Positions 1 through 64,000 of a DNA stretch of 64,000 nt are shown piece after piece; positions within the stretch are counted from its first letter, which is position 1, and every line of letters begins with the position of its first letter. Source of the DNA: Qingshengfaniella alkalisoli (GTDB lineage: Bacteria; Pseudomonadota; Alphaproteobacteria; Rhodobacterales; Rhodobacteraceae); contig NZ_CP042264.1 of the NCBI RefSeq assembly GCF_007855645.1, positions 62,001-126,000 on the forward strand. Direction: 5' to 3'. Made by a program: the position numbers and the translations under genes. The notes under the pieces were generated by a model, which worked only from the letters and a program-made list of their open reading frames with translations, did not search any database and had not been told where the DNA came from.

Positions 1-230
1 GCGTTCATGATGTTCGCAGCGAAAATGAACAGCGGAACGGCCAGAGCGACGAAATTGCCGAATACACCGTTGAGTACGTTTTCAGCAGCCAAGCCCACAT
101 CGCGCCCGGACATCGCCAGATAGAATACGCTGGAAACGATCATCGAGATACCGAAGGGCAGTCCGGTTATCGTGATGCCCACCATGATGACGAGCATGAT
201 GATCAATGCGTGATCGGCCAAAAATTCCAT
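1..230 (-). CDS. TRAP transporter large permease (DctM family), N-terminal part only
   Basis: This is the start of the 12-helix-type large membrane subunit that moves the solute in a TRAP transporter. Only the first 76 codons lie in the window; the rest runs off the left edge. The reading begins MEFLADHALIIMLV and is strongly hydrophobic, with the GLPF and PLFIF stretches typical of DctM N-termini. The start codon lies 9 bases beyond the stop of the small permease, so the two are co-transcribed with the solute receptor in the order P-Q-M. Family assignment is firm; the substrate cannot be read from this fragment. Confidence 0.85.
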   Translation of the reverse strand, partial: MEFLADHALIIMLVIMVGITITGLPFGISMIVSSVFYLAMSGRDVGLAAENVLNGVFGNFVALAVPLFIFAANIMN

Positions 231-239
231 GTAGTTTTC

Positions 240-749
240 CTAAATCTGGCTGCGCCAGTCCGCCCCGAAAAGCTTGACCAGACGCCAGATGGCTTGAGCA
301 CTGAACCCCAGCAAGAACAGCAGGTAACATCCGTAAACGAAGTGCATCGGTATGCGTAGAACAGAACTTTTCTTGCGGGTCAGGAAGTCCAGGTAATCCC
401 ATGTATATGGGATCAGGATGAAGAATGCCGCGATCAGGGCGAGCATCGAAACTATACAGAATACCCGGCGCGCTTGCGGTGAAACCACGTCATAGATGAC
501 ATCGAAGGACACATGTTCCCTGATCGGCACATTGAACGCGGCTGCCCAGAACACCGCCCAAATGAAGGCAATCATCGTGAATTCTTCGGTCCACAGCAGC
601 GGTCGCTGCATGGCATATCGATAGAAAATCTGGATGATGAAGCCCGTGAAGGCGGACAGGAACAGTGCCGCGCCGACCGCATCGGCGCAGAAGCGTGCAA
701 CGGTCCCCACCTTGGCGAGAACCGTTTTGTTTCCGATGATCTCCGTCAT
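240..749 (-). CDS. TRAP transporter small permease (DctQ family)
   Basis: This is the small integral membrane subunit of a TRAP transporter, 169 residues with four predicted membrane helices (about residues 20-42, 58-78, 97-117 and 137-158). The FYRYAM and WTEEF patterns after helix 1 are characteristic of DctQ proteins. The start lies five bases after the stop of the solute receptor gene, with a GAGG ribosome site inside that gene's 3' end. It therefore belongs to a P-Q-M operon pointing left and should pair with the truncated DctM. Confidence 0.9.
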   Translation of the reverse strand: MTEIIGNKTVLAKVGTVARFCADAVGAALFLSAFTGFIIQIFYRYAMQRPLLWTEEFTMIAFIWAVFWAAAFNVPIREHVSFDVIYDVVSPQARRVFCIVSMLALIAAFFILIPYTWDYLDFLTRKKSSVLRIPMHFVYGCYLLFLLGFSAQAIWRLVKLFGADWRSQI

Positions 750-754
750 TTGCC

Positions 755-1744
755 TCAGTTTGCGGCCAGGTTATTGATCTGATCTACCCAGCCTTCGGGC
801 CAGTCGGCGGCACGGTCGGAATTCATGTAGAAATCCTGCACATGGCTACGGAAGGCATCGACATCGGGCGTTGTGACCTGAAGACCTTCGTCTTTGAAAA
901 ACTGAACAAGGCTTTCTTCGCCTTCGACGCGCTTTTCGTTATTCCAGTCGCATGCCGCTTTCGCAGCCGAGTTCACCGCAGCCTTCTGTTCGTCGGACAG
1001 CTCGTCCCAAACAAAGTTTCCGATAGCAAGGTTGATGCCGTCAACCAGGTGCGACGTCAGGGTAATCTGTTCGGTGACTTCATAGAATTTCGCGGCTTCG
1101 ACAGTCGGAAGCGGGTTGTCCTGTGCGTCGATCGTGCCGGTTTGCAGACCCAGATAGACCTCGCCAAAGGGCAGGGGCGTCGGGTTTGCGCCAAGTGCCT
1201 GGCCAAGGAACAACCAGGAATCCGAACTTGGCATCCGCAGCTTGATACCGGCCAGATCTTCGGGCGTCTGGATGTCTTGCGCCGAGCGAAGGTTCAGCTG
1301 GCGGGTACCAAGATAGCAAACGTCTAGCAGCTGGATGTCCATTTCTTCGGACACCTTTTGCTTGAACTCGGCGCCGATGTCGCTGTCGAAGAATGCGCGG
1401 TAGTGTTCCGGGCTCTGGAACAGATAGCCTGCAGTGAACAGCCCGTATTCGGGGATCGCGTCGGCGATCAGTTGGTAGGACACATAGGTCATTTCAGCAT
1501 TGCCGCGCTGAAGCGCGTCCAGATCGGCACCCTGACCGAACAGCGAACCCGAGTCGAATATCTGCACGTCGAATTGGTCGGGTGCTGCGGCTTCAAGTGA
1601 CTCCTTGAAAACGGTGAGCGCCTGCGTGTGCAGATCCGTCGAGACACTGGGAACCGTGATCTTGATTTCAACGGGTGATTGCGCTGTTGCCTGACCCGCC
1701 ACGGCGACGCTGCCCAACAAAATGGCTGTTGCTACTGACTTCAT
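755..1744 (-). CDS. TRAP transporter periplasmic solute-binding protein (DctP family)
   Basis: This is the periplasmic receptor of the TRAP system, 329 residues. A cleavable signal peptide ends near residue 22 (cleavage probably after GQATAQ). The core carries DctP family landmarks: an Arg in GIKLRMP, which in known members clamps the substrate carboxylate, followed by GEVYLGLQTG and the IDAQDNP segment. A strong GGGAGGA ribosome site precedes the ATG. The gene is divergent from the DapA-family gene at 1898, so both probably answer to the GntR regulator nearby. The carboxylate clamp implies an acidic ligand such as an acid sugar; this is inference. Confidence 0.92.
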   Translation of the reverse strand: MKSVATAILLGSVAVAGQATAQSPVEIKITVPSVSTDLHTQALTVFKESLEAAAPDQFDVQIFDSGSLFGQGADLDALQRGNAEMTYVSYQLIADAIPEYGLFTAGYLFQSPEHYRAFFDSDIGAEFKQKVSEEMDIQLLDVCYLGTRQLNLRSAQDIQTPEDLAGIKLRMPSSDSWLFLGQALGANPTPLPFGEVYLGLQTGTIDAQDNPLPTVEAAKFYEVTEQITLTSHLVDGINLAIGNFVWDELSDEQKAAVNSAAKAACDWNNEKRVEGEESLVQFFKDEGLQVTTPDVDAFRSHVQDFYMNSDRAADWPEGWVDQINNLAAN

Positions 1745-1825
1745 GTGTATCCTCCCGATACGCGATCTCTGGGAACTAAATGCCTTGATCGGCCGTCGTT
1801 ATCAACCTGTCAAACTTTATGTGTG

Positions 1826-1854
1826 TTGACAACTGATGTAAACACTTATTGTAT
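1826..1854 (+). promoter_or_regulatory. Putative promoter for the DapA-GntR-GH78 unit
   Basis: A TTGACA -35 box at 1826-1831 is followed after 17 bases by a weak -10 candidate (TTGTAT, 1849-1854), about 45 bases upstream of the chosen start codon. A GTGTT/AACAC inverted repeat (1823-1827 and 1841-1845) overlaps it and could be an operator. The opposite strand has its own TTGACA (1808-1813) facing the TRAP operon, so this intergenic region probably holds divergent promoters. Confidence 0.4.
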
Positions 1855-1897
1855 CAGTAAGACGATTATGGAAATCCACCAACGAAAGAAGACGTGT

Positions 1898-2794
1898 ATG
1901 CCCCGCAGCAGCGATTTGAACGGCGTGGTTTGTGCTTGCGTTACGCCGGTTACGAACGAGTATAAGATCGACGTAGAGCGGCTCGCGAAGCATGCGGAGG
2001 CGATGCTGGCGGCGGGTTGCGGCTTCGTGTCGCTATTTGGAACGACCGGAGAAGGTGCGTCATTCTCGTCACGCGAAAAATGCGCCGCGCTAGAGGCTCT
2101 GCGGAACCAAGGCGCTGACATGTCGCGGCATATCCCAGCGGTGATGGCTGCTTCGGTCGATGAGGCTGCAATGATGCTCGATCGTATCGACCAATTGGGA
2201 TGCCGGGCCGCGCTGATTATCCCGCCCTACTACTACAAGGCGGCCGACAATGCTGCCGTCGTGGATTTCTACGAGGCTGCGCTACGCTGTGCAGGGTCGC
2301 CGGACCTGCAGGTGATCCTTTACAACTTCCCTTTCTTTAGTGGCGTCACATTCGATCCAGCTCTTGTGCAGGCGATGATCGACCGGCTGGGGTCGCAGAT
2401 CGTCGGAATCAAGGATTCCACCGGCGATCTGGACGCGGGAAAACGTCTGATTTCGGAGTTTCCGAACCTCGCGATTTTCACGGGCGATGATCGCATCTTG
2501 CCTGCCATGGTTGAGGCTGGCGGCGCGGGAATGATCGGGGGGATGATCAACCCCTACCCGGATGACGCGTTGAAATTATATAAAGGCCCTGTCACCGATG
2601 AAATGGCAGCCGTCGCAAAGCGCAGGATTGAAGCTGTGGACGTCAATGGTGGGCTCAGCGTATTGAAGGCAATGCTTGCCATGAAGCTGGGTGATCCGGA
2701 TTGGGCACGGTGTGCCCCACCACTTCGGGCCGCGAGCGAGGAAACCTTGGCCGCCGTCGCGGATGCGATAGCGCCTGACAGGATAGGACACTGA
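1898..2794 (+). CDS. DHDPS/NAL (DapA) family class I lyase or aldolase
   Basis: This is a TIM-barrel Schiff-base aldolase of the DapA/NanA superfamily, 298 residues. Seen directly: GTTGEG near residues 48-53 (carboxylate-binding loop), the YNFP tyrosine at 142 and the Schiff-base lysine at 172 in GIKDST. These show a 2-oxo acid substrate, but they do not separate dihydrodipicolinate synthase from catabolic members such as N-acetylneuraminate lyase or 2-keto-3-deoxy-sugar-acid aldolases/dehydratases. I chose the start at 1898 because GAAAGAAGA lies just upstream and family length fits; the frame is open to 1745 and ATG at 1868 is possible. The neighbouring rhamnosidase and acid-type TRAP system point to a catabolic role. 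Confidence 0.85.
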   Translation: MPRSSDLNGVVCACVTPVTNEYKIDVERLAKHAEAMLAAGCGFVSLFGTTGEGASFSSREKCAALEALRNQGADMSRHIPAVMAASVDEAAMMLDRIDQLGCRAALIIPPYYYKAADNAAVVDFYEAALRCAGSPDLQVILYNFPFFSGVTFDPALVQAMIDRLGSQIVGIKDSTGDLDAGKRLISEFPNLAIFTGDDRILPAMVEAGGAGMIGGMINPYPDDALKLYKGPVTDEMAAVAKRRIEAVDVNGGLSVLKAMLAMKLGDPDWARCAPPLRAASEETLAAVADAIAPDRIGH

Positions 2795-2802
2795 ACGCAT
2801 CC

Positions 2803-3474
2803 ATGGCTGAACCGGGAAGCAAGAACCGCGCCGCTCCGAGCGTCCGACAAACCGCCTATGAACTTTTCCAGCGGGCACTTCTGTCTGGGCGCCTGCGGCC
2901 AGGACAGATGGTTAGTCAGCGTGAGCTCGTCGAATTGATGAATCTGTCGGTGGGTGCGCTGCGCGAGCTTCTGCCGCGCCTTGAATCCGAAGGCCTGATC
3001 GTAGTGCAGCCGCAGCGCGGAATCCTGATCCCCGCCATCGATCTTCCGATGATCCGCGATACGTTCCAGATGCGCATGGCGCTGGAGCGAGAGGCGGTGA
3101 TTTCAGCCATTCGGGACATGCCCGACGATACGCTGGATGCTCAGCGCAAGCTTCATGTCGGCATGATCGAAAGAGTCGCGCTGGCCCCTGATCCCGAGCT
3201 GTTGCGTGAAGGACAGGAAATCGACAGCGGGTTTCATCTGTTGCTGGTGCGCAATTCGGGCAATGTTTTGCTGCAGCAGGCCTATAACCTGAACGCCATC
3301 CGCATGCGCTTGATCAAGCTGGACAGGATCACATTGACCGAGCGTATCCTGCCTGATGCCTTTGGCGACCATCTGCTGGTGATCGACGCGATCCGAGCGC
3401 GTGACAAGCAAGCCGCCATCGATGCGATGGACGCACATATTTTTAATGCCCGCGAACGGGCGCTTCAGCTTTAA
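2803..3474 (+). CDS. GntR family transcriptional regulator, FCD (FadR) subfamily
   Basis: This is a 223-residue DNA-binding regulator. The N-terminal 75 residues form the GntR winged helix (SQRELVELMNLSVGALRELL followed by a GLI/QPQRG wing). The remaining roughly 140 residues are the all-helical FCD ligand domain, which in characterised relatives binds small carboxylates, often with a metal. The gene starts nine bases after the DapA-family gene and ends one base before the rhamnosidase start, so it is inside the operon it probably controls. Its effector is likely a pathway intermediate; this is inference. Confidence 0.9.
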   Translation: MAEPGSKNRAAPSVRQTAYELFQRALLSGRLRPGQMVSQRELVELMNLSVGALRELLPRLESEGLIVVQPQRGILIPAIDLPMIRDTFQMRMALEREAVISAIRDMPDDTLDAQRKLHVGMIERVALAPDPELLREGQEIDSGFHLLLVRNSGNVLLQQAYNLNAIRMRLIKLDRITLTERILPDAFGDHLLVIDAIRARDKQAAIDAMDAHIFNARERALQL

Positions 3475-3475
3475 C

Positions 3476-6148
3476 ATGACCGAAATTGAACGACTGCGAC
3501 CGGTTTGCCCGAGTTGTGATTTTCTGAACCTGCCGTCGGGGTTGAACTCCGATAACCCGGTTTTCCGCTGGGCTCTTGAGGGATCCGCTGAAGGACAGCA
3601 GGCGGCACGCATCCTTATCGCCGCGACCGATGCAGATGTGCGCGCCAAAACCCCGTCTGTCTGGGACAGCGGACAACGGAATACTGGCCGAACGGAGATT
3701 ATCTATGACGGCCCGCCAATGTCGCGCGACAAGCTGTACTGGTGGACGGTGCAGCTTTGGGATGAAGTCGGCAATGTTTCTGAACTCGCACGGCCCGCAA
3801 GTTTCTTTACCGGATTGCGCAGCAACGGGTTTGATGCGGATTGGATTGCGCGCTACTTCGTGCTTCCTGCCGGGCGGGAGGTTCCGCAAACCGGCAGCTA
3901 CGACAATCGCTTTCAGGCGCGACCTGCGGATTATGTTCGCAAGGAGGTGGCGGTTCGGGAACGGCTGCTGCGCGCGACAGCATACGTTACGGCGCTTGGA
4001 TTGTACGAATTCCACGTTAATGGAGTTCGGGTCGGTCAGGATATCATGGCGCCCGGTTGGACAGATTATCACACGCGCGTTGAATACCAGACCCATGACA
4101 TCACGGATCTTCTGAAGCAGGGCCAGAATTGCATCGGCGCGATACTTGGAGAAGGCTGGTATAGCGGTCGGGTTGGGCACAACCAACGTCGTGCGGGAAA
4201 TCACTATGGCGGGCGCCCTGCGTTTTTGTGCCAGCTTCATCTTGAGTACGCGGACGGGCAGATCGATAAGATCTTGAGCGATGATAGCTGGCAGACCCGG
4301 CAGGGCCCTATCCTGTACAGCGATTTCCTGGCGGGCGAGGCGTATGACGCGCGACGTGAGATTGATGGATGGTGCGACATTGGCCACGATACAACGCACT
4401 GGCAGCCTGTCGAGGCCTTCATTCCGGAACATGGCCGGCCTCAGCTTGATGCAGCCCGGGTCCAGCCGGTGCGCGAAACGGTCCGCTTTCCAGCCAAGTA
4501 TTTGCATGATTGTGAAGCGGAGCACATCTTCGATTTGAGCCGCAATATTGCTGGCTACATGGAAATGGCCTGCGATGCGCCTGCTGGAACCGTTTTCCGA
4601 TTGCGGCATGCGGAGCGTCTGGACGATCAGGGAAAGCTTTATACCGATAACCTGCGCTATGCGGTGTCTGAGGACATCTACATTGCGGCAGGGCAGGGGC
4701 GCGAGGTTTTCAAGCCTCGGTTCACATTCCACGGGTTTCAATATGTCGGGTTGACCATCGAGGCGCCAGATGGGGCGGCCGTTACATTGCCCGAGCTAAC
4801 CGGCATTGCCATCCATTCCGATTGCCCGATCACCGGTCAAATAGAAACCGGCCATGCAGCGCTTAATCAGTTGATTTCAAACATTGAATGGAGCCAGCGC
4901 GACAATTTCCTGTCTGTTCCCACCGATTGTCCACAACGTGACGAGCGATACGGGTGGTCGGCTGACGCCCAAGTGTTCTGGAAAACAGCGGGGTACATGA
5001 TGGATGTATCCGCCTTTTTCGCAAAGTGGATGCAGGATCTGGCAGACGGGCAAACGAATGATGGGGCATTCCCGGATGTAGCGCCCACCAAGCCGCTCAA
5101 CCCCTACCGCCTGACCCCACAACCGGGTGCTCCTGGTTGGGGAGACGGCCCCATCATCATGGCGTGGTATCATCATCTGCGCTACGATGACGCTGGGTTG
5201 CTGCGCACATTCTGGCCGAATTTCGTCGCTTGGATGGACTACATCGAGGCCGCGAATCCCGAGGGTATCCGGTGCAACCGAGTGAACAACAATTATGGTG
5301 ATTGGCTTCACGTTGGCCCGCCAACGGATAGGGCGCTCGTGGCCACGGCCTACTGGATTCATCTTGCGGATTTGATGAGGTCAATTGCAGGGGTGATCGG
5401 TGAGGCAGTGGATCGCTGGGAGCAACTGGCATTCGAACTGCGTGCCGCGTTTCGGCGCGAATACGTTTCCAGTGACGGCAGGTTGAAGAGCGACACCCAA
5501 ACAGCCTATCTGTTGGCGCTGGATTTCGATCTGTTGCCCGATCAAGGCCGGCTGGTTGCGCGTCAGCGACTGGAGGAATTGTTTGCCGATGCGGACTGGC
5601 ATCTTCAAACGGGTTTTCTGGGCGTCAGGCATGTCTGTCCGGTCATCGCGGATCATGTGTCACCCGAACGCGCAGTTGATTTGCTCCTGAAAGACAGCTA
5701 CCCGTCATGGTTGTTTTCAGTAAGGCACGGTGCGACATCAATTTGGGAACGGTGGGACGGCTGGACCCCTGAGCAAGGCTTTCAAAGTGCCGCAATGAAT
5801 TCTTTCAACCATTATGCGTATGGCGCGGTGGGGGAATGGATCTGGTCGCGGCTTGCCGGAATAGACTGGAATACCTCGAAAGCGGGTTATCGTCTTCTGT
5901 CCATGCGCCCGGTATTTGACACTCGTATAGGGTATGTCACGGCAAAATACAGTTCGCGTTCCGGTGACATCGTGTCTTGCTGGAAGTTGGAGGACGGCAA
6001 AGGAAGTTGGACGGTAGAGTTGCCGCCAAATGTATCTGCCAATGTTGAACTGCAGCAGAACATTCGCAACATCATGGTTGACGGTGAAAAATCGTCTAAT
6101 CGCTTTCAAATGAAGGCAGGGGTGCACCAAGTCATCTTCCAGCTATGA
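3476..6148 (+). CDS. Alpha-L-rhamnosidase, glycoside hydrolase family 78
   Basis: This 890-residue enzyme hydrolyses terminal alpha-L-rhamnosyl linkages with inversion. N-terminal beta-sandwich and carbohydrate-binding regions (about 1-420) lead into an (alpha/alpha)6 catalytic barrel. The acidic cluster DCPQRDERYGW at 484-494 with Asp497, and the SIWERW motif with Glu758, match the catalytic acid/base region of GH78. A C-terminal beta domain follows. I used the ATG at 3476, one base after the regulator's stop; the frame is open upstream to 3401 but that overlaps the regulator. There is no signal peptide, so it acts in the cytoplasm on an imported rhamnoside. Confidence 0.92.
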   Translation: MTEIERLRPVCPSCDFLNLPSGLNSDNPVFRWALEGSAEGQQAARILIAATDADVRAKTPSVWDSGQRNTGRTEIIYDGPPMSRDKLYWWTVQLWDEVGNVSELARPASFFTGLRSNGFDADWIARYFVLPAGREVPQTGSYDNRFQARPADYVRKEVAVRERLLRATAYVTALGLYEFHVNGVRVGQDIMAPGWTDYHTRVEYQTHDITDLLKQGQNCIGAILGEGWYSGRVGHNQRRAGNHYGGRPAFLCQLHLEYADGQIDKILSDDSWQTRQGPILYSDFLAGEAYDARREIDGWCDIGHDTTHWQPVEAFIPEHGRPQLDAARVQPVRETVRFPAKYLHDCEAEHIFDLSRNIAGYMEMACDAPAGTVFRLRHAERLDDQGKLYTDNLRYAVSEDIYIAAGQGREVFKPRFTFHGFQYVGLTIEAPDGAAVTLPELTGIAIHSDCPITGQIETGHAALNQLISNIEWSQRDNFLSVPTDCPQRDERYGWSADAQVFWKTAGYMMDVSAFFAKWMQDLADGQTNDGAFPDVAPTKPLNPYRLTPQPGAPGWGDGPIIMAWYHHLRYDDAGLLRTFWPNFVAWMDYIEAANPEGIRCNRVNNNYGDWLHVGPPTDRALVATAYWIHLADLMRSIAGVIGEAVDRWEQLAFELRAAFRREYVSSDGRLKSDTQTAYLLALDFDLLPDQGRLVARQRLEELFADADWHLQTGFLGVRHVCPVIADHVSPERAVDLLLKDSYPSWLFSVRHGATSIWERWDGWTPEQGFQSAAMNSFNHYAYGAVGEWIWSRLAGIDWNTSKAGYRLLSMRPVFDTRIGYVTAKYSSRSGDIVSCWKLEDGKGSWTVELPPNVSANVELQQNIRNIMVDGEKSSNRFQMKAGVHQVIFQL

Positions 6149-6178
6149 GTCCATATTGTGGAAGAACCTTGATAGAAC

Positions 6179-6211
6179 AAATGCGCCGGAGGTAAACTTC
6201 CCGGCGCATTT
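6179..6211. terminator. Bidirectional hairpin terminator between convergent genes
   Basis: An 11-bp perfect inverted repeat (6179-6189 and 6201-6211, arms AAATGCGCCGG and CCGGCGCATTT, 11-base loop) lies between the ends of the rhamnosidase and the second TRAP receptor. A/T runs at the outer ends give either strand a short T stretch at the base of the stem, so it can stop transcription from both sides. Confidence 0.75.
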
Positions 6212-6218
6212 GAGTTAC

Positions 6219-7307
6219 TTAGATCTTGAAGTATTTGGCGCGCGCGTTGACGAATGCACCATCCGTTGATTCAGACCGTGCGCGCATGATGTTCAGAGCT
6301 TCGATGAAGCTATCGGTCGTCTTCTTGGTTAGCGGATCATCGGAATCGCGCAGCTCCTGCATGATCTCCGTCGCCGCAGTCGCACCTGCCTCGACGATTT
6401 CTTCGGGGAATTGTTGGACGTTCACACCGTGTTCGTTGATCAGCGTTTGCAGGGCGCGTGGGTCATTGGCGTAGAAATCACAGGCAACCTGATCGTACTC
6501 GGCCTGCGATACGTCACGAATGATCGCCTGCAGATCGTCGGGCAGCTCCTGATACTTCGCCTTGTCGACGACAAGCTCGGTGGCCAGGCCTGGCTCTACG
6601 AAGCTTGGGAAGTAATAGTTCTTGGCAACTTGATAGAAGCCGAGCGCAAGGTCATTATACGGACCAACGAATTCAGCAGCATCAAGCGTGCCGGACTGCA
6701 GGGCCTGGAAAATCTCGCCTGCCGCCATGTTGGTCACGGTTGCGCCAAGTTTTTCCCAGACGCGACCACCCAGACCTGGCGTACGGAAGCGCAAGCCTTC
6801 TACGTCAGCTAGACCATTCAAAGGTTCACGGAACCAGCCACCTGCTTGCGTGCCGGTGTCGCCGGACAGGAAGCCTTGAACGCCGAACTGATCGTAAATC
6901 TCGTCCCAGATTTCCTGACCGCCCATGAAGCGAACCCAGGATGCCAGCTCACGCGAGGTCATGCCGTAAGGGACGCCAGTGAAGAAGGATAGCGCCGGGC
7001 TCTTGTTCTGCCAGTAGTAGGCCGCACTGTGGCTCATTTCTGCGGTGCCGTCGATTACCGCATCAAGGGCCTGAAGCGGAGGAACGAGTTCGCCGGCAGA
7101 GAACACCTGAACCGTCAGACGTCCGCCAGACGCTGCGGTGATACGGTCGGCCATGCGCTGCGCGCCAACACCCAGACCGGGGAAGTTTTTCGGCCAGGTC
7201 GTAACCATGCGCCACGTGATGTTACCCTGCGCGATGGCAGGTGTCGAAAGAGCCGCGGCGGACGCGCCTGCTAGCCCGGCTTTTGTGATAAATGAACGGC
7301 GATCCAT
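6219..7307 (-). CDS. TRAP transporter solute-binding protein with Tat signal peptide
   Basis: This is a periplasmic TRAP receptor of 362 residues. It begins MDRRSFITKAG, a twin-arginine export signal ending near AIAQ (residue 27), so it is probably folded before export. The opening ITWRMVTTWPKN and the length resemble the TakP-like group of receptors known to bind 2-oxo acids or related monocarboxylates; ligand assignment here is by family resemblance only. A GGGAGGA site precedes the ATG at 7307; upstream in-frame codons reach 7349 but lack a ribosome site. It is the last gene of a Q-M-P operon transcribed leftwards, separated from DctM by about 220 bases. Confidence 0.9.
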   Translation of the reverse strand: MDRRSFITKAGLAGASAAALSTPAIAQGNITWRMVTTWPKNFPGLGVGAQRMADRITAASGGRLTVQVFSAGELVPPLQALDAVIDGTAEMSHSAAYYWQNKSPALSFFTGVPYGMTSRELASWVRFMGGQEIWDEIYDQFGVQGFLSGDTGTQAGGWFREPLNGLADVEGLRFRTPGLGGRVWEKLGATVTNMAAGEIFQALQSGTLDAAEFVGPYNDLALGFYQVAKNYYFPSFVEPGLATELVVDKAKYQELPDDLQAIIRDVSQAEYDQVACDFYANDPRALQTLINEHGVNVQQFPEEIVEAGATAATEIMQELRDSDDPLTKKTTDSFIEALNIMRARSESTDGAFVNARAKYFKI

Positions 7308-7530
7308 ATGATCCTCCCGAAATTCGGATGCGCTGCAAATACGGTGCAAGGAAGACTCCCTTGCTGCCAGTAGGCGGACATAATCACCAGCGAATTAAAA
7401 TGTCCATGTGACGGGATATAATTTGTCTGTCCCCTTACGGAAGGTCTCCCGGGCGCAACTTTCCTGCGTTCCGACAGTAATTTACGTCGCAGCGTAGTTC
7501 ACCATGCGGACCCGGCCATGGAGGGCTTGT

Positions 7531-8916
7531 TCAAACGAATTGTGGCAGCCAGGTCGCGATCTGTGGGAACACGAACAACAGCGCGATAGTCAACATCTGA
7601 AGGCCCACGAAGGGAATGACGCCCTTGTAGATTACCGAGGTCGGCATCGCTTCGGGAGCAACACCTCGCAGATAGAACAGCGCGAAGCCAAACGGAGGTG
7701 TCAGGAAGCTGGTTTGCAGGTTGACGCCTACCAACACACCCAGCCAGACAGGATCGACATCCAGCGCCAGAAGGATCGGTGCGGTGATCGGAATCACGAT
7801 GAAGATGATTTCGAACGTATCCAGAATGAAACCCAGCAGGAACATGATCGCCATGACGACGAGGACCGCCATCACTGTTGCGCCCGGCAGGTTGGTCAGG
7901 AATTCATGCACCAGATTGTCGCCGCCCATCATGCGGAATACGATCGAAAAGACCGATGCGCCGAACAGGATGATGAAGACCATGCAAGTGATGGAGGCAG
8001 TGCTGATCATCGTTTCTTTCAGCACTTTGAAGGACAGTCTCAGGCGTGTGGCTGCAAGGATCATGGCACCTACTGCGCCGACGGAAGCGGCTTCGGTCGG
8101 TGTGGCGATGCCGCCCAGGATCGAGCCGAGCACAGCCATGATCAGCAGAAGCGGCGGCACCATCGCGACGCACACTTCCCGCAGCAGGTCTTTCTTCTCA
8201 TCCGCCGGAACGGGTGTGGCAGGGCAGGATTCCGGGTCCGTGATCGCCTTGAAGACGACATATGCCATGTAGATGCCAACAAGCAGCAGGCCCGGCAGCA
8301 ATGCGCCGGCGAAGAGGTCCCCGACCGAAACAGGAACGGGGGCGAAGTTGCCCTTTTCCATTTGCACCTGCGCATTGATACCGGACAGCATGTCACCCAT
8401 GAAGATCAGCACCGTCGACGGCGGCACGATCTGACCCAGCGTGCCCGAGGCGCAGATTACACCGGAGGCCAGCTTCGGATCATACCCTGCGCGGATCATG
8501 GCGGGCAACGAAATCAGGCCCATCGTCACGACGGTCGCGCCGACGACGCCGGTAGACGCGGCAAGCATTGCGCCGACGATAATGACGGAAAGTCCCAAAC
8601 CGCCGCGCATATTGCCAAACAGCTTTCCCATCGTCAGAAGCAATTGTTCCGCGATCTGGGAACGTTCCAGCATCACACCCATAAAGATGAACAGTGGTAC
8701 GGCCACCAGCACCTCGTTGGTCATATAGCCGATATAGCGGTTTGGCAGCGATCCGAAGTTCGAAGGGTCGAACACGCCAAAATGCATGCCTACGGCACCG
8801 AACAGAAGCGACGTGCCTGCCAGTGTAAAGGCAACGGGGAACCCGAGCAGGAGGAATCCGATGATCCCAAAAAACATCGTTCCGGCGAGGATCTCACCGA
8901 GCAAAACAGGATCCAT
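7531..8916 (-). CDS. TRAP transporter large permease (DctM family)
   Basis: This is the large, ion-coupled membrane subunit, 461 residues and about 12-13 helices. DctM landmarks include PLFIFMGVMLERS, GAMLAASTGVVGATV and the C-terminal PVWLGVLVGVNLQTSFLTPP segment. Its start overlaps the stop of the small permease by one base (TGATG), so the two are translationally coupled. With the 191-residue DctQ and the Tat-exported receptor it forms a complete transporter. A very long open frame on the opposite strand is a codon-bias shadow. Confidence 0.95.
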   Translation of the reverse strand: MDPVLLGEILAGTMFFGIIGFLLLGFPVAFTLAGTSLLFGAVGMHFGVFDPSNFGSLPNRYIGYMTNEVLVAVPLFIFMGVMLERSQIAEQLLLTMGKLFGNMRGGLGLSVIIVGAMLAASTGVVGATVVTMGLISLPAMIRAGYDPKLASGVICASGTLGQIVPPSTVLIFMGDMLSGINAQVQMEKGNFAPVPVSVGDLFAGALLPGLLLVGIYMAYVVFKAITDPESCPATPVPADEKKDLLREVCVAMVPPLLLIMAVLGSILGGIATPTEAASVGAVGAMILAATRLRLSFKVLKETMISTASITCMVFIILFGASVFSIVFRMMGGDNLVHEFLTNLPGATVMAVLVVMAIMFLLGFILDTFEIIFIVIPITAPILLALDVDPVWLGVLVGVNLQTSFLTPPFGFALFYLRGVAPEAMPTSVIYKGVIPFVGLQMLTIALLFVFPQIATWLPQFV

Positions 8917-9491
8917 CAGGCGGTTACCTCGGAAATCTCGTGGTTTTTGCGCGGATAGCGCATGTGGTCGGGCAGCAGGTCTTCCTTACCGCACAGTACC
9001 AGGATTGAGCGCAGGGCCATCGCAATACCCTGAAGCGCGATCAGACCGGCGAACATCAGAATAAAGGTTTTCAGGATGAACAGCCCAGGCATGCCGCCGA
9101 CGTTGGCGGAGGCTTCCTTGTAACTCCAGGCGCGCTCCACGAAGGGCAGCGAGTAAGCGGAGACGACATACATCGAGGGTAGCAGGAAGACGACAACACC
9201 GATCAGGTCGATAACCGCCTTACGTTGGACCGATGCCGGGCGGTAGAACAGATCTACGCGCACATGGTCATCGCGGAACAGGGCAAATCCCGCAACGGAC
9301 GTAAACATCGCGCCGCTTAGCCAGATATACAGATCCTGCATCCAGACGTAGCTGACGGAAAAAACATACCGCTGAACGACCACGGTAAAGCAGACCAGCA
9401 CAATGCCGAGCGACAGCCACGAAAAGACGCGACCGACAATGATGTTGAGCCAGCAGATTATCCGCACAAGGCCAGCGAGTAAGCCAAACAT
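8916..9491 (-). CDS. TRAP transporter small permease (DctQ family)
   Basis: This is the small membrane subunit, 191 residues with four helices; the VVQRYVF and YVWMQDLYIW motifs fit DctQ. The start is taken at 9491, where a near-perfect AAGGAGGAAACC site precedes ATG; the frame stays open to 9608 without a better signal. It is the first gene of the operon, so its promoter should lie in the 100-200 bases upstream (positions above 9491). Confidence 0.9.
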   Translation of the reverse strand: MFGLLAGLVRIICWLNIIVGRVFSWLSLGIVLVCFTVVVQRYVFSVSYVWMQDLYIWLSGAMFTSVAGFALFRDDHVRVDLFYRPASVQRKAVIDLIGVVVFLLPSMYVVSAYSLPFVERAWSYKEASANVGGMPGLFILKTFILMFAGLIALQGIAMALRSILVLCGKEDLLPDHMRYPRKNHEISEVTA

Positions 9492-10676
9492 GGTTTCCTC
9501 CTTGGGCAACCATACCCGAAAATGTCGCGCTGGCGTTGCCATATTTGAAGAGATTGCGCAAGTAAGCCCCCGCGTGAAATGATGCGACGAAGTCGAGCGA
9601 GTGCCCATCCGTTCTGTTCCAGTCCTGATGATGGGGCGGGCTTGTGTGCCGCGCTGAAGCAGGCCCGGGCGGCTGCCTTGCGTCGCAACGCTGCTCTACT
9701 GGCGGTGTTATCCGTATTTCGGAAGGCGTGCCGTCTTGCCCGACGGGTCAGTCACGACGACAAACAAGTCAGCTATCGTTGCTAAATAGCCGGGTGTTTC
9801 TTCGCCTGTGCTTTCCGTATGAACGGCGCGGTCAAGCACTGCTAACACAAGACCCGCCAAAACACTCGCCCGGATATTGGGTGTTGTTGGCCAAGCGCAT
9901 TTTACAAGCCGATGCATAGTGTATCCCATGCTGTTGTCGTATCGATCTGATGCATCACGTGGGGTCGAGTGCCGTCGACCCATGTTACAACAGAATTTGG
10001 AGCACGCGATCGAACTTTTAAATCGCGGCACAATAGGCTCTGGTTCCAGCCGGCAACCCATAAGTTGGTGATCCATTGAGATCAGTGGCTTCGGTGATCT
10101 CCCTTGCCGCTTGCTTCGAAAAGTGTCTGTTTGTCGTCAAGGTGAAGATACAGTGTTCGGCGTTTCGCTTTTGCCGTCTCAACCAATTCATCTAGCCTAA
10201 CCTTTCTCGACCAGCGTGCAAACTGCGCCACACTTGTGTCAGGGCACGAGACCATTCTGCGGCCGTATCGTCGAGCGCAGGCATCGGGTGTGTTGTTGAA
10301 ATGTTAGATGGCGGATGTGCATGGGTTTGTGATCCCGCGAGGCCAGTGACCCGCTAAGCCGGCTTGTCTCACGGGACGAGACCTTTGGACCGCGCCGTTT
10401 AATGGCCAGATATTTCTCCGGTACGAGCGTTGATATCATCGCCCGGATACCACGCTGTCATGAATGTATTGCACGACACGAGAAGGGCTCGGCGCCGTCG
10501 TGAAATGGATTTGGGCTGTGACACATGCATAGTTACATTTAGATACTTTCAGTTGTATTTTACTACTTGCCATGTCATGGTGGTTCAGCCTGCAGGACTT
10601 GTTCGTTTGGGTTGGTCAATCAATCTCGTCCGCCGGCGAATGCATTGTGGTCGGAGCCAAGACATGGAGAAAGCGC
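9492..10676. other. Gene-poor interval of about 1.2 kb
   Basis: I see no intact gene here. It contains promoter space for the leftward TRAP operon, a degraded TetR-type fragment (see 10082-10240), and an AT-rich stretch around 10530-10570 that probably holds the promoter of the hydrolase at 10677. Other open frames lack ribosome sites and recognisable protein character. Confidence 0.5.
10082..10240 (-). pseudogene. Remnant of a TetR-family regulator (HTH segment)
   Basis: Reading leftwards, the frame ending at the stop at 10082-10084 encodes LDELVETAKAKRRTLYLHL followed by DDKQTLFEA. This matches the TetR N-terminal pattern in which the recognition helix is followed by TLYxHFxxKxxLFxA. Only about 35-40 residues are recognisable, without a proper start and without the ligand domain; the frame stops soon after. 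I infer a decayed regulator, possibly once linked to a neighbouring hydrolase or transporter gene. Confidence 0.5.
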
Positions 10677-11531
10677 ATGAAAATCGTCACTACAGCGACT
10701 GCCTTAATGTCGGCTACCGTTGCACACGCCGATTTTGCGACGGTGAACGGGCATGACATCTACTACGAACTACATGGCGATCTGGACGCAGGTGGAACGC
10801 CGATCTTGATGCTGCACGGCGGTATGATGAACATCACCTCCACTTTCGGAGAGATGATCCCCGACCTGCTTTCGGATTACCCGATCATCGGGGTTGAGCA
10901 GCAAGGTCATGGACACACACCGCTCAATGACCAGCCAATCACGCTGGAAAACATGCGGCTGGATACCCTGGCCGTTCTGGACGCGGTTGAGGTGGAGAAA
11001 GTCCACGTTGTAGGGTTTTCCGCTGGCGGCATGCTGGCTTTGGAACTCGCGGTCAATGCGCCTGAGCGTGTCGAATCTATGACCGCTATCTCGGCCAGCA
11101 CTAAACCAGAAGGCTTCCTGCCCGATTTGTTGAGAGTGCATCGGGAACCGGGGTTTCAGCCGCCTCCAGAAATCGCGGCTCTGTTCCCGAGCGAGGACGA
11201 ATTTGCAGAGATGAGCGCCGACATTGCAGAAATGAATCCGGGCGGAGCGGAGGTCGTTCCTGAAACGATGGGGAAGATGTCCCAACTTATCGCCTCGGAC
11301 TGGGGTTGGTCTCAAGACCAGATTGCCGGTATCTCGGCGCCTGCGCTGATCGCTATCGGCGACAACGACTTCATCCTTCCCAAGCACGCGGTAGAGATGG
11401 CCGAAACGATCCCCGATGCGCATCTCGCCGTGCTGCCGAACACAACGCATATGACCATACTGGAGCAGCCGGAACTGCTGCCGATCATTAAGCGCTTCAT
11501 TCAGGCGTCGGTCGCGAACACTGACGAATAG
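10677..11531 (+). CDS. Exported alpha/beta hydrolase
   Basis: This is a 284-residue alpha/beta-fold hydrolase acting outside the cytoplasm. A short signal peptide ends near residue 18 (VAHA). The fold shows the oxyanion strand with LHGG near 47-49, the nucleophile elbow GFSAGG with Ser115, an acid in IGDND and a histidine in TTHM, which together complete the Ser-Asp-His triad. Substrate is unknown; esterase, lactonase or haloperoxidase-like relatives share this layout. The start at 10677 has GGAGA just upstream; an open frame from 10572 would remove the signal peptide. It appears to be monocistronic. Confidence 0.85.
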   Translation: MKIVTTATALMSATVAHADFATVNGHDIYYELHGDLDAGGTPILMLHGGMMNITSTFGEMIPDLLSDYPIIGVEQQGHGHTPLNDQPITLENMRLDTLAVLDAVEVEKVHVVGFSAGGMLALELAVNAPERVESMTAISASTKPEGFLPDLLRVHREPGFQPPPEIAALFPSEDEFAEMSADIAEMNPGGAEVVPETMGKMSQLIASDWGWSQDQIAGISAPALIAIGDNDFILPKHAVEMAETIPDAHLAVLPNTTHMTILEQPELLPIIKRFIQASVANTDE

Positions 11532-11591
11532 CTGGGGTCTCGAGATGATACCTTGCCTTGCAGAATAGCCCCGGACGCGGAGTCACAAGCT

Positions 11592-12155
11592 ATGCCTTCG
11601 ATTATCGTCTATGAGTTTCTTTCGCTGGATGGCTACTTCGAGGGGCCGTCCGGGCGCGAAATGGAATTCGTCCAATCATCGTTCCTTCCCAGCATGGAAT
11701 ATGACATCGCGGCTCAATACGGCGACATCGAAGCCTTGATTATGGGGCGCCGGACTTTTGACGCGCTTGCCAGTTATTGGCCAACGGACGCAGCGTCGGG
11801 CGAGCATCTGTTGGGCTACATGAATGGGCTGAAAAAACTTGTTGTTTCGTCACACCCAGATGTGTCGGCTTGGGAGAACTCCGAACATCTTGGCAACGAT
11901 CCGATGAATGCTTTGAGGGAGTGCAAGCACAGTTCAGCCAGAGATCTGATGGTTATCGGAAGCGGCATCGTTGTGCGGGAGTTGGTCCGGGCCGATCTTG
12001 TGGATGAATTCCGTTTTCTGATTTTTCCGCTTTTGCTCGGAGATGGACGGCGGCTATTCGATACAGCCGTCCCATTCAGGTCTCTCAGGTTATGCCGCAA
12101 CCATCGTTTCGAGAATGGGACGCTCGCATTGCACTACGATCGCGTGGCGGCGTAG
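11592..12155 (+). CDS. Dihydrofolate reductase-like / RibD C-terminal domain protein
   Basis: This is a 187-residue protein of the RibD_C/DHFR-fold family. Seen directly: IIVYEFLSLDGYFEGP at the N-terminus, the LIMGRRTFDAL nucleotide-binding segment, the central KLVVSSH strand, and the SGIVVRELVRADLVDEFRFLIFPLLLG core. Such stand-alone proteins are presumed NADPH-dependent reductases, but few have known substrates. The start at 11592 fits the domain beginning. It lies 60 bases after the hydrolase and may be co-transcribed with it. Confidence 0.85.
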   Translation: MPSIIVYEFLSLDGYFEGPSGREMEFVQSSFLPSMEYDIAAQYGDIEALIMGRRTFDALASYWPTDAASGEHLLGYMNGLKKLVVSSHPDVSAWENSEHLGNDPMNALRECKHSSARDLMVIGSGIVVRELVRADLVDEFRFLIFPLLLGDGRRLFDTAVPFRSLRLCRNHRFENGTLALHYDRVAA

Positions 12156-12232
12156 TGCCTGGGCTAGGCATCTGAAGTGAACTGTTCGAATTTGATGGGC
12201 AGAGCAATCTGCCGCTGTAACCGGAGGAGAAA

Positions 12233-12931
12233 GTGACCAAGCCTGCTGTAGTTTCGCGTGAAGACTGGCTCGTAGCGCGCAAGCGCCATCTTGAACATGA
12301 GAAAGAATTGACGCGGATGAGGGACCGACTGAATGAAGAACGTCGGAATCTGCCGTGGGTGAAGGTGGAGAAAGCCTATGTGTTCGACACACCCGACGGA
12401 CCCAAGGGACTCGCAGACTTTTTCGATGGTCGAAGCCAGTTGATTGTCCATCATTTCATGTTCCATCCCGACTGGGAGGCGGGCTGCAAAAGTTGTTCTT
12501 TCGACGCCGATCATGTCGAACCAACTCTGGTGCATCTGGAGAACCACGATGTGTCCTATGTCCGCGTCTCCCGTGCACCGCTGGATAAGATCGAAGCGTA
12601 TCGCAAGCGCATGGGCTGGCGGGCCCGATGGGTGTCGTCCTTCGGCAGTGATTTCAACTACGACTACCACGTGTCATTCACACCCGAGGAACTGGCGAAG
12701 AGTAAGGTACTTTACAACTACCGGCTCGACCACGGCTATGACGAACTGCCGGGCGTGAGCGTGTTTTTCAAAGATGACGATGGTATAGTCTATCACACCT
12801 ATTCAAGCTACGCGCGCGGCAACGAGGAGGTGATGACGACCTACATGTATCTCGATATCACGCCCAAGGGCCGTAACGAGATCGAGATCATGGACTGGAT
12901 CCGACGTCATGATGAATACCCCGCGACGTAG
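12233..12931 (+). CDS. DUF899 family thioredoxin-like protein
   Basis: This is a 232-residue protein of the DUF899 family, recognised from REDWLVARKRHLEHEKELTR, the central HHFMFHPDWEAGCKSCSF segment and the FKDDDG...VYHTYSSYARG C-terminus. The Cys85-x-x-Cys88 pair lies where thioredoxin-fold proteins have their redox centre. The start codon is GTG, supported by a strong CCGGAGGAGAAA site. No function is established for the family; a peroxiredoxin- or disulphide-related role is only suggested by fold and cysteines. Confidence 0.85.
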   Translation: MTKPAVVSREDWLVARKRHLEHEKELTRMRDRLNEERRNLPWVKVEKAYVFDTPDGPKGLADFFDGRSQLIVHHFMFHPDWEAGCKSCSFDADHVEPTLVHLENHDVSYVRVSRAPLDKIEAYRKRMGWRARWVSSFGSDFNYDYHVSFTPEELAKSKVLYNYRLDHGYDELPGVSVFFKDDDGIVYHTYSSYARGNEEVMTTYMYLDITPKGRNEIEIMDWIRRHDEYPAT

Positions 12932-12957
12932 AACATCTTTTGGTGACCTTGGCGGAG

Positions 12958-13137
12958 CTACAGGATCAGAATCTTTTTGCGCGACAGGGCCAGCCCCCGT
13001 GGCGCGATGTTGAGGGCGTAGGCGGGCGGAACCGACAAGGGCCCCAGCGGATCGAGTAGCCATTTCGGGGTCTTCCGCATGATCCCGGGTGTCGCGAGGG
13101 GCTCGATATCGGTGTAGGCAAAGGCGCCTGCGTTTTG
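12958..13137 (-). pseudogene. Remnant of a DadA-like FAD-dependent amino acid dehydrogenase
   Basis: The leftward frame encodes NAGAFAYTDIEPLATPGIM, then a PKWLLDPLGPLSV stretch and PPAYALNIAP before stopping. This corresponds to residues roughly 45-95 of DadA/glycine-oxidase-like FAD enzymes, just after the dinucleotide-binding fold. The Rossmann GxGxxG start and the more than 300 residues that should follow are absent. It is a deletion remnant. The assignment comes from recognising the motif string. Confidence 0.55.
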
Positions 13138-13274
13138 CGCCATGCGAATACCCTTGGAAAAACGGACGGTTGGCCCGTGCCGCTGCGTCTTGGCCCCGGC
13201 GCATTCTGCAATGGATAGCCAGCGCCGGATCAACAAGTTAGCCTAAGCAGAGTGGATGCTTGTTGGAGGATCTG

Positions 13275-15077
13275 GTGGAAAACTTCACCTTGCAGATTGG
13301 TCTCATCGGTGTGCTTGGGATCGGTGCGCAATGGGTCGCGTGGCGAATGCAGATACCGGCGATCATTCTGCTGCTCGTCGCGGGGTTCATCGCGGGGCCG
13401 GTAACGGGAGCTATCCAGCCGGAGCTCCTCTTGGGCGATGCGCTGCGGCCGTTGATCGGCTTGGCAGTGGCCGTCATCCTTTTCGAAGGTGGCTTGACGT
13501 TGAAACTTGCTGAAATACGCGAGACGTCCAAGGCCGTGCGTCGGGTCCTGTTTCCCGGCGCGTTTCTGATGTGGGCTACCATCTTTATCGCTGCGCGGTA
13601 TATCGGCGGTCTTGATCCGGCGGTTGCGGCTGTGATCTCCGGCTTGATGGTCGTCACCGGACCCACCGTAGTGATGCCTTTACTGCGACAGGCACGACTG
13701 CCACGACGCCCGGCTGATTTCCTGCGCTGGGAGGCCATTCTTGTTGATCCTGTTGGTGCTCTGTTCGCTGTATTTGCGTTCGAGGCGGTCCAGATTATCC
13801 ACGCTCACCACGGAACTGCCACCGAGATCATCCTGCAAGCGGTCGTCGCGATTATCTGCGCGATCATCGTCGGTTGGGGGGCGGCGCGGCTGGCGATCTG
13901 GTCGTTCACCAAAGGCCATGTGCCGGAGTTTCTGAAGGCCGCATTCTTGCTCGTTGCCGTGATTGTCGTCTTTGCGGCAACCAATGTGTTGCTAGAAGAA
14001 GCGGGGTTATTGACCGTGACGATCATGGGCTTCGTCATCGGAAATAGCAATATCGCTTCCTTCAACGAGTTGCGACGGTTCAAGGAAATCATGACCGTGC
14101 TCTTGGTGTCGGGCGTGTTTGTCATCATGACGGCGACCATTACCTTTGCCGATCTCGCGGCCCTTGGGTGGCGCGATTTGGCCTTCATTCTGTCCGTAAT
14201 TTTCATCGTTCGCCCTGCGGTTATGATGCCGCTATTTGTTGGCACGTCACTGCCAATGAACGAACGCTTGCTTTGTGCATGGATCGCGCCGCGAGGCGTT
14301 GTCGCGGTGGCGGTTTCGGGCCTGTTCGCGGCCAGTATGATCGAACTGGGCATACCCGACGCAAACCGCATGGTACCGTTGATCTTCCTGTTAGTTGTCG
14401 CGACGGTCTTGATCCATGGATTGTCGATCCGTCCTGCTGCCCGATGGCTGAAGGTCACTCGGAAGGAACCGGATGGCGTCGTGATCGTGGGAGGGTCTGC
14501 CTTTGCGACGGAGCTTGCATCCAAGTTGATGGAGGTCGATGTACCGGTCCTAATCTCTGATCGAAACTGGTATGCCTTGCGAGGTGCACGTGCCGCTTCC
14601 GTGCCTGTATATTTTGGTGAAATTCTGGGGGAGACAGCAGAGCATACACTTGATTTTGGCCGGTATTCTTCCTTGCTAGCGGCGACGCGTAATGACGCCT
14701 ACAACAGCCTTGTTTGCACTGACTTCGGGCCGGAAATCGGACGAAGTAACGTGTTCCAGATCGGGCGTGCGCGCGTTGAGAAAGAGCGAAACGCCATGCC
14801 GACGACAATTGGCGGACGCGGCTTGTTGACGACGGAAGGCGGTATCGACGGGTTGGACCGATTGCTGCGCCAGGGATGGGCGGTCCAAAAGACACGCCTG
14901 TCAGAGGAGTACGATTTCGAGCGCTTCAAGTCGGATCGACCTGAGAATACGCGCATCGTGTTGTCACTTGGCGCGGGCGGCGATCTTAAATTTGCAACCG
15001 ACGACGTGGACATCAAGCCGGCGCCGGGGGATACCATCTTCAGCTTCGCTCCACCGACCGGGAAAGCGAAGAACTAG
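13275..15077 (+). CDS. CPA1-type Na+/H+ antiporter with C-terminal RCK/TrkA-N domain
   Basis: This is a cation/proton antiporter of about 600 residues in the inner membrane. The first 390 residues form about 12 helices with the FEGGLTL and VVTGPTVVMPLL motifs of CPA1 (NhaP-like) proteins and the paired acidic residue in ILVDPVGAL. Residues from about 395 form a soluble nucleotide-binding-like domain (VVIVGGSAFATELASKL), as in RCK/TrkA-N regulators. The start is uncertain: GTG at 13275 has GGAGGA four bases upstream, while TTG at 13260 is in frame. It probably exports Na+ or K+ in exchange for protons, gated by nucleotide; ion specificity is not readable. Confidence 0.85.
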   Translation: MENFTLQIGLIGVLGIGAQWVAWRMQIPAIILLLVAGFIAGPVTGAIQPELLLGDALRPLIGLAVAVILFEGGLTLKLAEIRETSKAVRRVLFPGAFLMWATIFIAARYIGGLDPAVAAVISGLMVVTGPTVVMPLLRQARLPRRPADFLRWEAILVDPVGALFAVFAFEAVQIIHAHHGTATEIILQAVVAIICAIIVGWGAARLAIWSFTKGHVPEFLKAAFLLVAVIVVFAATNVLLEEAGLLTVTIMGFVIGNSNIASFNELRRFKEIMTVLLVSGVFVIMTATITFADLAALGWRDLAFILSVIFIVRPAVMMPLFVGTSLPMNERLLCAWIAPRGVVAVAVSGLFAASMIELGIPDANRMVPLIFLLVVATVLIHGLSIRPAARWLKVTRKEPDGVVIVGGSAFATELASKLMEVDVPVLISDRNWYALRGARAASVPVYFGEILGETAEHTLDFGRYSSLLAATRNDAYNSLVCTDFGPEIGRSNVFQIGRARVEKERNAMPTTIGGRGLLTTEGGIDGLDRLLRQGWAVQKTRLSEEYDFERFKSDRPENTRIVLSLGAGGDLKFATDDVDIKPAPGDTIFSFAPPTGKAKN

Positions 15078-15195
15078 GAAGGCGGCCCAGCTAGCTGGTC
15101 AAGCGGCGAATAGAGCGATCCTGACGAGATTGCCCAGGCTTGTATCGGATCGGCGAAACAACCAATGACACAGGGCCCTAGGCTGCGGTAACGTC

Positions 15196-15984
15196 ATGCA
15201 TGGTTTGCGTGACTCTGGATTGCCATTGACGGTAGAGCCCAACAGGTCGCTTTTGGATTTCCCCGCTACGGTTGAGCGGCGGGTGTTGGCAACCGCGGCA
15301 GTCACCAGCTTGCTTCTGGCCATTGTCGTTACGGTTGGTGGTGCCGTCGTTGGGGTTCACACCCAGATCCCATCAGCGCTTCCACTTCTTCTACTGGGAG
15401 TCTGGACGATCGGCAGTGTGGCGGTTTTTCTTGGCCTGCGCAGCTATCCGCACGGACGGTTTGGCCCCGCAAATGTCGTTACATCTGTCAGGGCGGGCGG
15501 TGTCGTGGTGTTGAGCAGTGTTGCTATTGATCCGAGCATCATGGACCAGATCGGGCGTCTGATGGTCGCTGGGCTCGCTGTCTTCCTATTGGCGTTGGAC
15601 GGATTGGACGGGTTTCTGGCGCGCCGGACGGGGCTTGTCTCTGCCTTTGGGGCGCGCTTTGACATGGAAGTCGACGCGCTGCTTACGCTGGTCCTGTCGC
15701 TCGTTCTCTGGCGAACGGGTATCGTGGCCAGCGTCGTGTTGTTTCTGATCCTTCCTTATTATCTGTTCTGCATAACCAAGAGGTCCTTGCCGTGGCTGTC
15801 TGGTCCGCTGCCACCGTCATTTCGTCGAAAAACGATATGTGTTGTCCAGATCGCCTTGCCGATCTGCCTGCTTGCCATTCCGTTGCCGAAGCCTGTGCCG
15901 ACGGTTGCGGTTGCAATCGTGCTGATGGTGATCCTGTGGTCATTCGTCCGCGATATTCACCGGTTGTGGTCCGTTCGCACATGA
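15196..15984 (+). CDS. CDP-alcohol phosphatidyltransferase family membrane enzyme
   Basis: This is a 262-residue integral membrane enzyme that would transfer a phosphatidyl group from a CDP-activated lipid to an alcohol. The complete signature DG-x2-AR-x8-G-x3-D-x3-D is visible in DGFLARRTG...GARFDMEVD around residues 137-160. About six helices surround it. An extra N-terminal segment of about 25 residues precedes helix 1. The end overlaps the convergent gene at 15957 by 28 bases. The acceptor alcohol (glycerol phosphate, inositol, choline, serine) cannot be told from the motif. Its neighbours suggest a dedicated envelope lipid or head-group pathway. Confidence 0.88.
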   Translation: MHGLRDSGLPLTVEPNRSLLDFPATVERRVLATAAVTSLLLAIVVTVGGAVVGVHTQIPSALPLLLLGVWTIGSVAVFLGLRSYPHGRFGPANVVTSVRAGGVVVLSSVAIDPSIMDQIGRLMVAGLAVFLLALDGLDGFLARRTGLVSAFGARFDMEVDALLTLVLSLVLWRTGIVASVVLFLILPYYLFCITKRSLPWLSGPLPPSFRRKTICVVQIALPICLLAIPLPKPVPTVAVAIVLMVILWSFVRDIHRLWSVRT

Positions 15985-16880
15985 GGATGCAGCAGGAACA
16001 ATGCGCCGGGGAGTGCGGACAGCAGGTTCACCACACCGAACAGCAACGCGGCGGCGACGCCTGCCTCGGCACTGAAACCCGCGAGCGGCCAGAGCGCTGC
16101 CGCAGCACCTTCGCGCAACCCCAGCCCGCCGATCCCTGTGGGAATGATCATCGCAGCAAGGCATACAGGTACAAGGACCAACACGGCCGTGACGTCCATT
16201 TGCGTACCGATGGCCCGAGTGCACAGGGCGAAGCAGCCGATCAAGGCTGTGATCACGATCAGGTTCAGCGGTGCTTGGACGCGCCAAGCGCCGTCAGCAA
16301 CCCATGCCTGCTTGAGCGCGGGACCGAAGGTGGACAAAGCGATACCGATCTTGCCCGCAAGTCGGCCACCGACAAGCAGCGCAATCAGCAACACGCTGAG
16401 AGCGGCGATAAAGACCAAGGCCACGAGCGTGGCATGGCCGATCCCACCGGTCAGAATGCCGATCAGAAGACACAGCGCCAGGGCCACCTGCCCGGCCAGA
16501 CGCTCGATCATGACGCCGCGCACGGAAATCCCCGGTCCGCCATTGTCTCGGTTGCGCCAGACACGCAGGGCATCACCGGAAATACCGCCGGGAAGCGTAG
16601 CGTTCAGAAAGCTGGATACATAGTATTCCCGCACCGCAACACGCAGCGGCACCGGATGGCCAAGCTGCCGGGTCGTGTGGGACCACCTCGTTGCGCTGGC
16701 CAGAATGACAACCTGCGCCATAATACCTGCCATCAGAAGTGGCCACAGGCGGGTAGCACGCAGGGTCTGTACTATATCACGAACGTCGACCACCATCAAA
16801 ACCACGACAAGCGTCACGATCGGCACAGCTATGCGGATAGCTCTCAGCAGGTGCGGCTTTGAGGAGAAGGTCAAACGCAT
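15957..16880 (-). CDS. Lysylphosphatidylglycerol synthase TM-region-like (UPF0104) membrane protein
   Basis: This is a 307-residue polytopic membrane protein with about eight helices, matching the flippase-like membrane half of LPG synthases (UPF0104). Family landmarks include YYVSSFLNATLPGGISGDALRVWRN and, near the C-terminus, IIPTGIGGLGLREGAA. The cytoplasmic aminoacyltransferase domain is absent. In relatives this module flips lipids or lipid-linked material across the inner membrane. The start codon at 16878-16880 coincides with the 5' end of the oppositely oriented enzyme gene, and no good ribosome site is visible. It faces the CDP-alcohol transferase tail to tail. Confidence 0.85.
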   Translation of the reverse strand: MRLTFSSKPHLLRAIRIAVPIVTLVVVLMVVDVRDIVQTLRATRLWPLLMAGIMAQVVILASATRWSHTTRQLGHPVPLRVAVREYYVSSFLNATLPGGISGDALRVWRNRDNGGPGISVRGVMIERLAGQVALALCLLIGILTGGIGHATLVALVFIAALSVLLIALLVGGRLAGKIGIALSTFGPALKQAWVADGAWRVQAPLNLIVITALIGCFALCTRAIGTQMDVTAVLVLVPVCLAAMIIPTGIGGLGLREGAAAALWPLAGFSAEAGVAAALLFGVVNLLSALPGALFLLHPHVRTDHNR

Positions 16881-18457
16881 TGTGGACCACGTTGTGCGTC
16901 GTGCTGCTGTTCTTGCTGTTGCAACTTCCCAGTCACCCGAACGCGCTGACAGTTCGTCACTTTCTGCATCTGCCCTTGGAACTGCCAGTCATCATTTTGC
17001 TTCTCCTCCTTCTGCCGGGGCGATTGATCGCGTTGCGTCTGGCGCTGGTCATGCTGCTTGCACTTCTCACCTTCCTGCGCCTTGCCGATACGGGGATGGT
17101 CCTCGCATTTCAGCGAAATTTCAATCCGGTGCTGGATCTGCATCTTCTGAAGTCCGGTTGGGAATTGTCAGTTGGCACATTCGGCTGGCCGCTCGCATTG
17201 ACTGTGGCAACAGGTGTCGCGGTTCTGTTCATCGGGCTGTTCGTCCTGGTCTTTCATGCGATGGGCCGGCTTGCGCGTCTGAATGGTCGACCGCGCCGCT
17301 GGACAGGCTTGGTGGCTGCGGGACTACTACTGGTTGGTGTCGCGCTCGCGCTCACCGGACAGTCCGGCGTTGTCGAAACGCCGCTGGTCGCGGAATTGCC
17401 CAAACGTGGGGAACGGCTTCATCGGGCGGTCGTGGACGAGTCCCGCTTCGCCGCCGATCTGGCCACCGACGATGTTTCTGTCGCGCCGGATTTTGCGGCA
17501 CTTAAGGGACGGGATGTGATCTTACTGTTCGTGGAAAGTTATGGTCGCAGTTGGCTCGACGCACAACCCTATGCCCAGACTTCGCTTCCCCGTCTTGCGG
17601 TCGTGGGGGACAGGTTTGCAAAGGCGGGACTTTCGGTGCGCTCGGGTTGGGTCCAGGCACCTACTCGAGGCGGGCAGAGCTGGTTGGCGCATGGCGCGGT
17701 CATGTCGGGGCTGTGGACGTCTTCGCAGTCACGCTACGATGCGGTGATAGCGTCCAAACGTCTGTCACTGAACCGGATGTTCGCACAGGCGGGATGGCAC
17801 AGCGTCGCGGTGATGCCTGCCATCACACGCGATTGGCCAGAGGCGGCATGGTACGGTTACGATCAGGTGCTTGCGCATGATGATCTCGGGTATCAGGGGC
17901 AGCCGTTCGAATGGGTGACGATGCCCGACCAATACACCCTAAGCGCAGTGGAAAGGCTGGCGCGACAGGACGGGCGCGACAGCGTGGTCGAAATCGCCCT
18001 GATCACATCGCACGCCCCGTGGACACCGGTGCCGGAGGTTTTGCCGTGGGATCTGATCGGCGATGGGTCGGTGTTTGACGGGACTCAGCGGGCGGGCGCA
18101 ACGCCGCGACAGGTCTGGTCAGATCATGACACGATCCGGGCGGCGTATTCGCGTTCCCTGGATTACTCCATCGAGATCGTTGGCCAATGGGTGGCGCGGT
18201 ATGCCGGTGACGCCTTGGTGGTCGTACTCGGCGACCACCAGCCCGCGCCGCTGGTCGCGGGGGAGGGTGCCAGTGCAGCCGTGCCTATCCATTTCATATC
18301 CGCAGATACGAAGCTGCTTGATCTGTTGCCCGGCAGGTGGAGCGCGGGCATACTCCCTGAAACCGACTTGGCGGAACGCAGCATGACGGAGCTTCGATCC
18401 CTCTTTGCAAATTGTTTCTCCACTGGTGGTTGTTTGCAGCCGGGCGGGGAAAGCTGA
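16880..18457 (+). CDS. Membrane-anchored alkaline-phosphatase-superfamily (sulfatase-like) hydrolase or phosphotransferase
   Basis: This is a protein of about 525 residues with five N-terminal helices and a large periplasmic catalytic domain, the layout of LtaS/OpgB/EptA-type enzymes that move phosphoglycerol or phosphoethanolamine from lipids. Metal-binding motifs visible are LLFVESYG, the PTRGGQSW region around the nucleophile and VVVLGDHQPAP near the C-terminus. The start is uncertain: TTG at 16880 follows AGGAGAAGG by nine bases, while TTG at 16859 is also in frame. The gene ends directly against the ABC ATPase gene. It may release or transfer a head group that the adjacent importer then takes up; that link is inference. 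Confidence 0.82.
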   Translation: MWTTLCVVLLFLLLQLPSHPNALTVRHFLHLPLELPVIILLLLLLPGRLIALRLALVMLLALLTFLRLADTGMVLAFQRNFNPVLDLHLLKSGWELSVGTFGWPLALTVATGVAVLFIGLFVLVFHAMGRLARLNGRPRRWTGLVAAGLLLVGVALALTGQSGVVETPLVAELPKRGERLHRAVVDESRFAADLATDDVSVAPDFAALKGRDVILLFVESYGRSWLDAQPYAQTSLPRLAVVGDRFAKAGLSVRSGWVQAPTRGGQSWLAHGAVMSGLWTSSQSRYDAVIASKRLSLNRMFAQAGWHSVAVMPAITRDWPEAAWYGYDQVLAHDDLGYQGQPFEWVTMPDQYTLSAVERLARQDGRDSVVEIALITSHAPWTPVPEVLPWDLIGDGSVFDGTQRAGATPRQVWSDHDTIRAAYSRSLDYSIEIVGQWVARYAGDALVVVLGDHQPAPLVAGEGASAAVPIHFISADTKLLDLLPGRWSAGILPETDLAERSMTELRSLFANCFSTGGCLQPGGES

Positions 18458-19588
18458 ATGGTAGGGCTGTCCCTGTTTGGATTGACACGTCGCTTCGGTG
18501 AAGGCCAACCGACGGTTGACGGGATCGATCTGGTCGTTGCTGACAAGGAATTCGTGGTGTTGGTCGGCCCATCGGGCTGCGGCAAATCCACAACCTTGCG
18601 CCTGATCGCCGGGTTGGACGCGCCGGATGCGGGCACGATTCACATCGGAGAACGAGAGGTTCAGGGTCTGGACCCCGGCGCACGGGATGTTGCTATGGTG
18701 TTTCAGAACTACGCGCTTTACCCGCATATGACGGTCGCGCGGAATCTCGGGTTCGGGCTGCGCAAGCGCGGTCTGGCGAAAGCCGAACGCGTGGCGCGCG
18801 TAAAGGACGCGGCTCGTATGCTGGAGATCGAGGACCTGTTGGATCGTCGACCCGCGGCGCTGTCAGGGGGCCAACGTCAACGTGTTGCGATGGGGCGGGC
18901 GCTGGTGCGTGAGCCCGCGCTCTTTCTGTTCGACGAGCCGCTTTCCAATCTGGATGCGCGTCTTCGAACGCAGATGCGCACGGAAATCAAGCGCATGTCT
19001 CGGGTCGCGGAAACTACGTCCATTTTCGTGACGCATGATCAGGTGGAGGCCATGACGATGGCGGATCGCGTGGTTGTCATGCGGGATGGAAGAATCGAGC
19101 AAGCCGCGACGCCCATGCAAATCTACCACCAACCGGCGACGCGGTTCGTGGCCGAGTTCGTGGGGTCGCCTGCGATGACAATCCTGCCTGCACAGATCGG
19201 GGATGGCGGTCAGACCGTTTCGTTGCTCGGTCAACGCTTTGAGGTTCCGAACGAACGGCAAGCCGATTTTGTCCAGCATTCGCGTCGCCGGATCGAGATC
19301 GGCTTCCGGCCTGAAGACATGCGCCTTGGCGGCCCTGTGCCCGCGCGGGTCGAGGTCGTGGAAGCATTGGGGGTTGAAGCACTGGTGCATGTCGCGACTG
19401 AAGACGGCCCGCGATGCAGTCTGCGGATGGCACCTGTCGACGCGCCTCGAACGGGTGACAAAGTGGGTCTGTTGCCCGACATTGCGCGCGCGCACCTGAT
19501 CGATCCGGCGAGTGGCCGCGTACTCAGCGCACCGCCCATTCCTCAGAACCGTACCCCTTACGCTATACCCGAAGGAGAGACTGGATGA
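18458..19588 (+). CDS. ABC importer ATP-binding protein (MalK/UgpC type)
   Basis: This is a 376-residue ATPase of the CUT1 (MalK/UgpC) group. Walker [10 protein letters not shown] is at 37-45; the signature LSGGQRQRV, Walker [13 protein letters not shown] and switch histidine in IFVTHDQ follow. The last 130 residues form the MalK-type regulatory OB domain. The start touches the stop of the preceding enzyme gene, and its end overlaps the receptor gene by four bases (ATGA), so enzyme and importer are one transcript. Such ATPases serve sugars, polyols or glycerol phosphates. Confidence 0.93.
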   Translation: MVGLSLFGLTRRFGEGQPTVDGIDLVVADKEFVVLVGPSGCGKSTTLRLIAGLDAPDAGTIHIGEREVQGLDPGARDVAMVFQNYALYPHMTVARNLGFGLRKRGLAKAERVARVKDAARMLEIEDLLDRRPAALSGGQRQRVAMGRALVREPALFLFDEPLSNLDARLRTQMRTEIKRMSRVAETTSIFVTHDQVEAMTMADRVVVMRDGRIEQAATPMQIYHQPATRFVAEFVGSPAMTILPAQIGDGGQTVSLLGQRFEVPNERQADFVQHSRRRIEIGFRPEDMRLGGPVPARVEVVEALGVEALVHVATEDGPRCSLRMAPVDAPRTGDKVGLLPDIARAHLIDPASGRVLSAPPIPQNRTPYAIPEGETG

Positions 19589-20871
19589 TTTCTCGTATCG
19601 CACTTGTCGCCGCAGTTGCTGGCGCGACGCCGCTTCTGGCGCAGGACGACTTGATCACACGAACGCGCGTTGGCCCCGCCGATGCGCCGAACGTGATGAC
19701 CTTTCGTCTGACCGCCTATGATCTCTATGCGCAAGATCCCGATATGCGGGCGACGTTCGGCGAGTTGTTCCTTAAGATGTTGGAAAGGTTTCCCGATTGG
19801 CAAATCGAAACGCAACTTCAGACGGATGACATCGGGCAGGAACAGGCGCGCATGCTGGAACAGGCGCGGGCCGGACGCGGGCCGGATTGTGCGATGATCG
19901 ACAGTTCATCACTTGGCGCCTACAAGGCCGCCGATGTGCTGTCGCCGATGAACGCACATTGGAGCGCCGAGGAAATCGACGACCTGTTTCCTTTCGTGCG
20001 TGAGGCGGTGACTGACGCTGACGGTAACCTTCTGGCATGGTGGTGGTTCACCGATTTGCGCGTACTCTACCGTGATACGCGCGTTGTCGAGGACGCCCCT
20101 GCTACATGGGCGCAGGCGCTGGCCGCTGCGGCCAAATCGGTTGAAGACGGATATGAAGGACTCCTGTTTTCGGGCGGTCGTTGGGAGGGGACGACGCTGG
20201 ACTGGCTCGGTAATTTCTGGGCGGCAGGTGGCCGCTTGGTGGATGACGATGGCCGTCCCGTCTTTGGCGAAGGCGCGAACCGCGCCGCGTTTCTGGACGC
20301 GCTCGGATACTACCGGGAATTGGTGGAAAGCGGCGCGAGCCCTGCGCGTGTCGCGTCCATTACGAATTACGATGATTTCAATGCCGCTGCCGCCGCAGGC
20401 ACAACGGCCATGTTCGTGGGCGGATCGTGGCAATACGGACAGCTTGAAGGCACGTTGTCGCCGGAGGACTTCACCGAATGGGAAGTTTCGGAACTGCCGG
20501 GCCCGACCGCCGATCAACGTGCGGCGGGCGCTGGCGGCTGGACCATCGGCGCGATGTCGGACGATCCCGACAAAGTCGCGCTGTGTGCCGCTATTGCCAA
20601 ACATGTCTATTCGGGTGCAGGCAATGCAGTGCAGGGGCTTTTGCCGACCTCGGCGGCGCAATACGAACAGTATGACGTGTTCTCGACGCCGGTCAATCTG
20701 GCCTATTCGGAATTTTTGCAGAACGGACGCCCACGCCCCGGGGTGCCGATCTATCCCGAGATATCCAACCAGATCCAGATCCTGATCGGCGAGGTCATTG
20801 CTGGCGAAGACCCTGACGCCGCTCTGGACCGCGCGCAGGCGGCGGCGCTTGATGCGTGGGGCAGGCTCTGA
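19585..20871 (+). CDS. ABC importer periplasmic substrate-binding protein (CUT1 family)
   Basis: This is a 428-residue type I extracellular binding protein. A signal peptide ends near residue 19 (LLAQ|DD). The mature chain has the usual two-lobed pattern: LTAYDLYAQ..., DCAMIDSSSLGAY, AWWWFTDLRVLYRD, and a cleft-type AMFVGGSWQYG segment. A run of tryptophans at 154-156 could stack against a sugar or polyol ring. The start has GGAGA upstream and overlaps the ATPase gene by four bases. Ligand unknown; the upstream phosphatase-superfamily enzyme makes a phosphodiester or polyol worth testing. Confidence 0.9.
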   Translation: MISRIALVAAVAGATPLLAQDDLITRTRVGPADAPNVMTFRLTAYDLYAQDPDMRATFGELFLKMLERFPDWQIETQLQTDDIGQEQARMLEQARAGRGPDCAMIDSSSLGAYKAADVLSPMNAHWSAEEIDDLFPFVREAVTDADGNLLAWWWFTDLRVLYRDTRVVEDAPATWAQALAAAAKSVEDGYEGLLFSGGRWEGTTLDWLGNFWAAGGRLVDDDGRPVFGEGANRAAFLDALGYYRELVESGASPARVASITNYDDFNAAAAAGTTAMFVGGSWQYGQLEGTLSPEDFTEWEVSELPGPTADQRAAGAGGWTIGAMSDDPDKVALCAAIAKHVYSGAGNAVQGLLPTSAAQYEQYDVFSTPVNLAYSEFLQNGRPRPGVPIYPEISNQIQILIGEVIAGEDPDAALDRAQAAALDAWGRL

Positions 20872-21737
20872 ACCGGGGGGCGCATCCGCTCGCTTGGCTC
20901 GCGCCGGTCATCCTTGTTCTCGGCGCGATCTATTTGTGGCCGCTTCTGGATGCAATCCGTCTGGCCTTCACCGACGCGACATTGCTCAACGGCGTGCGCA
21001 GCTATACCCTGTCATCGGTCACGAGCACGCTAGGTGATCCAGCGCTACCGCAAATCTTGCGTGCCACCGCGATCTTCACGGGGGCGAGCGTTATCCTGTT
21101 GCAGTCCCTTGGGTTGGCCATCGCGCTTCTCGTCACGCGTGGAGATCGGCGCGGGCTTCCGGGCATGGCCGCGCTTCGGACCTTGGTTCTCGCGGCATGG
21201 ATTGTGCCGGGCGTTGCGAATGGCCTGATCTGGCAGATCATGTTCTCCGAGGCACCCTTCGGCGGCCTGAACTCCGTCATCGGGATGATCGGGTTGGGCC
21301 CAGTCGCATGGCTGTCGGATCCGCAAATGGCCATGGTGTCCGCGGTCGTGGCCAATATCTGGCAGGGTACGGCTTTTTCAATGATCCTTTACTATGCGGC
21401 GTTGCGCGGCTTGGATCCGTCGCTGGATGAAGCCGCTCGTGTGGATGGTGCAACGTCCCTTGACCGATTCATTTTCATCACGATGCCTCAATTGAAAGGC
21501 GCGATGCTGGCGGGCACGATTCTGGTGACGATCCAGACGCTCAACACCTTTGATTCCATCATCGCACTGACCGGCGGTGGGCCGGGACGCGCGACAGAGG
21601 TGCTGGCGTTGTTCACCTATAACACGGTGTTTCGCAGTTTCGATCTGGCGGGCGGCGCGGTGTTGGCATTGCTTCTGGTTGCGATCAGCCTTGCTCTCGC
21701 GGCGGTCTATGCGTTGTTACTGAGGCAGCGCACGTGA
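20856..21737 (+). CDS. ABC importer permease (MalF type)
   Basis: This is a 293-residue inner membrane permease with six helices and the cytoplasmic EAA loop EAARVDGATSLDRFIFITMP, which docks the ATPase. It overlaps the receptor gene by 16 bases and the second permease by four, as in CUT1 operons. It forms the translocation pore together with the next gene. Confidence 0.92.
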   Translation: MGQALNRGAHPLAWLAPVILVLGAIYLWPLLDAIRLAFTDATLLNGVRSYTLSSVTSTLGDPALPQILRATAIFTGASVILLQSLGLAIALLVTRGDRRGLPGMAALRTLVLAAWIVPGVANGLIWQIMFSEAPFGGLNSVIGMIGLGPVAWLSDPQMAMVSAVVANIWQGTAFSMILYYAALRGLDPSLDEAARVDGATSLDRFIFITMPQLKGAMLAGTILVTIQTLNTFDSIIALTGGGPGRATEVLALFTYNTVFRSFDLAGGAVLALLLVAISLALAAVYALLLRQRT

Positions 21738-22570
21738 TGCGGGGCGGCAGACCAGCAGATATCGCAACCTATCTGGCGCTGATGCTCGTCGCGGCGTTTT
21801 TCGTTGGTCCCTTGCTGTGGCTGGTGTCACTGGCGCTGCGCACGTCCGCCGAGGTCTATCGCGGCGCTGCGGCGTTCATTCCCGACCATCCGACATTGGC
21901 CAATTTCCGACAGATCCTGAACGATCCCGCCTTCGCCATCTACTTGTGGAACGGGGTGAAGCTGTCGGTGCTTGGCGCGGCGCTGGCGGTGATCTGCGCG
22001 GCGCCTGCCGCCTATGCGTTTTCACGGTTGAGCTTTCGGGGGCGTGGTGCAGGGCTGTGGTTGATCCTGGCAGTTCAGATGATATCGCCGCTTGTCATTC
22101 TGATCCCTCTATATCGCTACTATGATTGGTTGGGCTTGTTGGAAAATCATATGGCGGTTGTGGCGGTTTACGGCGCGATAGGCATCCCGTTGACCGTCTG
22201 GCTGTTGCGCGCAGGGTTCCACCGGATCCCGGTTGAAATCGAAGAAGCCGCGCGTCTCGACGGGTATTCCCGGCTTGAAACAATGGTTCTGGTGACCTTG
22301 CCTTTGGCTGCACCCTCACTTGCAGCTGCATTCGTGCTGAATGTCGTGATGAATTGGGGACAGTTCCTTGTGCCGTTCATCTTGCTGAGTTCAGATCCCA
22401 AGTGGCCAATATCGGTTGCGATCTACCGGTTTGCGGGTTCGACCAACGCCTCGACCACACAGTTGCTGGCTGCGGCCTGCCTCGTAGCATTAGTTCCGGC
22501 GATTGTGGTTTTTCTTGCGCTGCAACGACTTTTGACAAGAGCATTGACCGGAGGCGCACTAAAAGGCTGA
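21734..22570 (+). CDS. ABC importer permease (MalG type)
   Basis: This is a 278-residue permease with six helices and the EAA loop EEAARLDGYSRLETMVLVTLP. Its start overlaps the preceding permease by four bases (GTGATG context). It completes the ATPase-receptor-permease-permease importer. The order with ATPase first differs from the receptor-first order of the smo importer later in the window. Confidence 0.92.
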   Translation: MMRGGRPADIATYLALMLVAAFFVGPLLWLVSLALRTSAEVYRGAAAFIPDHPTLANFRQILNDPAFAIYLWNGVKLSVLGAALAVICAAPAAYAFSRLSFRGRGAGLWLILAVQMISPLVILIPLYRYYDWLGLLENHMAVVAVYGAIGIPLTVWLLRAGFHRIPVEIEEAARLDGYSRLETMVLVTLPLAAPSLAAAFVLNVVMNWGQFLVPFILLSSDPKWPISVAIYRFAGSTNASTTQLLAAACLVALVPAIVVFLALQRLLTRALTGGALKG

Positions 22571-22594
22571 ATAGGACAAAACAAGGGACGGGAC

Positions 22595-23140
22595 ATGTCA
22601 ACCGAGCTGACCGGATTCACAACGACTGCGCGACTGTTCCACTGGTTGGTTGCATGTCTTGTCCTGCTGATGATCGCAGCAGGCCTGACCATGGTGCAAC
22701 AGGGGTTGCCGCGACCGGTTCAGAATAGCTTGTATGTCTTCCATAAAAATACTGGCGTCATCATCCTGTTCATCATGCTGGCGCGATTGATCTATCGGTT
22801 ACGCAATCCCTATCCACCTCTGCCAGAAATGCCCGCGCTTCAACGGCTGGCGGCGGAGGCGAACCACATCGCTCTTTACGTGCTGATCTTCATGATGCCC
22901 CTGTCGGGATATATCAGGGTGCGGGCAGGCAGATACCCGATCGAATGGATCGACAAGCTGGGACTGCCAATTCTGATCCCGAAGTCCAAGCCGCTGGAAG
23001 AAGTCGCCCAAGCGATCCATTATTACTGCGCAATGATCCTGATCGCAGCGATCCTCATGCATATCGGAGCGGCGCTGTATCACGGAATCTGGCGTCGTGA
23101 CGGTCTTTTGGGCCGCGTATGGCCACCGGTTCAACGGTGA
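22595..23140 (+). CDS. Cytochrome b561 family di-heme membrane protein
   Basis: This is a 181-residue bacterial cytochrome b561 (CybB-like) with four helices. Candidate heme-ligand histidines are His16, His50, His142 and His156, with His91 and His163 nearby. Such proteins pass electrons between quinol and soluble or periplasmic partners, for example superoxide. It begins 24 bases after the ABC permease and may be read through from that operon, but no functional link is apparent. Confidence 0.9.
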   Translation: MSTELTGFTTTARLFHWLVACLVLLMIAAGLTMVQQGLPRPVQNSLYVFHKNTGVIILFIMLARLIYRLRNPYPPLPEMPALQRLAAEANHIALYVLIFMMPLSGYIRVRAGRYPIEWIDKLGLPILIPKSKPLEEVAQAIHYYCAMILIAAILMHIGAALYHGIWRRDGLLGRVWPPVQR

Positions 23141-23224
23141 TTTGCGCTTTCACTTGACGCTAGGGTGACTTGCTGCAAGGTCTGTTCAAGACCCAATGCC
23201 CGTGATTAGCCTGTTGGTCCTGAA

Positions 23225-24748
23225 ATGCGTTTCTGCACTGTAATTCTTCTTTGTTTTTTGCAGCTATCGTCGTCGGTTTGGGCTGATGGGCGTGTGGCAT
23301 TGTTGATCGGAAATGGCGACTACAGCAATCCGGAATTTGTGCTGGGCAATCCGGCCAATGATGTAGCGGCACTTGATGAAGCTTTGACCCGCTTGGGTTT
23401 CGAGGTCCGTAGCCAGACAAATTTGTCGAGGCCGGAGATGCTGGATTCGCTGGATTGGTTTCAGGAAACAGCCAATGGCGCGGAGATTGCCCTGGTTTTC
23501 TATGCCGGTCACGCGGTACAGGCAGATGGAGAGAACTTTCTGATCGGAACCGATCTGGTCAGTCCCACAGTGCCGGCGCTGATCGACGAGAGCCTGACAC
23601 TTAGCGAACTGCACGCGGTGATCGAGGGCGTGGGCGCAGATTTGTCCTTGGTCGTTCTGGATGCCTGCCGCAATAACCCGTTTGGCGATGTCCAGATTGT
23701 CCAGCCCGGTTTGGCACCTGCATCGGGTTCTGTCGGGACGCTTGTCGCATATGCGACCGATCCCGGAAATGTGGCGGCGGATGGCTTGGGCGACAACAGC
23801 ATTTTCACGAGCGCCCTTTTGCAGAATATCGAAACGCCGGGTATCGATGTGCGCATAATGTTCGGGCGTGTGAGGCAAGAGGTTGTCCGCGATACTGCTG
23901 GCCGACAAGTCCCGTGGGTCGAGGAGGCGGTGATAGGTGAATATTATTTGTCGGAGCCGCCGGATCCTCTTGATCCGGGCGATGAACTTCGTATCTGGCG
24001 CGAAGCTGTCAATGCCGGCAGTGTGGAGAGCTACCTGGATTATCTCGATCGCTTTCCCGAGGGTCTTTACAAAATCGTTGCCGAACTCCGGGTTGACGTC
24101 CTGCGCGGAAACGTTTTTCAAACAGCCGAACTGGCGTCAGTTGAATTACCCGATGCAACTGCCGCTTTGCAGCTGATCGGATATTTGGTTCCGGGCGCAA
24201 CCGACCCTGCGGATAGCGAAGTCCTGCAGGCGTTTACGCATTGGCAGTCCTCCCAGCCTGTTGGCGTACGAAACTTCGAAGCATTGATGCTTGATGCGGC
24301 CAGCACGGCAACCTTCCTGGGTACCTATTCTGCCGGGATACTTAAAAACGATCTGCAACGATACGCGTCCGTTGATGAGGCTCTGAGAACGGCTCGGGAC
24401 AATATGGAAGTCGCTGAAATTGAGTTCCAAGACAACCCTGATGCCGAGCCAGTTCTTCAGTCAATGCGGACAGAAATCTCTGAAATCGAACTCATACATC
24501 GAGGTGTGGCCGCAGATTTGGATGCAAGCCGGACCTTCTACAGCGACTTGATACTCCTCGTGGACAGGCATTTGACAGATTGGTTGTCCGACGAAGCCCA
24601 ACCCCGGTTTGCGACCAGTCGAGGCATAACCCACCTGTCTGATAGAGCGCTTTCAGATGCCCAGATGTTTTACGACCATCTCAGGCTGGCACGCGACGCC
24701 CCCGAAGGATCATATTCGTGGTTGGCATCCATGATGCAGGAGAATTGA
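23225..24748 (+). CDS. Exported caspase-like (C14 family) peptidase
   Basis: This is a 507-residue protein with a signal peptide ending near residue 20 (SSVWA). The caspase p20 fold follows: RVALLIGNGDYSN, the catalytic histidine His96 in FYAGHAVQ and the catalytic cysteine Cys148 in LDACRNNPF. The C-terminal 250 residues are acidic and largely helical with no domain I recognise. Bacterial caspase homologues cut after Arg or Lys, often in stress or cell-death settings. Export makes this one periplasmic or surface-associated. The gene precedes a small lipoprotein gene by three bases, suggesting a working pair. Confidence 0.88.
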   Translation: MRFCTVILLCFLQLSSSVWADGRVALLIGNGDYSNPEFVLGNPANDVAALDEALTRLGFEVRSQTNLSRPEMLDSLDWFQETANGAEIALVFYAGHAVQADGENFLIGTDLVSPTVPALIDESLTLSELHAVIEGVGADLSLVVLDACRNNPFGDVQIVQPGLAPASGSVGTLVAYATDPGNVAADGLGDNSIFTSALLQNIETPGIDVRIMFGRVRQEVVRDTAGRQVPWVEEAVIGEYYLSEPPDPLDPGDELRIWREAVNAGSVESYLDYLDRFPEGLYKIVAELRVDVLRGNVFQTAELASVELPDATAALQLIGYLVPGATDPADSEVLQAFTHWQSSQPVGVRNFEALMLDAASTATFLGTYSAGILKNDLQRYASVDEALRTARDNMEVAEIEFQDNPDAEPVLQSMRTEISEIELIHRGVAADLDASRTFYSDLILLVDRHLTDWLSDEAQPRFATSRGITHLSDRALSDAQMFYDHLRLARDAPEGSYSWLASMMQEN

Positions 24749-24751
24749 ATC

Positions 24752-25111
24752 ATGCGTATTGCTTACGTTTTAACTCTGTTCGTACCCTTGGTAACCGGAT
24801 GCTACGCTACGAACGACACGTCGGACCAGATCGCTACCGAAACGAGCTGGGGAACGACACCTGCCGAAGAATTCAAAAGTCCAGAGATCGTCCGGATGGA
24901 AGATGAGTGGGCGCAGGCGAAGCAGGAGGTGGCGACCGAAAGAGATAATACGGTCGCGTCAGGCCAGGCTATAGATCCACAGGTTAATGAAGACATTTCT
25001 GAAGTGCTCGACCGTGATACGAGCGCCCCAAATGCAGAATTGCGTTTGCAACGCCTGCAGGATGCCGTCACGGATGCCCGTCGACTCGCGGAGCTCGTGA
25101 GGGCAGGTTGA
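24752..25111 (+). CDS. Small predicted lipoprotein
   Basis: This 119-residue protein has a type II signal peptide with lipobox LVTGC, making Cys17 the lipid anchor. The mature part is strongly charged, helical and probably coiled-coil near 90-117 (AELRLQRLQDAV), with no family I recognise. It starts three bases after the caspase-like gene, so the two are co-translated. It may tether, inhibit or serve as substrate for that peptidase; this is inference from context alone. Confidence 0.75.
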   Translation: MRIAYVLTLFVPLVTGCYATNDTSDQIATETSWGTTPAEEFKSPEIVRMEDEWAQAKQEVATERDNTVASGQAIDPQVNEDISEVLDRDTSAPNAELRLQRLQDAVTDARRLAELVRAG

Positions 25112-25219
25112 CACCCGCGCGAGGTTCACCACAAGCGACAGAATGAGTTCGGCCAGGTTTGACCTATCAGGATGCGACAGTTGGCTGCTTCGACAGACCG
25201 TTCGATAGGCTTTCGTAGA

Positions 25220-25771
25220 TCAGAAAACTGGTCCTAGAAGGTCCAGTGTCGCCTCGGAATCCCATTCTTGAACGCCAAGCGGTTTAACCATCAGCGTTTC
25301 GGCAGTTTCGTTCAGGATGGCGGTGGTTCGGCAGTCGCTCATTTCGGCAGAGACCAGTTTGTTGGAATAAGCAACGAAACCCGCTGCGGAATAGAGCTTG
25401 GCTGTTCCGAAGAGGATCATGAAGTCAGCTAAGGTTCCATGTGCCTTGTCGATTGCGGCACGCAGCATCTGGCTTGCGATACCTTGTCCCCGGTAGTTGC
25501 TAGCCGTTGCGACTTCGGCCAAGCCTATATAGTCAAACAAGCGATCATTGAGCCGTGCAGCGCGATACTGCAGAGCCATGTGCCCGATGATATGGTGGCC
25601 GTCCCGTACAATCAGTCGCAGATGATGGCGTTGTTTGTGGAATGATCTGCCGTTGAATACGCCCGCTCCGAAGGCATCGTCCAGCAAATCTGCAATGTTT
25701 CTCTCGTCCAGAGATGTGAGGTGCCATTCAGGTATGCACTCGATCGTCCCGATAGTCATTCTCGTTGCCAT
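25220..25771 (-). CDS. GNAT family N-acetyltransferase
   Basis: This is a 183-residue acetyltransferase. The acetyl-CoA-binding motif A is visible in IGLAEVATASNYRGQGIASQML, read here as the RGQGIA pyrophosphate loop. The following LADFMILFGTAKLYSAAGF strand and helix are typical. The start at 25771 follows GAAGG; ATG at 25759 is an alternative, and the frame is open to 25843. It is convergent with the lipoprotein gene. Substrate unknown. Confidence 0.85.
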   Translation of the reverse strand: MATRMTIGTIECIPEWHLTSLDERNIADLLDDAFGAGVFNGRSFHKQRHHLRLIVRDGHHIIGHMALQYRAARLNDRLFDYIGLAEVATASNYRGQGIASQMLRAAIDKAHGTLADFMILFGTAKLYSAAGFVAYSNKLVSAEMSDCRTTAILNETAETLMVKPLGVQEWDSEATLDLLGPVF

Positions 25772-26003
25772 TCTGTTGCCCTTCGGGGCAACTTCGCGAT
25801 CCCGGCTGAAAAGAGCAAGTGTGCTAAGGCGTTGCCGCCACACGAATTACATCGGTTGAAATAGGCTTGTCTTGTGTTCGTGAAGCTGCGGGCAAGCCAG
25901 ATTGGGCTGTGCCGAGTGGTTGCTGCTACGATTTTTCTGCTGCATCGTAAAATTTCGTTCAAGATGAAGGTTTTCGTTTACATCGGCTTACGGGGGCGAC
26001 AGC

Positions 26004-26030
26004 TGGAAGATGTGGGGGCAATGTCTTCCA
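26004..26030. promoter_or_regulatory. Inverted repeat upstream of the polyol dehydrogenase
   Basis: A 7-bp inverted repeat (TGGAAGA at 26004-26010 and TCTTCCA at 26024-26030) sits about 30 bases before the start at 26062. It could be a regulator site or a short leader hairpin. No clear promoter boxes could be assigned. Confidence 0.3.
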
Positions 26031-26061
26031 TCAGCTATGGATCGAATGAGAGGAGGGCGGG

Positions 26062-27099
26062 ATGAAAGCTCTGGTTCTGGAAGAAAAGGGCAAGCTGTCC
26101 CTGCGTGATTTCGATATTCCCGGCACCATGGGGCCGCGTGATGTGCGCATCAAGACGCATACGGTTGGGATCTGCGGGTCGGATGTTCATTACTATACAC
26201 ATGGCAAAATCGGGCATTTCGTCGTGAAAGAGCCGATGGTGCTTGGACACGAGGCTGCAGGTACGGTCGTCGCTTGCGGTGACGAAGTGTCGGATCTTAA
26301 GCTCGGAGATCGCGTTTGCATGGAGCCAGGAATTCCCGATACGGACAGCCGGGCCAGCAAGCTCGGGATCTACAACGTCGACCCCGCCGTGCGCTTTTGG
26401 GCGACCCCGCCAGTGCATGGCTGCCTTACGTCGGAGGTGATCCATCCCGCGAGCTTCACCTACAAGCTTCCGGAGAGCGTCAGCTTTGCCGAGGGGGCCA
26501 TGGTGGAACCTTTTGCGATCGGTATGCAAGCAGCCCTTCGCGCCCGGATTCAACCGGGTGATATTGGTGTCGTTTCGGGCGCAGGCCCCATCGGCATGAT
26601 GGTCGCTCTGGCGGCTTTGGCCGGTGGTTGTGCGAAGGTAATCGTGACGGACTTGGCGCAACCCAAGCTGGACATCATCGGTGCGTATGACGGGATCGAT
26701 ACAGTCAACATCCGCGACAAGAGCGCAGCACAGTCTGTCGCGGAAGCAACGGATGGCTGGGGTGCAGATATCGTGTTCGAATGTTCGGGCGCTGCACCGG
26801 CGGTACTTGGAATGCATGAGTTGGCCCGCCCCGGAGGTGCGATCGTGCTTGTAGGGATGCCCGTCGATCCCGTTCCGGTGGATATCGTTGGACTTCAGGC
26901 GAAGGAATTGCGGCTGGAGACGGTATTCCGCTACGCCAATGTCTATGACCGGGCGATTGCGCTGATGGCGTCCGGAAAGGTGGATCTTAGGCCCCTTGTT
27001 TCCGGAACTATTCCGTTCGAGGACAGCATTGCCGGGTTCGACCGGGCCGTGGAAGCGCGCGAAACGGATGTGAAGCTTCAAATCCGGATGCCCGACTAG
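26062..27099 (+). CDS. Zinc-dependent polyol dehydrogenase (xylitol / sorbitol dehydrogenase type)
   Basis: This 345-residue medium-chain dehydrogenase oxidises a polyol to a ketose with NAD. Catalytic zinc ligands are Cys38 in GICGSD and His63-Glu64 in GHEAAG, with Glu near 149 in MVEPF. The NAD fold is GAGPIGMM. The four-cysteine structural zinc loop is absent, as is usual in several bacterial xylitol and sorbitol dehydrogenases. A strong GAGGAGGG site precedes ATG. As the first gene of the polyol region it most likely makes D-xylulose from xylitol or D-fructose from sorbitol; which one is not decidable from sequence. Confidence 0.9.
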
Positions 27100-27391
27100 C
27101 ATGCGCAGGTCCGGTTGGGCCGATGCGGGTGTTGGCCTGACAGGATGCCGTCGCTGCGGTTACGCTAGGCGACACCGCAATCGTGGGCATAAGGGCCTGA
27201 TCGTGGAAACTTTGAATGGTACGGTCTTGCTTGGAGACCTGAATAACGGTTTGAATCCAATAAAGATCACCCCTTATCTTTCGGATGTCATCGAAGAGCT
27301 TACCATTCTGCTGACCATCGACATAGCCCGCGAGGTGCAATCGATCCCAGCATGCACCGACGCATGCACGGTAAACCATGGAGAAATGTGA

Positions 27392-28123
27392 ATGTCTGAA
27401 ACGCTTACTGGCAAGGTCGCCGTCGTCACGGGTGCCGCTTCGGGTATCGGCCTTGCCGCCGTCGAGATGCTTTTGAAAAGTGGCTGCAAGGTTGTCATGG
27501 TGGACCGTGATACCGCCGCTCTCGATACCCTGGTTGCCAGGCTCGGCGACAATGCCGTGCCGCAGGTGACCGATCTGCTGGACTTCGACAGCTGCAACGC
27601 GATGGTCCCGGAGATCCTCGAAAAGGTCGGGCATATCGACATTCTCTACTGCAACGCAGGCAGCTACATCGGTGGCGATATATGGGACACAGATCCGGAA
27701 AGCATTGACCGGATGGTGAACCTGAATGTCAACGCGGTGATGAAGAACATCAACGCCGTCATTCCGCATATGATGGAACGCAAGACGGGCGATATCGTTG
27801 TGACCAACTCCATCGCGGGCCATTTTCCTGCGGAATGGGAGCCGGTCTATTCCGCGTCGAAATGGGCGATCACCAGCTTCATGCAGGGCGTGCGGCGACA
27901 GATGATCCCCTACGGCGTGAAAGTGGCACAAGTGTCACCCGGACCGGTGATTTCCGCACTGCTGGCCGATTGGCCCGAAGAAAACCTGCGCAAGGCCAAG
28001 GAAGCCGGCGCGCTGATGGATCCCGAAGAGGTCGCCGAGGCGCTGGAATTCATGTTGACGCGCAAGCGTGGAGTGACGGTGCGTGACGTCATCATCATGC
28101 CTACCGCTTTCGAGCGGATGTGA
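27392..28123 (+). CDS. rbtD: Ribitol 2-dehydrogenase (SDR family)
   Basis: This 243-residue short-chain dehydrogenase has the cofactor loop GAASGIG, the NAG motif and the catalytic YSASK. Several segments match what I recall of Klebsiella ribitol dehydrogenase: AGSYIGG, the WEPVYSASKWA region, VSPGPVISALLADWP, and the C-terminal VTVRDVIIMP. It should convert ribitol plus NAD to D-ribulose. It starts 292 bases after the previous dehydrogenase with a GGAGAA site. The D-ribulokinase-type kinase that would act next is 8.6 kb downstream. Confidence 0.85.
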   Translation: MSETLTGKVAVVTGAASGIGLAAVEMLLKSGCKVVMVDRDTAALDTLVARLGDNAVPQVTDLLDFDSCNAMVPEILEKVGHIDILYCNAGSYIGGDIWDTDPESIDRMVNLNVNAVMKNINAVIPHMMERKTGDIVVTNSIAGHFPAEWEPVYSASKWAITSFMQGVRRQMIPYGVKVAQVSPGPVISALLADWPEENLRKAKEAGALMDPEEVAEALEFMLTRKRGVTVRDVIIMPTAFERM

Positions 28124-28142
28124 ACCTTGTGGCGGCGCCCCG

Positions 28143-28256
28143 TCTCCTCCCCTCTGGGATGCGGTCTGTCAGTCGATCTGTGATCTGGTGGCGGCAGGTG
28201 GTATTGACCCTGCCGATTGGAAGGCCTGTACAGTGATTGCGAGGCTGCGAGTGTAA
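28143..28256 (+). pseudogene. Possible remnant of an FGGY-family kinase
   Basis: Just after rbtD, one frame reads PLWDAVCQSICDLVAAGG then IDPADWKACTVI before a stop at 28254-28256. This resembles the segment of FGGY kinases just before the DATCSLV motif; the intact kinase at 36732 has VWAAVCEAVQQAV at residues 51-63. The rest of a kinase is absent. Because rbtD and a ribulokinase gene are normally adjacent, a decayed kinase here is plausible. The match is short, so confidence is limited. Confidence 0.4.
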
Positions 28257-28461
28257 CAGAGACGAGATAAGCTTTCGGCGCTCTTTGTCGCGAGTTTCCG
28301 TCAGACGCATGCCTGCGACCGGGGTATCGGTAACGCTTGACGCGGCTCGTTATGATGCATTCCTTGCGTTCGTTCCACGAGTTCGCTCGCGAAATGCGCG
28401 GGTAGATACAGGCAAGTGCCAACTGAGGATCGGGCTGCGGCTCAATCAAAGGAAGAAATTC

Positions 28462-29187
28462 ATGCAGTTTTCGGACAAGACAGTTATCATCACCGGCGCG
28501 GGCAAAGGCATAGGTCGAGCCTGCGCGCATATCATGGCCGCCCGTGGTGCAAATGTTGTGGCATTGACACGCACCCGGGCAGATCTCGACACGCTCTACT
28601 CGGAGATCGGAAGTCGCGGAATACAAGTTGATCTTGCGGACGTTGCGGCCACTCGCGCGGCGATGGCGGATGCCGGACGCGCCGACTTTCTTATCAATTC
28701 CGCGGGTGTCAATATATTGGAATCTGTTTTCGACCTGACTGATGATGGTTATGAGGCGGTCATGGGCGTCAATTTGCGCGCAGCGCTGATTACCTGTCAG
28801 GAATTCGCACGCATGCGAATGGCGGCGGGTGGCGGCGGAGCCATCGTAAACATCACATCGATCGCAGGTCATCGGGGGTTTCCGGATCACCTATCATACG
28901 CCGCTTCGAAAGCTGGTCTCGAAGGCGCAAGCCGGGTGATGGCCAAAGAACTCGGTCCGCACGGGATTCGGGTGAACTGCGTGGCCCCTACGATCACACT
29001 GACTGAACTTGCCGCGGCCGCATGGGCGGACCCAACGAAGTCCGAGCCTATGATGGTGCGCCACCCTCTGGAACGATTTGCGGATGCAGAAGACATCGCC
29101 GAGAGCATCGCGATGCTCCTTTCAGAGGATTCCAAGATGATGACGGGAGCAGTGCTTCCGGTCGACGGTGGCTTCTTGGCCGTTTAA
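28462..29187 (+). CDS. L-xylulose reductase-like short-chain dehydrogenase
   Basis: This is a 241-residue SDR. The GAGKGIG cofactor loop, the TRTRADLD stretch after strand 2 (the arginines favour NADP), the AAVNS-type INSAGV motif, catalytic YAASK and C-terminal LPVDGGFLAV closely follow the pattern of dicarbonyl/L-xylulose reductases (DCXR). These interconvert xylitol and L-xylulose. The start at 28462 has AAAGGAAGAAATTC upstream; the frame is open to 28237 but that part shows no fold. It sits between rbtD and the SorC regulator in the polyol region. Confidence 0.82.
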   Translation: MQFSDKTVIITGAGKGIGRACAHIMAARGANVVALTRTRADLDTLYSEIGSRGIQVDLADVAATRAAMADAGRADFLINSAGVNILESVFDLTDDGYEAVMGVNLRAALITCQEFARMRMAAGGGGAIVNITSIAGHRGFPDHLSYAASKAGLEGASRVMAKELGPHGIRVNCVAPTITLTELAAAAWADPTKSEPMMVRHPLERFADAEDIAESIAMLLSEDSKMMTGAVLPVDGGFLAV

Positions 29188-29313
29188 CCTGACTATGCGG
29201 AGACGATCGCGCTTGTATTCCGATCCGCTATCGCTGTCTTTATGTTAATGAGAGCAGGGATTATCCAAGAGAGCAGTACATAATGTGCGCCATTCTGGCC
29301 ATCAGGAGATAGT

Positions 29314-30255
29314 ATGCAAGGTAAGGCCAAGAGACTGGATGACGCCGCGCGGGCGGGTTGGCTTTATTATATTGCAGGTAACACGCAGGACGAGATTGCG
29401 TCGAAGCTGGGTGTGTCGCGCCAATCCGCACAGCGCCTTGTAGCGCAAGCGATGCAGTCTGGGATGGTCAAGGTGCGCATCGATCATCCGATCGCGAATT
29501 GCCTATCGCTCGCCCGTGAACTTGTCGACCGGTTCGATCTTGAGGATAGCGAAGTTGTGCCGACCGACCCGGCCTCTGACGATGCAACGCTGGGCGTGGC
29601 GGAGGCGACAGCGGATGACATGGAAAGCTGGTTGTCACGCCCGGAGCCGATCACGATGGCGCTGGGGACGGGGCGAACGCTTCGGGCGGCGGTGGCCTGT
29701 CTGCCCCATCTGGACTGCGCGCAGCATCGGATCGTTTCGCTGACGGGTAATATATCGCCGGATGGATCGACGGCACATTACAACGTCATTTTCAGTGTTG
29801 CGGACATTGTCAGTGCCCGGACCTTTCCAGTGCCACTGCCAGTGATTGCGAGCTCACCCGAAGAACGCGACATGCTGCAGTCCCAGCCAATGGTGAGGGC
29901 AACCTTCCGGCTTGCACAAGATGCAGATGTGGCCTTCATCGGTATCGGAGAAATGGGTCCGAACGCGCCGCTCGTGAAGGACGGGTTCATTACGGTGCAA
30001 GACGCGAATGACCTCTGTGCCAGCGGAGTAGTTGGAGAAATCCTCGGTTGGGTCTTCGACGAGAAAGGCGCATTCATTCAAGGCGCAACGAATCTACGCG
30101 TTGCGTCGGCTCCAGTGCCCTCTCCGAACAGGTCAAAGGTCATTGCCGTAGCCAAAGGTAACCAGAAAATTTCAGCAATTCGCGCCGCTTTGAAGGGGAA
30201 CCTCGTGAGCAAGTTGATTACAGATGAAGCAACCGCGCTGGCACTTCTGAAATAG
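29314..30255 (+). CDS. SorC/DeoR-type sugar-binding transcriptional regulator
   Basis: This 313-residue regulator has an N-terminal helix-turn-helix (about residues 22-45, NTQDEIASKLGVSRQSAQRL) and a C-terminal SorC effector domain with the ALGTGRTLRAAV and GEILGWVFDEKG segments that bind phosphorylated sugars in relatives. An AGGAGA site precedes ATG. It lies directly upstream of the smo importer, separated by a terminator and a promoter, so it is the likely controller of the polyol genes, with a ketose or its phosphate as inducer. Confidence 0.9.
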   Translation: MQGKAKRLDDAARAGWLYYIAGNTQDEIASKLGVSRQSAQRLVAQAMQSGMVKVRIDHPIANCLSLARELVDRFDLEDSEVVPTDPASDDATLGVAEATADDMESWLSRPEPITMALGTGRTLRAAVACLPHLDCAQHRIVSLTGNISPDGSTAHYNVIFSVADIVSARTFPVPLPVIASSPEERDMLQSQPMVRATFRLAQDADVAFIGIGEMGPNAPLVKDGFITVQDANDLCASGVVGEILGWVFDEKGAFIQGATNLRVASAPVPSPNRSKVIAVAKGNQKISAIRAALKGNLVSKLITDEATALALLK

Positions 30256-30293
30256 AATAGAATTAAGAACAAAGGTTTAGGTGATCATGGTCT

Positions 30294-30320
30294 CCGTCGC
30301 TGCAAAGCGGCGGCTTTTTT
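30294..30320 (+). terminator. Rho-independent terminator after the SorC regulator
   Basis: A 7-bp stem (CCGTCGC 30294-30300 with GCGGCGG 30307-30313, one G-T pair, loop TGCAAA) is followed by C and six T residues. It ends the regulator transcript just before the smo promoter. Confidence 0.85.
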
Positions 30321-30322
30321 GA

Positions 30323-30351
30323 TTGACAATATTGCATCTCCGAAGTGAATA
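30323..30351 (+). promoter_or_regulatory. Putative promoter of the smo-mtlK operon
   Basis: TTGACA at 30323-30328 directly follows the terminator; 17 bases later lies TGAATA, within the AT-rich TGAATATAT stretch (30346-30354). The receptor start codon is about 50 bases further on. The -35 box is perfect; the -10 box is weak, as expected for a promoter needing activation. Confidence 0.5.
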
Positions 30352-30400
30352 TATGCCCCATAGAATAGCAAATGCCCACTTGATGGTTTGGGAGGATCTC

Positions 30401-31726
30401 ATGACATTCAAAGCAAAGTCCCTGTACGGGGCGTGCGCGGCAATGGCGCTGGCGACCGGCGCTTCGGCGCAGGACACCACGCTGACGATTGCCACGGTGA
30501 ACAATGGCGACATGATCCGCATGCAAGGGCTGACCGCGGACTTCGCCACGAAGCATCCCGATATCGCGCTCGAATGGGTGACGCTGGAAGAAAACGTCCT
30601 GCGTCAGCGTGTGACAACCGACATCGCGACGGGTGGCGGGCAGTACGATGTGCTGACCATCGGCAATTACGAAGTGCCGATCTGGGCGCGACAGGACTGG
30701 CTGACGCCGCTTGAAGGTATGCCGGAAGGCTACGATGCTGACGACATCCTGCCCGCGATCGCCGGTGGTCTGTCGGTAGATGGCACGCTCTACGCGGCCC
30801 CGTTCTACGGCGAAAGCGCGATGGTGATGTATCGCACCGACCTGGCCGAAGCCGCCGGGATCGACATGCCCGACCAGCCGACTTGGACTGATATCAAGGC
30901 CGCGGCAGAGGCGATGACCGATGAAGAAGCGGGCATTTACGGCATCTGCCTGCGCGGGAAGCCGGGCTGGGGTGAAAACATGGCCTTCATCACGGCGATG
31001 TCCAACAGCTACGGCGCGCGCTGGTTTGATGGCGATTGGAACGCGCAGTTCGACAGCCCGGAATGGAACGCGACGCTGACGGATTATCTGGATCTGATGA
31101 ACAATTACGGCCCACCGGGTGCATCGTCGAACGGGTTCAACGAAAATCTTTCGCTGTTCCAGCAAGGCAAATGCGGCATGTGGATCGACGCAACCGTGGC
31201 AGCCAGCTTTGTGACGGATGCGGATGATTCCACCGTTGCCGACAGCGTCGGCTTCGCGCAGTTCCCGAACAAGGAAGGCGTGGACAATCACGGCAACTGG
31301 CTGTGGTCGTGGAACCTTGCCATTCCCGCTTCGACGGACGCGCCGGATGCGGCAAAGGCGTTCGTGGCCTGGGCGACCAGCAAGGACTACACCGCACTTG
31401 TTGCGCAGGAAGAAGGCTGGTCAGCCGCACCTCCGGGAACGCGGACATCGCTTTATGAAAACGTGGACTACCAGGCCGAGGCACCATTTGCCGAAATGAC
31501 CCTGAACTCCATCAACGCGGTCGATACGACCAAGCCGTCGGTACAGGAAATTCCGTATACCGGGGCGCAGTTCGTCGCGATCCCGGAATTCCAGGGGATT
31601 GGTACGGCGGTCGGACAGATCTTCTCTGCCGCGCTGGCGGGTCAGATGGATGTGGATCAGGCATTGCAATCCGCGCAGCAACAAACCCAGCGCGAGATGG
31701 ATCGCGCGGGGTATCACGACAAGTAA
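30401..31726 (+). CDS. smoE: Polyol (sorbitol/mannitol) ABC importer substrate-binding protein
   Basis: This is a 441-residue periplasmic receptor of the CUT1 family. The signal peptide MTFKAKSLYGACAAM... ends at GASAQ (about residue 23). The mature protein begins DTTLTIATVNNGDMIRMQG and carries EWVTLEENVLRQRVTTDIATGGGQYD, a pattern I associate with SmoE/mannitol-binding proteins of Rhodobacteraceae. GGGAGGATCTC precedes the start at 30401. It is the first gene of the importer operon, and a strong 3' hairpin follows. Confidence 0.88.
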   Translation: MTFKAKSLYGACAAMALATGASAQDTTLTIATVNNGDMIRMQGLTADFATKHPDIALEWVTLEENVLRQRVTTDIATGGGQYDVLTIGNYEVPIWARQDWLTPLEGMPEGYDADDILPAIAGGLSVDGTLYAAPFYGESAMVMYRTDLAEAAGIDMPDQPTWTDIKAAAEAMTDEEAGIYGICLRGKPGWGENMAFITAMSNSYGARWFDGDWNAQFDSPEWNATLTDYLDLMNNYGPPGASSNGFNENLSLFQQGKCGMWIDATVAASFVTDADDSTVADSVGFAQFPNKEGVDNHGNWLWSWNLAIPASTDAPDAAKAFVAWATSKDYTALVAQEEGWSAAPPGTRTSLYENVDYQAEAPFAEMTLNSINAVDTTKPSVQEIPYTGAQFVAIPEFQGIGTAVGQIFSAALAGQMDVDQALQSAQQQTQREMDRAGYHDK

Positions 31727-31751
31727 AGCTTCTCCTTCCTGCTTTGCTCCC

Positions 31752-31782
31752 GTTGCAGGGGTGGTGTCTCCATCCCTGCAAC
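31752..31782 (+). other. Strong intercistronic stem-loop between smoE and smoF
   Basis: Arms 31752-31764 and 31770-31782 pair over 13 bp (GTTGCAGGGGTGG with CCATCCCTGCAAC, one G-T pair) around a 5-base loop TGTCT. No T run follows, so it is unlikely to be a full terminator. Its position after the receptor gene fits a 3' mRNA-protecting or attenuating element that lets receptor mRNA exceed permease mRNA. Confidence 0.75.
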
Positions 31783-31817
31783 CTAACCCACCACCGATCT
31801 GACCGGAGAGCCACATC

Positions 31818-32690
31818 ATGGCGACCGAGCACTCACGGGCCGCAGCCCGGATCATGATATCGCCTGCCGTCATCCTGTTGCTGCTCTGGATGATCGTGCC
31901 GCTGGGAATGACACTGTATTTCTCGTTCCTGCGCTTCAACCTGCTGATGCCGGGCATGGAGGAATGGACAGGTTTCGAAAATTACCGCTACTTCCTGTCG
32001 GACCCGGCTTTTTCCACGGCGCTGATCAACACGCTGCTTCTGGTTGGCGGTGTTCTGCTGATCACCGTGATCGGCGGGACTCTTCTGGCGCTGCTGCTGG
32101 ATCAGGATTTCTTCGGCCAGGGGGTGGTGCGCATCCTGACGATTGCGCCCTTCTTCGTGATGCCGACGGTATCGGCGCTGGTGTTCAAGAACATGTTCAT
32201 GAACCCCGTGAACGGCTTGTTCGCCCATATCGCCGGCGTATTTGGGATGGAGCCGATCGACTGGCTGTCCCAGATCCCGCTTCTGTCGATCACGCTGATG
32301 GTATCCTGGACCTGGCTGCCTTTCGCGACGCTGATCCTGTTGACGGCGCTGCAATCGCTGGACCGTGAACAGATCGAGGCGTCCGAGATGGACGGCGCCG
32401 GGCCGTTTTCGCGCTTCTTTTATATCATCGTACCCCATCTGTCGCGGGCGGGAACGGTCGTGATCCTGATCGAAACGATCTTCCTGCTTTCGGTCTTCGC
32501 CGAGATCCTGGTGACGACGAATGGCGGGCCGGGTAACGCTTCAACCAACCTGACCTATCTGGTCTACGCGGAATCGCTGCTGCGCTTCGACGTGGGCACG
32601 GGTGCTGCCGGCGGCGTGGTCGCCATCATCCTCGCAAACATCGTGGCCATCTTCCTGATGCGGATGATCGGCAAGAACCTGGACGCGTGA
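31818..32690 (+). CDS. smoF: Polyol ABC importer permease (SmoF type)
   Basis: This is a 290-residue CUT1 permease with six helices and an EAA-type loop EASEMDGAGPFSRFFYIIVP. A GGAGAGCCACATC ribosome region precedes ATG. It follows the receptor gene and touches the second permease gene (one-base gap), so the three are co-expressed. Confidence 0.9.
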   Translation: MATEHSRAAARIMISPAVILLLLWMIVPLGMTLYFSFLRFNLLMPGMEEWTGFENYRYFLSDPAFSTALINTLLLVGGVLLITVIGGTLLALLLDQDFFGQGVVRILTIAPFFVMPTVSALVFKNMFMNPVNGLFAHIAGVFGMEPIDWLSQIPLLSITLMVSWTWLPFATLILLTALQSLDREQIEASEMDGAGPFSRFFYIIVPHLSRAGTVVILIETIFLLSVFAEILVTTNGGPGNASTNLTYLVYAESLLRFDVGTGAAGGVVAIILANIVAIFLMRMIGKNLDA

Positions 32691-32691
32691 C

Positions 32692-33522
32692 ATGGCCCGT
32701 AAAGTCAAGAAATCCCGCAAGCTCTTCGTAACCGCCCTGGCATGGATCATCGCGTTGACGCTGTTCTTCCCGGTGCTGTGGACAGTGCTGACCAGCTTCA
32801 AGACCGAAGCCGAAGCCGTCGCGTCCCCTCCCTCCTTCCTGTTCTTCGACTGGACGCTGGAAAACTACGCGGCGGTGCAGGAACGGTCGGACTATGGGCG
32901 GCACTTCATGAATTCGGTGGTGATCTCGGTCGGTTCCACCATGCTTGGACTGATCATCGCCGTTCCCGCCGCATGGGCCATGGCCTTCGTGCCGGGCAAG
33001 CGCACCAAGGATGTGCTGATGTGGATGCTATCCACCAAGATGCTGCCGCCCGTGGGGGTGTTGATCCCGATCTATCTGATCTTTCGCGACATCGGCCTTC
33101 TGGATACGCGCATCGGGTTGGTGATCGTGCTGATGCTGATCAACCTGCCGATCATCGTCTGGATGCTTTACACTTATTTCAAGGAAATCCCGGGCGAGAT
33201 CCTTGAAGCGGCGCGCATGGACGGCGCCAGTCTGCGTAATGAAATTATCTATGTGCTGACCCCGATGGCCGTGCCGGGGATCGCGTCGACCCTTCTTCTG
33301 AACATCATCCTGGCTTGGAACGAAGCCTTCTGGACGCTCAACCTGACGGCGGCGAAGGCTGCCCCGTTGACGGCCTTCATCGCGAGCTATTCCAGCCCGG
33401 AAGGACTGTTCTATGCCAAGCTCAGCGCCGCCTCGACGATGGCCATTGCGCCGATCATGGTGATGGGCTGGTTCAGCCAGAAACAACTCGTGCGCGGCCT
33501 GACCTTCGGCGCGGTTAAATAA
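32692..33522 (+). CDS. smoG: Polyol ABC importer permease (SmoG type)
   Basis: This is a 276-residue CUT1 permease with six helices and the EAA loop [20 protein letters not shown]. It starts one base after smoF and ends 11 bases before the ATPase gene. Seen with SmoF and SmoK it completes the polyol importer. Confidence 0.9.
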
Positions 33523-33533
33523 GGACAAGATCT

Positions 33534-34532
33534 ATGGGACGCATCACGCTGAAACAGATCACCAAGAAATTCGGTGACAAGGAGGTCATCCCGCCGCTGG
33601 ACCTTCAGATCAACGACGGCGAGTTCGTAGTGTTCGTTGGCCCGTCAGGCTGCGGCAAGTCAACGCTGCTGCGCCTGATCGCGGGGTTGGAGGACGTTAC
33701 ATCGGGAGAGATCGAAATCGACGGGCAGCCCGCGACCGAATTGCCGCCAGCGCGTCGCGGCCTGGCGATGGTGTTCCAGTCCTACGCGCTTTATCCGCAT
33801 ATGTCGGTACGCAAGAACATCGCCTTTCCGCTGAAGATGGCCGGGGCCGACAAAGCGGAGATCGCCAGCAAGGTGGAGGGTGCGGCCAAGGTTCTGAACC
33901 TCACTGATTATCTGGAAAATCGTCCGGGTCAGCTTTCGGGTGGGCAGCGTCAGCGCGTCGCCATTGGCCGCGCGATTGTCCGCGAACCTGCAGCCTTCCT
34001 GTTCGATGAACCGCTTTCAAACCTGGACGCGGCGCTTCGCGTCAATATGCGGGCTGAGATTTCCGAACTGCACCAGCAGCTTGACACGACGATGGTGTAT
34101 GTCACGCATGATCAGGTCGAGGCCATGACGATGGCCGACAAGATCGTCGTCCTGCAAGCAGGCGTCATCGAACAGGTCGGATCGCCGCTGGATCTCTACA
34201 ACCATCCGCAGAACCTGTTCGTCGCGGGTTTCATCGGCTCGCCCAAGATGAACTTCATCACCGGGGACGAAGCGCGCAAGCGCGGGGCGGATACAATCGG
34301 TGTGCGTCCCGAACATATTACCATGTCGAAGGACGGGGGCGACTGGGCCGGGACCGTCGGGCTGGGGGAACATCTGGGTTCCGACACGTTTTTGCGCGTT
34401 CAAAGCGAGCATGGGGAGTTGATCGTCCGCACCATCGGTGACTTTCCGGTCAAGCATGGCGACAAGGTCTTCATGACCCCCGATCCCGCACGCATCCACA
34501 AATTCGACGCGCAAGGGCTGGCAATCGCCTGA
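33534..34532 (+). CDS. smoK: Polyol ABC importer ATP-binding protein
   Basis: This is a 332-residue ATPase. Walker [10 protein letters not shown] near 37-45, the signature LSGGQRQRV, Walker [12 protein letters not shown] and TMVYVTHDQ are intact. A shortened MalK-type regulatory domain forms the last 100 residues. In Rhodobacter sphaeroides smoK is followed by the sorbitol dehydrogenase smoS; here mtlK follows directly. Confidence 0.9.
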
Positions 34533-34559
34533 TCCGAGCTGACGACAAGGACTTAGACC

Positions 34560-36038
34560 GTGCCAACCAAACTATCGCTGTCCACCCTCGATGATCTGTC
34601 CGACAAGGTCGCCCGCCCGAATTACGCGCGGGAGGATCTGAGCGCGGGGATCGTCCATATCGGGGTCGGCAATTTTCACCGCGCACATCAGGCGGTATAT
34701 CTTGACCGGCTGTTCTCTACCGGGTGCGACCACGACTGGGCGATCATCGGTGCCGGGATCATGCCCGGCGATGCCGCGATGCGCGAAAGGCTTGCGGCGC
34801 AGGATTACCTGACCACGGTGGTCGAACAAAGCGCGGATGTTGAGGCGGCGTGCGTCACCGGGCCGATGATCGACTTCCTGCCCGTCGGCGATACAGGGGC
34901 GATCATAGACGCCCTGTGCCGCCCGGAGATCAGGATCGCATCGCTGACCATCACGGAGGGCGGCTATTTTGTCGATGCGGGAACCGGGCATTTCGATCCG
35001 GGCCATCCCGCGATCGTCGCCGATGTGGTGGCCGGGGACAGGCCCGGAACCGTGTTCGGTGTGCTCGTAACTGCGCTGCGTATCCGCCGTGAACGGGACA
35101 TCCCGCCCTTTACCGTCATGAGTTGCGACAACCTTCCGCATAACGGGCGCGTGTGCTTCGAGGCGGTGACGGGTCTGGCGCGCCTGATTGATCCGGAACT
35201 GGCGGACTGGATTGTTGAGAACGTGGCATTTCCAAACGGAATGGTGGACAGGATTACCCCGGCAACCGGCGAACGCGAAAGGCGGATCACGTCGGAAAAC
35301 TTCGGGATCTCCGATGGCTGGCCGGTGTTTTGCGAAGATTTCATCCAGTGGGTGCTTGAGGACAAGTTCACGATGGGGCGCCCCGCGCTCGAAGCGGTGG
35401 GTGTTCAGTTCGTTCCTGATGTCACGCCCTATGAGATGATGAAAATCCGCATCCTGAACGGCGGGCATGCGGTCATCGCCTATCCCGCTGGGTTGCTGGA
35501 TATTCACTTCGTGCATGAAGCGATGGAAGATCCGCTGATCGCTGCGTTTCTTGACAAGATCGAGGCCGACGAGATCATCCCGCAGGTGCCGCCGGTTCCC
35601 GATACCGATCTGGACGGTTACTACCGTATCATCCGGACGCGCTTTGCCAATCCCAAGATCGGCGACACGGTGCGGCGGCTGTGCCTTGACGGGTCGAACA
35701 GGCAGCCGAAATTCATCATTCCGACCATTCGCGACCGGATCGCTGAGGGGCGCGATGTCCGGGGGCTGGCGCTGGGATCGGCGCTTTGGTGTCGCTATTG
35801 CCATGGCGAAACCGAAAGCGGCGCTGTGATCGCGCCCAATGACCCCAATTGGGATCGCCTGGTTGCAGCTGCGCGCGCGGCCAGGACGGACCCGGCAGCG
35901 TGGCTGGCAATGGACGACATCTATGGCTCACTCGGGCAATCTGCGCCATTCAGGGACGAATTTTCGCGTGCGGTTCGCGCGTTATGGGCCGATGGTACCC
36001 GTGCGGTGCTTGAAAGCTACGTAAAGGGAATCTGGTGA
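34560..36038 (+). CDS. mtlK: Mannitol 2-dehydrogenase (polyol-specific long-chain dehydrogenase)
   Basis: This 492-residue enzyme oxidises D-mannitol (often also D-arabinitol or sorbitol) to the ketose with NAD. The Rossmann region starts at GIVHIGVGNFHRAHQAVYLD. The catalytic K-x4-N-x3-H pattern of the family is visible in KIRILNGGHAVIAYPAG. The start codon is GTG with AAGGA upstream; no ATG is near. It follows smoK by 27 bases in the smo operon. Confidence 0.92.
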   Translation: MPTKLSLSTLDDLSDKVARPNYAREDLSAGIVHIGVGNFHRAHQAVYLDRLFSTGCDHDWAIIGAGIMPGDAAMRERLAAQDYLTTVVEQSADVEAACVTGPMIDFLPVGDTGAIIDALCRPEIRIASLTITEGGYFVDAGTGHFDPGHPAIVADVVAGDRPGTVFGVLVTALRIRRERDIPPFTVMSCDNLPHNGRVCFEAVTGLARLIDPELADWIVENVAFPNGMVDRITPATGERERRITSENFGISDGWPVFCEDFIQWVLEDKFTMGRPALEAVGVQFVPDVTPYEMMKIRILNGGHAVIAYPAGLLDIHFVHEAMEDPLIAAFLDKIEADEIIPQVPPVPDTDLDGYYRIIRTRFANPKIGDTVRRLCLDGSNRQPKFIIPTIRDRIAEGRDVRGLALGSALWCRYCHGETESGAVIAPNDPNWDRLVAAARAARTDPAAWLAMDDIYGSLGQSAPFRDEFSRAVRALWADGTRAVLESYVKGIW

Positions 36039-36041
36039 CGG

Positions 36042-36719
36042 ATGACGGTTGATCTCGTTCTATTCGATTGCGACGGTGTGCTCGTGGACAGCGAGCCGAT
36101 TTCCATCGACGTCCTGCGCGAGATCATCGGGTCCATTGGCGTCGAAATCCCCGAGGACGAAATGTATCTGCGTTTTCTGGGGCGTTCCATGGCGAGCATC
36201 GGCCAGATGTTACGAAATGATTACGGTGCCGATCTGACGGACGACCTGCTTGCGACGATGCGCGAGCGCTTGTTCACTCGGTTCCGAGCCGAACTTCAGC
36301 CGGTCCCGGGAATGGCCAACGCGATACGCGAAGGGCAGGGGAGGCTCTGGCACAGGCAGTGTGTGGCCTCTTCGAGCCAGCCCGACCGCATCCGTCTGTC
36401 GCTGTCGGTGACGGGTCTTTTTGACCTGTTCGACCCGGACATATTCAGCGCGACCATGGTGAAGCGAGGCAAGCCGGAACCGGATCTGTTCCTTTACGCC
36501 GCCGGCCAGATGAATGTGTCGGCAACGGGCTGCGTCGTGGTTGAAGACAGCACAGCTGGCATGCGGGCGGCGAAAGCCGCTGGCATGGCGGTTATCGCAT
36601 TCACTGGTGGCGCGCACGCATACCCCGCGCGGCTGCGCGATGCGGCGCTTCGGGAACATCCTGACGCAATAGTTGAACATGCGAAGGATTTGCCGGAAGC
36701 TCTGTCCTTGCTGGCATAG
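36042..36719 (+). CDS. HAD superfamily hydrolase (beta-phosphoglucomutase-like)
   Basis: This is a 225-residue HAD phosphatase with motif I DCDGVLVDSE, motif II serines in CVASSSQ, motif III lysine in KRGKPEPD and motif IV VVEDSTAG. A helical cap lies between motifs I and II. It starts three bases after mtlK. In smo-type operons such an enzyme probably removes phosphate from a sugar phosphate side product; the substrate is not known. Confidence 0.88.
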   Translation: MTVDLVLFDCDGVLVDSEPISIDVLREIIGSIGVEIPEDEMYLRFLGRSMASIGQMLRNDYGADLTDDLLATMRERLFTRFRAELQPVPGMANAIREGQGRLWHRQCVASSSQPDRIRLSLSVTGLFDLFDPDIFSATMVKRGKPEPDLFLYAAGQMNVSATGCVVVEDSTAGMRAAKAAGMAVIAFTGGAHAYPARLRDAALREHPDAIVEHAKDLPEALSLLA

Positions 36720-36731
36720 CAGGAGAGAGCG

Positions 36732-38258
36732 ATGCAGGATTTCGTGGTGGCCGTGGATGTCGGCACACGCAGCGCGCGGGCCGGGGTGTTTGATCGCTCC
36801 GGGTCAATGCAGGGCGCTGGCATCGCGGAACTTGATCTGTTGTCCCCATCGCCGGGGTCGGGCGAATACGCGTCGGAAGAGGTGTGGGCGGCAGTTTGCG
36901 AAGCGGTTCAGCAGGCTGTTAGGTCAACAACATGCAGCGTAGCCGACATCGCGGCCATCGGCTTCGACGCGACATGTTCACTTGTTCTTCGGGACAAGGC
37001 GGGAGAGCCTCTTGCAGTGTCGGACCGCGAGAGTTCGGGCGACACGCTGGCATGGTTTGATCACCGGGCCACGGCACAGGCGGCGTGGATGAGCGCGCTC
37101 GGGCACCCGGTGACCGCCCGCAATGGCGGCAATCTGTCGCCCGAAATGCAGCTGCCGAAGCTAAAATGGCTGAAGGACATGCGCCCGGGGGTCTGGGACG
37201 TGTTGGGCTATGCATTCGATCTTGCCGATTTTCTGACGTGGCGCGCCTCGGGAAATGCCGCGCGTTCCGTTTGTACGCTGTCCGCAAAATGGGGATATCA
37301 GGTGGATCGCGGAGGATGGCCATCGGATTTCCTTGAAGCCGCAGATCTGCCGGACATGGTGTGTAAGGCGGGAATGCCAGCGAAGGCGATCGCTGTCGGC
37401 GATCGTGTTGGCCAATTGTCCAAGGCAGCCGCAGCGGAACTCGGCCTGACTGAGAATTGTGCGGTCGCATCCGGTATGGTCGATGCCTATGCCGGTGCGT
37501 TGGCGCTCTTGGATCCGGCCAGACCAGAGGCCCTCGCGCTGGTCGCAGGCACATCAACCTGTGTAATGGGGTATGGTGACGGACCGATTGCGCTGGCTGG
37601 ATTTTGGGGTCCCTATCCAGATGCTGTTTTGCCGGGTCGGAGTATTTTCGAAACCGGCCAATCCGCGACCGGGTCGATGCTGGATCGGATCATCACGGCA
37701 TTCGCTCTAAGTCCAACGCGGGATATGCATGACCGCATCGCCGAATACATCGATCATGTGCTCGAAAATGACCCCAATTTCGGTAAAGGCATCGACATTT
37801 TGCCCGACTTCCACGGCAACCGCTCACCGCTTGCCGATCCACTAGCGCGGGGTGCAATCATAGGGCTATCGCTGGATACGTCTTTTCACGAACTTTGCAG
37901 GACATATTGGCGTGGTTGCGTGGCGCTTGCGCTCGCGTTGAAACAATTGATTCAAGAACTGCGTAAGTCGGGACAGACAGTTTCGGAACTTCGCATGTCC
38001 GGTGGTCATATCAGATTTCGAAGGTTGCCGCAGCTTTATGCAGATGCGACGGGGTGCGTTATATACGTGCCAGATCATGAGAACGCGGCGCTACGGGGCA
38101 GCGCAATAGCGGCGGCCAAAGCGGCAGGTTGGAGCGATGATCTTGCTGTGCTTTCTGTTGAAATGGCAGACAATTTGACAGCCTTTGATCCTGACGAGGC
38201 AAACTATCTCCTGGAAGACTATAGAACCTTTTTGGAGATCCAGAGTTTCGGCAAGTGA
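36732..38258 (+). CDS. FGGY-family carbohydrate kinase, D-ribulokinase type
   Basis: This 508-residue sugar kinase has the N-terminal phosphate loop DVGTRSARAG (9-18) and the TCSLV motif at 81-85, which I recall as a marker of D-ribulokinases within FGGY, plus WFDHRA, GGNLSPEMQLPKLKWL and VAGTSTC. It should phosphorylate D-ribulose to D-ribulose 5-phosphate, the step after ribitol dehydrogenase. It follows the HAD gene by 12 bases with AGGAGAG upstream. The smo operon of Rhodobacter sphaeroides has a xylulokinase here, so this looks like a substitution. Confidence 0.85.
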   Translation: MQDFVVAVDVGTRSARAGVFDRSGSMQGAGIAELDLLSPSPGSGEYASEEVWAAVCEAVQQAVRSTTCSVADIAAIGFDATCSLVLRDKAGEPLAVSDRESSGDTLAWFDHRATAQAAWMSALGHPVTARNGGNLSPEMQLPKLKWLKDMRPGVWDVLGYAFDLADFLTWRASGNAARSVCTLSAKWGYQVDRGGWPSDFLEAADLPDMVCKAGMPAKAIAVGDRVGQLSKAAAAELGLTENCAVASGMVDAYAGALALLDPARPEALALVAGTSTCVMGYGDGPIALAGFWGPYPDAVLPGRSIFETGQSATGSMLDRIITAFALSPTRDMHDRIAEYIDHVLENDPNFGKGIDILPDFHGNRSPLADPLARGAIIGLSLDTSFHELCRTYWRGCVALALALKQLIQELRKSGQTVSELRMSGGHIRFRRLPQLYADATGCVIYVPDHENAALRGSAIAAAKAAGWSDDLAVLSVEMADNLTAFDPDEANYLLEDYRTFLEIQSFGK

Positions 38259-38859
38259 AGGCACGATTTACCTGCGGTATCGCAAGGCGCTGGATGCGTG
38301 ACGAACAGTCGACCAGAACTCCCAGCCCAAGAGGTGGGCAGGGGTGGGACCTCCGGTTTCCGCGGCAGTTGCCATACCGAAGATCTCTGAGGGACAACCC
38401 ACAAGACCAGGCACTAGCTGAGCGGGGCTGGGAGTGTTTTCCGCGGCTCGGGAAATTCGAGGTCGGGTCGAATCGTTGGTTTATGAAGGTTCCAACAATC
38501 CCGTCGATTCCAATAGTTCGATGTCGGAAAATCAATCCCGACATCGGCTGCGATGCGCCGATGCCGCAACCACATGCATCCATCTACGGGGTGCCAAGCT
38601 CGGCCAGAACGAGGGAAAGAAAAGGACGTGTGGTACTCGTTAACAACACACTTTAGACACACGCCCTTGAGCAGACCTAGCCTTGGTGCCGGTATAAGGA
38701 CTACCTGTCTTTTAGGACAGGTCAGCGCATCTCCTTCAATTTTGGTCGGTTCAAGCAATGTCGGATTGAGGATTATTTTACTCCACGTCAGAAAGGCAAA
38801 AAAAAGACGAACTTCACTTGACGAGGGGCGGGGCAGTGTCTAGTCAAAGCGCACTCTTC
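38259..38859. other. Gene-free interval upstream of the tRNA
   Basis: No supportable gene in about 600 bases. Open frames on both strands lack ribosome sites and protein character. A 7-bp hairpin (ACCTGTC and GACAGGT, about 38702-38721) and a tRNA promoter candidate near the right end are the only structures noticed. Confidence 0.5.
38818..38846 (+). promoter_or_regulatory. Putative tRNA promoter
   Basis: TTGACG at 38818-38823, 17 bases of GC-rich spacer, then TAGTCA at 38841-38846, ending 14 bases before the tRNA 5' end. The -35 box and distance are good; the -10 box is poor by the E. coli standard. Confidence 0.45.
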
Positions 38860-38936
38860 GGCGGAGTAGCTCAGTTGGTTAGAGCAGAGGAATCATAATC
38901 CTTGTGTCGGGGGTTCAAGTCCCTCCTCCGCTACCA
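38860..38936 (+). tRNA. tRNA-Met (anticodon CAU), encoded CCA
   Basis: A full cloverleaf is present. The acceptor stem is GGCGGAG/CTCCGCT with a G-T closing pair, the D arm is GCTC...GAGC, the anticodon stem is GAGGA/TCCTT with loop ATCATAA (anticodon CAT), and the T arm is GGGGG-TTCAAGT-CCCTC. The gene ends ACCA with CCA encoded. It lacks the C1xA72 mismatch of the initiator, so it is elongator tRNA-Met. A lysidine-modified isoleucine tRNA has the same anticodon and cannot be fully excluded by eye. Confidence 0.93.
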
Positions 38937-39358
38937 TATCTTCCTGTAAAACATAGAATATTCAGCATTACGATTGGGACCGGGTATTTGCCTGACTGCG
39001 GTCTGCGGCTTGGTTTCTTCTCGTCGGTGGTAATCATTGTATTCGCGGGCATTGGGCATAGTCTGCCGGACCGTCCTGTTCGATCCCCGAATGCGTACGC
39101 AGTACAGCCGAGATCATCGCGGCCGTGAGATCAAAGTTGCCAAGTCTTTACCCCGAAGCGCATCGGGTGACTTAACATCGGTCACATCATCGCGAGGATG
39201 CGGTGCAGGTTGACCGGCGTCGATGCATCGTATCGGAACGCAAGAGGTCGCTTCCAACTCAACTATGGCCACGCAGCAGTGCGACGGGCACGAGTATTTC
39301 GAAACACCCCGAGACTATGCCGCCTCACCCAAGTATGGTGTTACTTTTCTCGACTTCG
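38937..39358. other. Gene-free interval downstream of the tRNA
   Basis: About 420 bases with no supportable gene, no repeat of the tRNA 3' end and no integrase fragment that I can recognise. It separates the tRNA from the 3' end of the betaine importer operon. Confidence 0.5.
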
Positions 39359-40417
39359 TTACCTGACATGCTTGCTGTATTCACCAGATGACGAACGTGG
39401 CACAAGCGCCCGCACGAGCGTTTTCATGTCCAGATCGCCCACCTGCCTGCCATCACGTAGCACCCGGAAATGCTTGGACGTGTCTCCCTCGGACAGCGCG
39501 ATCACGGTCTCCAGCGTGTCCTCGGCATCCACTTCGCCCGCGCAATTTTCGGGTGCGCGGGTGCTTTCGTCCATGACCGATCTGACTCGCAGAACGCGGG
39601 CGCGGTTTATGTCGCTGACGAAGTCTTCGATGTAGGGATCGGCTGGATTCAGCAGGATGTTCTGCGGCTCGCCCTGCTGCACGATGCAACCCTCGTTCAG
39701 AATGACGAGGTGGTCGGCCAGCTTCAGCGCCTCGTCCAGGTCGTGTGTGATGAAGACGATGGTCTTGTGCAGCTCTTGTTGCAGTTCCAACAACAGATCC
39801 TGCATATCGGTGCGGATCAGCGGGTCGAGTGCAGAAAACGCCTCATCCATCAGCATAACGTCGGAGTTCGAGGTCAGCGCCCGTGCAATTCCCACGCGTT
39901 GCTGCATCCCGCCGGACAACTGATACGGGTGGTGATCAGCGTAGCCCGACAACCCGACGCGGTCGAGCCACTTATTGGCTTCATCTTCGTATTCTGCGCG
40001 GTCGAATCCACGTACGGCAAGTGCCATGCCGGCGTTCTCCAGAACCGTGCGATGCGGTAGAAGGGCAAACTTCTGGAACACCATTGACATGTGCTTCTGG
40101 CGCAGTGCGCGCAATTCTGCCTCGCCAAAGCCCAACACATCCTTGTCGTCGAACAGGATTTCTCCGGCGGTCGGTTCTATCAGGCGGTTCAGGTGCCGGA
40201 TCAGCGTAGATTTGCCCGACCCTGACAGTCCCATGATGACGGTCACTTCACCTTCGCGCATGTCGACATTGATGTTGGACAGACCCAGCACATGATTGTG
40301 CTGTTCCAGCAGATCGGACTTGGTCATACCCTGATCACGGACGTGGGGCAGCGCCGCCTCGGGCGTATCGCCGAAGATCTTGTAGAGGTGCTTGATCGAA
40401 ATCTTGATGTTACTCAT
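39359..40417 (-). CDS. proV: Glycine betaine/choline-type ABC importer ATP-binding protein (ProV/ChoV)
   Basis: This is a 352-residue ATPase of the ProU/OpuA group. The ProV-specific N-terminal part (HLYKIFGDTPEAAL) precedes Walker A GLSGSGKST. QLSGGMQQRVGIARAL and LMDEAFSALDPLIR are the signature and Walker B. The C-terminal 75 residues fall in the regulatory CBS-like region of ProV proteins. The start at 40417 begins MSNIKISIKH. The gene is last in a proX-proW-proV order operon running left, eight bases after the permease. Confidence 0.92.
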   Translation of the reverse strand: MSNIKISIKHLYKIFGDTPEAALPHVRDQGMTKSDLLEQHNHVLGLSNINVDMREGEVTVIMGLSGSGKSTLIRHLNRLIEPTAGEILFDDKDVLGFGEAELRALRQKHMSMVFQKFALLPHRTVLENAGMALAVRGFDRAEYEDEANKWLDRVGLSGYADHHPYQLSGGMQQRVGIARALTSNSDVMLMDEAFSALDPLIRTDMQDLLLELQQELHKTIVFITHDLDEALKLADHLVILNEGCIVQQGEPQNILLNPADPYIEDFVSDINRARVLRVRSVMDESTRAPENCAGEVDAEDTLETVIALSEGDTSKHFRVLRDGRQVGDLDMKTLVRALVPRSSSGEYSKHVR

Positions 40418-40425
40418 GAACGGCC

Positions 40426-41454
40426 TCAATGGTTCTGCGCGGCGTTGATACGCGCCAGTGATGCTTTGGTGACACGGTCGAGGATGATCGCAATGAGCAC
40501 GATCCCCAGCCCCGCAACCAGACCGACGCCTAGTTCAAGATTGCGGATACCGCGCAGCACCAGCACACCCAGACCCGGCGCTGACACGAGCGAGGCAATC
40601 ACGACCATCGCAAGGCTCATCATGATCGTCTGGTTCACACCGGCCATGATGTTGGGCAAGGCAAGCGGTATCTGGACACCGAAAAGCTTCTGTCGCCCGG
40701 TCATGCCGAAGGCGTCAGCGGCCTCGATTACGTCTTTGTCGACAAGTCTTATGCCCAGATCAGTCAAGCGGATCACGGGGACAATCGCGTAAAGAATAAT
40801 CGCGATGCCATATAGTTTCGGCTCGGTTACCGAGAACAGGAAGATCAGCGGGATCAGGTAGACGAAAGGCGGCAGGGTTTGCAGCATGTCGAGGATAGGG
40901 ATCGCAATGCGCTGCATCCGGTCGCTGCGGGACATCGCAATGCCGATGGGTATCCCGAACAGTACGCATATGAAGGCGCAGACGAATATGATCGCCAGCG
41001 TGTCCATTGCGTGTCCATAATGGTCAATGAAGGCCAGCAAGCCGACTGACAGCGCGACAAACACAACCAGCTTCAGCGACCGCGCCACGAGCCACGTCAC
41101 CAGCAGAAGCAAAGGTAGGACGATCCACCACGGCGTGGCATCCACAAAGTTCAACGCCCCGTTCAACATCCAGCTAAGCGGTTGTGTCAGCGGATCTAGC
41201 ACAACCTGCAAGCTGTCCTTGATCGACAGAAAGCCGTTTTCGAGGCCAAGGGTAAGGTCTCGCGATTGCGGGATCTTGCCGCAGGCTTCGTTCAGCGCGT
41301 CCAGAGACGGAAACGGAAGATCCCACAATGACCCGCCATCGTCCGGCCCGGTTTGCTTGAGCAGATCTGCCATAGACATCGGAGCGCTGCTTGCGCTCGC
41401 ATCGCACCAGTCGCGCAGACCCAGCGCGTCGAATACGCCGTCATAGGTTGCCAT
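40426..41454 (-). CDS. proW: Glycine betaine/choline-type ABC importer permease (ProW)
   Basis: This permease of about 342 residues has a soluble N-terminal extension of roughly 80 residues, then about seven helices and the EAADAFGMTGRQKLFGVQIPLALP loop that contacts the ATPase. The start at 41454 follows GAGGGG by ten bases; ATG at 41475 would add seven residues. It lies between receptor and ATPase genes. Confidence 0.92.
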   Translation of the reverse strand: MATYDGVFDALGLRDWCDASASSAPMSMADLLKQTGPDDGGSLWDLPFPSLDALNEACGKIPQSRDLTLGLENGFLSIKDSLQVVLDPLTQPLSWMLNGALNFVDATPWWIVLPLLLLVTWLVARSLKLVVFVALSVGLLAFIDHYGHAMDTLAIIFVCAFICVLFGIPIGIAMSRSDRMQRIAIPILDMLQTLPPFVYLIPLIFLFSVTEPKLYGIAIILYAIVPVIRLTDLGIRLVDKDVIEAADAFGMTGRQKLFGVQIPLALPNIMAGVNQTIMMSLAMVVIASLVSAPGLGVLVLRGIRNLELGVGLVAGLGIVLIAIILDRVTKASLARINAAQNH

Positions 41455-41502
41455 TTGGTTTATCCCCTCGGGCAATCATGCCCGTAAAATCTATAAAAGA
41501 AT

Positions 41503-41528
41503 CGGGCGGGCCCAGTAGAGCCCGCCCG
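41503..41528 (-). other. Intercistronic stem-loop between proX and proW
   Basis: A perfect 9-bp GC stem (41503-41511 and 41520-41528, CGGGCGGGC/GCCCGCCCG) with an 8-base loop follows the receptor stop. On the transcribed strand it is followed by ATTCTTTT, so it may be a partial terminator that lowers permease and ATPase expression relative to the receptor. Confidence 0.7.
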
Positions 41529-41544
41529 CACTCATTCCGTGTCG

Positions 41545-42513
41545 TTACTGAAGAACGCCGGACAGCTTTTCAGCAGCCGCGTCGTTCAGCCAGCCTGACC
41601 ACAGATCGGCGTTGCCGGTCAGGAAATGCACGGCTGCTTCTTCGGCAGACGCATTGTTTTCGTCCTGCCAGGCCAGCAACGTGCTGATCGTGTCCGTCGG
41701 GAAGGTCATCTTGCCGAGGAACTCGACGACTTCGGGTTCACGCTCTGCCAGATCATTGGTCACGGCAGTTACGACCGGCGCGGCCGGAAATCCTGATGGC
41801 TGCGGATCAGGGTTGTCCGGGGTTTGGTTGGCTTCATGGGCGGCTTCATCATACTCGCCGATATCGACCTTGGTCATGTCAAACTTGCCCAGCGGCACGG
41901 TCGGCCCCCAGTAGTACCCGAACCAAGGTTCTTCGTCCTGCACAGCCGAAGCCATAGATGTGGCCAGCGTTTCACCCGAACCGTGATTGAAAATCTCGAG
42001 GCCCGCACCTTCTAGATCGAGTGCCGGGATGAGGTTGTCATTTACAACGCGGCAGCCCCAGCCGTCAGGGCAGTTGTTAAAACGTCCACCGACCAGTTCG
42101 GGGTTCGCCTTGATGCCGTCGATAGTGGTCAGTTCCGGGTGCGCTTCGGCCAGATAGGTCGGAATCCACCAGCCTTCAACACCGCCGGGTTCGAGTACGG
42201 GAGCGACCTCCTGCAGCTTCCCTTCGTCGCGCAGGCGGGCATAGACCTCACCCGTCGAGTTGGTCCATAGTTCTGTTACGATGTCCGGCTCGCCATTTTC
42301 CGCGACCGACGTTACGGCTGGAACGGTGTCGGACGGCACGACGGAAACAGTGCAGCCATAGCCTTGTTCCAGAACGAATTTTGCCACCGTGGTCACGATA
42401 GACGCCGAAGCCCAGTTCATTTCGGTGATGGAGACGTCGCCGCAGTCCTGCGCCTGTGCCGCTACGGGAAGCGTAAATGCGCCGAAAGCGACGCCCAATG
42501 CTAGATTTCGCAT
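41545..42513 (-). CDS. proX: Glycine betaine/choline-type ABC importer substrate-binding protein (ProX/OpuAC)
   Basis: This 322-residue periplasmic receptor has a signal peptide ending at AAQAQ (about residue 22). The mature chain begins DCGDVSITEMNWASASI. Aromatic residues suited to a quaternary-amine cage are seen in WWIPTY and EPWFGYYWGPT. Ligands in relatives are glycine betaine, proline betaine, choline or DMSP. An AGAGG site precedes ATG. As first gene of the operon, its promoter lies in the 42514-43057 interval. Confidence 0.9.
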   Translation of the reverse strand: MRNLALGVAFGAFTLPVAAQAQDCGDVSITEMNWASASIVTTVAKFVLEQGYGCTVSVVPSDTVPAVTSVAENGEPDIVTELWTNSTGEVYARLRDEGKLQEVAPVLEPGGVEGWWIPTYLAEAHPELTTIDGIKANPELVGGRFNNCPDGWGCRVVNDNLIPALDLEGAGLEIFNHGSGETLATSMASAVQDEEPWFGYYWGPTVPLGKFDMTKVDIGEYDEAAHEANQTPDNPDPQPSGFPAAPVVTAVTNDLAEREPEVVEFLGKMTFPTDTISTLLAWQDENNASAEEAAVHFLTGNADLWSGWLNDAAAEKLSGVLQ

Positions 42514-43057
42514 ATTAACCTCTGTTGGTAATGATTGAATTTGAGATACCGACGCAGCGCAGCACCCGGTCTGATAGGGCTCGTTCCAACATGGAAACGC
42601 TGCAGCGTATGGCTCAGCGACAGTGGGCTGGCACGTTCAGAGCGCCTTCCCCGACTTTCCCGCGAAAATTGGCGGGATAGACTATTCGGTTTTGTGGCCC
42701 TTTGACGGGTGATGCCGCAACTCCGGTATAGTGGATACACGGCTAGCATATAGGCCATGGCGCTGAGGGCAACCGGGTGACCTGCTGACCTTTCGGGAAC
42801 TTCGTCGGGTCCTGGTGCGGTAGCGGATCTATTTTTGTATACCGTAGCAACGCGTTAGTAAGACGATTTTGCGTTCAGAGGGGGCATGACCACGAGATCG
42901 TTGAGCCCAGGAAGCTCAGATGGTTGCGCATCTCGACATCCGGCTCGTATATTGCCAATTACGCATGCCGGATAATAGCCTGAAGTCGAGTAAGTGTTGC
43001 TACCCCATCATACCACACCCGGTGATGCCGCGTGTGACTGTCTCCCCCATTGTATTC
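42514..43057. other. Regulatory interval upstream of proX
   Basis: This 544-base region has no supportable gene. It must carry the proX promoter. It contains a short palindrome at 42658-42677 and an AT-rich stretch near 42827-42870. Small open frames at 42920 and elsewhere lack support. Confidence 0.5.
42658..42677. promoter_or_regulatory. Palindrome upstream of proX
   Basis: TCCCGC (42658-42663) and GCGGGA (42672-42677) form a 6-bp inverted repeat with an 8-base AT-rich centre, about 145 bases before the proX start. It could be an operator for osmotic or choline-responsive control; no regulator can be named. Confidence 0.3.
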
Positions 43058-43759
43058 CTATCTGATCCTTGCGACGTAGCGCGATTTTTCTGGGTCGAAC
43101 CAGTTGCGTGAGAACTCGACTCGTTTGTTCTGTTGTGAATAGCCGATGCGCTCGAAATAGCCGGTGGTGCTGCCGGCGCTTGGTGCAAACCCATCGGGTC
43201 GCCAATCAGGTACTTGTCCGACGGAGACGGCATCTTCGACATGGGTGATCCACAGACCGAGTCGTTCCTTGTAAAACAGGTAAAGCGATTCCGACATGTC
43301 CTCTGTCACGATATCGGCAGCAACCGCACCATCCAGCCAGATTTCCTCCATCACGCAGGGAGCATTGTTAAGAAAGCGCAGCCGTCGGATTCGGTGCCCC
43401 TCGTCGGAGTCGCCAAAATCAGGGAAGTCGGATGGCTTTCTCATACGCTCGACTGAAATCAGTTTGGCCGTCGGGAGCCCGCCGCCTTTCAACAGCTCTA
43501 TCCGGAAAAACGCATAGACGTTCTGGGCCCGGACGTTGGCGCGAACGTAATTGCCCGATCCCTGCCGGCGCTCCAGTAGGCCCTGCTTCGTAAGCTCCGC
43601 CAGAGCCTTTCGGAGTGTCCCGACCGAGGTATTCATAGCCGCGGCCATTTCACGTTCGGGAGGTAGCCTTTCGCCATCCAGAATATGGCCCGCAGCAATT
43701 TCCCGCGCTATCAACTCGCTGAGCTGAATATAGAGAGGCAGTGCCGAGTTCGTTTCCAT
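43058..43759 (-). CDS. GntR family regulator, HutC/UTRA subfamily
   Basis: This 233-residue regulator has the GntR winged helix (YIQLSELIAREIAAGHILDGERLPPEREMAAAM then SVGTLRKALAEL, wing RRQGSGNYV) and a C-terminal UTRA effector domain (VMEEIWLDG..., YLFYKERLGLWITHVEDAVSVG). The start is taken at 43759 (METNSALP); ATG at 43789 is possible. It is divergent from the flavin monooxygenase gene with only about 90 bases between, so it probably represses that operon in the absence of substrate. Confidence 0.9.
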   Translation of the reverse strand: METNSALPLYIQLSELIAREIAAGHILDGERLPPEREMAAAMNTSVGTLRKALAELTKQGLLERRQGSGNYVRANVRAQNVYAFFRIELLKGGGLPTAKLISVERMRKPSDFPDFGDSDEGHRIRRLRFLNNAPCVMEEIWLDGAVAADIVTEDMSESLYLFYKERLGLWITHVEDAVSVGQVPDWRPDGFAPSAGSTTGYFERIGYSQQNKRVEFSRNWFDPEKSRYVARIR

Positions 43760-43849
43760 AATCACATGACGTCCAGCAAAATGATCCATTATTGAGCTAC
43801 ATCAAAGACGCTGCTACGCAAGAAAAAATTCGGATAGGGAGAGCCTTGC

Positions 43850-45007
43850 ATGAGCGTCGTTCCAGTAACGTCGGAAGACCTTAAATCGGCAGAAGTCTCA
43901 TGGTTTGCGGCGCTTTGTTCCGATGACTACCGTCATCTAGGGGTGCCCGAAGGCGGGCTGCGATCAAGCTGGGAGCATTGTTCTGACATCGTCAGAACTG
44001 CTGAGGCGCGGGGCTTTCGCAACATCCTTTGCCCGTCCTCGTATCAAGTCGGTCAGGATACCCTGAGTTTCGTTGCCGGTTGCGCGCCGATCACCGACAA
44101 GATCAACTTGCTGGCCGCTGTGCGTTGTGGCGAGATGCAGCCCATCATGCTGGCGCGGACCATCGCCACGCTCGATCACATGTTGCAGGGGCGGTTGACG
44201 GTCAACATCATCTCCTCCGACTTTCCCGGCGAGAAAGCGGAAAGCGCCTATCGTTATCAACGCTCGCGTGAAGTGGTCGAGATCCTGAAACAGGCCTGGA
44301 CCCAGGACGAGATCAACTACACGGGCGAGGTCTATAGTCTCGAAGGGCTGCCGACGGCCCCGGCCAAGCCATATCAGCAAAATGGCGGCCCGCTTCTTTA
44401 CTTCGGCGGCTACAGCCCTGCGGCGCTGGAACTGTGCGGACAGCATTGCGACGTATATCTGATGTGGCCCGAAACCAAGGAAGACCTGGCCGGGCGCATG
44501 AAGGCAGTGAACGCGGTTGCCGAGAACTACAACCGGACACTGGATTACGGCTTGCGCTGTCATGTGATCGTTCGGGATACCGAGGCAGAAGCCCGCGACT
44601 ATGCGCGGGAACTGGTGTCGAAACTGGATGATGAGGCGGGTATGGCCGTTCGGAGCCGAGCGCTCGATTCCACTTCGCTGGGGGTTTCGTATCAGACGAA
44701 GAACCGTGAACTGGCCGATATGGAAGGCTTCATCGAGCCGCATCTTTGGACCGGGGTTGGCCGTGCGCGGTCGGGTTGCGGTGCGGCGCTGGTGGGGTCC
44801 GCCGATCAAGTGCTCGGTGAACTGGAAAACTACAGGAAAATGGGCATTCGGGCCTTCATCTTGTCCGGCTACCCGCATATCGAAGAATGTGAACATGTCG
44901 GTCGGCTGGTGATGCCGCATCTCGATACGTGTTCACTGCCGCATGAATATGGACGCGTGCCCGCCCAAACACCCGCGACACCTTTGGGGAACGGAGAACG
45001 TCGCTAA
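43850..45007 (+). CDS. SsuD-like FMNH2-dependent monooxygenase (LLM class)
   Basis: This 385-residue luciferase-like monooxygenase resembles alkanesulfonate monooxygenase SsuD along its length: [64 protein letters not shown] and [11 protein letters not shown] are all in SsuD order. It should use reduced FMN from a separate reductase to cleave a C-S bond or oxidise a related substrate. No reductase gene is in the window. GGGAGAG precedes ATG. It is followed at once by a small ORF and a TRAP transporter. Confidence 0.88.
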
Positions 45008-45222
45008 TGGAACGCGTCAAGCTTGGGTTAGACCTTGAGCTTAGCCGTATTGTCCAGCCCGTTGTCGTCGGTAAGATGCAAAGCCGCATTGACCGGGACG
45101 GGCGACCCCTTCTGTTCTACAAAGGAAAGACCAGAGAGTTCTTGAAGCGCGAGCGAGAGTTTGCGTCTATGAAAGCCCATGCAGGGAGGACAGATGGGTC
45201 TGATTTTGTTGCGCGTCGCTAA
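45007..45222 (+). CDS. Short ORF, possible aldo/keto reductase remnant
   Basis: This 71-codon ORF starts at a TAATG overlap with the monooxygenase gene and runs into the TRAP operon, overlapping its first gene by 29 bases. The opening [16 protein letters not shown] matches the N-terminus of YdhF-type aldo/keto reductases, but the continuation is a basic, unfamiliar sequence. I read it as either a truncated reductase after an internal deletion or a small translated spacer. No function is assigned. Confidence 0.4.
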   Translation: MERVKLGLDLELSRIVQPVVVGKMQSRIDRDGRPLLFYKGKTREFLKREREFASMKAHAGRTDGSDFVARR

Positions 45223-45784
45223 TGTTCTACAGCGGTTGAATACGCGTGTCTTGTGGATCGGAACGTCATTGGCGGCGGTGGCGATCACTTTGATGGTTGT
45301 TGCGATCCTCGTTCAGGTATTCTTTCGCTATGTACTGAACAGCGCCCTGCCTTGGCCCGAAGAAGCGGCGCGGTTTCTGATGCTCTGGATGACAGGCTTG
45401 GCCGCCCCCGCCGCATATCGCCGAGGTGCCTTTGTTTCCATCGACCTGCTGGAATTTGCTCTGCCGCGGCGCGTGGGCGCAGTTTTGTCATTGCTCCTGC
45501 TGCTAATCGCGCTGGCCGTGCTGGGGATGGCGCTTCAATTTGGCTGGAAACACGTGCAATCGGGCTGGCTGTTCAACTCGTCTTCACTGAAATTGCCTTT
45601 GGGGCTGATCGGTATGAAGGCGGTGAAGATCAAGCTGGCATGGATGTACATGTCGCTATTCGTCGGGTTCGCAATGCTTGCTGTCGTGAATATCGAATTG
45701 ATCCTGCGCAGCGTGTTGAAGGTAATGGGGCGGGACGAAGGGCTTGACCCTCTCCCTGTCATGACGATTGCGGAAGCCGAGTGA
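45194..45784 (+). CDS. TRAP transporter small permease (DctQ family)
   Basis: This 196-residue small membrane subunit has four helices and the FFRYVLNSALPWPEEAARFLMLW signature, of which RYVLN and WPEE are diagnostic. GGGAGGACAG precedes ATG at 45194; the frame is open to 45179. It overlaps the large permease gene by one base. It is the first transporter gene after the SsuD-like monooxygenase, implying the TRAP system imports that enzyme's substrate. Confidence 0.92.
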   Translation: MGLILLRVANVLQRLNTRVLWIGTSLAAVAITLMVVAILVQVFFRYVLNSALPWPEEAARFLMLWMTGLAAPAAYRRGAFVSIDLLEFALPRRVGAVLSLLLLLIALAVLGMALQFGWKHVQSGWLFNSSSLKLPLGLIGMKAVKIKLAWMYMSLFVGFAMLAVVNIELILRSVLKVMGRDEGLDPLPVMTIAEAE

Positions 45785-47073
45785 TGCTGATCTGGTTTCT
45801 GCCTCTTTTTCTGTTGCTTCTGCTGATCGGCCTACCGGTCTTCTTCGCGCTGCTCGCCGCGCCCGGCCTTTTGCTTTGGCTGAACGGACAGGAGCGCGAT
45901 GTCGCGCTGCTTTACCGCAATGTCTACAACGGCATCGACAGTTTCCCATTGATGGCCATTCCGTTCTTCATGCTGGCGGGCGAGTTGATGAACCGTGGCG
46001 GCATCACGCTGCGGCTGGTTGAATTCTCTCAGGCGATGATGGGCCATCTGCGCGGTGGCCTGGCGCATGTGAATATCCTGTCGTCCATGCTGTTCGCTGG
46101 GCTGTCAGGGTCTGCGGTTGCGGACACCTCGGCGCTTGGATCCATGCTGATCCCGGCAATGGAAAAGCAGGGCTACACCCGCCGTTTTGCCGCCGCTATC
46201 ACGGCTGCATCATCGGTCATTGGGCCGATCATCCCGCCATCCGGCATCATGATCATCTACGCTTATGTGATGGGCGAAAGCGTTGCCGCGCTGTTTCTGG
46301 CGGGGATCGTCCCCGGGGTCATGGTTGGCCTGTCGCTGATGCTGATGGTCCGTTTCATGGCGAACAGGTATGATTTTCCAGTGGCCAGCGCCAAGACCAC
46401 ATGGAACGAACGCGGTCAGGCCAGCCTGAAAGCCTTCTTCCCGCTGATGACCCCCGTGATCATCATGGGCGGCATCCTTCTTGGTATATTCACCCCGACA
46501 GAAGCCGCCGCCATTGCCGTGGCCTATGCGATCATCATCGGCCTGTTCATCATGCGGACACTGAAGCTATCGGACCTGCCCGATGTTCTGTCGCGTTCGG
46601 CAGCGACGTCGGCAGTCGTGCTTTTGCTGGTCGGTGCCGCGATGGCCTTCAAGACAGTAGTCAGCCTCAGTCACGCGCCACAGATATTGGCCGACATCAT
46701 TCTCGGCCTGTCCGAGAACCCGTTGATCCTGCTGTTCCTGATCAACCTGCTGCTGTTCATTGTGGGAATGTTTCTGGATGCCGGCCCCGCGATCATTATC
46801 CTCGGTCCGGTGCTTGGTCCCGTCTTTACCGATCTGGGCATCGACCCGATCCATTTCGCGATCATTATGAGCGTTAACCTCACTGTCGGGCTGGCAACTC
46901 CGCCCATGGGGCTGGTGCTTTTCGTGGCCTCTTCGGTTTCCGGCGAACGGGTCGAGACGATTTCCCGTGCTATTCTGCCGTTCCTGGCGATGGAAATCCT
47001 CGTGATTTTCCTGGTGACCTATATTCCGGCATTATCGATGACGATCCCGCAGCTTACCGGATTTGCGAACTGA
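45784..47073 (+). CDS. TRAP transporter large permease (DctM family)
   Basis: This 429-residue large membrane subunit has about 12 helices. DctM motifs PLMAIPFFMLAGELMNRGGI, GLSGSAVADTSALGSMLIP and VNLTVGLATPPMGLVLF are present in order. I used ATG at 45784 in a TGATG overlap; a GTG one codon earlier is in frame. It ends 30 bases before the receptor gene. Confidence 0.95.
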   Translation: MLIWFLPLFLLLLLIGLPVFFALLAAPGLLLWLNGQERDVALLYRNVYNGIDSFPLMAIPFFMLAGELMNRGGITLRLVEFSQAMMGHLRGGLAHVNILSSMLFAGLSGSAVADTSALGSMLIPAMEKQGYTRRFAAAITAASSVIGPIIPPSGIMIIYAYVMGESVAALFLAGIVPGVMVGLSLMLMVRFMANRYDFPVASAKTTWNERGQASLKAFFPLMTPVIIMGGILLGIFTPTEAAAIAVAYAIIIGLFIMRTLKLSDLPDVLSRSAATSAVVLLLVGAAMAFKTVVSLSHAPQILADIILGLSENPLILLFLINLLLFIVGMFLDAGPAIIILGPVLGPVFTDLGIDPIHFAIIMSVNLTVGLATPPMGLVLFVASSVSGERVETISRAILPFLAMEILVIFLVTYIPALSMTIPQLTGFAN

Positions 47074-47103
47074 CTTGAGACAATCAACCAAAGGGAGGCT
47101 TAC

Positions 47104-48159
47104 ATGCTCAAGACAACACTCATCTCACTGACGCTGGCCGCGATGTTCGGCGCAGCCGGTCAGGCGGTCGCGCAAGACATTACGCTGCGCGCGACGGCGA
47201 ACTCCAACGAGAACGACGAGGATTATGACGGTCTGGTCGTTTTCAAGAACTACGTCGAAAGCGCATCTAATGGCGCGATCGCGGTCGAAATCTACATGGG
47301 TACGCAGCTGTGTTCCAACGGGGCGGAATGTCTACAAGGCATCGCGGACGGATCGATCGACATCTACCAGACGACATCCGGCGGTGCGGCGGGGATCTTC
47401 CCCTACGTGCAGGTTCTGGACCTGCCCTATCTGATGAAGGACGACCGGACCGCCGAAGCGGCATTGCCCGGCACATTCACCAAGACCATTCGCGACATGG
47501 CGCTGGAAGACAGCGGCGACAAGATCCGGCTGATGACCATCGGCAACACTGGCGGCTGGCGCAACTTCGCCAACACTCAGAAGCGGGTGCAGACACCTGC
47601 CGATCTGGACGGCATGAAGATCCGCACCGTCGTTGCCGATCTTCCGCAGGAGTTGGTGACTACGCTGGGTGCATCGCCCACGCCGATCCCGTGGCCAGAG
47701 CTGTTCACGTCGCTGCAAACCGGTGTAGTCGAGGGCACGAAAAACGGCATCACCGACATCATGAGTATGAAGTTTCCGGATGCAGGGCTGAAGTATCTGA
47801 CGCTGGACGGGCATGCCTACATGGCAGCTTACTGGTGGATGTCCAACGACAGCTTCATGGCACTGCCCGAAGACCTGCGCCGCGTGGTGGTGGATGGCTT
47901 TTACGCGCTGCAACAGGCGACGTTTGCCAGCCCCAAACGCAAATCCATTCAGGCGTATGAAGACTTCGTGGCCAATGGCGGCGATCTGTATGTTCCGACA
48001 CCGGAAGAGAAAGACGCCTTCGCCGAAGCTGCCGCGCCTATCTATGATTGGTTCAAGGAAAACGTGGATGGCGGCGAAGCGGCCTTCAGCGCGCTTCAGG
48101 ACGCCGTTGCCAAGGCAGAAGAGGACATCAATGCAATGCGCGATCAGGAAATCAACTGA
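47104..48159 (+). CDS. TRAP transporter solute-binding protein (DctP family)
   Basis: This 351-residue receptor has a signal peptide ending at GQAVAQ (about residue 23). DLDGMKIRTV holds the family's ligand-binding arginine, followed by IPWPELFTSLQTGVVEGTKNG. AAGGGAGG precedes ATG. It is last in a Q-M-P operon fed from the monooxygenase promoter. The arginine implies an anionic ligand, consistent with a sulfonate or carboxylate; the choice is inference. Confidence 0.92.
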   Translation: MLKTTLISLTLAAMFGAAGQAVAQDITLRATANSNENDEDYDGLVVFKNYVESASNGAIAVEIYMGTQLCSNGAECLQGIADGSIDIYQTTSGGAAGIFPYVQVLDLPYLMKDDRTAEAALPGTFTKTIRDMALEDSGDKIRLMTIGNTGGWRNFANTQKRVQTPADLDGMKIRTVVADLPQELVTTLGASPTPIPWPELFTSLQTGVVEGTKNGITDIMSMKFPDAGLKYLTLDGHAYMAAYWWMSNDSFMALPEDLRRVVVDGFYALQQATFASPKRKSIQAYEDFVANGGDLYVPTPEEKDAFAEAAAPIYDWFKENVDGGEAAFSALQDAVAKAEEDINAMRDQEIN

Positions 48160-48174
48160 TCTGCGCAGGAACCA

Positions 48175-48206
48175 GCCCCATGACCGCGGTTCTGTTGTCA
48201 TGGGGC
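48175..48206 (+). terminator. Stem-loop after the third TRAP receptor
   Basis: A perfect 10-bp stem (GCCCCATGAC 48175-48184 and GTCATGGGGC 48197-48206) with a 12-base loop begins 15 bases after the stop codon. No T run follows, so termination may be factor-assisted or the hairpin may protect the mRNA 3' end. Confidence 0.6.
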
Positions 48207-48450
48207 ACCGGGAGATCAAGACCTGCCTCCGCACCCTGCGCCAAACAGAGTTGGCTGAATGAACTAGAAGAATTTGGGTGAAGCACCACGAGAGCGGTTG
48301 CCGGACGGTTTGTGCAGAGTCTTCGGTGGCTAAGACGAATGATTTGCATATGACAGCATGGAACTGCGCCTTCGCGACGGCTCGCAAGCAAGGTGATACC
48401 CACATGTAGATTGGTTGATGACGCGCGGGCGCTGTTAAGGAAGACGATAC

Positions 48451-48804
48451 ATGAGCGTAAAGAGGATCGTGTCCAATATTGCGGCGAACTCTGTTGTCCC
48501 GGTAAAACAGTTCTACGCTGACCTGTTCGACCTGAACGTTGTCATGGATCTGGAATGGATCGTGACGCTGGCGTCAGGTGAAACTGCACTGACCCAAGTT
48601 GCCATCGCCTCTGAGGGAGGTTCCGGTACCCCGGTCCCCGATCTGTCGATTGAAGTAGAAGACGTGGATACGGTTTATCGACGAGCTAAGGACCTTGGTC
48701 ATGCCATCGAGTATGAACTGACTGACGAGCCTTGGGGTGTCCGCCGCTTCTATCTGTTCGACCCTACTGGCAAGCTCCTGAATGTTCTATCCCACAAGAG
48801 TTGA
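48451..48804 (+). CDS. VOC (glyoxalase/bleomycin-resistance) family protein
   Basis: This 117-residue single VOC domain has the paired beta-alpha-beta-beta-beta pattern (VKQFYADLF..., LSIEVEDVDTVYRRAKDLGH, WGVRRFYLFDPTGKLLNVL). Possible metal-binding acidic residues are Glu and Asp near the C-terminus. GGAAGA precedes ATG. Substrate unknown; it stands alone between the TRAP and fatty acid operons. Confidence 0.82.
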   Translation: MSVKRIVSNIAANSVVPVKQFYADLFDLNVVMDLEWIVTLASGETALTQVAIASEGGSGTPVPDLSIEVEDVDTVYRRAKDLGHAIEYELTDEPWGVRRFYLFDPTGKLLNVLSHKS

Positions 48805-48945
48805 CGCGAGAATCTCGGTGGTCCTCGTGTTCAGGCACTTCGACTGTGGATCGCGTCAACTGTCAATTGGCTGGCACAAACAAGCATGCCGACCTGCTGC
48901 CGCCAAACCATCATGTCGCTTTTCGAACGATCTGAACGCGTTTCG

Positions 48946-51006
48946 TCAGGTGAAGTCCTTCCAGCCGGCATCCGGAGAGAAGCGGTCGCCAAAACGCTTT
49001 GCCAACGTGTTTAGCCGGTCGCGGATTTCCGTTTCGCCGCGTATGTGGGCGTAGTGCATCGGGCCGCCGCGAAATGGGGCCCAGCCGGTCCCTAGAATCA
49101 TTGCCGCATCTACGGTGTCGCGGTCCTGAACGACCCCCATGCGCAGGCATTCGACGGCTGCGTCGCACATCGGCAGGATCAGGCGGTCAATCATGTCTTC
49201 GCTGATCTTCAGGCTTTCATTTTCAGAGTTCGGTGTGCCGTCGCTCCAGTCGTAAATTCCCTTGTTCGCCTTCTTACCCGTTTCACCGGCTCTCACCTTG
49301 TCGAGCAACCACTCAGGCGCTTCGGGCATCGGCTTCGCCAGATTGGCGCGCAGGCTGTCGCCGACATGGAGACACACATCCAGACCAATCTGATCGGCCA
49401 GGGTCAGCGGACCCATAGGCATCCCGAAGTCGAGTGCGGCGTGATCGATTTCCTCCTTGGAGTTACCTTCGTCCAACAGAACCATCGCTTCCATCAGGTA
49501 GGGGGTCAGAATCCGGTTCACTAGGAATCCGGGGTAGTCGTTCACCTCGACGGCCAGTTTGCCGATCCCTTCGACGAAACTGGCGAGACGATCTGTGACT
49601 TCAGGGTCGGTGCCCTTGTGCGAGACAACCTCCACCAGCATCATCTTCGAGGCAGGGTTGAAGAAATGTAGCCCTGCGAAACGGTTCGCGACCGGCGCGG
49701 ACGCAGCGAGTGTTTCGAGTTGAAGGCTCGAAGTGTTGGTCGCAAGGATTGCGTCGCGCTTGAGACTGGTCTTCAGACCGGCGTAGATTTGTTCTTTCAG
49801 TTCAGGGTGCTCCGGGGCGGCCTCAATTATCAGATCGGCCCTTGCGACACCCAAGCCAGAGGGGTCCGGCATCATGCGATCATGTGCGTCGCGTGCCTCA
49901 ATCTCCGACAGATGCCGTGCTTCGAATACCTTCTGAGCGGTTTGAACTGCTTCGCCAAGTGGTTTTAGATCGACATCCTGCAAGGTGACGGGTTTGCCCT
50001 TCAGCGCGCACCACGCCGCGATTTCCGCGCCCATGGTGCCTGCACCGATCACGTGGACGTGCCTGATGTTGGCGTCTCCGCGCGATGCCTTCTTCAGATC
50101 ACGGCGCAGGAAGAAGATGCGGATCAGGTTCTGCGCCGTTGCGCTTTCCAGGAGCGTTGCGAAGGAAGCGATTTCGGCGTCCTGCATTTTCTTGGTATCG
50201 CCGCCATGGTTCTCCCAAAGATCGATTAAGGCGAATGGGGCGGGGTAGTGCTTTCTTGGTGCCCGCTTTTCACTTTCGCTGCGCATCTTGTTACCAGCAA
50301 GGCTGCGGGCCGGTCGTGTAGTGAAAGCGGCGGCTTTCAGGCCAGACCGGTGGGGTTGCATGTCACCATGGGCGGCGGCAAGGACGGCGGAATCTATATG
50401 GCGATCAGGAACAACGGCGTCGAAGATCCCAAGTGACTTGGCCTTTTCCGTATGGGCCGTTTTTCCCGTCAACATGAGCTTCATGGCCTGCACCGGGTCT
50501 ATCAGGCTGGTAAGCCGGAAGGTGCCGCCAAGCCCGGGGTGTAACCCGAGCTGGATTTCCGGGAAGCCGACGCTGGCACCTTCGACCCCGATACGATGGT
50601 CGTAAGCGAGCGCCAGTTCGAATCCGCCGCCAAGGGCCGCTCCGTCAATGACCGCGATAGTTGGGAAGGCCAGGCCTGACATCTTGTCGAGCACCGCATG
50701 TCCCTGACTTAGCAAATCAAGAGTATCTTCACGCTGAAGCGAGGCAAATCCGTCGATATCGGCACCTGCAGCGAAGTCTTTGGTTTTGGCGGAGCGGATA
50801 ACCAACGCTTTCGGCAGATCCTGCGTCATGCGATCCAAGATCATGTCCAGTTCGCGCAGCACGGCCTCCGAGATCACATTGGTACCCGTCCCTTCGCAGT
50901 CGAGCCAGAGCCAGGTTATGCCGCTTCCATGGGTTTCCTGACGCCAATTCCGCGCGCCGGTCGCATGGGAGGCCTTGGTCATCTGATCGGGTGTGATAGT
51001 GTTCAT
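48946..51006 (-). CDS. Enoyl-CoA hydratase / 3-hydroxyacyl-CoA dehydrogenase fusion (FadB/FadJ type)
   Basis: This 686-residue bifunctional beta-oxidation enzyme has an N-terminal crotonase domain (AAGADIDGF, then GGGFELALAYDHRIG and GFPEIQLGLHPGLGG) that hydrates enoyl-CoA. The Rossmann domain starting VHVIGAGTMGAEIA and the C-terminal 3HCDH domain oxidise the hydroxyacyl-CoA with NAD. The start at 51006 overlaps the thiolase stop by four bases; the longer open frame upstream lies inside the thiolase gene. It is the last gene of fadE-thiolase-FadB/J. Confidence 0.93.
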   Translation of the reverse strand: MNTITPDQMTKASHATGARNWRQETHGSGITWLWLDCEGTGTNVISEAVLRELDMILDRMTQDLPKALVIRSAKTKDFAAGADIDGFASLQREDTLDLLSQGHAVLDKMSGLAFPTIAVIDGAALGGGFELALAYDHRIGVEGASVGFPEIQLGLHPGLGGTFRLTSLIDPVQAMKLMLTGKTAHTEKAKSLGIFDAVVPDRHIDSAVLAAAHGDMQPHRSGLKAAAFTTRPARSLAGNKMRSESEKRAPRKHYPAPFALIDLWENHGGDTKKMQDAEIASFATLLESATAQNLIRIFFLRRDLKKASRGDANIRHVHVIGAGTMGAEIAAWCALKGKPVTLQDVDLKPLGEAVQTAQKVFEARHLSEIEARDAHDRMMPDPSGLGVARADLIIEAAPEHPELKEQIYAGLKTSLKRDAILATNTSSLQLETLAASAPVANRFAGLHFFNPASKMMLVEVVSHKGTDPEVTDRLASFVEGIGKLAVEVNDYPGFLVNRILTPYLMEAMVLLDEGNSKEEIDHAALDFGMPMGPLTLADQIGLDVCLHVGDSLRANLAKPMPEAPEWLLDKVRAGETGKKANKGIYDWSDGTPNSENESLKISEDMIDRLILPMCDAAVECLRMGVVQDRDTVDAAMILGTGWAPFRGGPMHYAHIRGETEIRDRLNTLAKRFGDRFSPDAGWKDFT

Positions 51007-52304
51007 TGCACAGCCTCCAGAAGCATGGCGCCACCCTGGCCTCCACCGATGCATTCGGTGGCGATGCCTCGGGTCTTGCCCTGTCGTCTCAGGGAGTTTG
51101 CAAGGTGCAGGACGATCCGGTTCCCGCTTGTGCCGACCGGGTGCCCGAGTGAGATAGCTCCGCCATCCACGTTCAGCCGGTCGCGGTCGATCATGCCGAA
51201 AGGTGTGCCCAGCCCCAACACGTCGTTGCAGAATTCTGCGTCCTGCCAAGCGGCGAGGCAGGCCAGCACCTGCGCTGCGAAGGCCTCGTTAAGCTCCCAC
51301 AGGTCAATGTCGTTGCAGGACAGACCGTTTCGGATAACCAGCGGCGTTGAGGACATCACTGGGCCGAGCCCCATGATCGCCGGGTCGAGCGCGGTCCATT
51401 CGCTGTCCACGATGCGGGCGATGGGTGCAAGGTCATGCTTTTCGACTGCTGCTTCGGATGCCAGGATCACCCAAGACGCGCCGTCGGAGATCTGCGAAGA
51501 GTTGCCTGCGGTGACCTTCCCATACGGCTTTTCGAATGCGGGTGCGAGTTTCGCGAGCTTGTCGAGTGAACTGTCCGGCCGGACCCCATCATCCTTGCCG
51601 TACACGTGACCGTCTCGGTCGAAGGCAGGCAGGACTTCATTGTCGAGTCGCCCTTCTTCCTGCGCGCGATCCAGTCGTTGGTGGCTGTCCACGGCATAGG
51701 CATCGGCGGTCTTGCGATCGATACTGAAACGGTGGGCCAGGACCTCAGCCGTTTGCCCCATGTTCAACTCCGTGATTGGGTCGGTGAGACCGCGCTCCAG
51801 TCCGATGACGGGAGAAAAGTAAGCCGGTCTCGTCGCCGCTGCCGCCTTCGCTTTGGCAACCGGTCCCTTGGCGCGGGCAAGATTACCAAACCATTCGACG
51901 GCTTCCTGTCGGAAGACGAGCGGTGCATGTGACAGCGCTTCGGTGCCACCCGCGAAGATCAAATCGTGGCTGCCGTCGCGGATATAGCGATAGCCGGTGT
52001 CGATTGACTGCATGCCGGATCCGCAGTTGATCTGGACAGTGAAGGCTACCTGATCGTTGCCCATTCCCAACCGCAATGCGGCCACGCGGGCGGGATTCAT
52101 CTCGTCCTGAACGACATTCACGCATCCCAGGATCACCAGATCATAGGCGTCTCGCGGGATCGGTTGTCGCATCAGCAGTGGACGTCCGCATTGCACTGCC
52201 AGATCGACGGGTGTGAACGGGCCAGGCTTGCCACGTGCTTTCAGGAAAGGCGTGCGTGCGCCATCCACGAGATAGACGGGATGCTGCATGTCGGCTGTGG
52301 TCAT
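51003..52304 (-). CDS. Acetyl-CoA C-acyltransferase (3-ketoacyl-CoA thiolase)
   Basis: This 433-residue thiolase has the nucleophile cysteine in NCGSGMQSID near residue 90, the SLGHPVGTSGNRIV histidine and the C-terminal CIGGGQGGAML cysteine. It cleaves 3-ketoacyl-CoA to acetyl-CoA and a shortened acyl-CoA. CAGGAGG precedes ATG, and it overlaps both neighbours by four bases, giving tight coupling in the order acyl-CoA dehydrogenase, thiolase, hydratase/dehydrogenase. Confidence 0.93.
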   Translation of the reverse strand: MTTADMQHPVYLVDGARTPFLKARGKPGPFTPVDLAVQCGRPLLMRQPIPRDAYDLVILGCVNVVQDEMNPARVAALRLGMGNDQVAFTVQINCGSGMQSIDTGYRYIRDGSHDLIFAGGTEALSHAPLVFRQEAVEWFGNLARAKGPVAKAKAAAATRPAYFSPVIGLERGLTDPITELNMGQTAEVLAHRFSIDRKTADAYAVDSHQRLDRAQEEGRLDNEVLPAFDRDGHVYGKDDGVRPDSSLDKLAKLAPAFEKPYGKVTAGNSSQISDGASWVILASEAAVEKHDLAPIARIVDSEWTALDPAIMGLGPVMSSTPLVIRNGLSCNDIDLWELNEAFAAQVLACLAAWQDAEFCNDVLGLGTPFGMIDRDRLNVDGGAISLGHPVGTSGNRIVLHLANSLRRQGKTRGIATECIGGGQGGAMLLEAVQ

Positions 52305-54553
52305 TCGGCGGCCTCCTGCTGACCGGAATTATCATGAGCGTTCGGGTCAAGATCGGGGAAGTAACGGGTCAGTTCCTTGGCGCTGAAAGCGTCCACCGCG
52401 ATCACGCGCTGAACCGCGTCGCGCATCTGTGCCAGTTGGTCGAACTCGGTTTGAGTCAGCACACCTGCTGCAAGCGCTTCGTGCGGCGATTTCTTGATGT
52501 CGCGCAGCCGCTTGGTCAACGGCGCGGCGTTGATCACCTGTATGAACGCATCATTGAGCGAGGCAATGCCGTTCCCGGGTGTCGGCTCGGGCAATCGCCC
52601 GATCAATCGGTCGCGCGTGGGGCTCGGTTCGAAGATCAGCTTTGCGCAGGCTTCGGTCAGATCGTCCGAGGGCCCGCGCGCGTGATGACCGGGACGCAGC
52701 TTGGCGCGCAGGAGCCAGCGTGCCCAGGCTGCCGGGAAATTGGCGATTGTTTCGTCGAGCGCGCGCGCCACGCGCGAAAACGCAAGCTCTGCCGAATATT
52801 GGACCAGGGGCAGATCGGTGCTGTTGCGACCTTCGTCTTCCCAACGTTTAAGGACGGCGGATAGGATATAAAGTTCTGACAGCGCATCGCCCAGCCGCGC
52901 CGAGATCATTTCCTTCCGTTTCAACGCGCCTCCGAGTGTCAGGAAAGCGAAATCGCTCGTGATCGCGAAGGCGGCGGACCAGCGCGACAATCGCTTGTAG
53001 ATTGGACGCAACTCCCCGGCATTTGTCGGCGCGGTGCCCGTGCCGAACCATGCGCGCGTTGTGGCGGCAAAGAATGTCTTCGTAGTGTGGCTGACATGCT
53101 TCCAGAAATGCTCGTCAAAGGCCTCGAGCGACTTTTCCTGGTCGGGTTCTTCCAGCGCGCGTATCTCATCCAGCAGATGGGGATGTGCTCGGATCGCGCC
53201 TTGCCCAAAGATGATCAGGTTGCGGGTGACGATGTTTGCGCCTTCGACGGTGATTCCAATGGGAAGGGCGCGGTAGATCGGTTGGAGGTAATTCGAGGGG
53301 CCGTCGATCACGGCCTTGCCCGAATGCACATCCATCGCGTCGTTTACTGCCTCCCGCATTCGATTGGTGGCGTGGTACTTCATGATCGCGGAGATCACAG
53401 CCAATTTTCGGCCTTCGTCGAGCCCCGCGCAGGTCAGGCGTCGTGCGGCGTCAATTGCGTAAGCGCTAGCGGCGATGCGGGCCATGGGTTCCTGAACGCC
53501 GCCGAACAATCCGATAGGCAGCCCGAATTGTTCGCGGATGCGAGAGTAGGCCCCCGTTGTATGGGCGCACACCGCAATTGCTGCGGTCGACAGTGAAGGC
53601 AGAGATATACCGCGCCCTGCGGCGAGCGCCGACATCAGCATCATCCACCCACGCCCGGCATAGTCCCGCCCGCCGATGACGTGATCGAGCGGAATGAACA
53701 CATCCTTACCTGTGGTCGGCCCGTTCATGAACATGGAGCCCGACGGCAAATGCCGCCGTCCCGTTTCGATTCCGGGCAGGTCGGTTGGCACAAGTGCGCA
53801 TGTGATGCCGATCTCTTCGTCGTCGCCCAGCAATCCGTCAGGATCGCGCAGCTTGAATGCCAGACCGAGTACGGTGCAGATCGGTGCCAGTGTGATGTAG
53901 CGTTTGGCCCAACTCAGGCGAATTCCGAGAACCTCTTCGCCATTCCAGTCGCCGCGGCAGACAATCCCTTCGTCGCGCATCGCGGATGCGTCAGAGCCCG
54001 CGTCCTCGCTGGTCAGCCCAAATGCCGGCAGATCCTTGCCCGAGGCAAGGCGCGGGAGCCAATACTCTTTCTGCTCATTAGTCCCGAACTGATGGATCAG
54101 TTCCCCCGGCCCTAGTGAATTGGGGACCATCACAGTAACCGCGCCCGCGACCGAGTGCGCAGAAATGTATCGAATGACCTCGGAGTGCGCGTAGGCGGAA
54201 AACCCTAGCCCGCCATGTTCTTTCGGGATAATCATGCCGAAAAAACCGTTGGCGCGCAGGTAGTCCCACGCTTCTTTGGGTAAATCCCCATCACACTGGT
54301 TGATCTGCCATTCATCGAGCATCCGACAGAAATCGCGGCACGGGCCGTCGATGAATTGTTGTTCCTGTGTGGAGAGTTCCGGTGCCTTTACCGCCTGCTG
54401 ACGTTCCCAATCGGGGTGCCCGGAAAAAAGATCGGCCTCCAGCCAAATCTCGCCGGAATTGATCGCTTCTGCTTCTGTTGCCGACAGGCGCGGTAACGCC
54501 TCGCGGGCCCACCTATGGATAGGTCTGGAAATCCGGTCCTTGCGAAAACTCAT
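52301..54553 (-). CDS. fadE: Acyl-CoA dehydrogenase, long FadE type
   Basis: This 750-residue flavoenzyme starts beta-oxidation by forming the trans-2-enoyl-CoA. It has the long FadE layout: N-terminal acyl-CoA dehydrogenase domains with IIPKEHGGLGFSAYAHSEV and LTSEDAGSDASAM, and a C-terminal extension (FLTLGGALKRKEMISARLGDALSELY) of the kind found only in FadE-like proteins. The start at 54553 has GAGGAG eight bases upstream; ATG at 54559 lies too close to it. It is the first gene of the operon. Confidence 0.9.
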   Translation of the reverse strand: MSFRKDRISRPIHRWAREALPRLSATEAEAINSGEIWLEADLFSGHPDWERQQAVKAPELSTQEQQFIDGPCRDFCRMLDEWQINQCDGDLPKEAWDYLRANGFFGMIIPKEHGGLGFSAYAHSEVIRYISAHSVAGAVTVMVPNSLGPGELIHQFGTNEQKEYWLPRLASGKDLPAFGLTSEDAGSDASAMRDEGIVCRGDWNGEEVLGIRLSWAKRYITLAPICTVLGLAFKLRDPDGLLGDDEEIGITCALVPTDLPGIETGRRHLPSGSMFMNGPTTGKDVFIPLDHVIGGRDYAGRGWMMLMSALAAGRGISLPSLSTAAIAVCAHTTGAYSRIREQFGLPIGLFGGVQEPMARIAASAYAIDAARRLTCAGLDEGRKLAVISAIMKYHATNRMREAVNDAMDVHSGKAVIDGPSNYLQPIYRALPIGITVEGANIVTRNLIIFGQGAIRAHPHLLDEIRALEEPDQEKSLEAFDEHFWKHVSHTTKTFFAATTRAWFGTGTAPTNAGELRPIYKRLSRWSAAFAITSDFAFLTLGGALKRKEMISARLGDALSELYILSAVLKRWEDEGRNSTDLPLVQYSAELAFSRVARALDETIANFPAAWARWLLRAKLRPGHHARGPSDDLTEACAKLIFEPSPTRDRLIGRLPEPTPGNGIASLNDAFIQVINAAPLTKRLRDIKKSPHEALAAGVLTQTEFDQLAQMRDAVQRVIAVDAFSAKELTRYFPDLDPNAHDNSGQQEAAE

Positions 54554-54670
54554 CTGCATATCTCCTCGATCATCAACCTCCGGGCAGCGCGCTGAGTTCC
54601 GAAATTGCCCGCCCATTATGATCTGCGGCTGACGATTCACCATTTGTCAGATCGCAAGAAGCCTTCCCGT

Positions 54671-55123
54671 TCAGTCATTGACTTCGCAAAGTTTCAGAAT
54701 GGCAGGCTCGAGCTTGTCGGTCGGAAGATTTGTCAGATCCTTGTCAATCTCAGCGATCAAGCGGATGGAAACCTCTTGATGCAGTTGCTTGCGCAACCTG
54801 CCGAGCGTTTGGGCTTCCGCGATGATTACCAAATCTTTGTATCGGTTCTGCATCGCCCATTTCTTCAACCGATCACTGATGTCAGCCGCAAAGTCGGTCT
54901 TTTCGAGAAGATGCCAGTCGGTTTGCTGAACCGCGCTGTAGCCGTGGCCCGCATCGGGAAACCGGCCGGGGCGTTCAACGCCCTGTTCCACAGTTGGCGG
55001 GTTCTCAATTTCGTCATGGGCGATGATGCGCAGATCGGGCAGATCAGGGTCGCCTTGGTTGCGCAAAAGCAGGAACTTCTCGCCATCGAGTACGACAATC
55101 CAGGCATTGTTCGGGATGTTCAT
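54671..55123 (-). CDS. Host_attach (bacterial eRF1-like) family protein
   Basis: This 150-residue protein belongs to the Host attachment protein family, recognised from NNAWIVVLDGEKFLLLRN, the WHLLEKTDFAADISDRLKKWAMQNRYKDLVIIAEAQTLGRLRKQL block and the C-terminal LIAEIDKDLTNLP. The family has a Pelota/eRF1-like fold; its role in attachment was proposed for Agrobacterium and is not well established. GGAGGCGAAG precedes the start at 55123. It lies 117 bases upstream of fadE on the same strand and may share a promoter. Confidence 0.82.
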   Translation of the reverse strand: MNIPNNAWIVVLDGEKFLLLRNQGDPDLPDLRIIAHDEIENPPTVEQGVERPGRFPDAGHGYSAVQQTDWHLLEKTDFAADISDRLKKWAMQNRYKDLVIIAEAQTLGRLRKQLHQEVSIRLIAEIDKDLTNLPTDKLEPAILKLCEVND

Positions 55124-55360
55124 CTTCGCCTCCGTCCTTGCGATGCGTACAAGAAGGAAACGATCAACTAGGGTGGCTGTTCCTTCGGTTATCAGACGAA
55201 CTCGATGGCAGATAACGCAGGGGGTAACGCCTTGCCGACTTTCTGTGGCTTGGGCTGCCGATGAGCATTCTTGCGGGTGTCGTAATGGTTCAGCTGGCCC
55301 CGATTTTCCGACCACTCCAGTGGATGCGCGCATCAAGTGCAGAGAAGTGAAGTCGAAAAA

Positions 55361-55391
55361 TGGACCGAATGACTACTAGACAATCGGTCTA
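55361..55391. promoter_or_regulatory. Probable TetR-family operator
   Basis: TAGAC-AATCG-GTCTA (55377-55391) is a perfect 5-bp inverted repeat that resembles the TAGACC...GGTCTA boxes of NemR-type regulators. A second near-copy half site TGGACCGA lies at 55361-55368. The pair is 10 bases upstream of the TetR gene start, ideal for autorepression. Confidence 0.55.
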
Positions 55392-55401
55392 TTTTTCCTA
55401 A

Positions 55402-56025
55402 ATGCCTTGTATGGCATATCCACGCAAAGCTGATCAGACCCGGCAGAAGATTCTGGACACAGGCCGACATCTCGTCGTGGCCAAGGGTTTTGGCGGGGTT
55501 GGCCTGTCGGAGCTTCTGAAGGAAAGCGGGGTGCCGAAGGGGTCGTTTTACTATTACTTCCCGTCGAAAGAGGCTTTCGGCCACGCAATGCTTCGCGACT
55601 ATGTTGTCGACTATTTGGCGCGGATGGATGCATTGATTGAGCGGGATTTGACGGGGGCGGATAAGCTGATCGCTTTCTGCGCAGCCTGGATGGATGACGA
55701 ACGGCAAGCGGGGCTCGTCAGCACCTGTCTGGTCGTGAAGCTTGCGGCGGAGGTCGCGGATCTGTCCAATGATTTGCGGCAGGTGTTGGATGAAGGCGTC
55801 AACGCGTTGATTGCCAGGCTTGCGACGATCCTGCGCGAAGGTCTGAATGACGGGTCCGTAATGTCACATGGTGACCCCGACGCGGCAGCACGGGGGCTTT
55901 ATGCTCAATGGCTCGGTGCGGCCATTCTATCAAAGCTCTCGCAAGACCAGGCACCGCTTGAAAGAACACTGAATGACACTAAAGCGCGACTGATATCCGG
56001 CGCGCAGAAAGGCAAAGACCAATGA
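55402..56025 (+). CDS. TetR family transcriptional regulator (NemR/AcuR-like)
   Basis: This 207-residue repressor has the TetR helix-turn-helix at about 13-55 (RQKILDTGRHLVVAKGFGGVGLSELLKESGVPKGSFYYYFPSKEAFG in pieces) and an all-helical ligand domain. The KGSFYYYF recognition helix and cysteines in CAAW and STCLVV fit the NemR/AcuR group that senses reactive electrophiles. ATG at 55402 or 55411 may be used. It overlaps the oxidoreductase gene by four bases, so regulator and enzyme are one autoregulated unit. Confidence 0.88.
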   Translation: MPCMAYPRKADQTRQKILDTGRHLVVAKGFGGVGLSELLKESGVPKGSFYYYFPSKEAFGHAMLRDYVVDYLARMDALIERDLTGADKLIAFCAAWMDDERQAGLVSTCLVVKLAAEVADLSNDLRQVLDEGVNALIARLATILREGLNDGSVMSHGDPDAAARGLYAQWLGAAILSKLSQDQAPLERTLNDTKARLISGAQKGKDQ

Positions 56026-57002
56026 AAGCTGCAATCCACGATAGATTTGGCGAACCCAAAGATGTTCTTGAAACACGTGATGTCACGGCGCCCACCCCTG
56101 CCGCGGGTGAGGTTCTGATCAAGACCATCCTGTCGCCCATTCATAACCATGATCTTTGGACCATCCGTGGAAACTACGGCTATAAGCCCCCTCTACCCGG
56201 GGCAATCGGCGGGTCCGAAGCCGCCGGAATTGTCGAAGCCGTGGGCGAAGGCGTCGAGGTGTCGCTTATCGGTCAACGCGTTGCGGTAGCGGGTGTCCAC
56301 GGCACTTGGGCAGAGTACTTCATCGCACCTGCCGGAGCTTTGCTGCCCTTGCCGGATCAAATCTCGGACGAGATGGGCGCACAACTTATCGCGATGCCGT
56401 TTTCGGCGATCTCGCTGCTGGAAACGCTGAAGGCGGAAAAAGGCGATTGGATCATCCAAACGGCTGCCAACGGCGCTGTGGGGCGCATCATGACCGTTTT
56501 GGCGAAGGCCCGCGGGGTCAACCTGCTGAACCTCGTGCGTCGGAACGAGGCTGCGGTGGACCTGCGTGATGCGGGTATCGAGAATGTGCTGTCGACCTCC
56601 GCCGCTGATTGGATCGAACAAGCCCGCACTATCATCGGAGAAGGGCGGGTGATGTCGGCCATCGATTCCGTGGGCGGTGACACTTCCGCAGATCTGGTGG
56701 ACCTGTTGAGTCAGGATGGCGAACTGGTCGTGTTCGGCACCGCGACCGGAGCTCCGATGCCGCTGTCATCCGGCGCGCTGATCATGAAGCACATCACCGT
56801 GCGTGGTTTCTGGGGCGCACGGGTCAGTGCGGATATGGCCCCCGATGATCGCACGCGTTTGATTACGGAGTTGGTGACCCTCACGATGGGCGGGCAGTTG
56901 GTGCTGGAAACGGGCGGAGTCTTTGGCCTCGATCAAGTGACGGATGCTGTTACCGCAGCGCTGACTCCGGGCCGTGCAGGGAAAGTAATGCTGAAGCCCT
57001 GA
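56022..57002 (+). CDS. Quinone oxidoreductase-like medium-chain dehydrogenase
   Basis: This 326-residue MDR enzyme lacks the catalytic zinc cysteine and GHE motif, so it belongs to the zinc-free quinone oxidoreductase/enoyl reductase branch. The NADPH fold is at ANGAVGRIMTVLAKARG. GGSEAAGIV and the C-terminal GRAGKVMLKP are typical. It starts within the TetR stop (ATGA). Reduction of electrophilic enals or quinones under control of the TetR protein is the likely role, inferred from pairing. Confidence 0.87.
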   Translation: MKAAIHDRFGEPKDVLETRDVTAPTPAAGEVLIKTILSPIHNHDLWTIRGNYGYKPPLPGAIGGSEAAGIVEAVGEGVEVSLIGQRVAVAGVHGTWAEYFIAPAGALLPLPDQISDEMGAQLIAMPFSAISLLETLKAEKGDWIIQTAANGAVGRIMTVLAKARGVNLLNLVRRNEAAVDLRDAGIENVLSTSAADWIEQARTIIGEGRVMSAIDSVGGDTSADLVDLLSQDGELVVFGTATGAPMPLSSGALIMKHITVRGFWGARVSADMAPDDRTRLITELVTLTMGGQLVLETGGVFGLDQVTDAVTAALTPGRAGKVMLKP

Positions 57003-57050
57003 TAGGGCAGGTGGGCTGGACCTGGGCCAAGTTTGACGCGTACCGATTTA

Positions 57051-57170
57051 TTACCCGGTGCGCGTCGGGCGTGTGTGATCGCATTTCTGGCGGTGCGCCT
57101 CCACGCTTCGCGCGTCGACAGCGAATAGATCACATGTCCAAACCAGAAGGGCGAGTAGGATTCTTTGCAT
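57051..57170 (-). CDS. Small ORF (39 residues) downstream of the EamA exporter
   Basis: A 39-codon frame starts at 57170 with AAGGAGAACCCG immediately upstream, one of the best ribosome sites in the window, 21 bases after the EamA stop. The product has a hydrophobic N-terminus (MQRILLALLVWTCDLFAV) followed by a basic, histidine-containing tail. It could be a single-pass small membrane protein. I do not recognise a family with certainty. Confidence 0.5.
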   Translation of the reverse strand: MQRILLALLVWTCDLFAVDARSVEAHRQKCDHTRPTRTG

Positions 57171-57191
57171 CGGGTTCTCCTTGTCTCGTGT

Positions 57192-58052
57192 TCATGCAAA
57201 ACGCTTGGTTGCGGCGACGCACATCACCACCACCGCGGCACAGATCATCATGGATGACGCGACGGGCTCCTTCAGGACCAAACCGGCAAGTGCGAGACCC
57301 AGAAATGGCTGCATCAGTTGCAGTTGCCCCACTCCCGCTATGCCGCCCAGGGCCAGACCGCGATACCAGAAGACGAAACCGACCAGCATGCTGAACACCG
57401 CCACGTACCCAAGGCTCAGCCAGCCCGAGACCGTAACGCTTTTCAGATCTGTTGGCATGGTCAGCGCCATAAGAAGTGTCATGACGGGCAGTGAAAGCAT
57501 CAGCGCCCAGCTGATCACCTGCCATCCACCCAAGCGACGTGAAAGTGCGGCACCTTCGGCGTAGCCTAGCCCGCAGATCAGGATTGCTGCAAACATCAGC
57601 AGATCGCCCTGAACTGATCCCGATCCGCCCTGCGACGCGGCAAAGCCCGCGACCGTGAACGCACCAAGCAGCGAGAACACCCAAAATGCCGGCCGTGGAT
57701 TTTCCCCGCCTCGCAGCATGCCAAACACTGCGGTGGAAACCGGAAGCAGTCCAATGTAGATGATCGAATGCGCAGCCGTCATATTCTGAAGGGCCAGCGC
57801 GGTCAGTAGTGGAAAGCCAATAACAACGCCCACAGCAACGATCACCACAGATATGGCATCGCTGCGTAAGGGTCGCGATTGCTTCAACAGTGCCAAGCAT
57901 AGTCCAGCAAGCCCTGCAGCTATCACCGCGCGGGCTGATGTCAGAAACAGCGGGTCGAACTGCCCTACCGCGACGCGCGTGGCAGGAAGCGAACCGCTGA
58001 AGATCGCTACCCCGACCATTCCACTGGCCCAGCCTGCAAGCCTGTCATCCAT
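57192..58052 (-). CDS. EamA/DMT family transporter
   Basis: This 286-residue membrane protein has ten predicted helices in two EamA repeats (FLTSARAVIAAGLAGL... and QLMQPFLGLALAGLVLKEP). Members usually export amino acids or metabolites. ATG at 58052 follows GAAGGG; GTG at 58061 is in frame. It is divergent from a MocR regulator, an arrangement in which the regulator commonly controls the exporter. Confidence 0.9.
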   Translation of the reverse strand: MDDRLAGWASGMVGVAIFSGSLPATRVAVGQFDPLFLTSARAVIAAGLAGLCLALLKQSRPLRSDAISVVIVAVGVVIGFPLLTALALQNMTAAHSIIYIGLLPVSTAVFGMLRGGENPRPAFWVFSLLGAFTVAGFAASQGGSGSVQGDLLMFAAILICGLGYAEGAALSRRLGGWQVISWALMLSLPVMTLLMALTMPTDLKSVTVSGWLSLGYVAVFSMLVGFVFWYRGLALGGIAGVGQLQLMQPFLGLALAGLVLKEPVASSMMICAAVVVMCVAATKRFA

Positions 58053-58114
58053 TGCTATCACCCTTCGTTTTTATCTCGATAGGGCAGACGGATTGTGAGA
58101 GACAGGGACAATCC

Positions 58115-58155
58115 GATACAATCAAGCCAAACTGTATGGATAAAGGTAACCATAC
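58115..58155. promoter_or_regulatory. Divergent operator region with three related half-sites
   Basis: GATACA (58115-58120), TGTATGG (58133-58139) and CCATAC (58150-58155) are copies of one half-site in alternating orientation. GTATGG and CCATAC form a perfect 6-bp inverted repeat with a 10-base spacer. The set lies between the EamA and MocR start codons and is the likely MocR binding region. Confidence 0.55.
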
Positions 58156-58168
58156 GGTCGGAGAGCAT

Positions 58169-59557
58169 ATGCCAGACACAGCGACGACCAAGACCGAACA
58201 CATCATGCAGGTCATGCGCGACAAGCTCGCCAGCCGTGCATTAAACGCCGGTGACAGGTTACCCTCTATCCGACAGTTGGCGACGGCAATGAACGTCTCG
58301 CCCTCAACAATTGTCGAAGCCTATGATCGTCTGGTTGCGGAAGGGCTTGTGCGGGCGCGACGCGGCGCCGGGTTTTATGTGTCGGACACAAAGCTACCGC
58401 CGCTAAACATTGCGGATATGGGCAATGAACGTCCGCGCGACATCGATCCGTTCTGGGTCTCGCGTCAGTCCTTGGACGCCCGTGAAGGTATGCTTCAACC
58501 GGGGTGCGGCTGGCTGCCCGAAGATTGGATGCCGCAGGACGCATTGAGAAAGGGGTTGCGCCAGCTGGCGCGCGCAGACGATGCAATTCTGACGAACTAT
58601 GCAAATGCGCATGGGTCGCAGAAATTGCGGCGGTATCTGCTCGGCCGGTTTGCCGAGGAGCATCTGCCTGTATCTCTGGAGCAAATTATGTTGACAGGGT
58701 CGGCTTCTCAGGCTCTGGACCTGATCTGCCGGATGCTGCTTAGACCGGGCGACGCGGTGCTGGTCGATGATCCGGGGTATTTCAACTTTCACGCGCTGTT
58801 GCGTGCCCACCAACTTCGCGTGATCGGGGTGCCACGCAAGATGGATGGGCCGGATCTGGACGCCTTTGCAGCCGCGCTACGGGACGCGGCGCCGAGGCTC
58901 TACGTGACAAATTCTGCGTTGCACAATCCGACGGGGATGGCATTGTCACCTCAGATTGCCCATCGGCTGCTGTCGTTGACCGCTGATCATGATGTAACCA
59001 TCGTGGAAGATGATACATTCGCCGATCTCGAACCAGAGCCTTCGCCGCGCCTTGCTGTCCTAGACGGGCTGAGCCGTGTGTTGCGTATCGGCGGTTTCTC
59101 CAAGACATTGTCTGCCTCCGTTCGCTGTGGCTACATAGCGGGCCGTCAGGACTGGATCGAAAAGTTGGTTGATCTTCAGGTTGCCACGAGCTTCGGCGGT
59201 CCGAGCCCTGTTGCGACCGAGCTTTTGAGCAGCGTGCTGATCGGTGGTGGTTATCGGCGCCATTTGTCTGAACTGCACACACGGCTTGCCGCGGCACGTA
59301 AGCGGGAAACGAAAAAGCTGGCGCAACTGAACATCCGTCCGTGGTCGGACCCACGCGGCGGTTTCTACCTGTGGTGCGAGTTTCCGGACGATATCGATAC
59401 CGGAGAAATCGCCAGGCGATGCGTCACTGATGGCGTAGTCCTGGCCCCGGGAAACGTGTTCAGCCCCTCGCGATCCGCGATCCGGTTCATGCGGTTCAAC
59501 GTTGCCCAGATGAACAACCCGAAGGTCTATGTTGCACTGGAAAAGGCGATGACATGA
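58169..59557 (+). CDS. MocR/PdxR-type GntR regulator with aminotransferase domain
   Basis: This 462-residue protein fuses a GntR winged helix (about 5-75, LPSIRQLATAMNVSPSTIVEAYDRL) to a fold-type I aminotransferase domain. PLP-site residues are seen in SALHNPTG, the VEDDTFAD aspartate and the Schiff-base lysine in GFSKTLSASVRCGY. Such proteins bind PLP or an amino acid adduct as effector. ATG at 58169 follows GGAGAG. It is divergent from the EamA exporter and probably controls it. Confidence 0.92.
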   Translation: MPDTATTKTEHIMQVMRDKLASRALNAGDRLPSIRQLATAMNVSPSTIVEAYDRLVAEGLVRARRGAGFYVSDTKLPPLNIADMGNERPRDIDPFWVSRQSLDAREGMLQPGCGWLPEDWMPQDALRKGLRQLARADDAILTNYANAHGSQKLRRYLLGRFAEEHLPVSLEQIMLTGSASQALDLICRMLLRPGDAVLVDDPGYFNFHALLRAHQLRVIGVPRKMDGPDLDAFAAALRDAAPRLYVTNSALHNPTGMALSPQIAHRLLSLTADHDVTIVEDDTFADLEPEPSPRLAVLDGLSRVLRIGGFSKTLSASVRCGYIAGRQDWIEKLVDLQVATSFGGPSPVATELLSSVLIGGGYRRHLSELHTRLAAARKRETKKLAQLNIRPWSDPRGGFYLWCEFPDDIDTGEIARRCVTDGVVLAPGNVFSPSRSAIRFMRFNVAQMNNPKVYVALEKAMT

Positions 59558-59593
59558 GCGTCGGCGATTACCTGGGCCGCTGCATCTGGGTCG

Positions 59594-59637
59594 TTGACAG
59601 AACAGAACAAAGACTCCATATCTATCTAGACAGGTAG
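59594..59637 (+). promoter_or_regulatory. Promoter and operator of the toxin-antitoxin pair
   Basis: TTGACA at 59594-59599 is followed 19 bases later by TATCTA (59619-59624). An imperfect inverted repeat CTATCT-AGAC-AGGTAG (59622-59637) overlaps and follows the -10 region, where antitoxin/toxin complexes normally bind to repress their own operon. Confidence 0.45.
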
Positions 59638-59656
59638 CTAGCCAGAAGATTGCGCT

Positions 59657-59905
59657 ATGTGGAATGTTCAAGACGCCAAGAACAAGTTCAGTGCGGTTAT
59701 CGACGCGGCGCTCGCTGGAGAGCCGCAGGAAGTGTCGCGCCGCGGCAAGCCGACCGTTGTTGTGCTGTCGGTTACGGAATATTTGCGACTACAGCAGGCG
59801 GCGAAGCTCCAACGTGGAAGCTTCGTGGATCATTTGTTGACCTTCCCTGCCGACGCACCAGATATCGCACGGGCGAAGGTGCTCCCTCGTGATGTCGAAT
59901 TCTAG
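59657..59905 (+). CDS. Type II antitoxin, Phd/YefM family
   Basis: This 82-residue antitoxin has the Phd/YefM DNA-binding fold (MWNVQDAKNKFSAVIDAAL, then PQEVSRRGKPTVVVLSVTEYLRL). A flexible C-terminal tail should wrap the toxin. It overlaps the toxin gene by one base (TAGTG), giving coupled translation. It represses its own promoter in known systems. Confidence 0.88.
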   Translation: MWNVQDAKNKFSAVIDAALAGEPQEVSRRGKPTVVVLSVTEYLRLQQAAKLQRGSFVDHLLTFPADAPDIARAKVLPRDVEF

Positions 59906-60309
59906 TGTTCATCCTTGATACGAATGTGATTTCGGCCTTGCGCCGCCCGGAGCGCGCGCAACCTGTGGTCGCGTGGCTGCAAAGGCAGGCGGAAGATGAT
60001 CTGTTTCTGAGTGCGGTCACGATTGGCGAGATTGCGCGCGGTATCGACCAGCAGTCTCGCGTGAACCCTGATTTTGCTTCGGATCTACAGCAATGGCTTG
60101 ACCGCACGTGCCAGTTGTTCTCGGATCGTATTCTGCCTTTTGATTCAGACGCGGCACTGATTTGGGGCCGGCTGTCCGCACAAATCGGCCATGATGGGGC
60201 GGATCTGATGATTGCGGCGACCGCTATTGCACATCAGGCAACGGTCGCGACTCGTAATGTGAAGGATTTCTTGCCAACGGGTGTCGCGCTGCTGAACCCT
60301 TTTGAATGA
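59905..60309 (+). CDS. vapC: VapC-type PIN domain toxin
   Basis: This 134-residue PIN-domain ribonuclease has the acidic active site Asp5 (LDTNV), Glu42 (IGEIARG), Asp100 (GADLMIAATA) and Asp121 (NVKDF), all intact. Known VapC toxins cut tRNA or rRNA when the antitoxin is lost. The start is GTG overlapping the antitoxin stop. The pair stands alone, not inside a recognisable mobile element. Confidence 0.9.
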   Translation: MFILDTNVISALRRPERAQPVVAWLQRQAEDDLFLSAVTIGEIARGIDQQSRVNPDFASDLQQWLDRTCQLFSDRILPFDSDAALIWGRLSAQIGHDGADLMIAATAIAHQATVATRNVKDFLPTGVALLNPFE

Positions 60310-60741
60310 CAGTGCCCTCGCCTTTTTCAGCGGAAGCCAAATTGGAAGGTGGCCGCTTCTTACCTGAGGCCATTGAGATGAAACCGGAAGTTCAGTGCGT
60401 GCGCCGGAGGGATGGCAAATGGCGGGAACTGCGAGATTCGCGACAGGATAACTAACGATAAAAACAAGATTCGCCTGAAAAGAGTGATGGGCTAGGGCTG
60501 TTGCAGCATTCGTGGTTGGCGAAGTATTCAAGGCCGAAATCTTTGCGCTAACCGGCGAGGCGGCAGCCGATATGGGCGGGATCGTCTGGTGTCCCTCCGC
60601 AACCCGGACTATCTGACTTATATCGGCGCGCTTTTGGTGTGTCGGGCATTGATACGACGTGATGCTCGCATGAATTGACAGATGAGGGACATCGTTCGCG
60701 ACGACCTCCTGAACAGGTCCATTTGGCTTCCGCGCCGGTCG
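60310..60741. other. Gene-free interval with possible decayed coding sequence
   Basis: About 430 bases without an intact gene. Two short stretches read like protein (around 60324-60454, containing a DGKWRELRDSRQDN reading, and around 60580-60680), but they are broken by stops and I cannot name a family. It separates the toxin gene from the convergent tdh gene. Confidence 0.35.
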
Positions 60742-61779
60742 TCAGGTCCAGTCGAGTACCACCTTGCCACTTGCTCCGCCGCGCATCTCGTCAAAGCCAT
60801 CAGCGAAATCAGTAGCTTTGAACCGGTGGGTGATGACTCTGCGTACATCCAGCCCATTCTGAAGCATCGCAATCATCTTGTACCATGTCTCGAAAATCTC
60901 TCGCCCATATACACCTTTGATCGTGATCGCCTTGAATACGATGCGTGACCAGTCCACCGGGGATTTCCCGGGGGGGATGCCTAGCATAGCGATACGCCCC
61001 CCCATGACCAGCGCCTCTACCATCTGATCAAGCGCGGGTTGCGCGCCGGACATTTCGAGCCCAACATCGAAGCCCTCCCTCATCTTCAGCCGACCAATCA
61101 CTGATCCGAGATCCTCGTCCCTTGCGTTCACGGGGACGACATCAGCAACACGGGACGCAAGATCCAACCTGTCTTGGTTCAGGTCGGTGATCACGACGTT
61201 GCGCGCGCCCACGTGCCGCGCAACGGCCGCAGCCATGATACCGATAGGTCCGGCACCGGTGATCAGAACATCCTCCCCAACCAGATCGAAGGACAGAGCC
61301 GTGTGCACGGCATTTCCAAGCGGATCGAGGATCGCGCCGATTTCGTCGTCGATTTCCGCTGGCAAGGGGACGACGTTGAAGGCAGGCAGCCGCAGGTACT
61401 GCGCGAAGGCGCCTGGTTCATTCACGCCGATGCCTCTTGTCTCTGGGTCGAGGTGAAACTTCCCTGCGCGGCTTTGGCGCGAATGCTTGCCGATCAGATG
61501 CCCCTCGCCAGAGCAACGTTGACCGATATGGAGATCCTCGACATTTTTACCCATATCCACGATCTCGCCCGCGAATTCATGCCCGGTTATCAGAGGAACC
61601 GGGACGGTCTTCCGTGCCCAGTCATCCCAGTTCCAGATATGCACGTCAGTCCCGCAAATGCCGGTCTTGTTGATCCGGATCAACACATCGTCCGCGCCGA
61701 TTTCCGGCACAGGGCAATCCTGCATCCACAGCCCCGGTTCGGATTTGGCTTTCACCAAGGCCTTCATCGTGTTCTGCAT
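60742..61779 (-). CDS. tdh: L-threonine 3-dehydrogenase
   Basis: This 345-residue zinc dehydrogenase oxidises L-threonine to 2-amino-3-ketobutyrate with NAD. The catalytic zinc site is intact: Cys42 in GICGTDVH and His67-Glu68 in [25 protein letters not shown] binds NAD, and [14 protein letters not shown] is Tdh-specific. Unlike the E. coli enzyme, the four structural-zinc cysteines are replaced by Gly97, Ser100, Ser103 and Asp111. The start overlaps the kbl stop by one base, so the two threonine enzymes are made together. Confidence 0.95.
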
Positions 61780-62975
61780 CAGATCACTCCGGTTGACTTT
61801 CCAGCGGCTTCGAATGCCGCCAACGCGATATCCAGATCCTTGCGGCTCAGGGCTGCGCTCATCTGCGTGCGCACGCGGGCTCGGCCCTTGGGTACGACCG
61901 GAAAGAAGAAGCCCGGCGCGTAAACGCCCTGTTCGAACAACGCGGCGGAGAAACGCTGAGCAGTCGTCGCCTCGCCCAGCATCACGGGGATGATGGGGTG
62001 CTCGCCGGGAAGCAAAGTGAAACCACGATCCGCTAGCCCCTTGCGCCAGAAACTCGCGTTTTCGAACAATCTTTCCCGCAACCCATCCTGGTTTTCTGCA
62101 ATGTCCAGTGCTGCCAGCGAGGCCATCAGGATCGAAGGCGGCAAAGCGTTGGAAAACAGGTAGGGCCGCGCGCGTTGGCGCAGCAGATCAATTGCCGGTT
62201 GTGGTCCGGCGACATAACCACCGAGCGCGCCGCCGAGCGCCTTACCCAGAGTCCCCGTCAATATGTGGACGTCATCCGTCACCCCGAAGTGATGCGGCGT
62301 GCCGCGTCCCTGCGGTCCCATGAACCCCGTCGCGTGACAGTCGTCGACCATCACCACCGCGTCGTATTGACGTGCCAGCGCCGCAATGTCGGGCAGTTTC
62401 GCCAGATAGCCATCCATCGAAAACACACCGTCGGTTGCGATCATGATGTGGCGTGCCCCGTCCGCACGAGCGGCTTTCACCTGATCCTCCAGCGCGTCCA
62501 TGTCCGAGTTGGCGTAGCGGTAGCGCTTCGCCTTGCACAACCGGATTCCGTCGATGATCGAAGCATGGTTCAGCGCATCCGAGATGATCGCGTCTTCGGC
62601 GGTCAGGAGAGGTTCGAACAACCCGCCATTCGCGTCGAAACAGGCGGCAAACAGGATCGCGTCATCCTTGCCCAGATAGGCGGCTATGCGGTTTTCCAGC
62701 TGGTGATGCAAATCCTGTGTCCCGCAGATAAACCTGACCGAGGCCATCCCGTAGCCGTGACTGTCGATTGCCGCCTTCGCCGCATCACGCAGCGCAGGGT
62801 GATTGGCCAGACCCAGATAATTGTTTGCCGACAGGTTGATGATGTCGCGCTCGTCAACCGTCACATGCCCCGATTGCGGCGATGTAATCAGCCGCTCTGC
62901 CTTGGTCATCCCTTCCGCCTCAATCTTGGAAAGCTGCGCGGAGAGGTCAGTCAGAAATGCCGATGCGTGGGTCAT
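61779..62975 (-). CDS. kbl: Glycine C-acetyltransferase (2-amino-3-ketobutyrate CoA ligase)
   Basis: This 398-residue PLP enzyme of the alpha-oxoamine synthase family splits 2-amino-3-ketobutyrate with CoA into glycine and acetyl-CoA. The Schiff-base lysine is in [18 protein letters not shown] and [18 protein letters not shown] are characteristic. ACGGAGGATAGC precedes the start at 62975. It is followed directly by tdh and preceded by the XRE-cupin regulator on the same strand. Confidence 0.95.
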
Positions 62976-63029
62976 GCTATCCTCCGTTTGAACGAAGGCT
63001 GCCACGACTCATCTCAAAATGTCAATATG

Positions 63030-63044
63030 ACGGATTATTTCCGT
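63030..63044. promoter_or_regulatory. Inverted repeat in the regulator-kbl gap
   Basis: ACGGA-TTATT-TCCGT (63030-63044) is a perfect 5-bp inverted repeat just after the regulator's 3' end and about 55 bases before kbl. A TTGACA on the kbl strand lies at 63020-63025, so this could be the XRE-cupin operator at a kbl promoter; no good -10 box was found. Confidence 0.35.
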
Positions 63045-63053
63045 TATAATGGA

Positions 63054-63611
63054 TTAACTATCCTGAACGATCAGCAAGGCCCGCGCCGGATGCTTACCTG
63101 CATGGATGCTGTGATGGCGGTCGGCGAGGTAACGAGCGGTGTCACCAACCGCAAGCAGCACCTCGTCAGATCCTGATCGCACTGTCAGACTGCCTTCGAG
63201 CAATGTCAGGCTCTCACGACACCCGGCTCCGTGCGGATCACTGTCAAGCTCACCGTCGGAAGCAAAGTTCAGATCGTAAACCTCGTGCTCACCAACCGCT
63301 TCGGGAGGGCTGAGGATGCGGATACGCACGCCTTTGGTTGTTTCGATGGTGGGCGCGTCATCTGCTCTGATCACATCAATTCCTGATTGCGCCTTGTCCC
63401 CGATCAGCCCCGCAAAATCCACGTTCAGTGCCTGTGTCAGGTTCCAGAGCGTGGCAACGGTCGGGCTGGACTCGCCACGCTCAATCTGGCTGACCATGGA
63501 TCTGCTGACGCCCGACAGCTTGGACACAGCGTCAAGGCTTAACCCCTTGTCCTTGCGGGCCGATTTGAGCTTCGCGGCGAGGCGTTCGTGAATGTCGCTG
63601 TCATTCTTCAT
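63054..63611 (-). CDS. XRE family regulator with cupin domain
   Basis: This 185-residue protein joins a helix-turn-helix (about 11-65, LKSARKDKGLSLDAVSKLSGVSRSMVSQIERG in part) to a C-terminal cupin beta-barrel (RESLTLLEGSLTVRSGSDEVLLAVGDTARY). Such regulators sense small metabolites, often amino acids. It is upstream of kbl-tdh on the same strand with a 78-base gap, so it is the likely threonine/glycine-responsive controller. The start at 63611 is chosen from domain limits; the frame is open to 63698. Confidence 0.9.
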   Translation of the reverse strand: MKNDSDIHERLAAKLKSARKDKGLSLDAVSKLSGVSRSMVSQIERGESSPTVATLWNLTQALNVDFAGLIGDKAQSGIDVIRADDAPTIETTKGVRIRILSPPEAVGEHEVYDLNFASDGELDSDPHGAGCRESLTLLEGSLTVRSGSDEVLLAVGDTARYLADRHHSIHAGKHPARALLIVQDS

Positions 63612-63708
63612 GAGCGCACAAATGGTACCTGCCTTATATCTTTCAGCCAAATGCATTCTGCCTTCGGCCTTGCCGACCTGCAGATGCTCCCCCTGCACAG
63701 TCCAGTCG

Positions 63709-64000
63709 TCAACCGACGATCAACTGCTTGAGTTGCAACGCTTCCTGTTCGAGTTGCGTCAGGCGATAGTTGATAACGTCACCGATGGAAACTATCCCTA
63801 CCAGTCCAGCGTCATCTACAACTGGCATATGACGAAACCGCCCGACGGTCATGCGATGCAATACGGATATCAGTGTCTCCCCAACCGTGCAGGTTTCGAC
63901 CTTAGTGGTCATAACCTCTTCGACGCGGTGGGGTAGCGTACGACCGGGTGCATCGGCCAGTTTCCGCACGATATCGCGTTCAGACAAGATACCCAAAATG
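63709..64000 (-). CDS. CBS domain protein, C-terminal part
   Basis: The visible 96 residues form the end of a two-CBS-domain protein: GILSERDIVRKLAD from the first CBS and VGETLISVLHRMTVGRFRHMPVVDDAGLVGIVSIGDVINYRL for the second, ending with a short helix. Stand-alone CBS-pair proteins bind adenine nucleotides and signal energy state. The N-terminus lies beyond the right edge. It is upstream of, and parallel to, the XRE-cupin gene. Confidence 0.9.
   Translation of the reverse strand, partial: ILGILSERDIVRKLADAPGRTLPHRVEEVMTTKVETCTVGETLISVLHRMTVGRFRHMPVVDDAGLVGIVSIGDVINYRLTQLEQEALQLKQLIVG

Follow-up and report, generated by a model that had tools for sequence, protein, structure and literature searches.

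The stretch of Qingshengfaniella alkalisoli DNA analysed here (64,000 nt; hereafter the window) carries, between positions 15196 and 22570, seven ORFs whose positions and families agree with those of the original prediction, as judged from the ORF table and from Pfam and NCBIfam searches. They specify a CDP-alcohol phosphatidyltransferase (15196–15984, plus strand; 262 amino acids, PF01066), an LPG_synthase_TM flippase-like membrane protein (15957–16880, minus strand; 307 amino acids, PF03706), a membrane-anchored transferase of the LtaS/EptA/OpgB kind (16859–18457, plus strand; 532 amino acids from a TTG codon, the start being uncertain), and the components of a CUT1 importer, all on the plus strand: a UgpC/MalK-type ATPase (18458–19588; 376 amino acids, NF008653), a substrate-binding protein or receptor (19585–20871; 428 amino acids, SBP_bac_8/SBP_bac_1), and permeases A (20856–21737; 293 amino acids) and B (21734–22570; 278 amino acids), which match PF00528 (BPD_transp_1) with 53.0 and 64.2 bits, respectively. 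Directly downstream of the importer genes is a cytochrome b561 gene (22595–23140, plus strand; 181 amino acids, PF01292, 109 bits). As had been noted, the enzyme and importer genes are tightly packed: the transferase and ATPase genes abut (18457/18458) and the following genes overlap at 19585–19588, 20856–20871 and 21734–21737. The flippase gene shares 28 nt with the phosphatidyltransferase ORF and 22 nt with the transferase ORF, and because it lies on the minus strand one transcript for all seven genes is impossible. The G+C content of the region is 0.607, that of the whole window 0.578. Third-position G+C in the locus genes (0.65–0.74) overlaps that of the other measured window genes (0.58–0.83), and we make no claim of a recent gain from a source of higher G+C.

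The phosphatidyltransferase scores 43.8 bits against PF01066 (cut-off 22) and has the complete motif D-x2-DG-x2-AR-x8-G-x3-D-x3-D, as do the products of all 100 loci with a called gene, the window included. The nearest NCBIfam model is that of PgsA (PGP synthase), and this match is weak (26.8 versus an equivalog cut-off of 109.1). The flippase scores 114.9 bits against PF03706 (cut-off 33.4), which is the only domain found in its 307 amino acids; no aminoacyltransferase domain was detected, and the score against the MprF model is 23.6, the cut-off being 600.

The transferase scores 22.7 against Pfam Sulfatase (PF00884), slightly below the cut-off of 25, and has no sequence match in the PDB at E 0.01, profile search included. 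Its AlphaFold2 model has a mean pLDDT of 92.6, and the top fold matches found with VIA-align 2 are LtaS (Z 22.0), LtaP (21.1), GacH (20.7) and EptC (20.1), followed by MCR-2 and MCR-1 (about 19) and the best sulfatase (18.3). Foldseek agrees for ranks 1–4 and places a sulfamidase fifth, above MCR-1. The predicted fold thus assigns the periplasmic domain to the alkaline-phosphatase superfamily, nearest to the head-group transferases, and the predicted activity is transfer of a lipid head group. Residues E226, S274, H385, D459 and H460 are invariant across 36 transferase sequences; they include the putative metal-binding and nucleophile residues, roles which we assign from LtaS numbering, and Ser274 presumably sits where LtaS has its Thr nucleophile. 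A Streptomyces fungicidicus plasmid with a transferase relative was set aside, as the 25-kb stretch around that gene lacks all of the reference genes. A PTPS-like gene is found elsewhere on the same plasmid.

The ATPase passes the UgpC-type model NF008653 (455.7 bits; cut-off 432), which describes a broad subfamily, and the two permeases score far below the UgpA and UgpE equivalogs (58.4 versus 335, and 70.9 versus 297). The solved structures nearest to the receptor are 5ci5, MalE3, SmoF and a trehalose/maltose-binding protein. At E 1e-10 the receptor profile lists 11 chains and UgpB is not one of them, which by itself excludes nothing, and the structure prediction for the receptor (pLDDT 40.4) was too poor for a fold search. 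The GH38 context was read in four of 154 plasmid records: in three of these four loci a GH38 alpha-mannosidase gene lies near a relative 50–55% identical to the receptor. The fourth, from R. leguminosarum Ta6k, has a receptor relative and no listed GH38 gene, the gene table being gappy there. Permeases A and B are 56% and 51% identical to the permeases beside GH38 in A. vitis, and a GH76 gene occurs near one receptor relative of 30% identity. Because of the GH38 context an alpha-mannoside appears likelier as the ligand than a glycerophosphodiester. The latter and glycerol phosphate, which had been suggested for ligand screening, are unlikely in view of this context and the permease scores.

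The core, comprising phosphatidyltransferase, LPG_synthase_TM flippase and transferase, is conserved in the Rhodobacterales and Hyphomicrobiales. Of at least 559 relatives one search covered the best 80, and gene maps of the loci were made using tblastn and a codon-model gene caller. A transferase was called in 108 loci; removal of L031 (D. shibae, the same as L024) and L137 (the same as L033) left 106. No further pair among these shared 97% of its DNA sequence across 70% of the gene, but the set still contains near copies, as well as two loci from one genome (L081 and L128). The CUT1 counts do not include L170, whose identity to L115 is 100%.

Beside the transferase 62 of the 106 loci have biosynthesis genes, 16 a THI5-like importer, 11 the CUT1 importer and 17 no module nearby; none has two modules. 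The biosynthesis-type loci contain GT4 together with PTPS-like, Zn-ADH, methyltransferase and RibD genes, and in none of the 62 is there a relative of either receptor (CUT1 or THI5-like) within 12 genes. Other ABC genes, in varying positions, occur near some of them. The proportion of loci with GT4 within 12 genes is 62/62 for the biosynthesis type and 14/16 for the THI5 type, versus 0/11 for the CUT1 type. Genome-wide, a GT4 orthologue is present in all 31 tested genomes with a non-CUT1 core locus versus three of 20 distinct CUT1 genomes (Fisher p 8e-11, phylogeny ignored); neither PTPS nor GT4 orthologues were found in the genome from which the window derives. Culturable strains exist of both kinds: Dinoroseobacter shibae DFL 12 is THI5-type, and Jannaschia rubra CECT 5088, Palleronia abyssalis CECT 8504 and Loktanella sp. 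DSM 29012 are CUT1-type and have no GT4. For 13 of the 17 loci with no module nearby, one is present in another part of the genome, namely PTPS and GT4 in L050, L053, L056, L073, L095, L097, L098, L105, L109 and L125, the same pair in L047 with GT4 inside the locus, a THI5-like importer plus GT4 in L052, and the CUT1 receptor in L043. There are exceptions to this pattern. The three CUT1 genomes with GT4 are G203, G204 and G451, the first two having biosynthesis genes as well; G063 has both a THI5-like importer and biosynthesis genes; and G011, G124 and G187 have a THI5-like importer and GT4 with no transferase at E 1e-15.

Genome-wide searches were made for the CUT1 receptor in a family and an order sample, which have three receptor genomes in common, and for the THI5-like receptor in one sample. 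In the order sample (390 genomes) all 13 receptor genomes carry the transferase, 12 of them in the same locus and in several gene orders; in the thirteenth, an assembly of 340 contigs, it is on another contig. All four receptor genomes of the family sample carry it too. The packing is therefore more than chance, and with the receptor in 10 of the 140 genera of the order sample the neighbourhood extends beyond close relatives.

At least ten module changes are required on the transferase tree (102 proteins), in which L034, L043, L065 and L128 too were omitted. Labels for 15 of the loci with no module nearby were set by hand, for L104, L110 and L129 from partial biosynthesis genes in cut stretches and for the others from modules elsewhere in the genome. 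The rows nearest to the window are two THI5-type loci, one of which, L052, was typed from elsewhere in the genome. The trees of the CUT1 cassette and the transferase show no significant conflict (AU p 0.144) and so do not prove that the cassette was captured repeatedly; its transfer between core lineages is not invoked here.

The PTPS-like protein of the relatives is annotated in database records as 6-carboxytetrahydropterin synthase. Its consensus, drawn from 62 proteins, has no conserved Cys, making ordinary PTPS/QueD chemistry unlikely; the NCBIfam scores are also below cut-off. It matches 3d7j (SCO6650) with 124.5 bits, a structure whose PTPS fold reportedly has neither the metal site nor the catalytic triad.

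Taken together the importer, phosphatidyltransferase, flippase and transferase make up one consistent inward-then-outward route, and we give about an even chance to a pathway dedicated to a phospholipid head group and fed by a supply module that can be exchanged. Through the CUT1 importer a finished alcohol, probably alpha-mannosidic, would enter the cytoplasm; the phosphatidyltransferase would couple it with CDP-diacylglycerol; the flippase would turn the lipid outward; and the LtaS/EptA/OpgB-like enzyme would transfer its phospho-head group to an acceptor in the periplasm, possibly osmoregulated periplasmic glucan (OPG). In the relatives a GT4 glycosyltransferase may feed the same core, acting on a compound which is either made (by the PTPS-like, Zn-ADH, methyltransferase and RibD_C reductase proteins, often with GTP cyclohydrolase II) or taken up by the THI5-like transporter. 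We recognised no description of this gene set in the open-access literature searched, which is not proof of absence.

That the CUT1 operon serves ordinary alpha-mannoside uptake and merely neighbours a separate lipid locus seems rather improbable. Its rhizobial relatives do look catabolic, with UgpC, receptor, permeases, GH38 and ROK regulators, but in 12 of 13 Rhodobacterales receptor genomes the receptor and the core share a locus, in several gene orders, and 10 of 11 CUT1 genomes gave no GH38 hit in a search limited to that alpha-mannosidase family, so that catabolism by the GH38 route is unlikely there.

The original prediction held that the lipid is made and flipped, its head group transferred or released in the periplasm, and the product taken back by the importer. 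The families, the predicted fold and the conserved linkage agree with its first part, namely synthesis by the CDP-alcohol enzyme, flipping and periplasmic transfer. Recovery of a product released by the transferase, or by a hydrolase, is in our estimation unlikely. The importer genes abut the transferase gene and their linkage with the core is conserved, as recovery would have it; yet an importer that serves recovery would be expected to remain beside the core, and the 62 biosynthesis-type loci have no relative of either receptor nearby, while 16 others have the unrelated THI5-like importer. Nor does recovery predict the missing GT4 in 17 of 20 CUT1 genomes. Because importers alternate with biosynthesis genes supply fits better, which suggests that the importer feeds the pathway instead of recycling its product.

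A core making a dedicated ordinary donor, e.g. phosphatidylglycerol, for phosphoglycerol transfer to OPG, with supply modules that produce or take up a different compound for this glycan, is a distinctly poor prospect. In its favour, PgsA is the closest model, 14 of the 106 loci have a PF03372 phosphatase-like gene close to the core, and in E. coli phosphatidylglycerol is the donor of the phosphoglycerol that OpgB attaches to OPG (PMC3818809). Against it, the CDP-alcohol enzyme scores far below the PgsA cut-off, and import leads into the cytoplasm, where there would be no need of a periplasmic acceptor.

Under the supply reading an OPG glucan is a plausible, though unproven, candidate acceptor. 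MdoG, MdoH or OpgC genes are near seven of 19 distinct CUT1 loci, and OPG backbone genes are near the core in 4/16 THI5-type, 2/62 biosynthesis-type and 2/17 other loci; none was found beside the core of the window. An MdoH homologue is located at G000:C5:305281-306303. Of the 106 loci, 64 have a b561 gene no more than 12 genes away from the transferase.

That two unrelated importers and one biosynthesis set replace each other almost exclusively around one lipid core predicts that all three deliver the same or an equivalent compound, and opens a widespread but uncharacterised gene cluster to testing. What might come to light is a new head group of lipids or substituent of glucans in Alphaproteobacteria of marine and plant-associated habit, and perhaps a compound that makers and scavengers exchange. 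More speculatively, and with a low probability in our view, this would be an undescribed class of phospholipid that donates its head group to a glucan in the periplasm. The head group would be a glycoside, perhaps an alpha-mannoside, with a GTP-derived pyrimidine- or pterin-like compound as its aglycone. Some bacteria would make the compound, some would import the aglycone through the THI5-like transporter and glycosylate it, and some, the present one among them, would import the finished glycoside via CUT1. The frequent b561 neighbour would then fit a redox role.

Parts of the system resemble several known ones. LtaS/LtaP, GacH, EptA/MCR and EptC are the best fold matches of the transferase (Z about 19–22) and share its helical N-terminal part, but are only 11–14% identical to it. 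With MprF, the lysyl-phosphatidylglycerol synthase/flippase, the likeness is confined to the LPG_synthase_TM domain, the flippase here being without the aminoacyltransferase domain and far under the MprF cut-off. The UgpC-type ATPase and the CUT1 gene set are shared with the Ugp glycerol-3-phosphate and CUT1 sugar importers; the permeases differ from those of Ugp in falling far below its cut-offs, and the receptor in being nearest to sugar or glycoside binders and to receptors with GH38 nearby. The PTPS-like protein of the relatives resembles SCO6650 within a GTP-cyclohydrolase-II/RibD/PTPS-like set, and differs from ordinary PTPS/QueD in its consensus without a conserved Cys. Another is the OpgB/OpgE substitution system of E. 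coli (PMC3818809), in which a membrane-anchored enzyme with a periplasmic catalytic domain moves the phospho-head group of a phospholipid; mdoG, mdoH or opgC adjoin the core in some genomes. Here the core of the window has no adjoining OPG gene, and the system differs in possessing a dedicated CDP-alcohol enzyme, flippase and supply module.

All seven genes that the original prediction placed between 15196 and 22570 are present at those positions, and family-model matches confirmed their families: a CDP-alcohol phosphatidyltransferase (15196..15984, +), an LPG_synthase_TM flippase (15957..16880, -), a membrane-anchored, sulfatase-like protein (16859..18457, +; hereafter the transferase) and a CUT1 importer consisting of an ATPase (18458..19588), a receptor (19585..20871) and two permeases (20856..21737 and 21734..22570), all on the (+) strand. 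The tight packing which it described was borne out for the transferase, ATPase, receptor and permease genes, which abut or overlap. Since the flippase gene lies on the opposite strand, between the phosphatidyltransferase and transferase genes, the seven cannot form a single transcript. A cytochrome b561 gene (22595-23140) follows the importer genes, and directly after it comes a gene for a caspase-domain (Peptidase_C14) protein (23225-24748). Farther on (26062-38258), another sugar importer, comprising receptor, permeases and ATPase, is encoded together with a mannitol-type dehydrogenase, a HAD hydrolase and an FGGY kinase; the set looks like a polyol catabolic operon.

The CDP-alcohol enzyme possesses the complete catalytic motif and scores far under the cut-offs of the named subfamilies matched. 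The flippase belongs to the LPG_synthase_TM family and has no transferase domain of its own. The sulfatase-like protein falls slightly under the Pfam cut-off, and no convincing sequence relatives were found in the PDB. In fold comparisons of a model built from 36 proteins (mean pLDDT 92.6), LtaS (Z 22.0), LtaP, GacH and EptC all ranked above the best sulfatase (18.3), with which the MCR enzymes (Z about 19) are within a tie; Foldseek placed a sulfamidase fifth. Glu226, Ser274, His385, Asp459 and His460 are invariant across the 36 sequences. We infer that this protein is a head-group transferase.

The transferase was found in 23 of 198 genomes of the family and in 27 plasmid records; among pattern matches in named genomes it was found in at least 559 of at least 592, and the best 80 of these were taken. 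Among the 106 loci covered by maps and gene calls the CDP-alcohol gene was called in 99 and the flippase gene in 79, and tblastn recovers further core genes overlooked by the gene caller (L032, L063, L123). In the reverse test the receptor (E 1e-100) occurred in 13 of 390 genomes of the order; phosphatidyltransferase, transferase and flippase share its locus in 12 of these, and in the thirteenth (G457) the transferase is on a different contig. As locus L170 repeats L115, the analysis comprises 19 distinct CUT1 loci that contain the core. The persistence of this linkage while gene order varies argues for a functional association rather than a chance neighbourhood. The gene arrangement is genuine and conserved; the open-access literature searched yielded no published description of it. 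Near the phosphatidyltransferase gene at 14/106 loci (e.g. L054:7571-8296) is a PF03372 endonuclease/exonuclease/phosphatase-family gene, the product of which could dephosphorylate that of the phosphatidyltransferase. Upstream of the core at L063:5735-8326 are acyltransferase, CdsA-like cytidylyltransferase and another small membrane-protein gene.

Three modules occur beside this core, never two at one of the 106 loci. Biosynthesis genes are found at 62, where PTPS-like, Zn-ADH and GT4 genes are each invariably present, together with methyltransferase (52), RibD_C (50) and GTP cyclohydrolase II (39) genes. A THI5-like importer is found at 16 loci (GT4 in 14) and the CUT1 importer at 11 (GT4 in none). 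Seventeen loci have no module nearby, and 13 of them have one elsewhere in the genome: PTPS and GT4 (L047, L050, L053, L056, L073, L095, L097, L098, L105, L109, L125), a THI5-like importer and GT4 (L052), or a CUT1 receptor (L043). L104, L110 and L129 contain a partial biosynthesis set within cut stretches; L127 has GT4 and lacks PTPS. A gene for cytochrome b561 or for YceI, never for both, lies near the core at CUT1 loci L032, L033, L054, L058, L061, L063, L079, L115, L123, L169, L171-L176 and in the window, which looks like another alternation; CUT1 loci L057 and L168 have neither.

Genome-wide, a GT4 orthologue was present in 19/19 transferase genomes without the CUT1 receptor (first sample) and 12/12 genomes of other kinds (second sample). 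The values for CUT1 genomes in three samples were 0/4, 2/7 and 2/10 or, with G408 and G203 being the same genome and counted once, three of 20 distinct genomes (G203, G204, G451). PTPS was present in 2/11 CUT1 genomes tested. The THI5-like receptor (≥70% identity) occurs in 16 genomes of the family sample, 13 with the transferase and none with the CUT1 receptor. Besides the three CUT1 genomes with GT4, the exceptions are G063, with two modules, and G011, G124 and G187, which have the THI5-like importer and GT4 and lack the transferase. An MdoH-like glucosyltransferase accompanies that importer and GT4 at L131 (G011), L132 and L146 (G124) and L133 (G187), stretches containing no phosphatidyltransferase, flippase or transferase; L131 additionally has cytochrome b561 and L133 a YceI gene. 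One model in the original prediction had the importer retaking the released product; that the importer supplies the head-group pathway is better supported.

The transferase tree (102 proteins) requires no fewer than 10 switches between the three modules. Nearest to the window on this tree are two THI5-type loci, L051 and L052; for L052 the type was assigned from genes elsewhere in its genome. Since the cassette and transferase trees for the 11 CUT1 loci show no significant conflict, we do not claim repeated cassette capture.

Receptor relatives occur in 154 plasmid records, mostly rhizobial and, among the matches listed, mostly 50-58% identical. Neighbourhoods were read for four rhizobial or related records. 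A GH38 gene is near the receptor relative in three, and none is listed in the fourth: in A. vitis (assignment confirmed by a further check) and Aureimonas the gene follows the permeases, and in R. johnstonii it is located on the opposite strand, ~3 kb upstream, each time with ROK regulators. A haloarchaeal receptor (30% identical) has GH76 nearby. In 10/11 CUT1 genomes GH38 was not found, and the compound taken up may therefore be used intact. Members of the GT4 family are retaining enzymes, alpha-mannosyltransferases among them. Together these points lead to the working idea that CUT1 brings in the glycoside which would otherwise come from GT4.

In the biosynthesis-type relatives GTP cyclohydrolase II is over its cut-off, a RibD_C reductase is also present, and the PTPS-like protein, nearest to SCO6650, has no conserved Cys. 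This enzyme set suggests GTP-derived heterocycle chemistry. The THI5-like receptor has two solved relatives, one being a pyrimidine-binding protein (3ix1, E 4e-8). In Agrobacterium, periplasmic pterins serve as signals, and how they get into the periplasm is not known (PMC13259868); any link to the head-group locus would be speculation.

MdoG, MdoH or OpgC is encoded near 5/11 first and 2/8 further CUT1 loci, 4/16 THI5-type, 2/62 biosynthesis-type and 2/17 other loci. On a Methylosinus trichosporium plasmid (pOB3b1, L151) an MdoH gene adjoins genes for Zn-ADH, PTPS-like, GT4 and RibD proteins; the stretch inspected there has no annotated member of the transferase family. In E. coli, osmoregulated periplasmic glucans (OPGs) acquire phospho-head groups from phospholipids via membrane-anchored enzymes with the same layout as the transferase here (PMC3818809). 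This transfer and the nearby OPG genes make OPG a candidate acceptor, mainly in Rhodobacterales.
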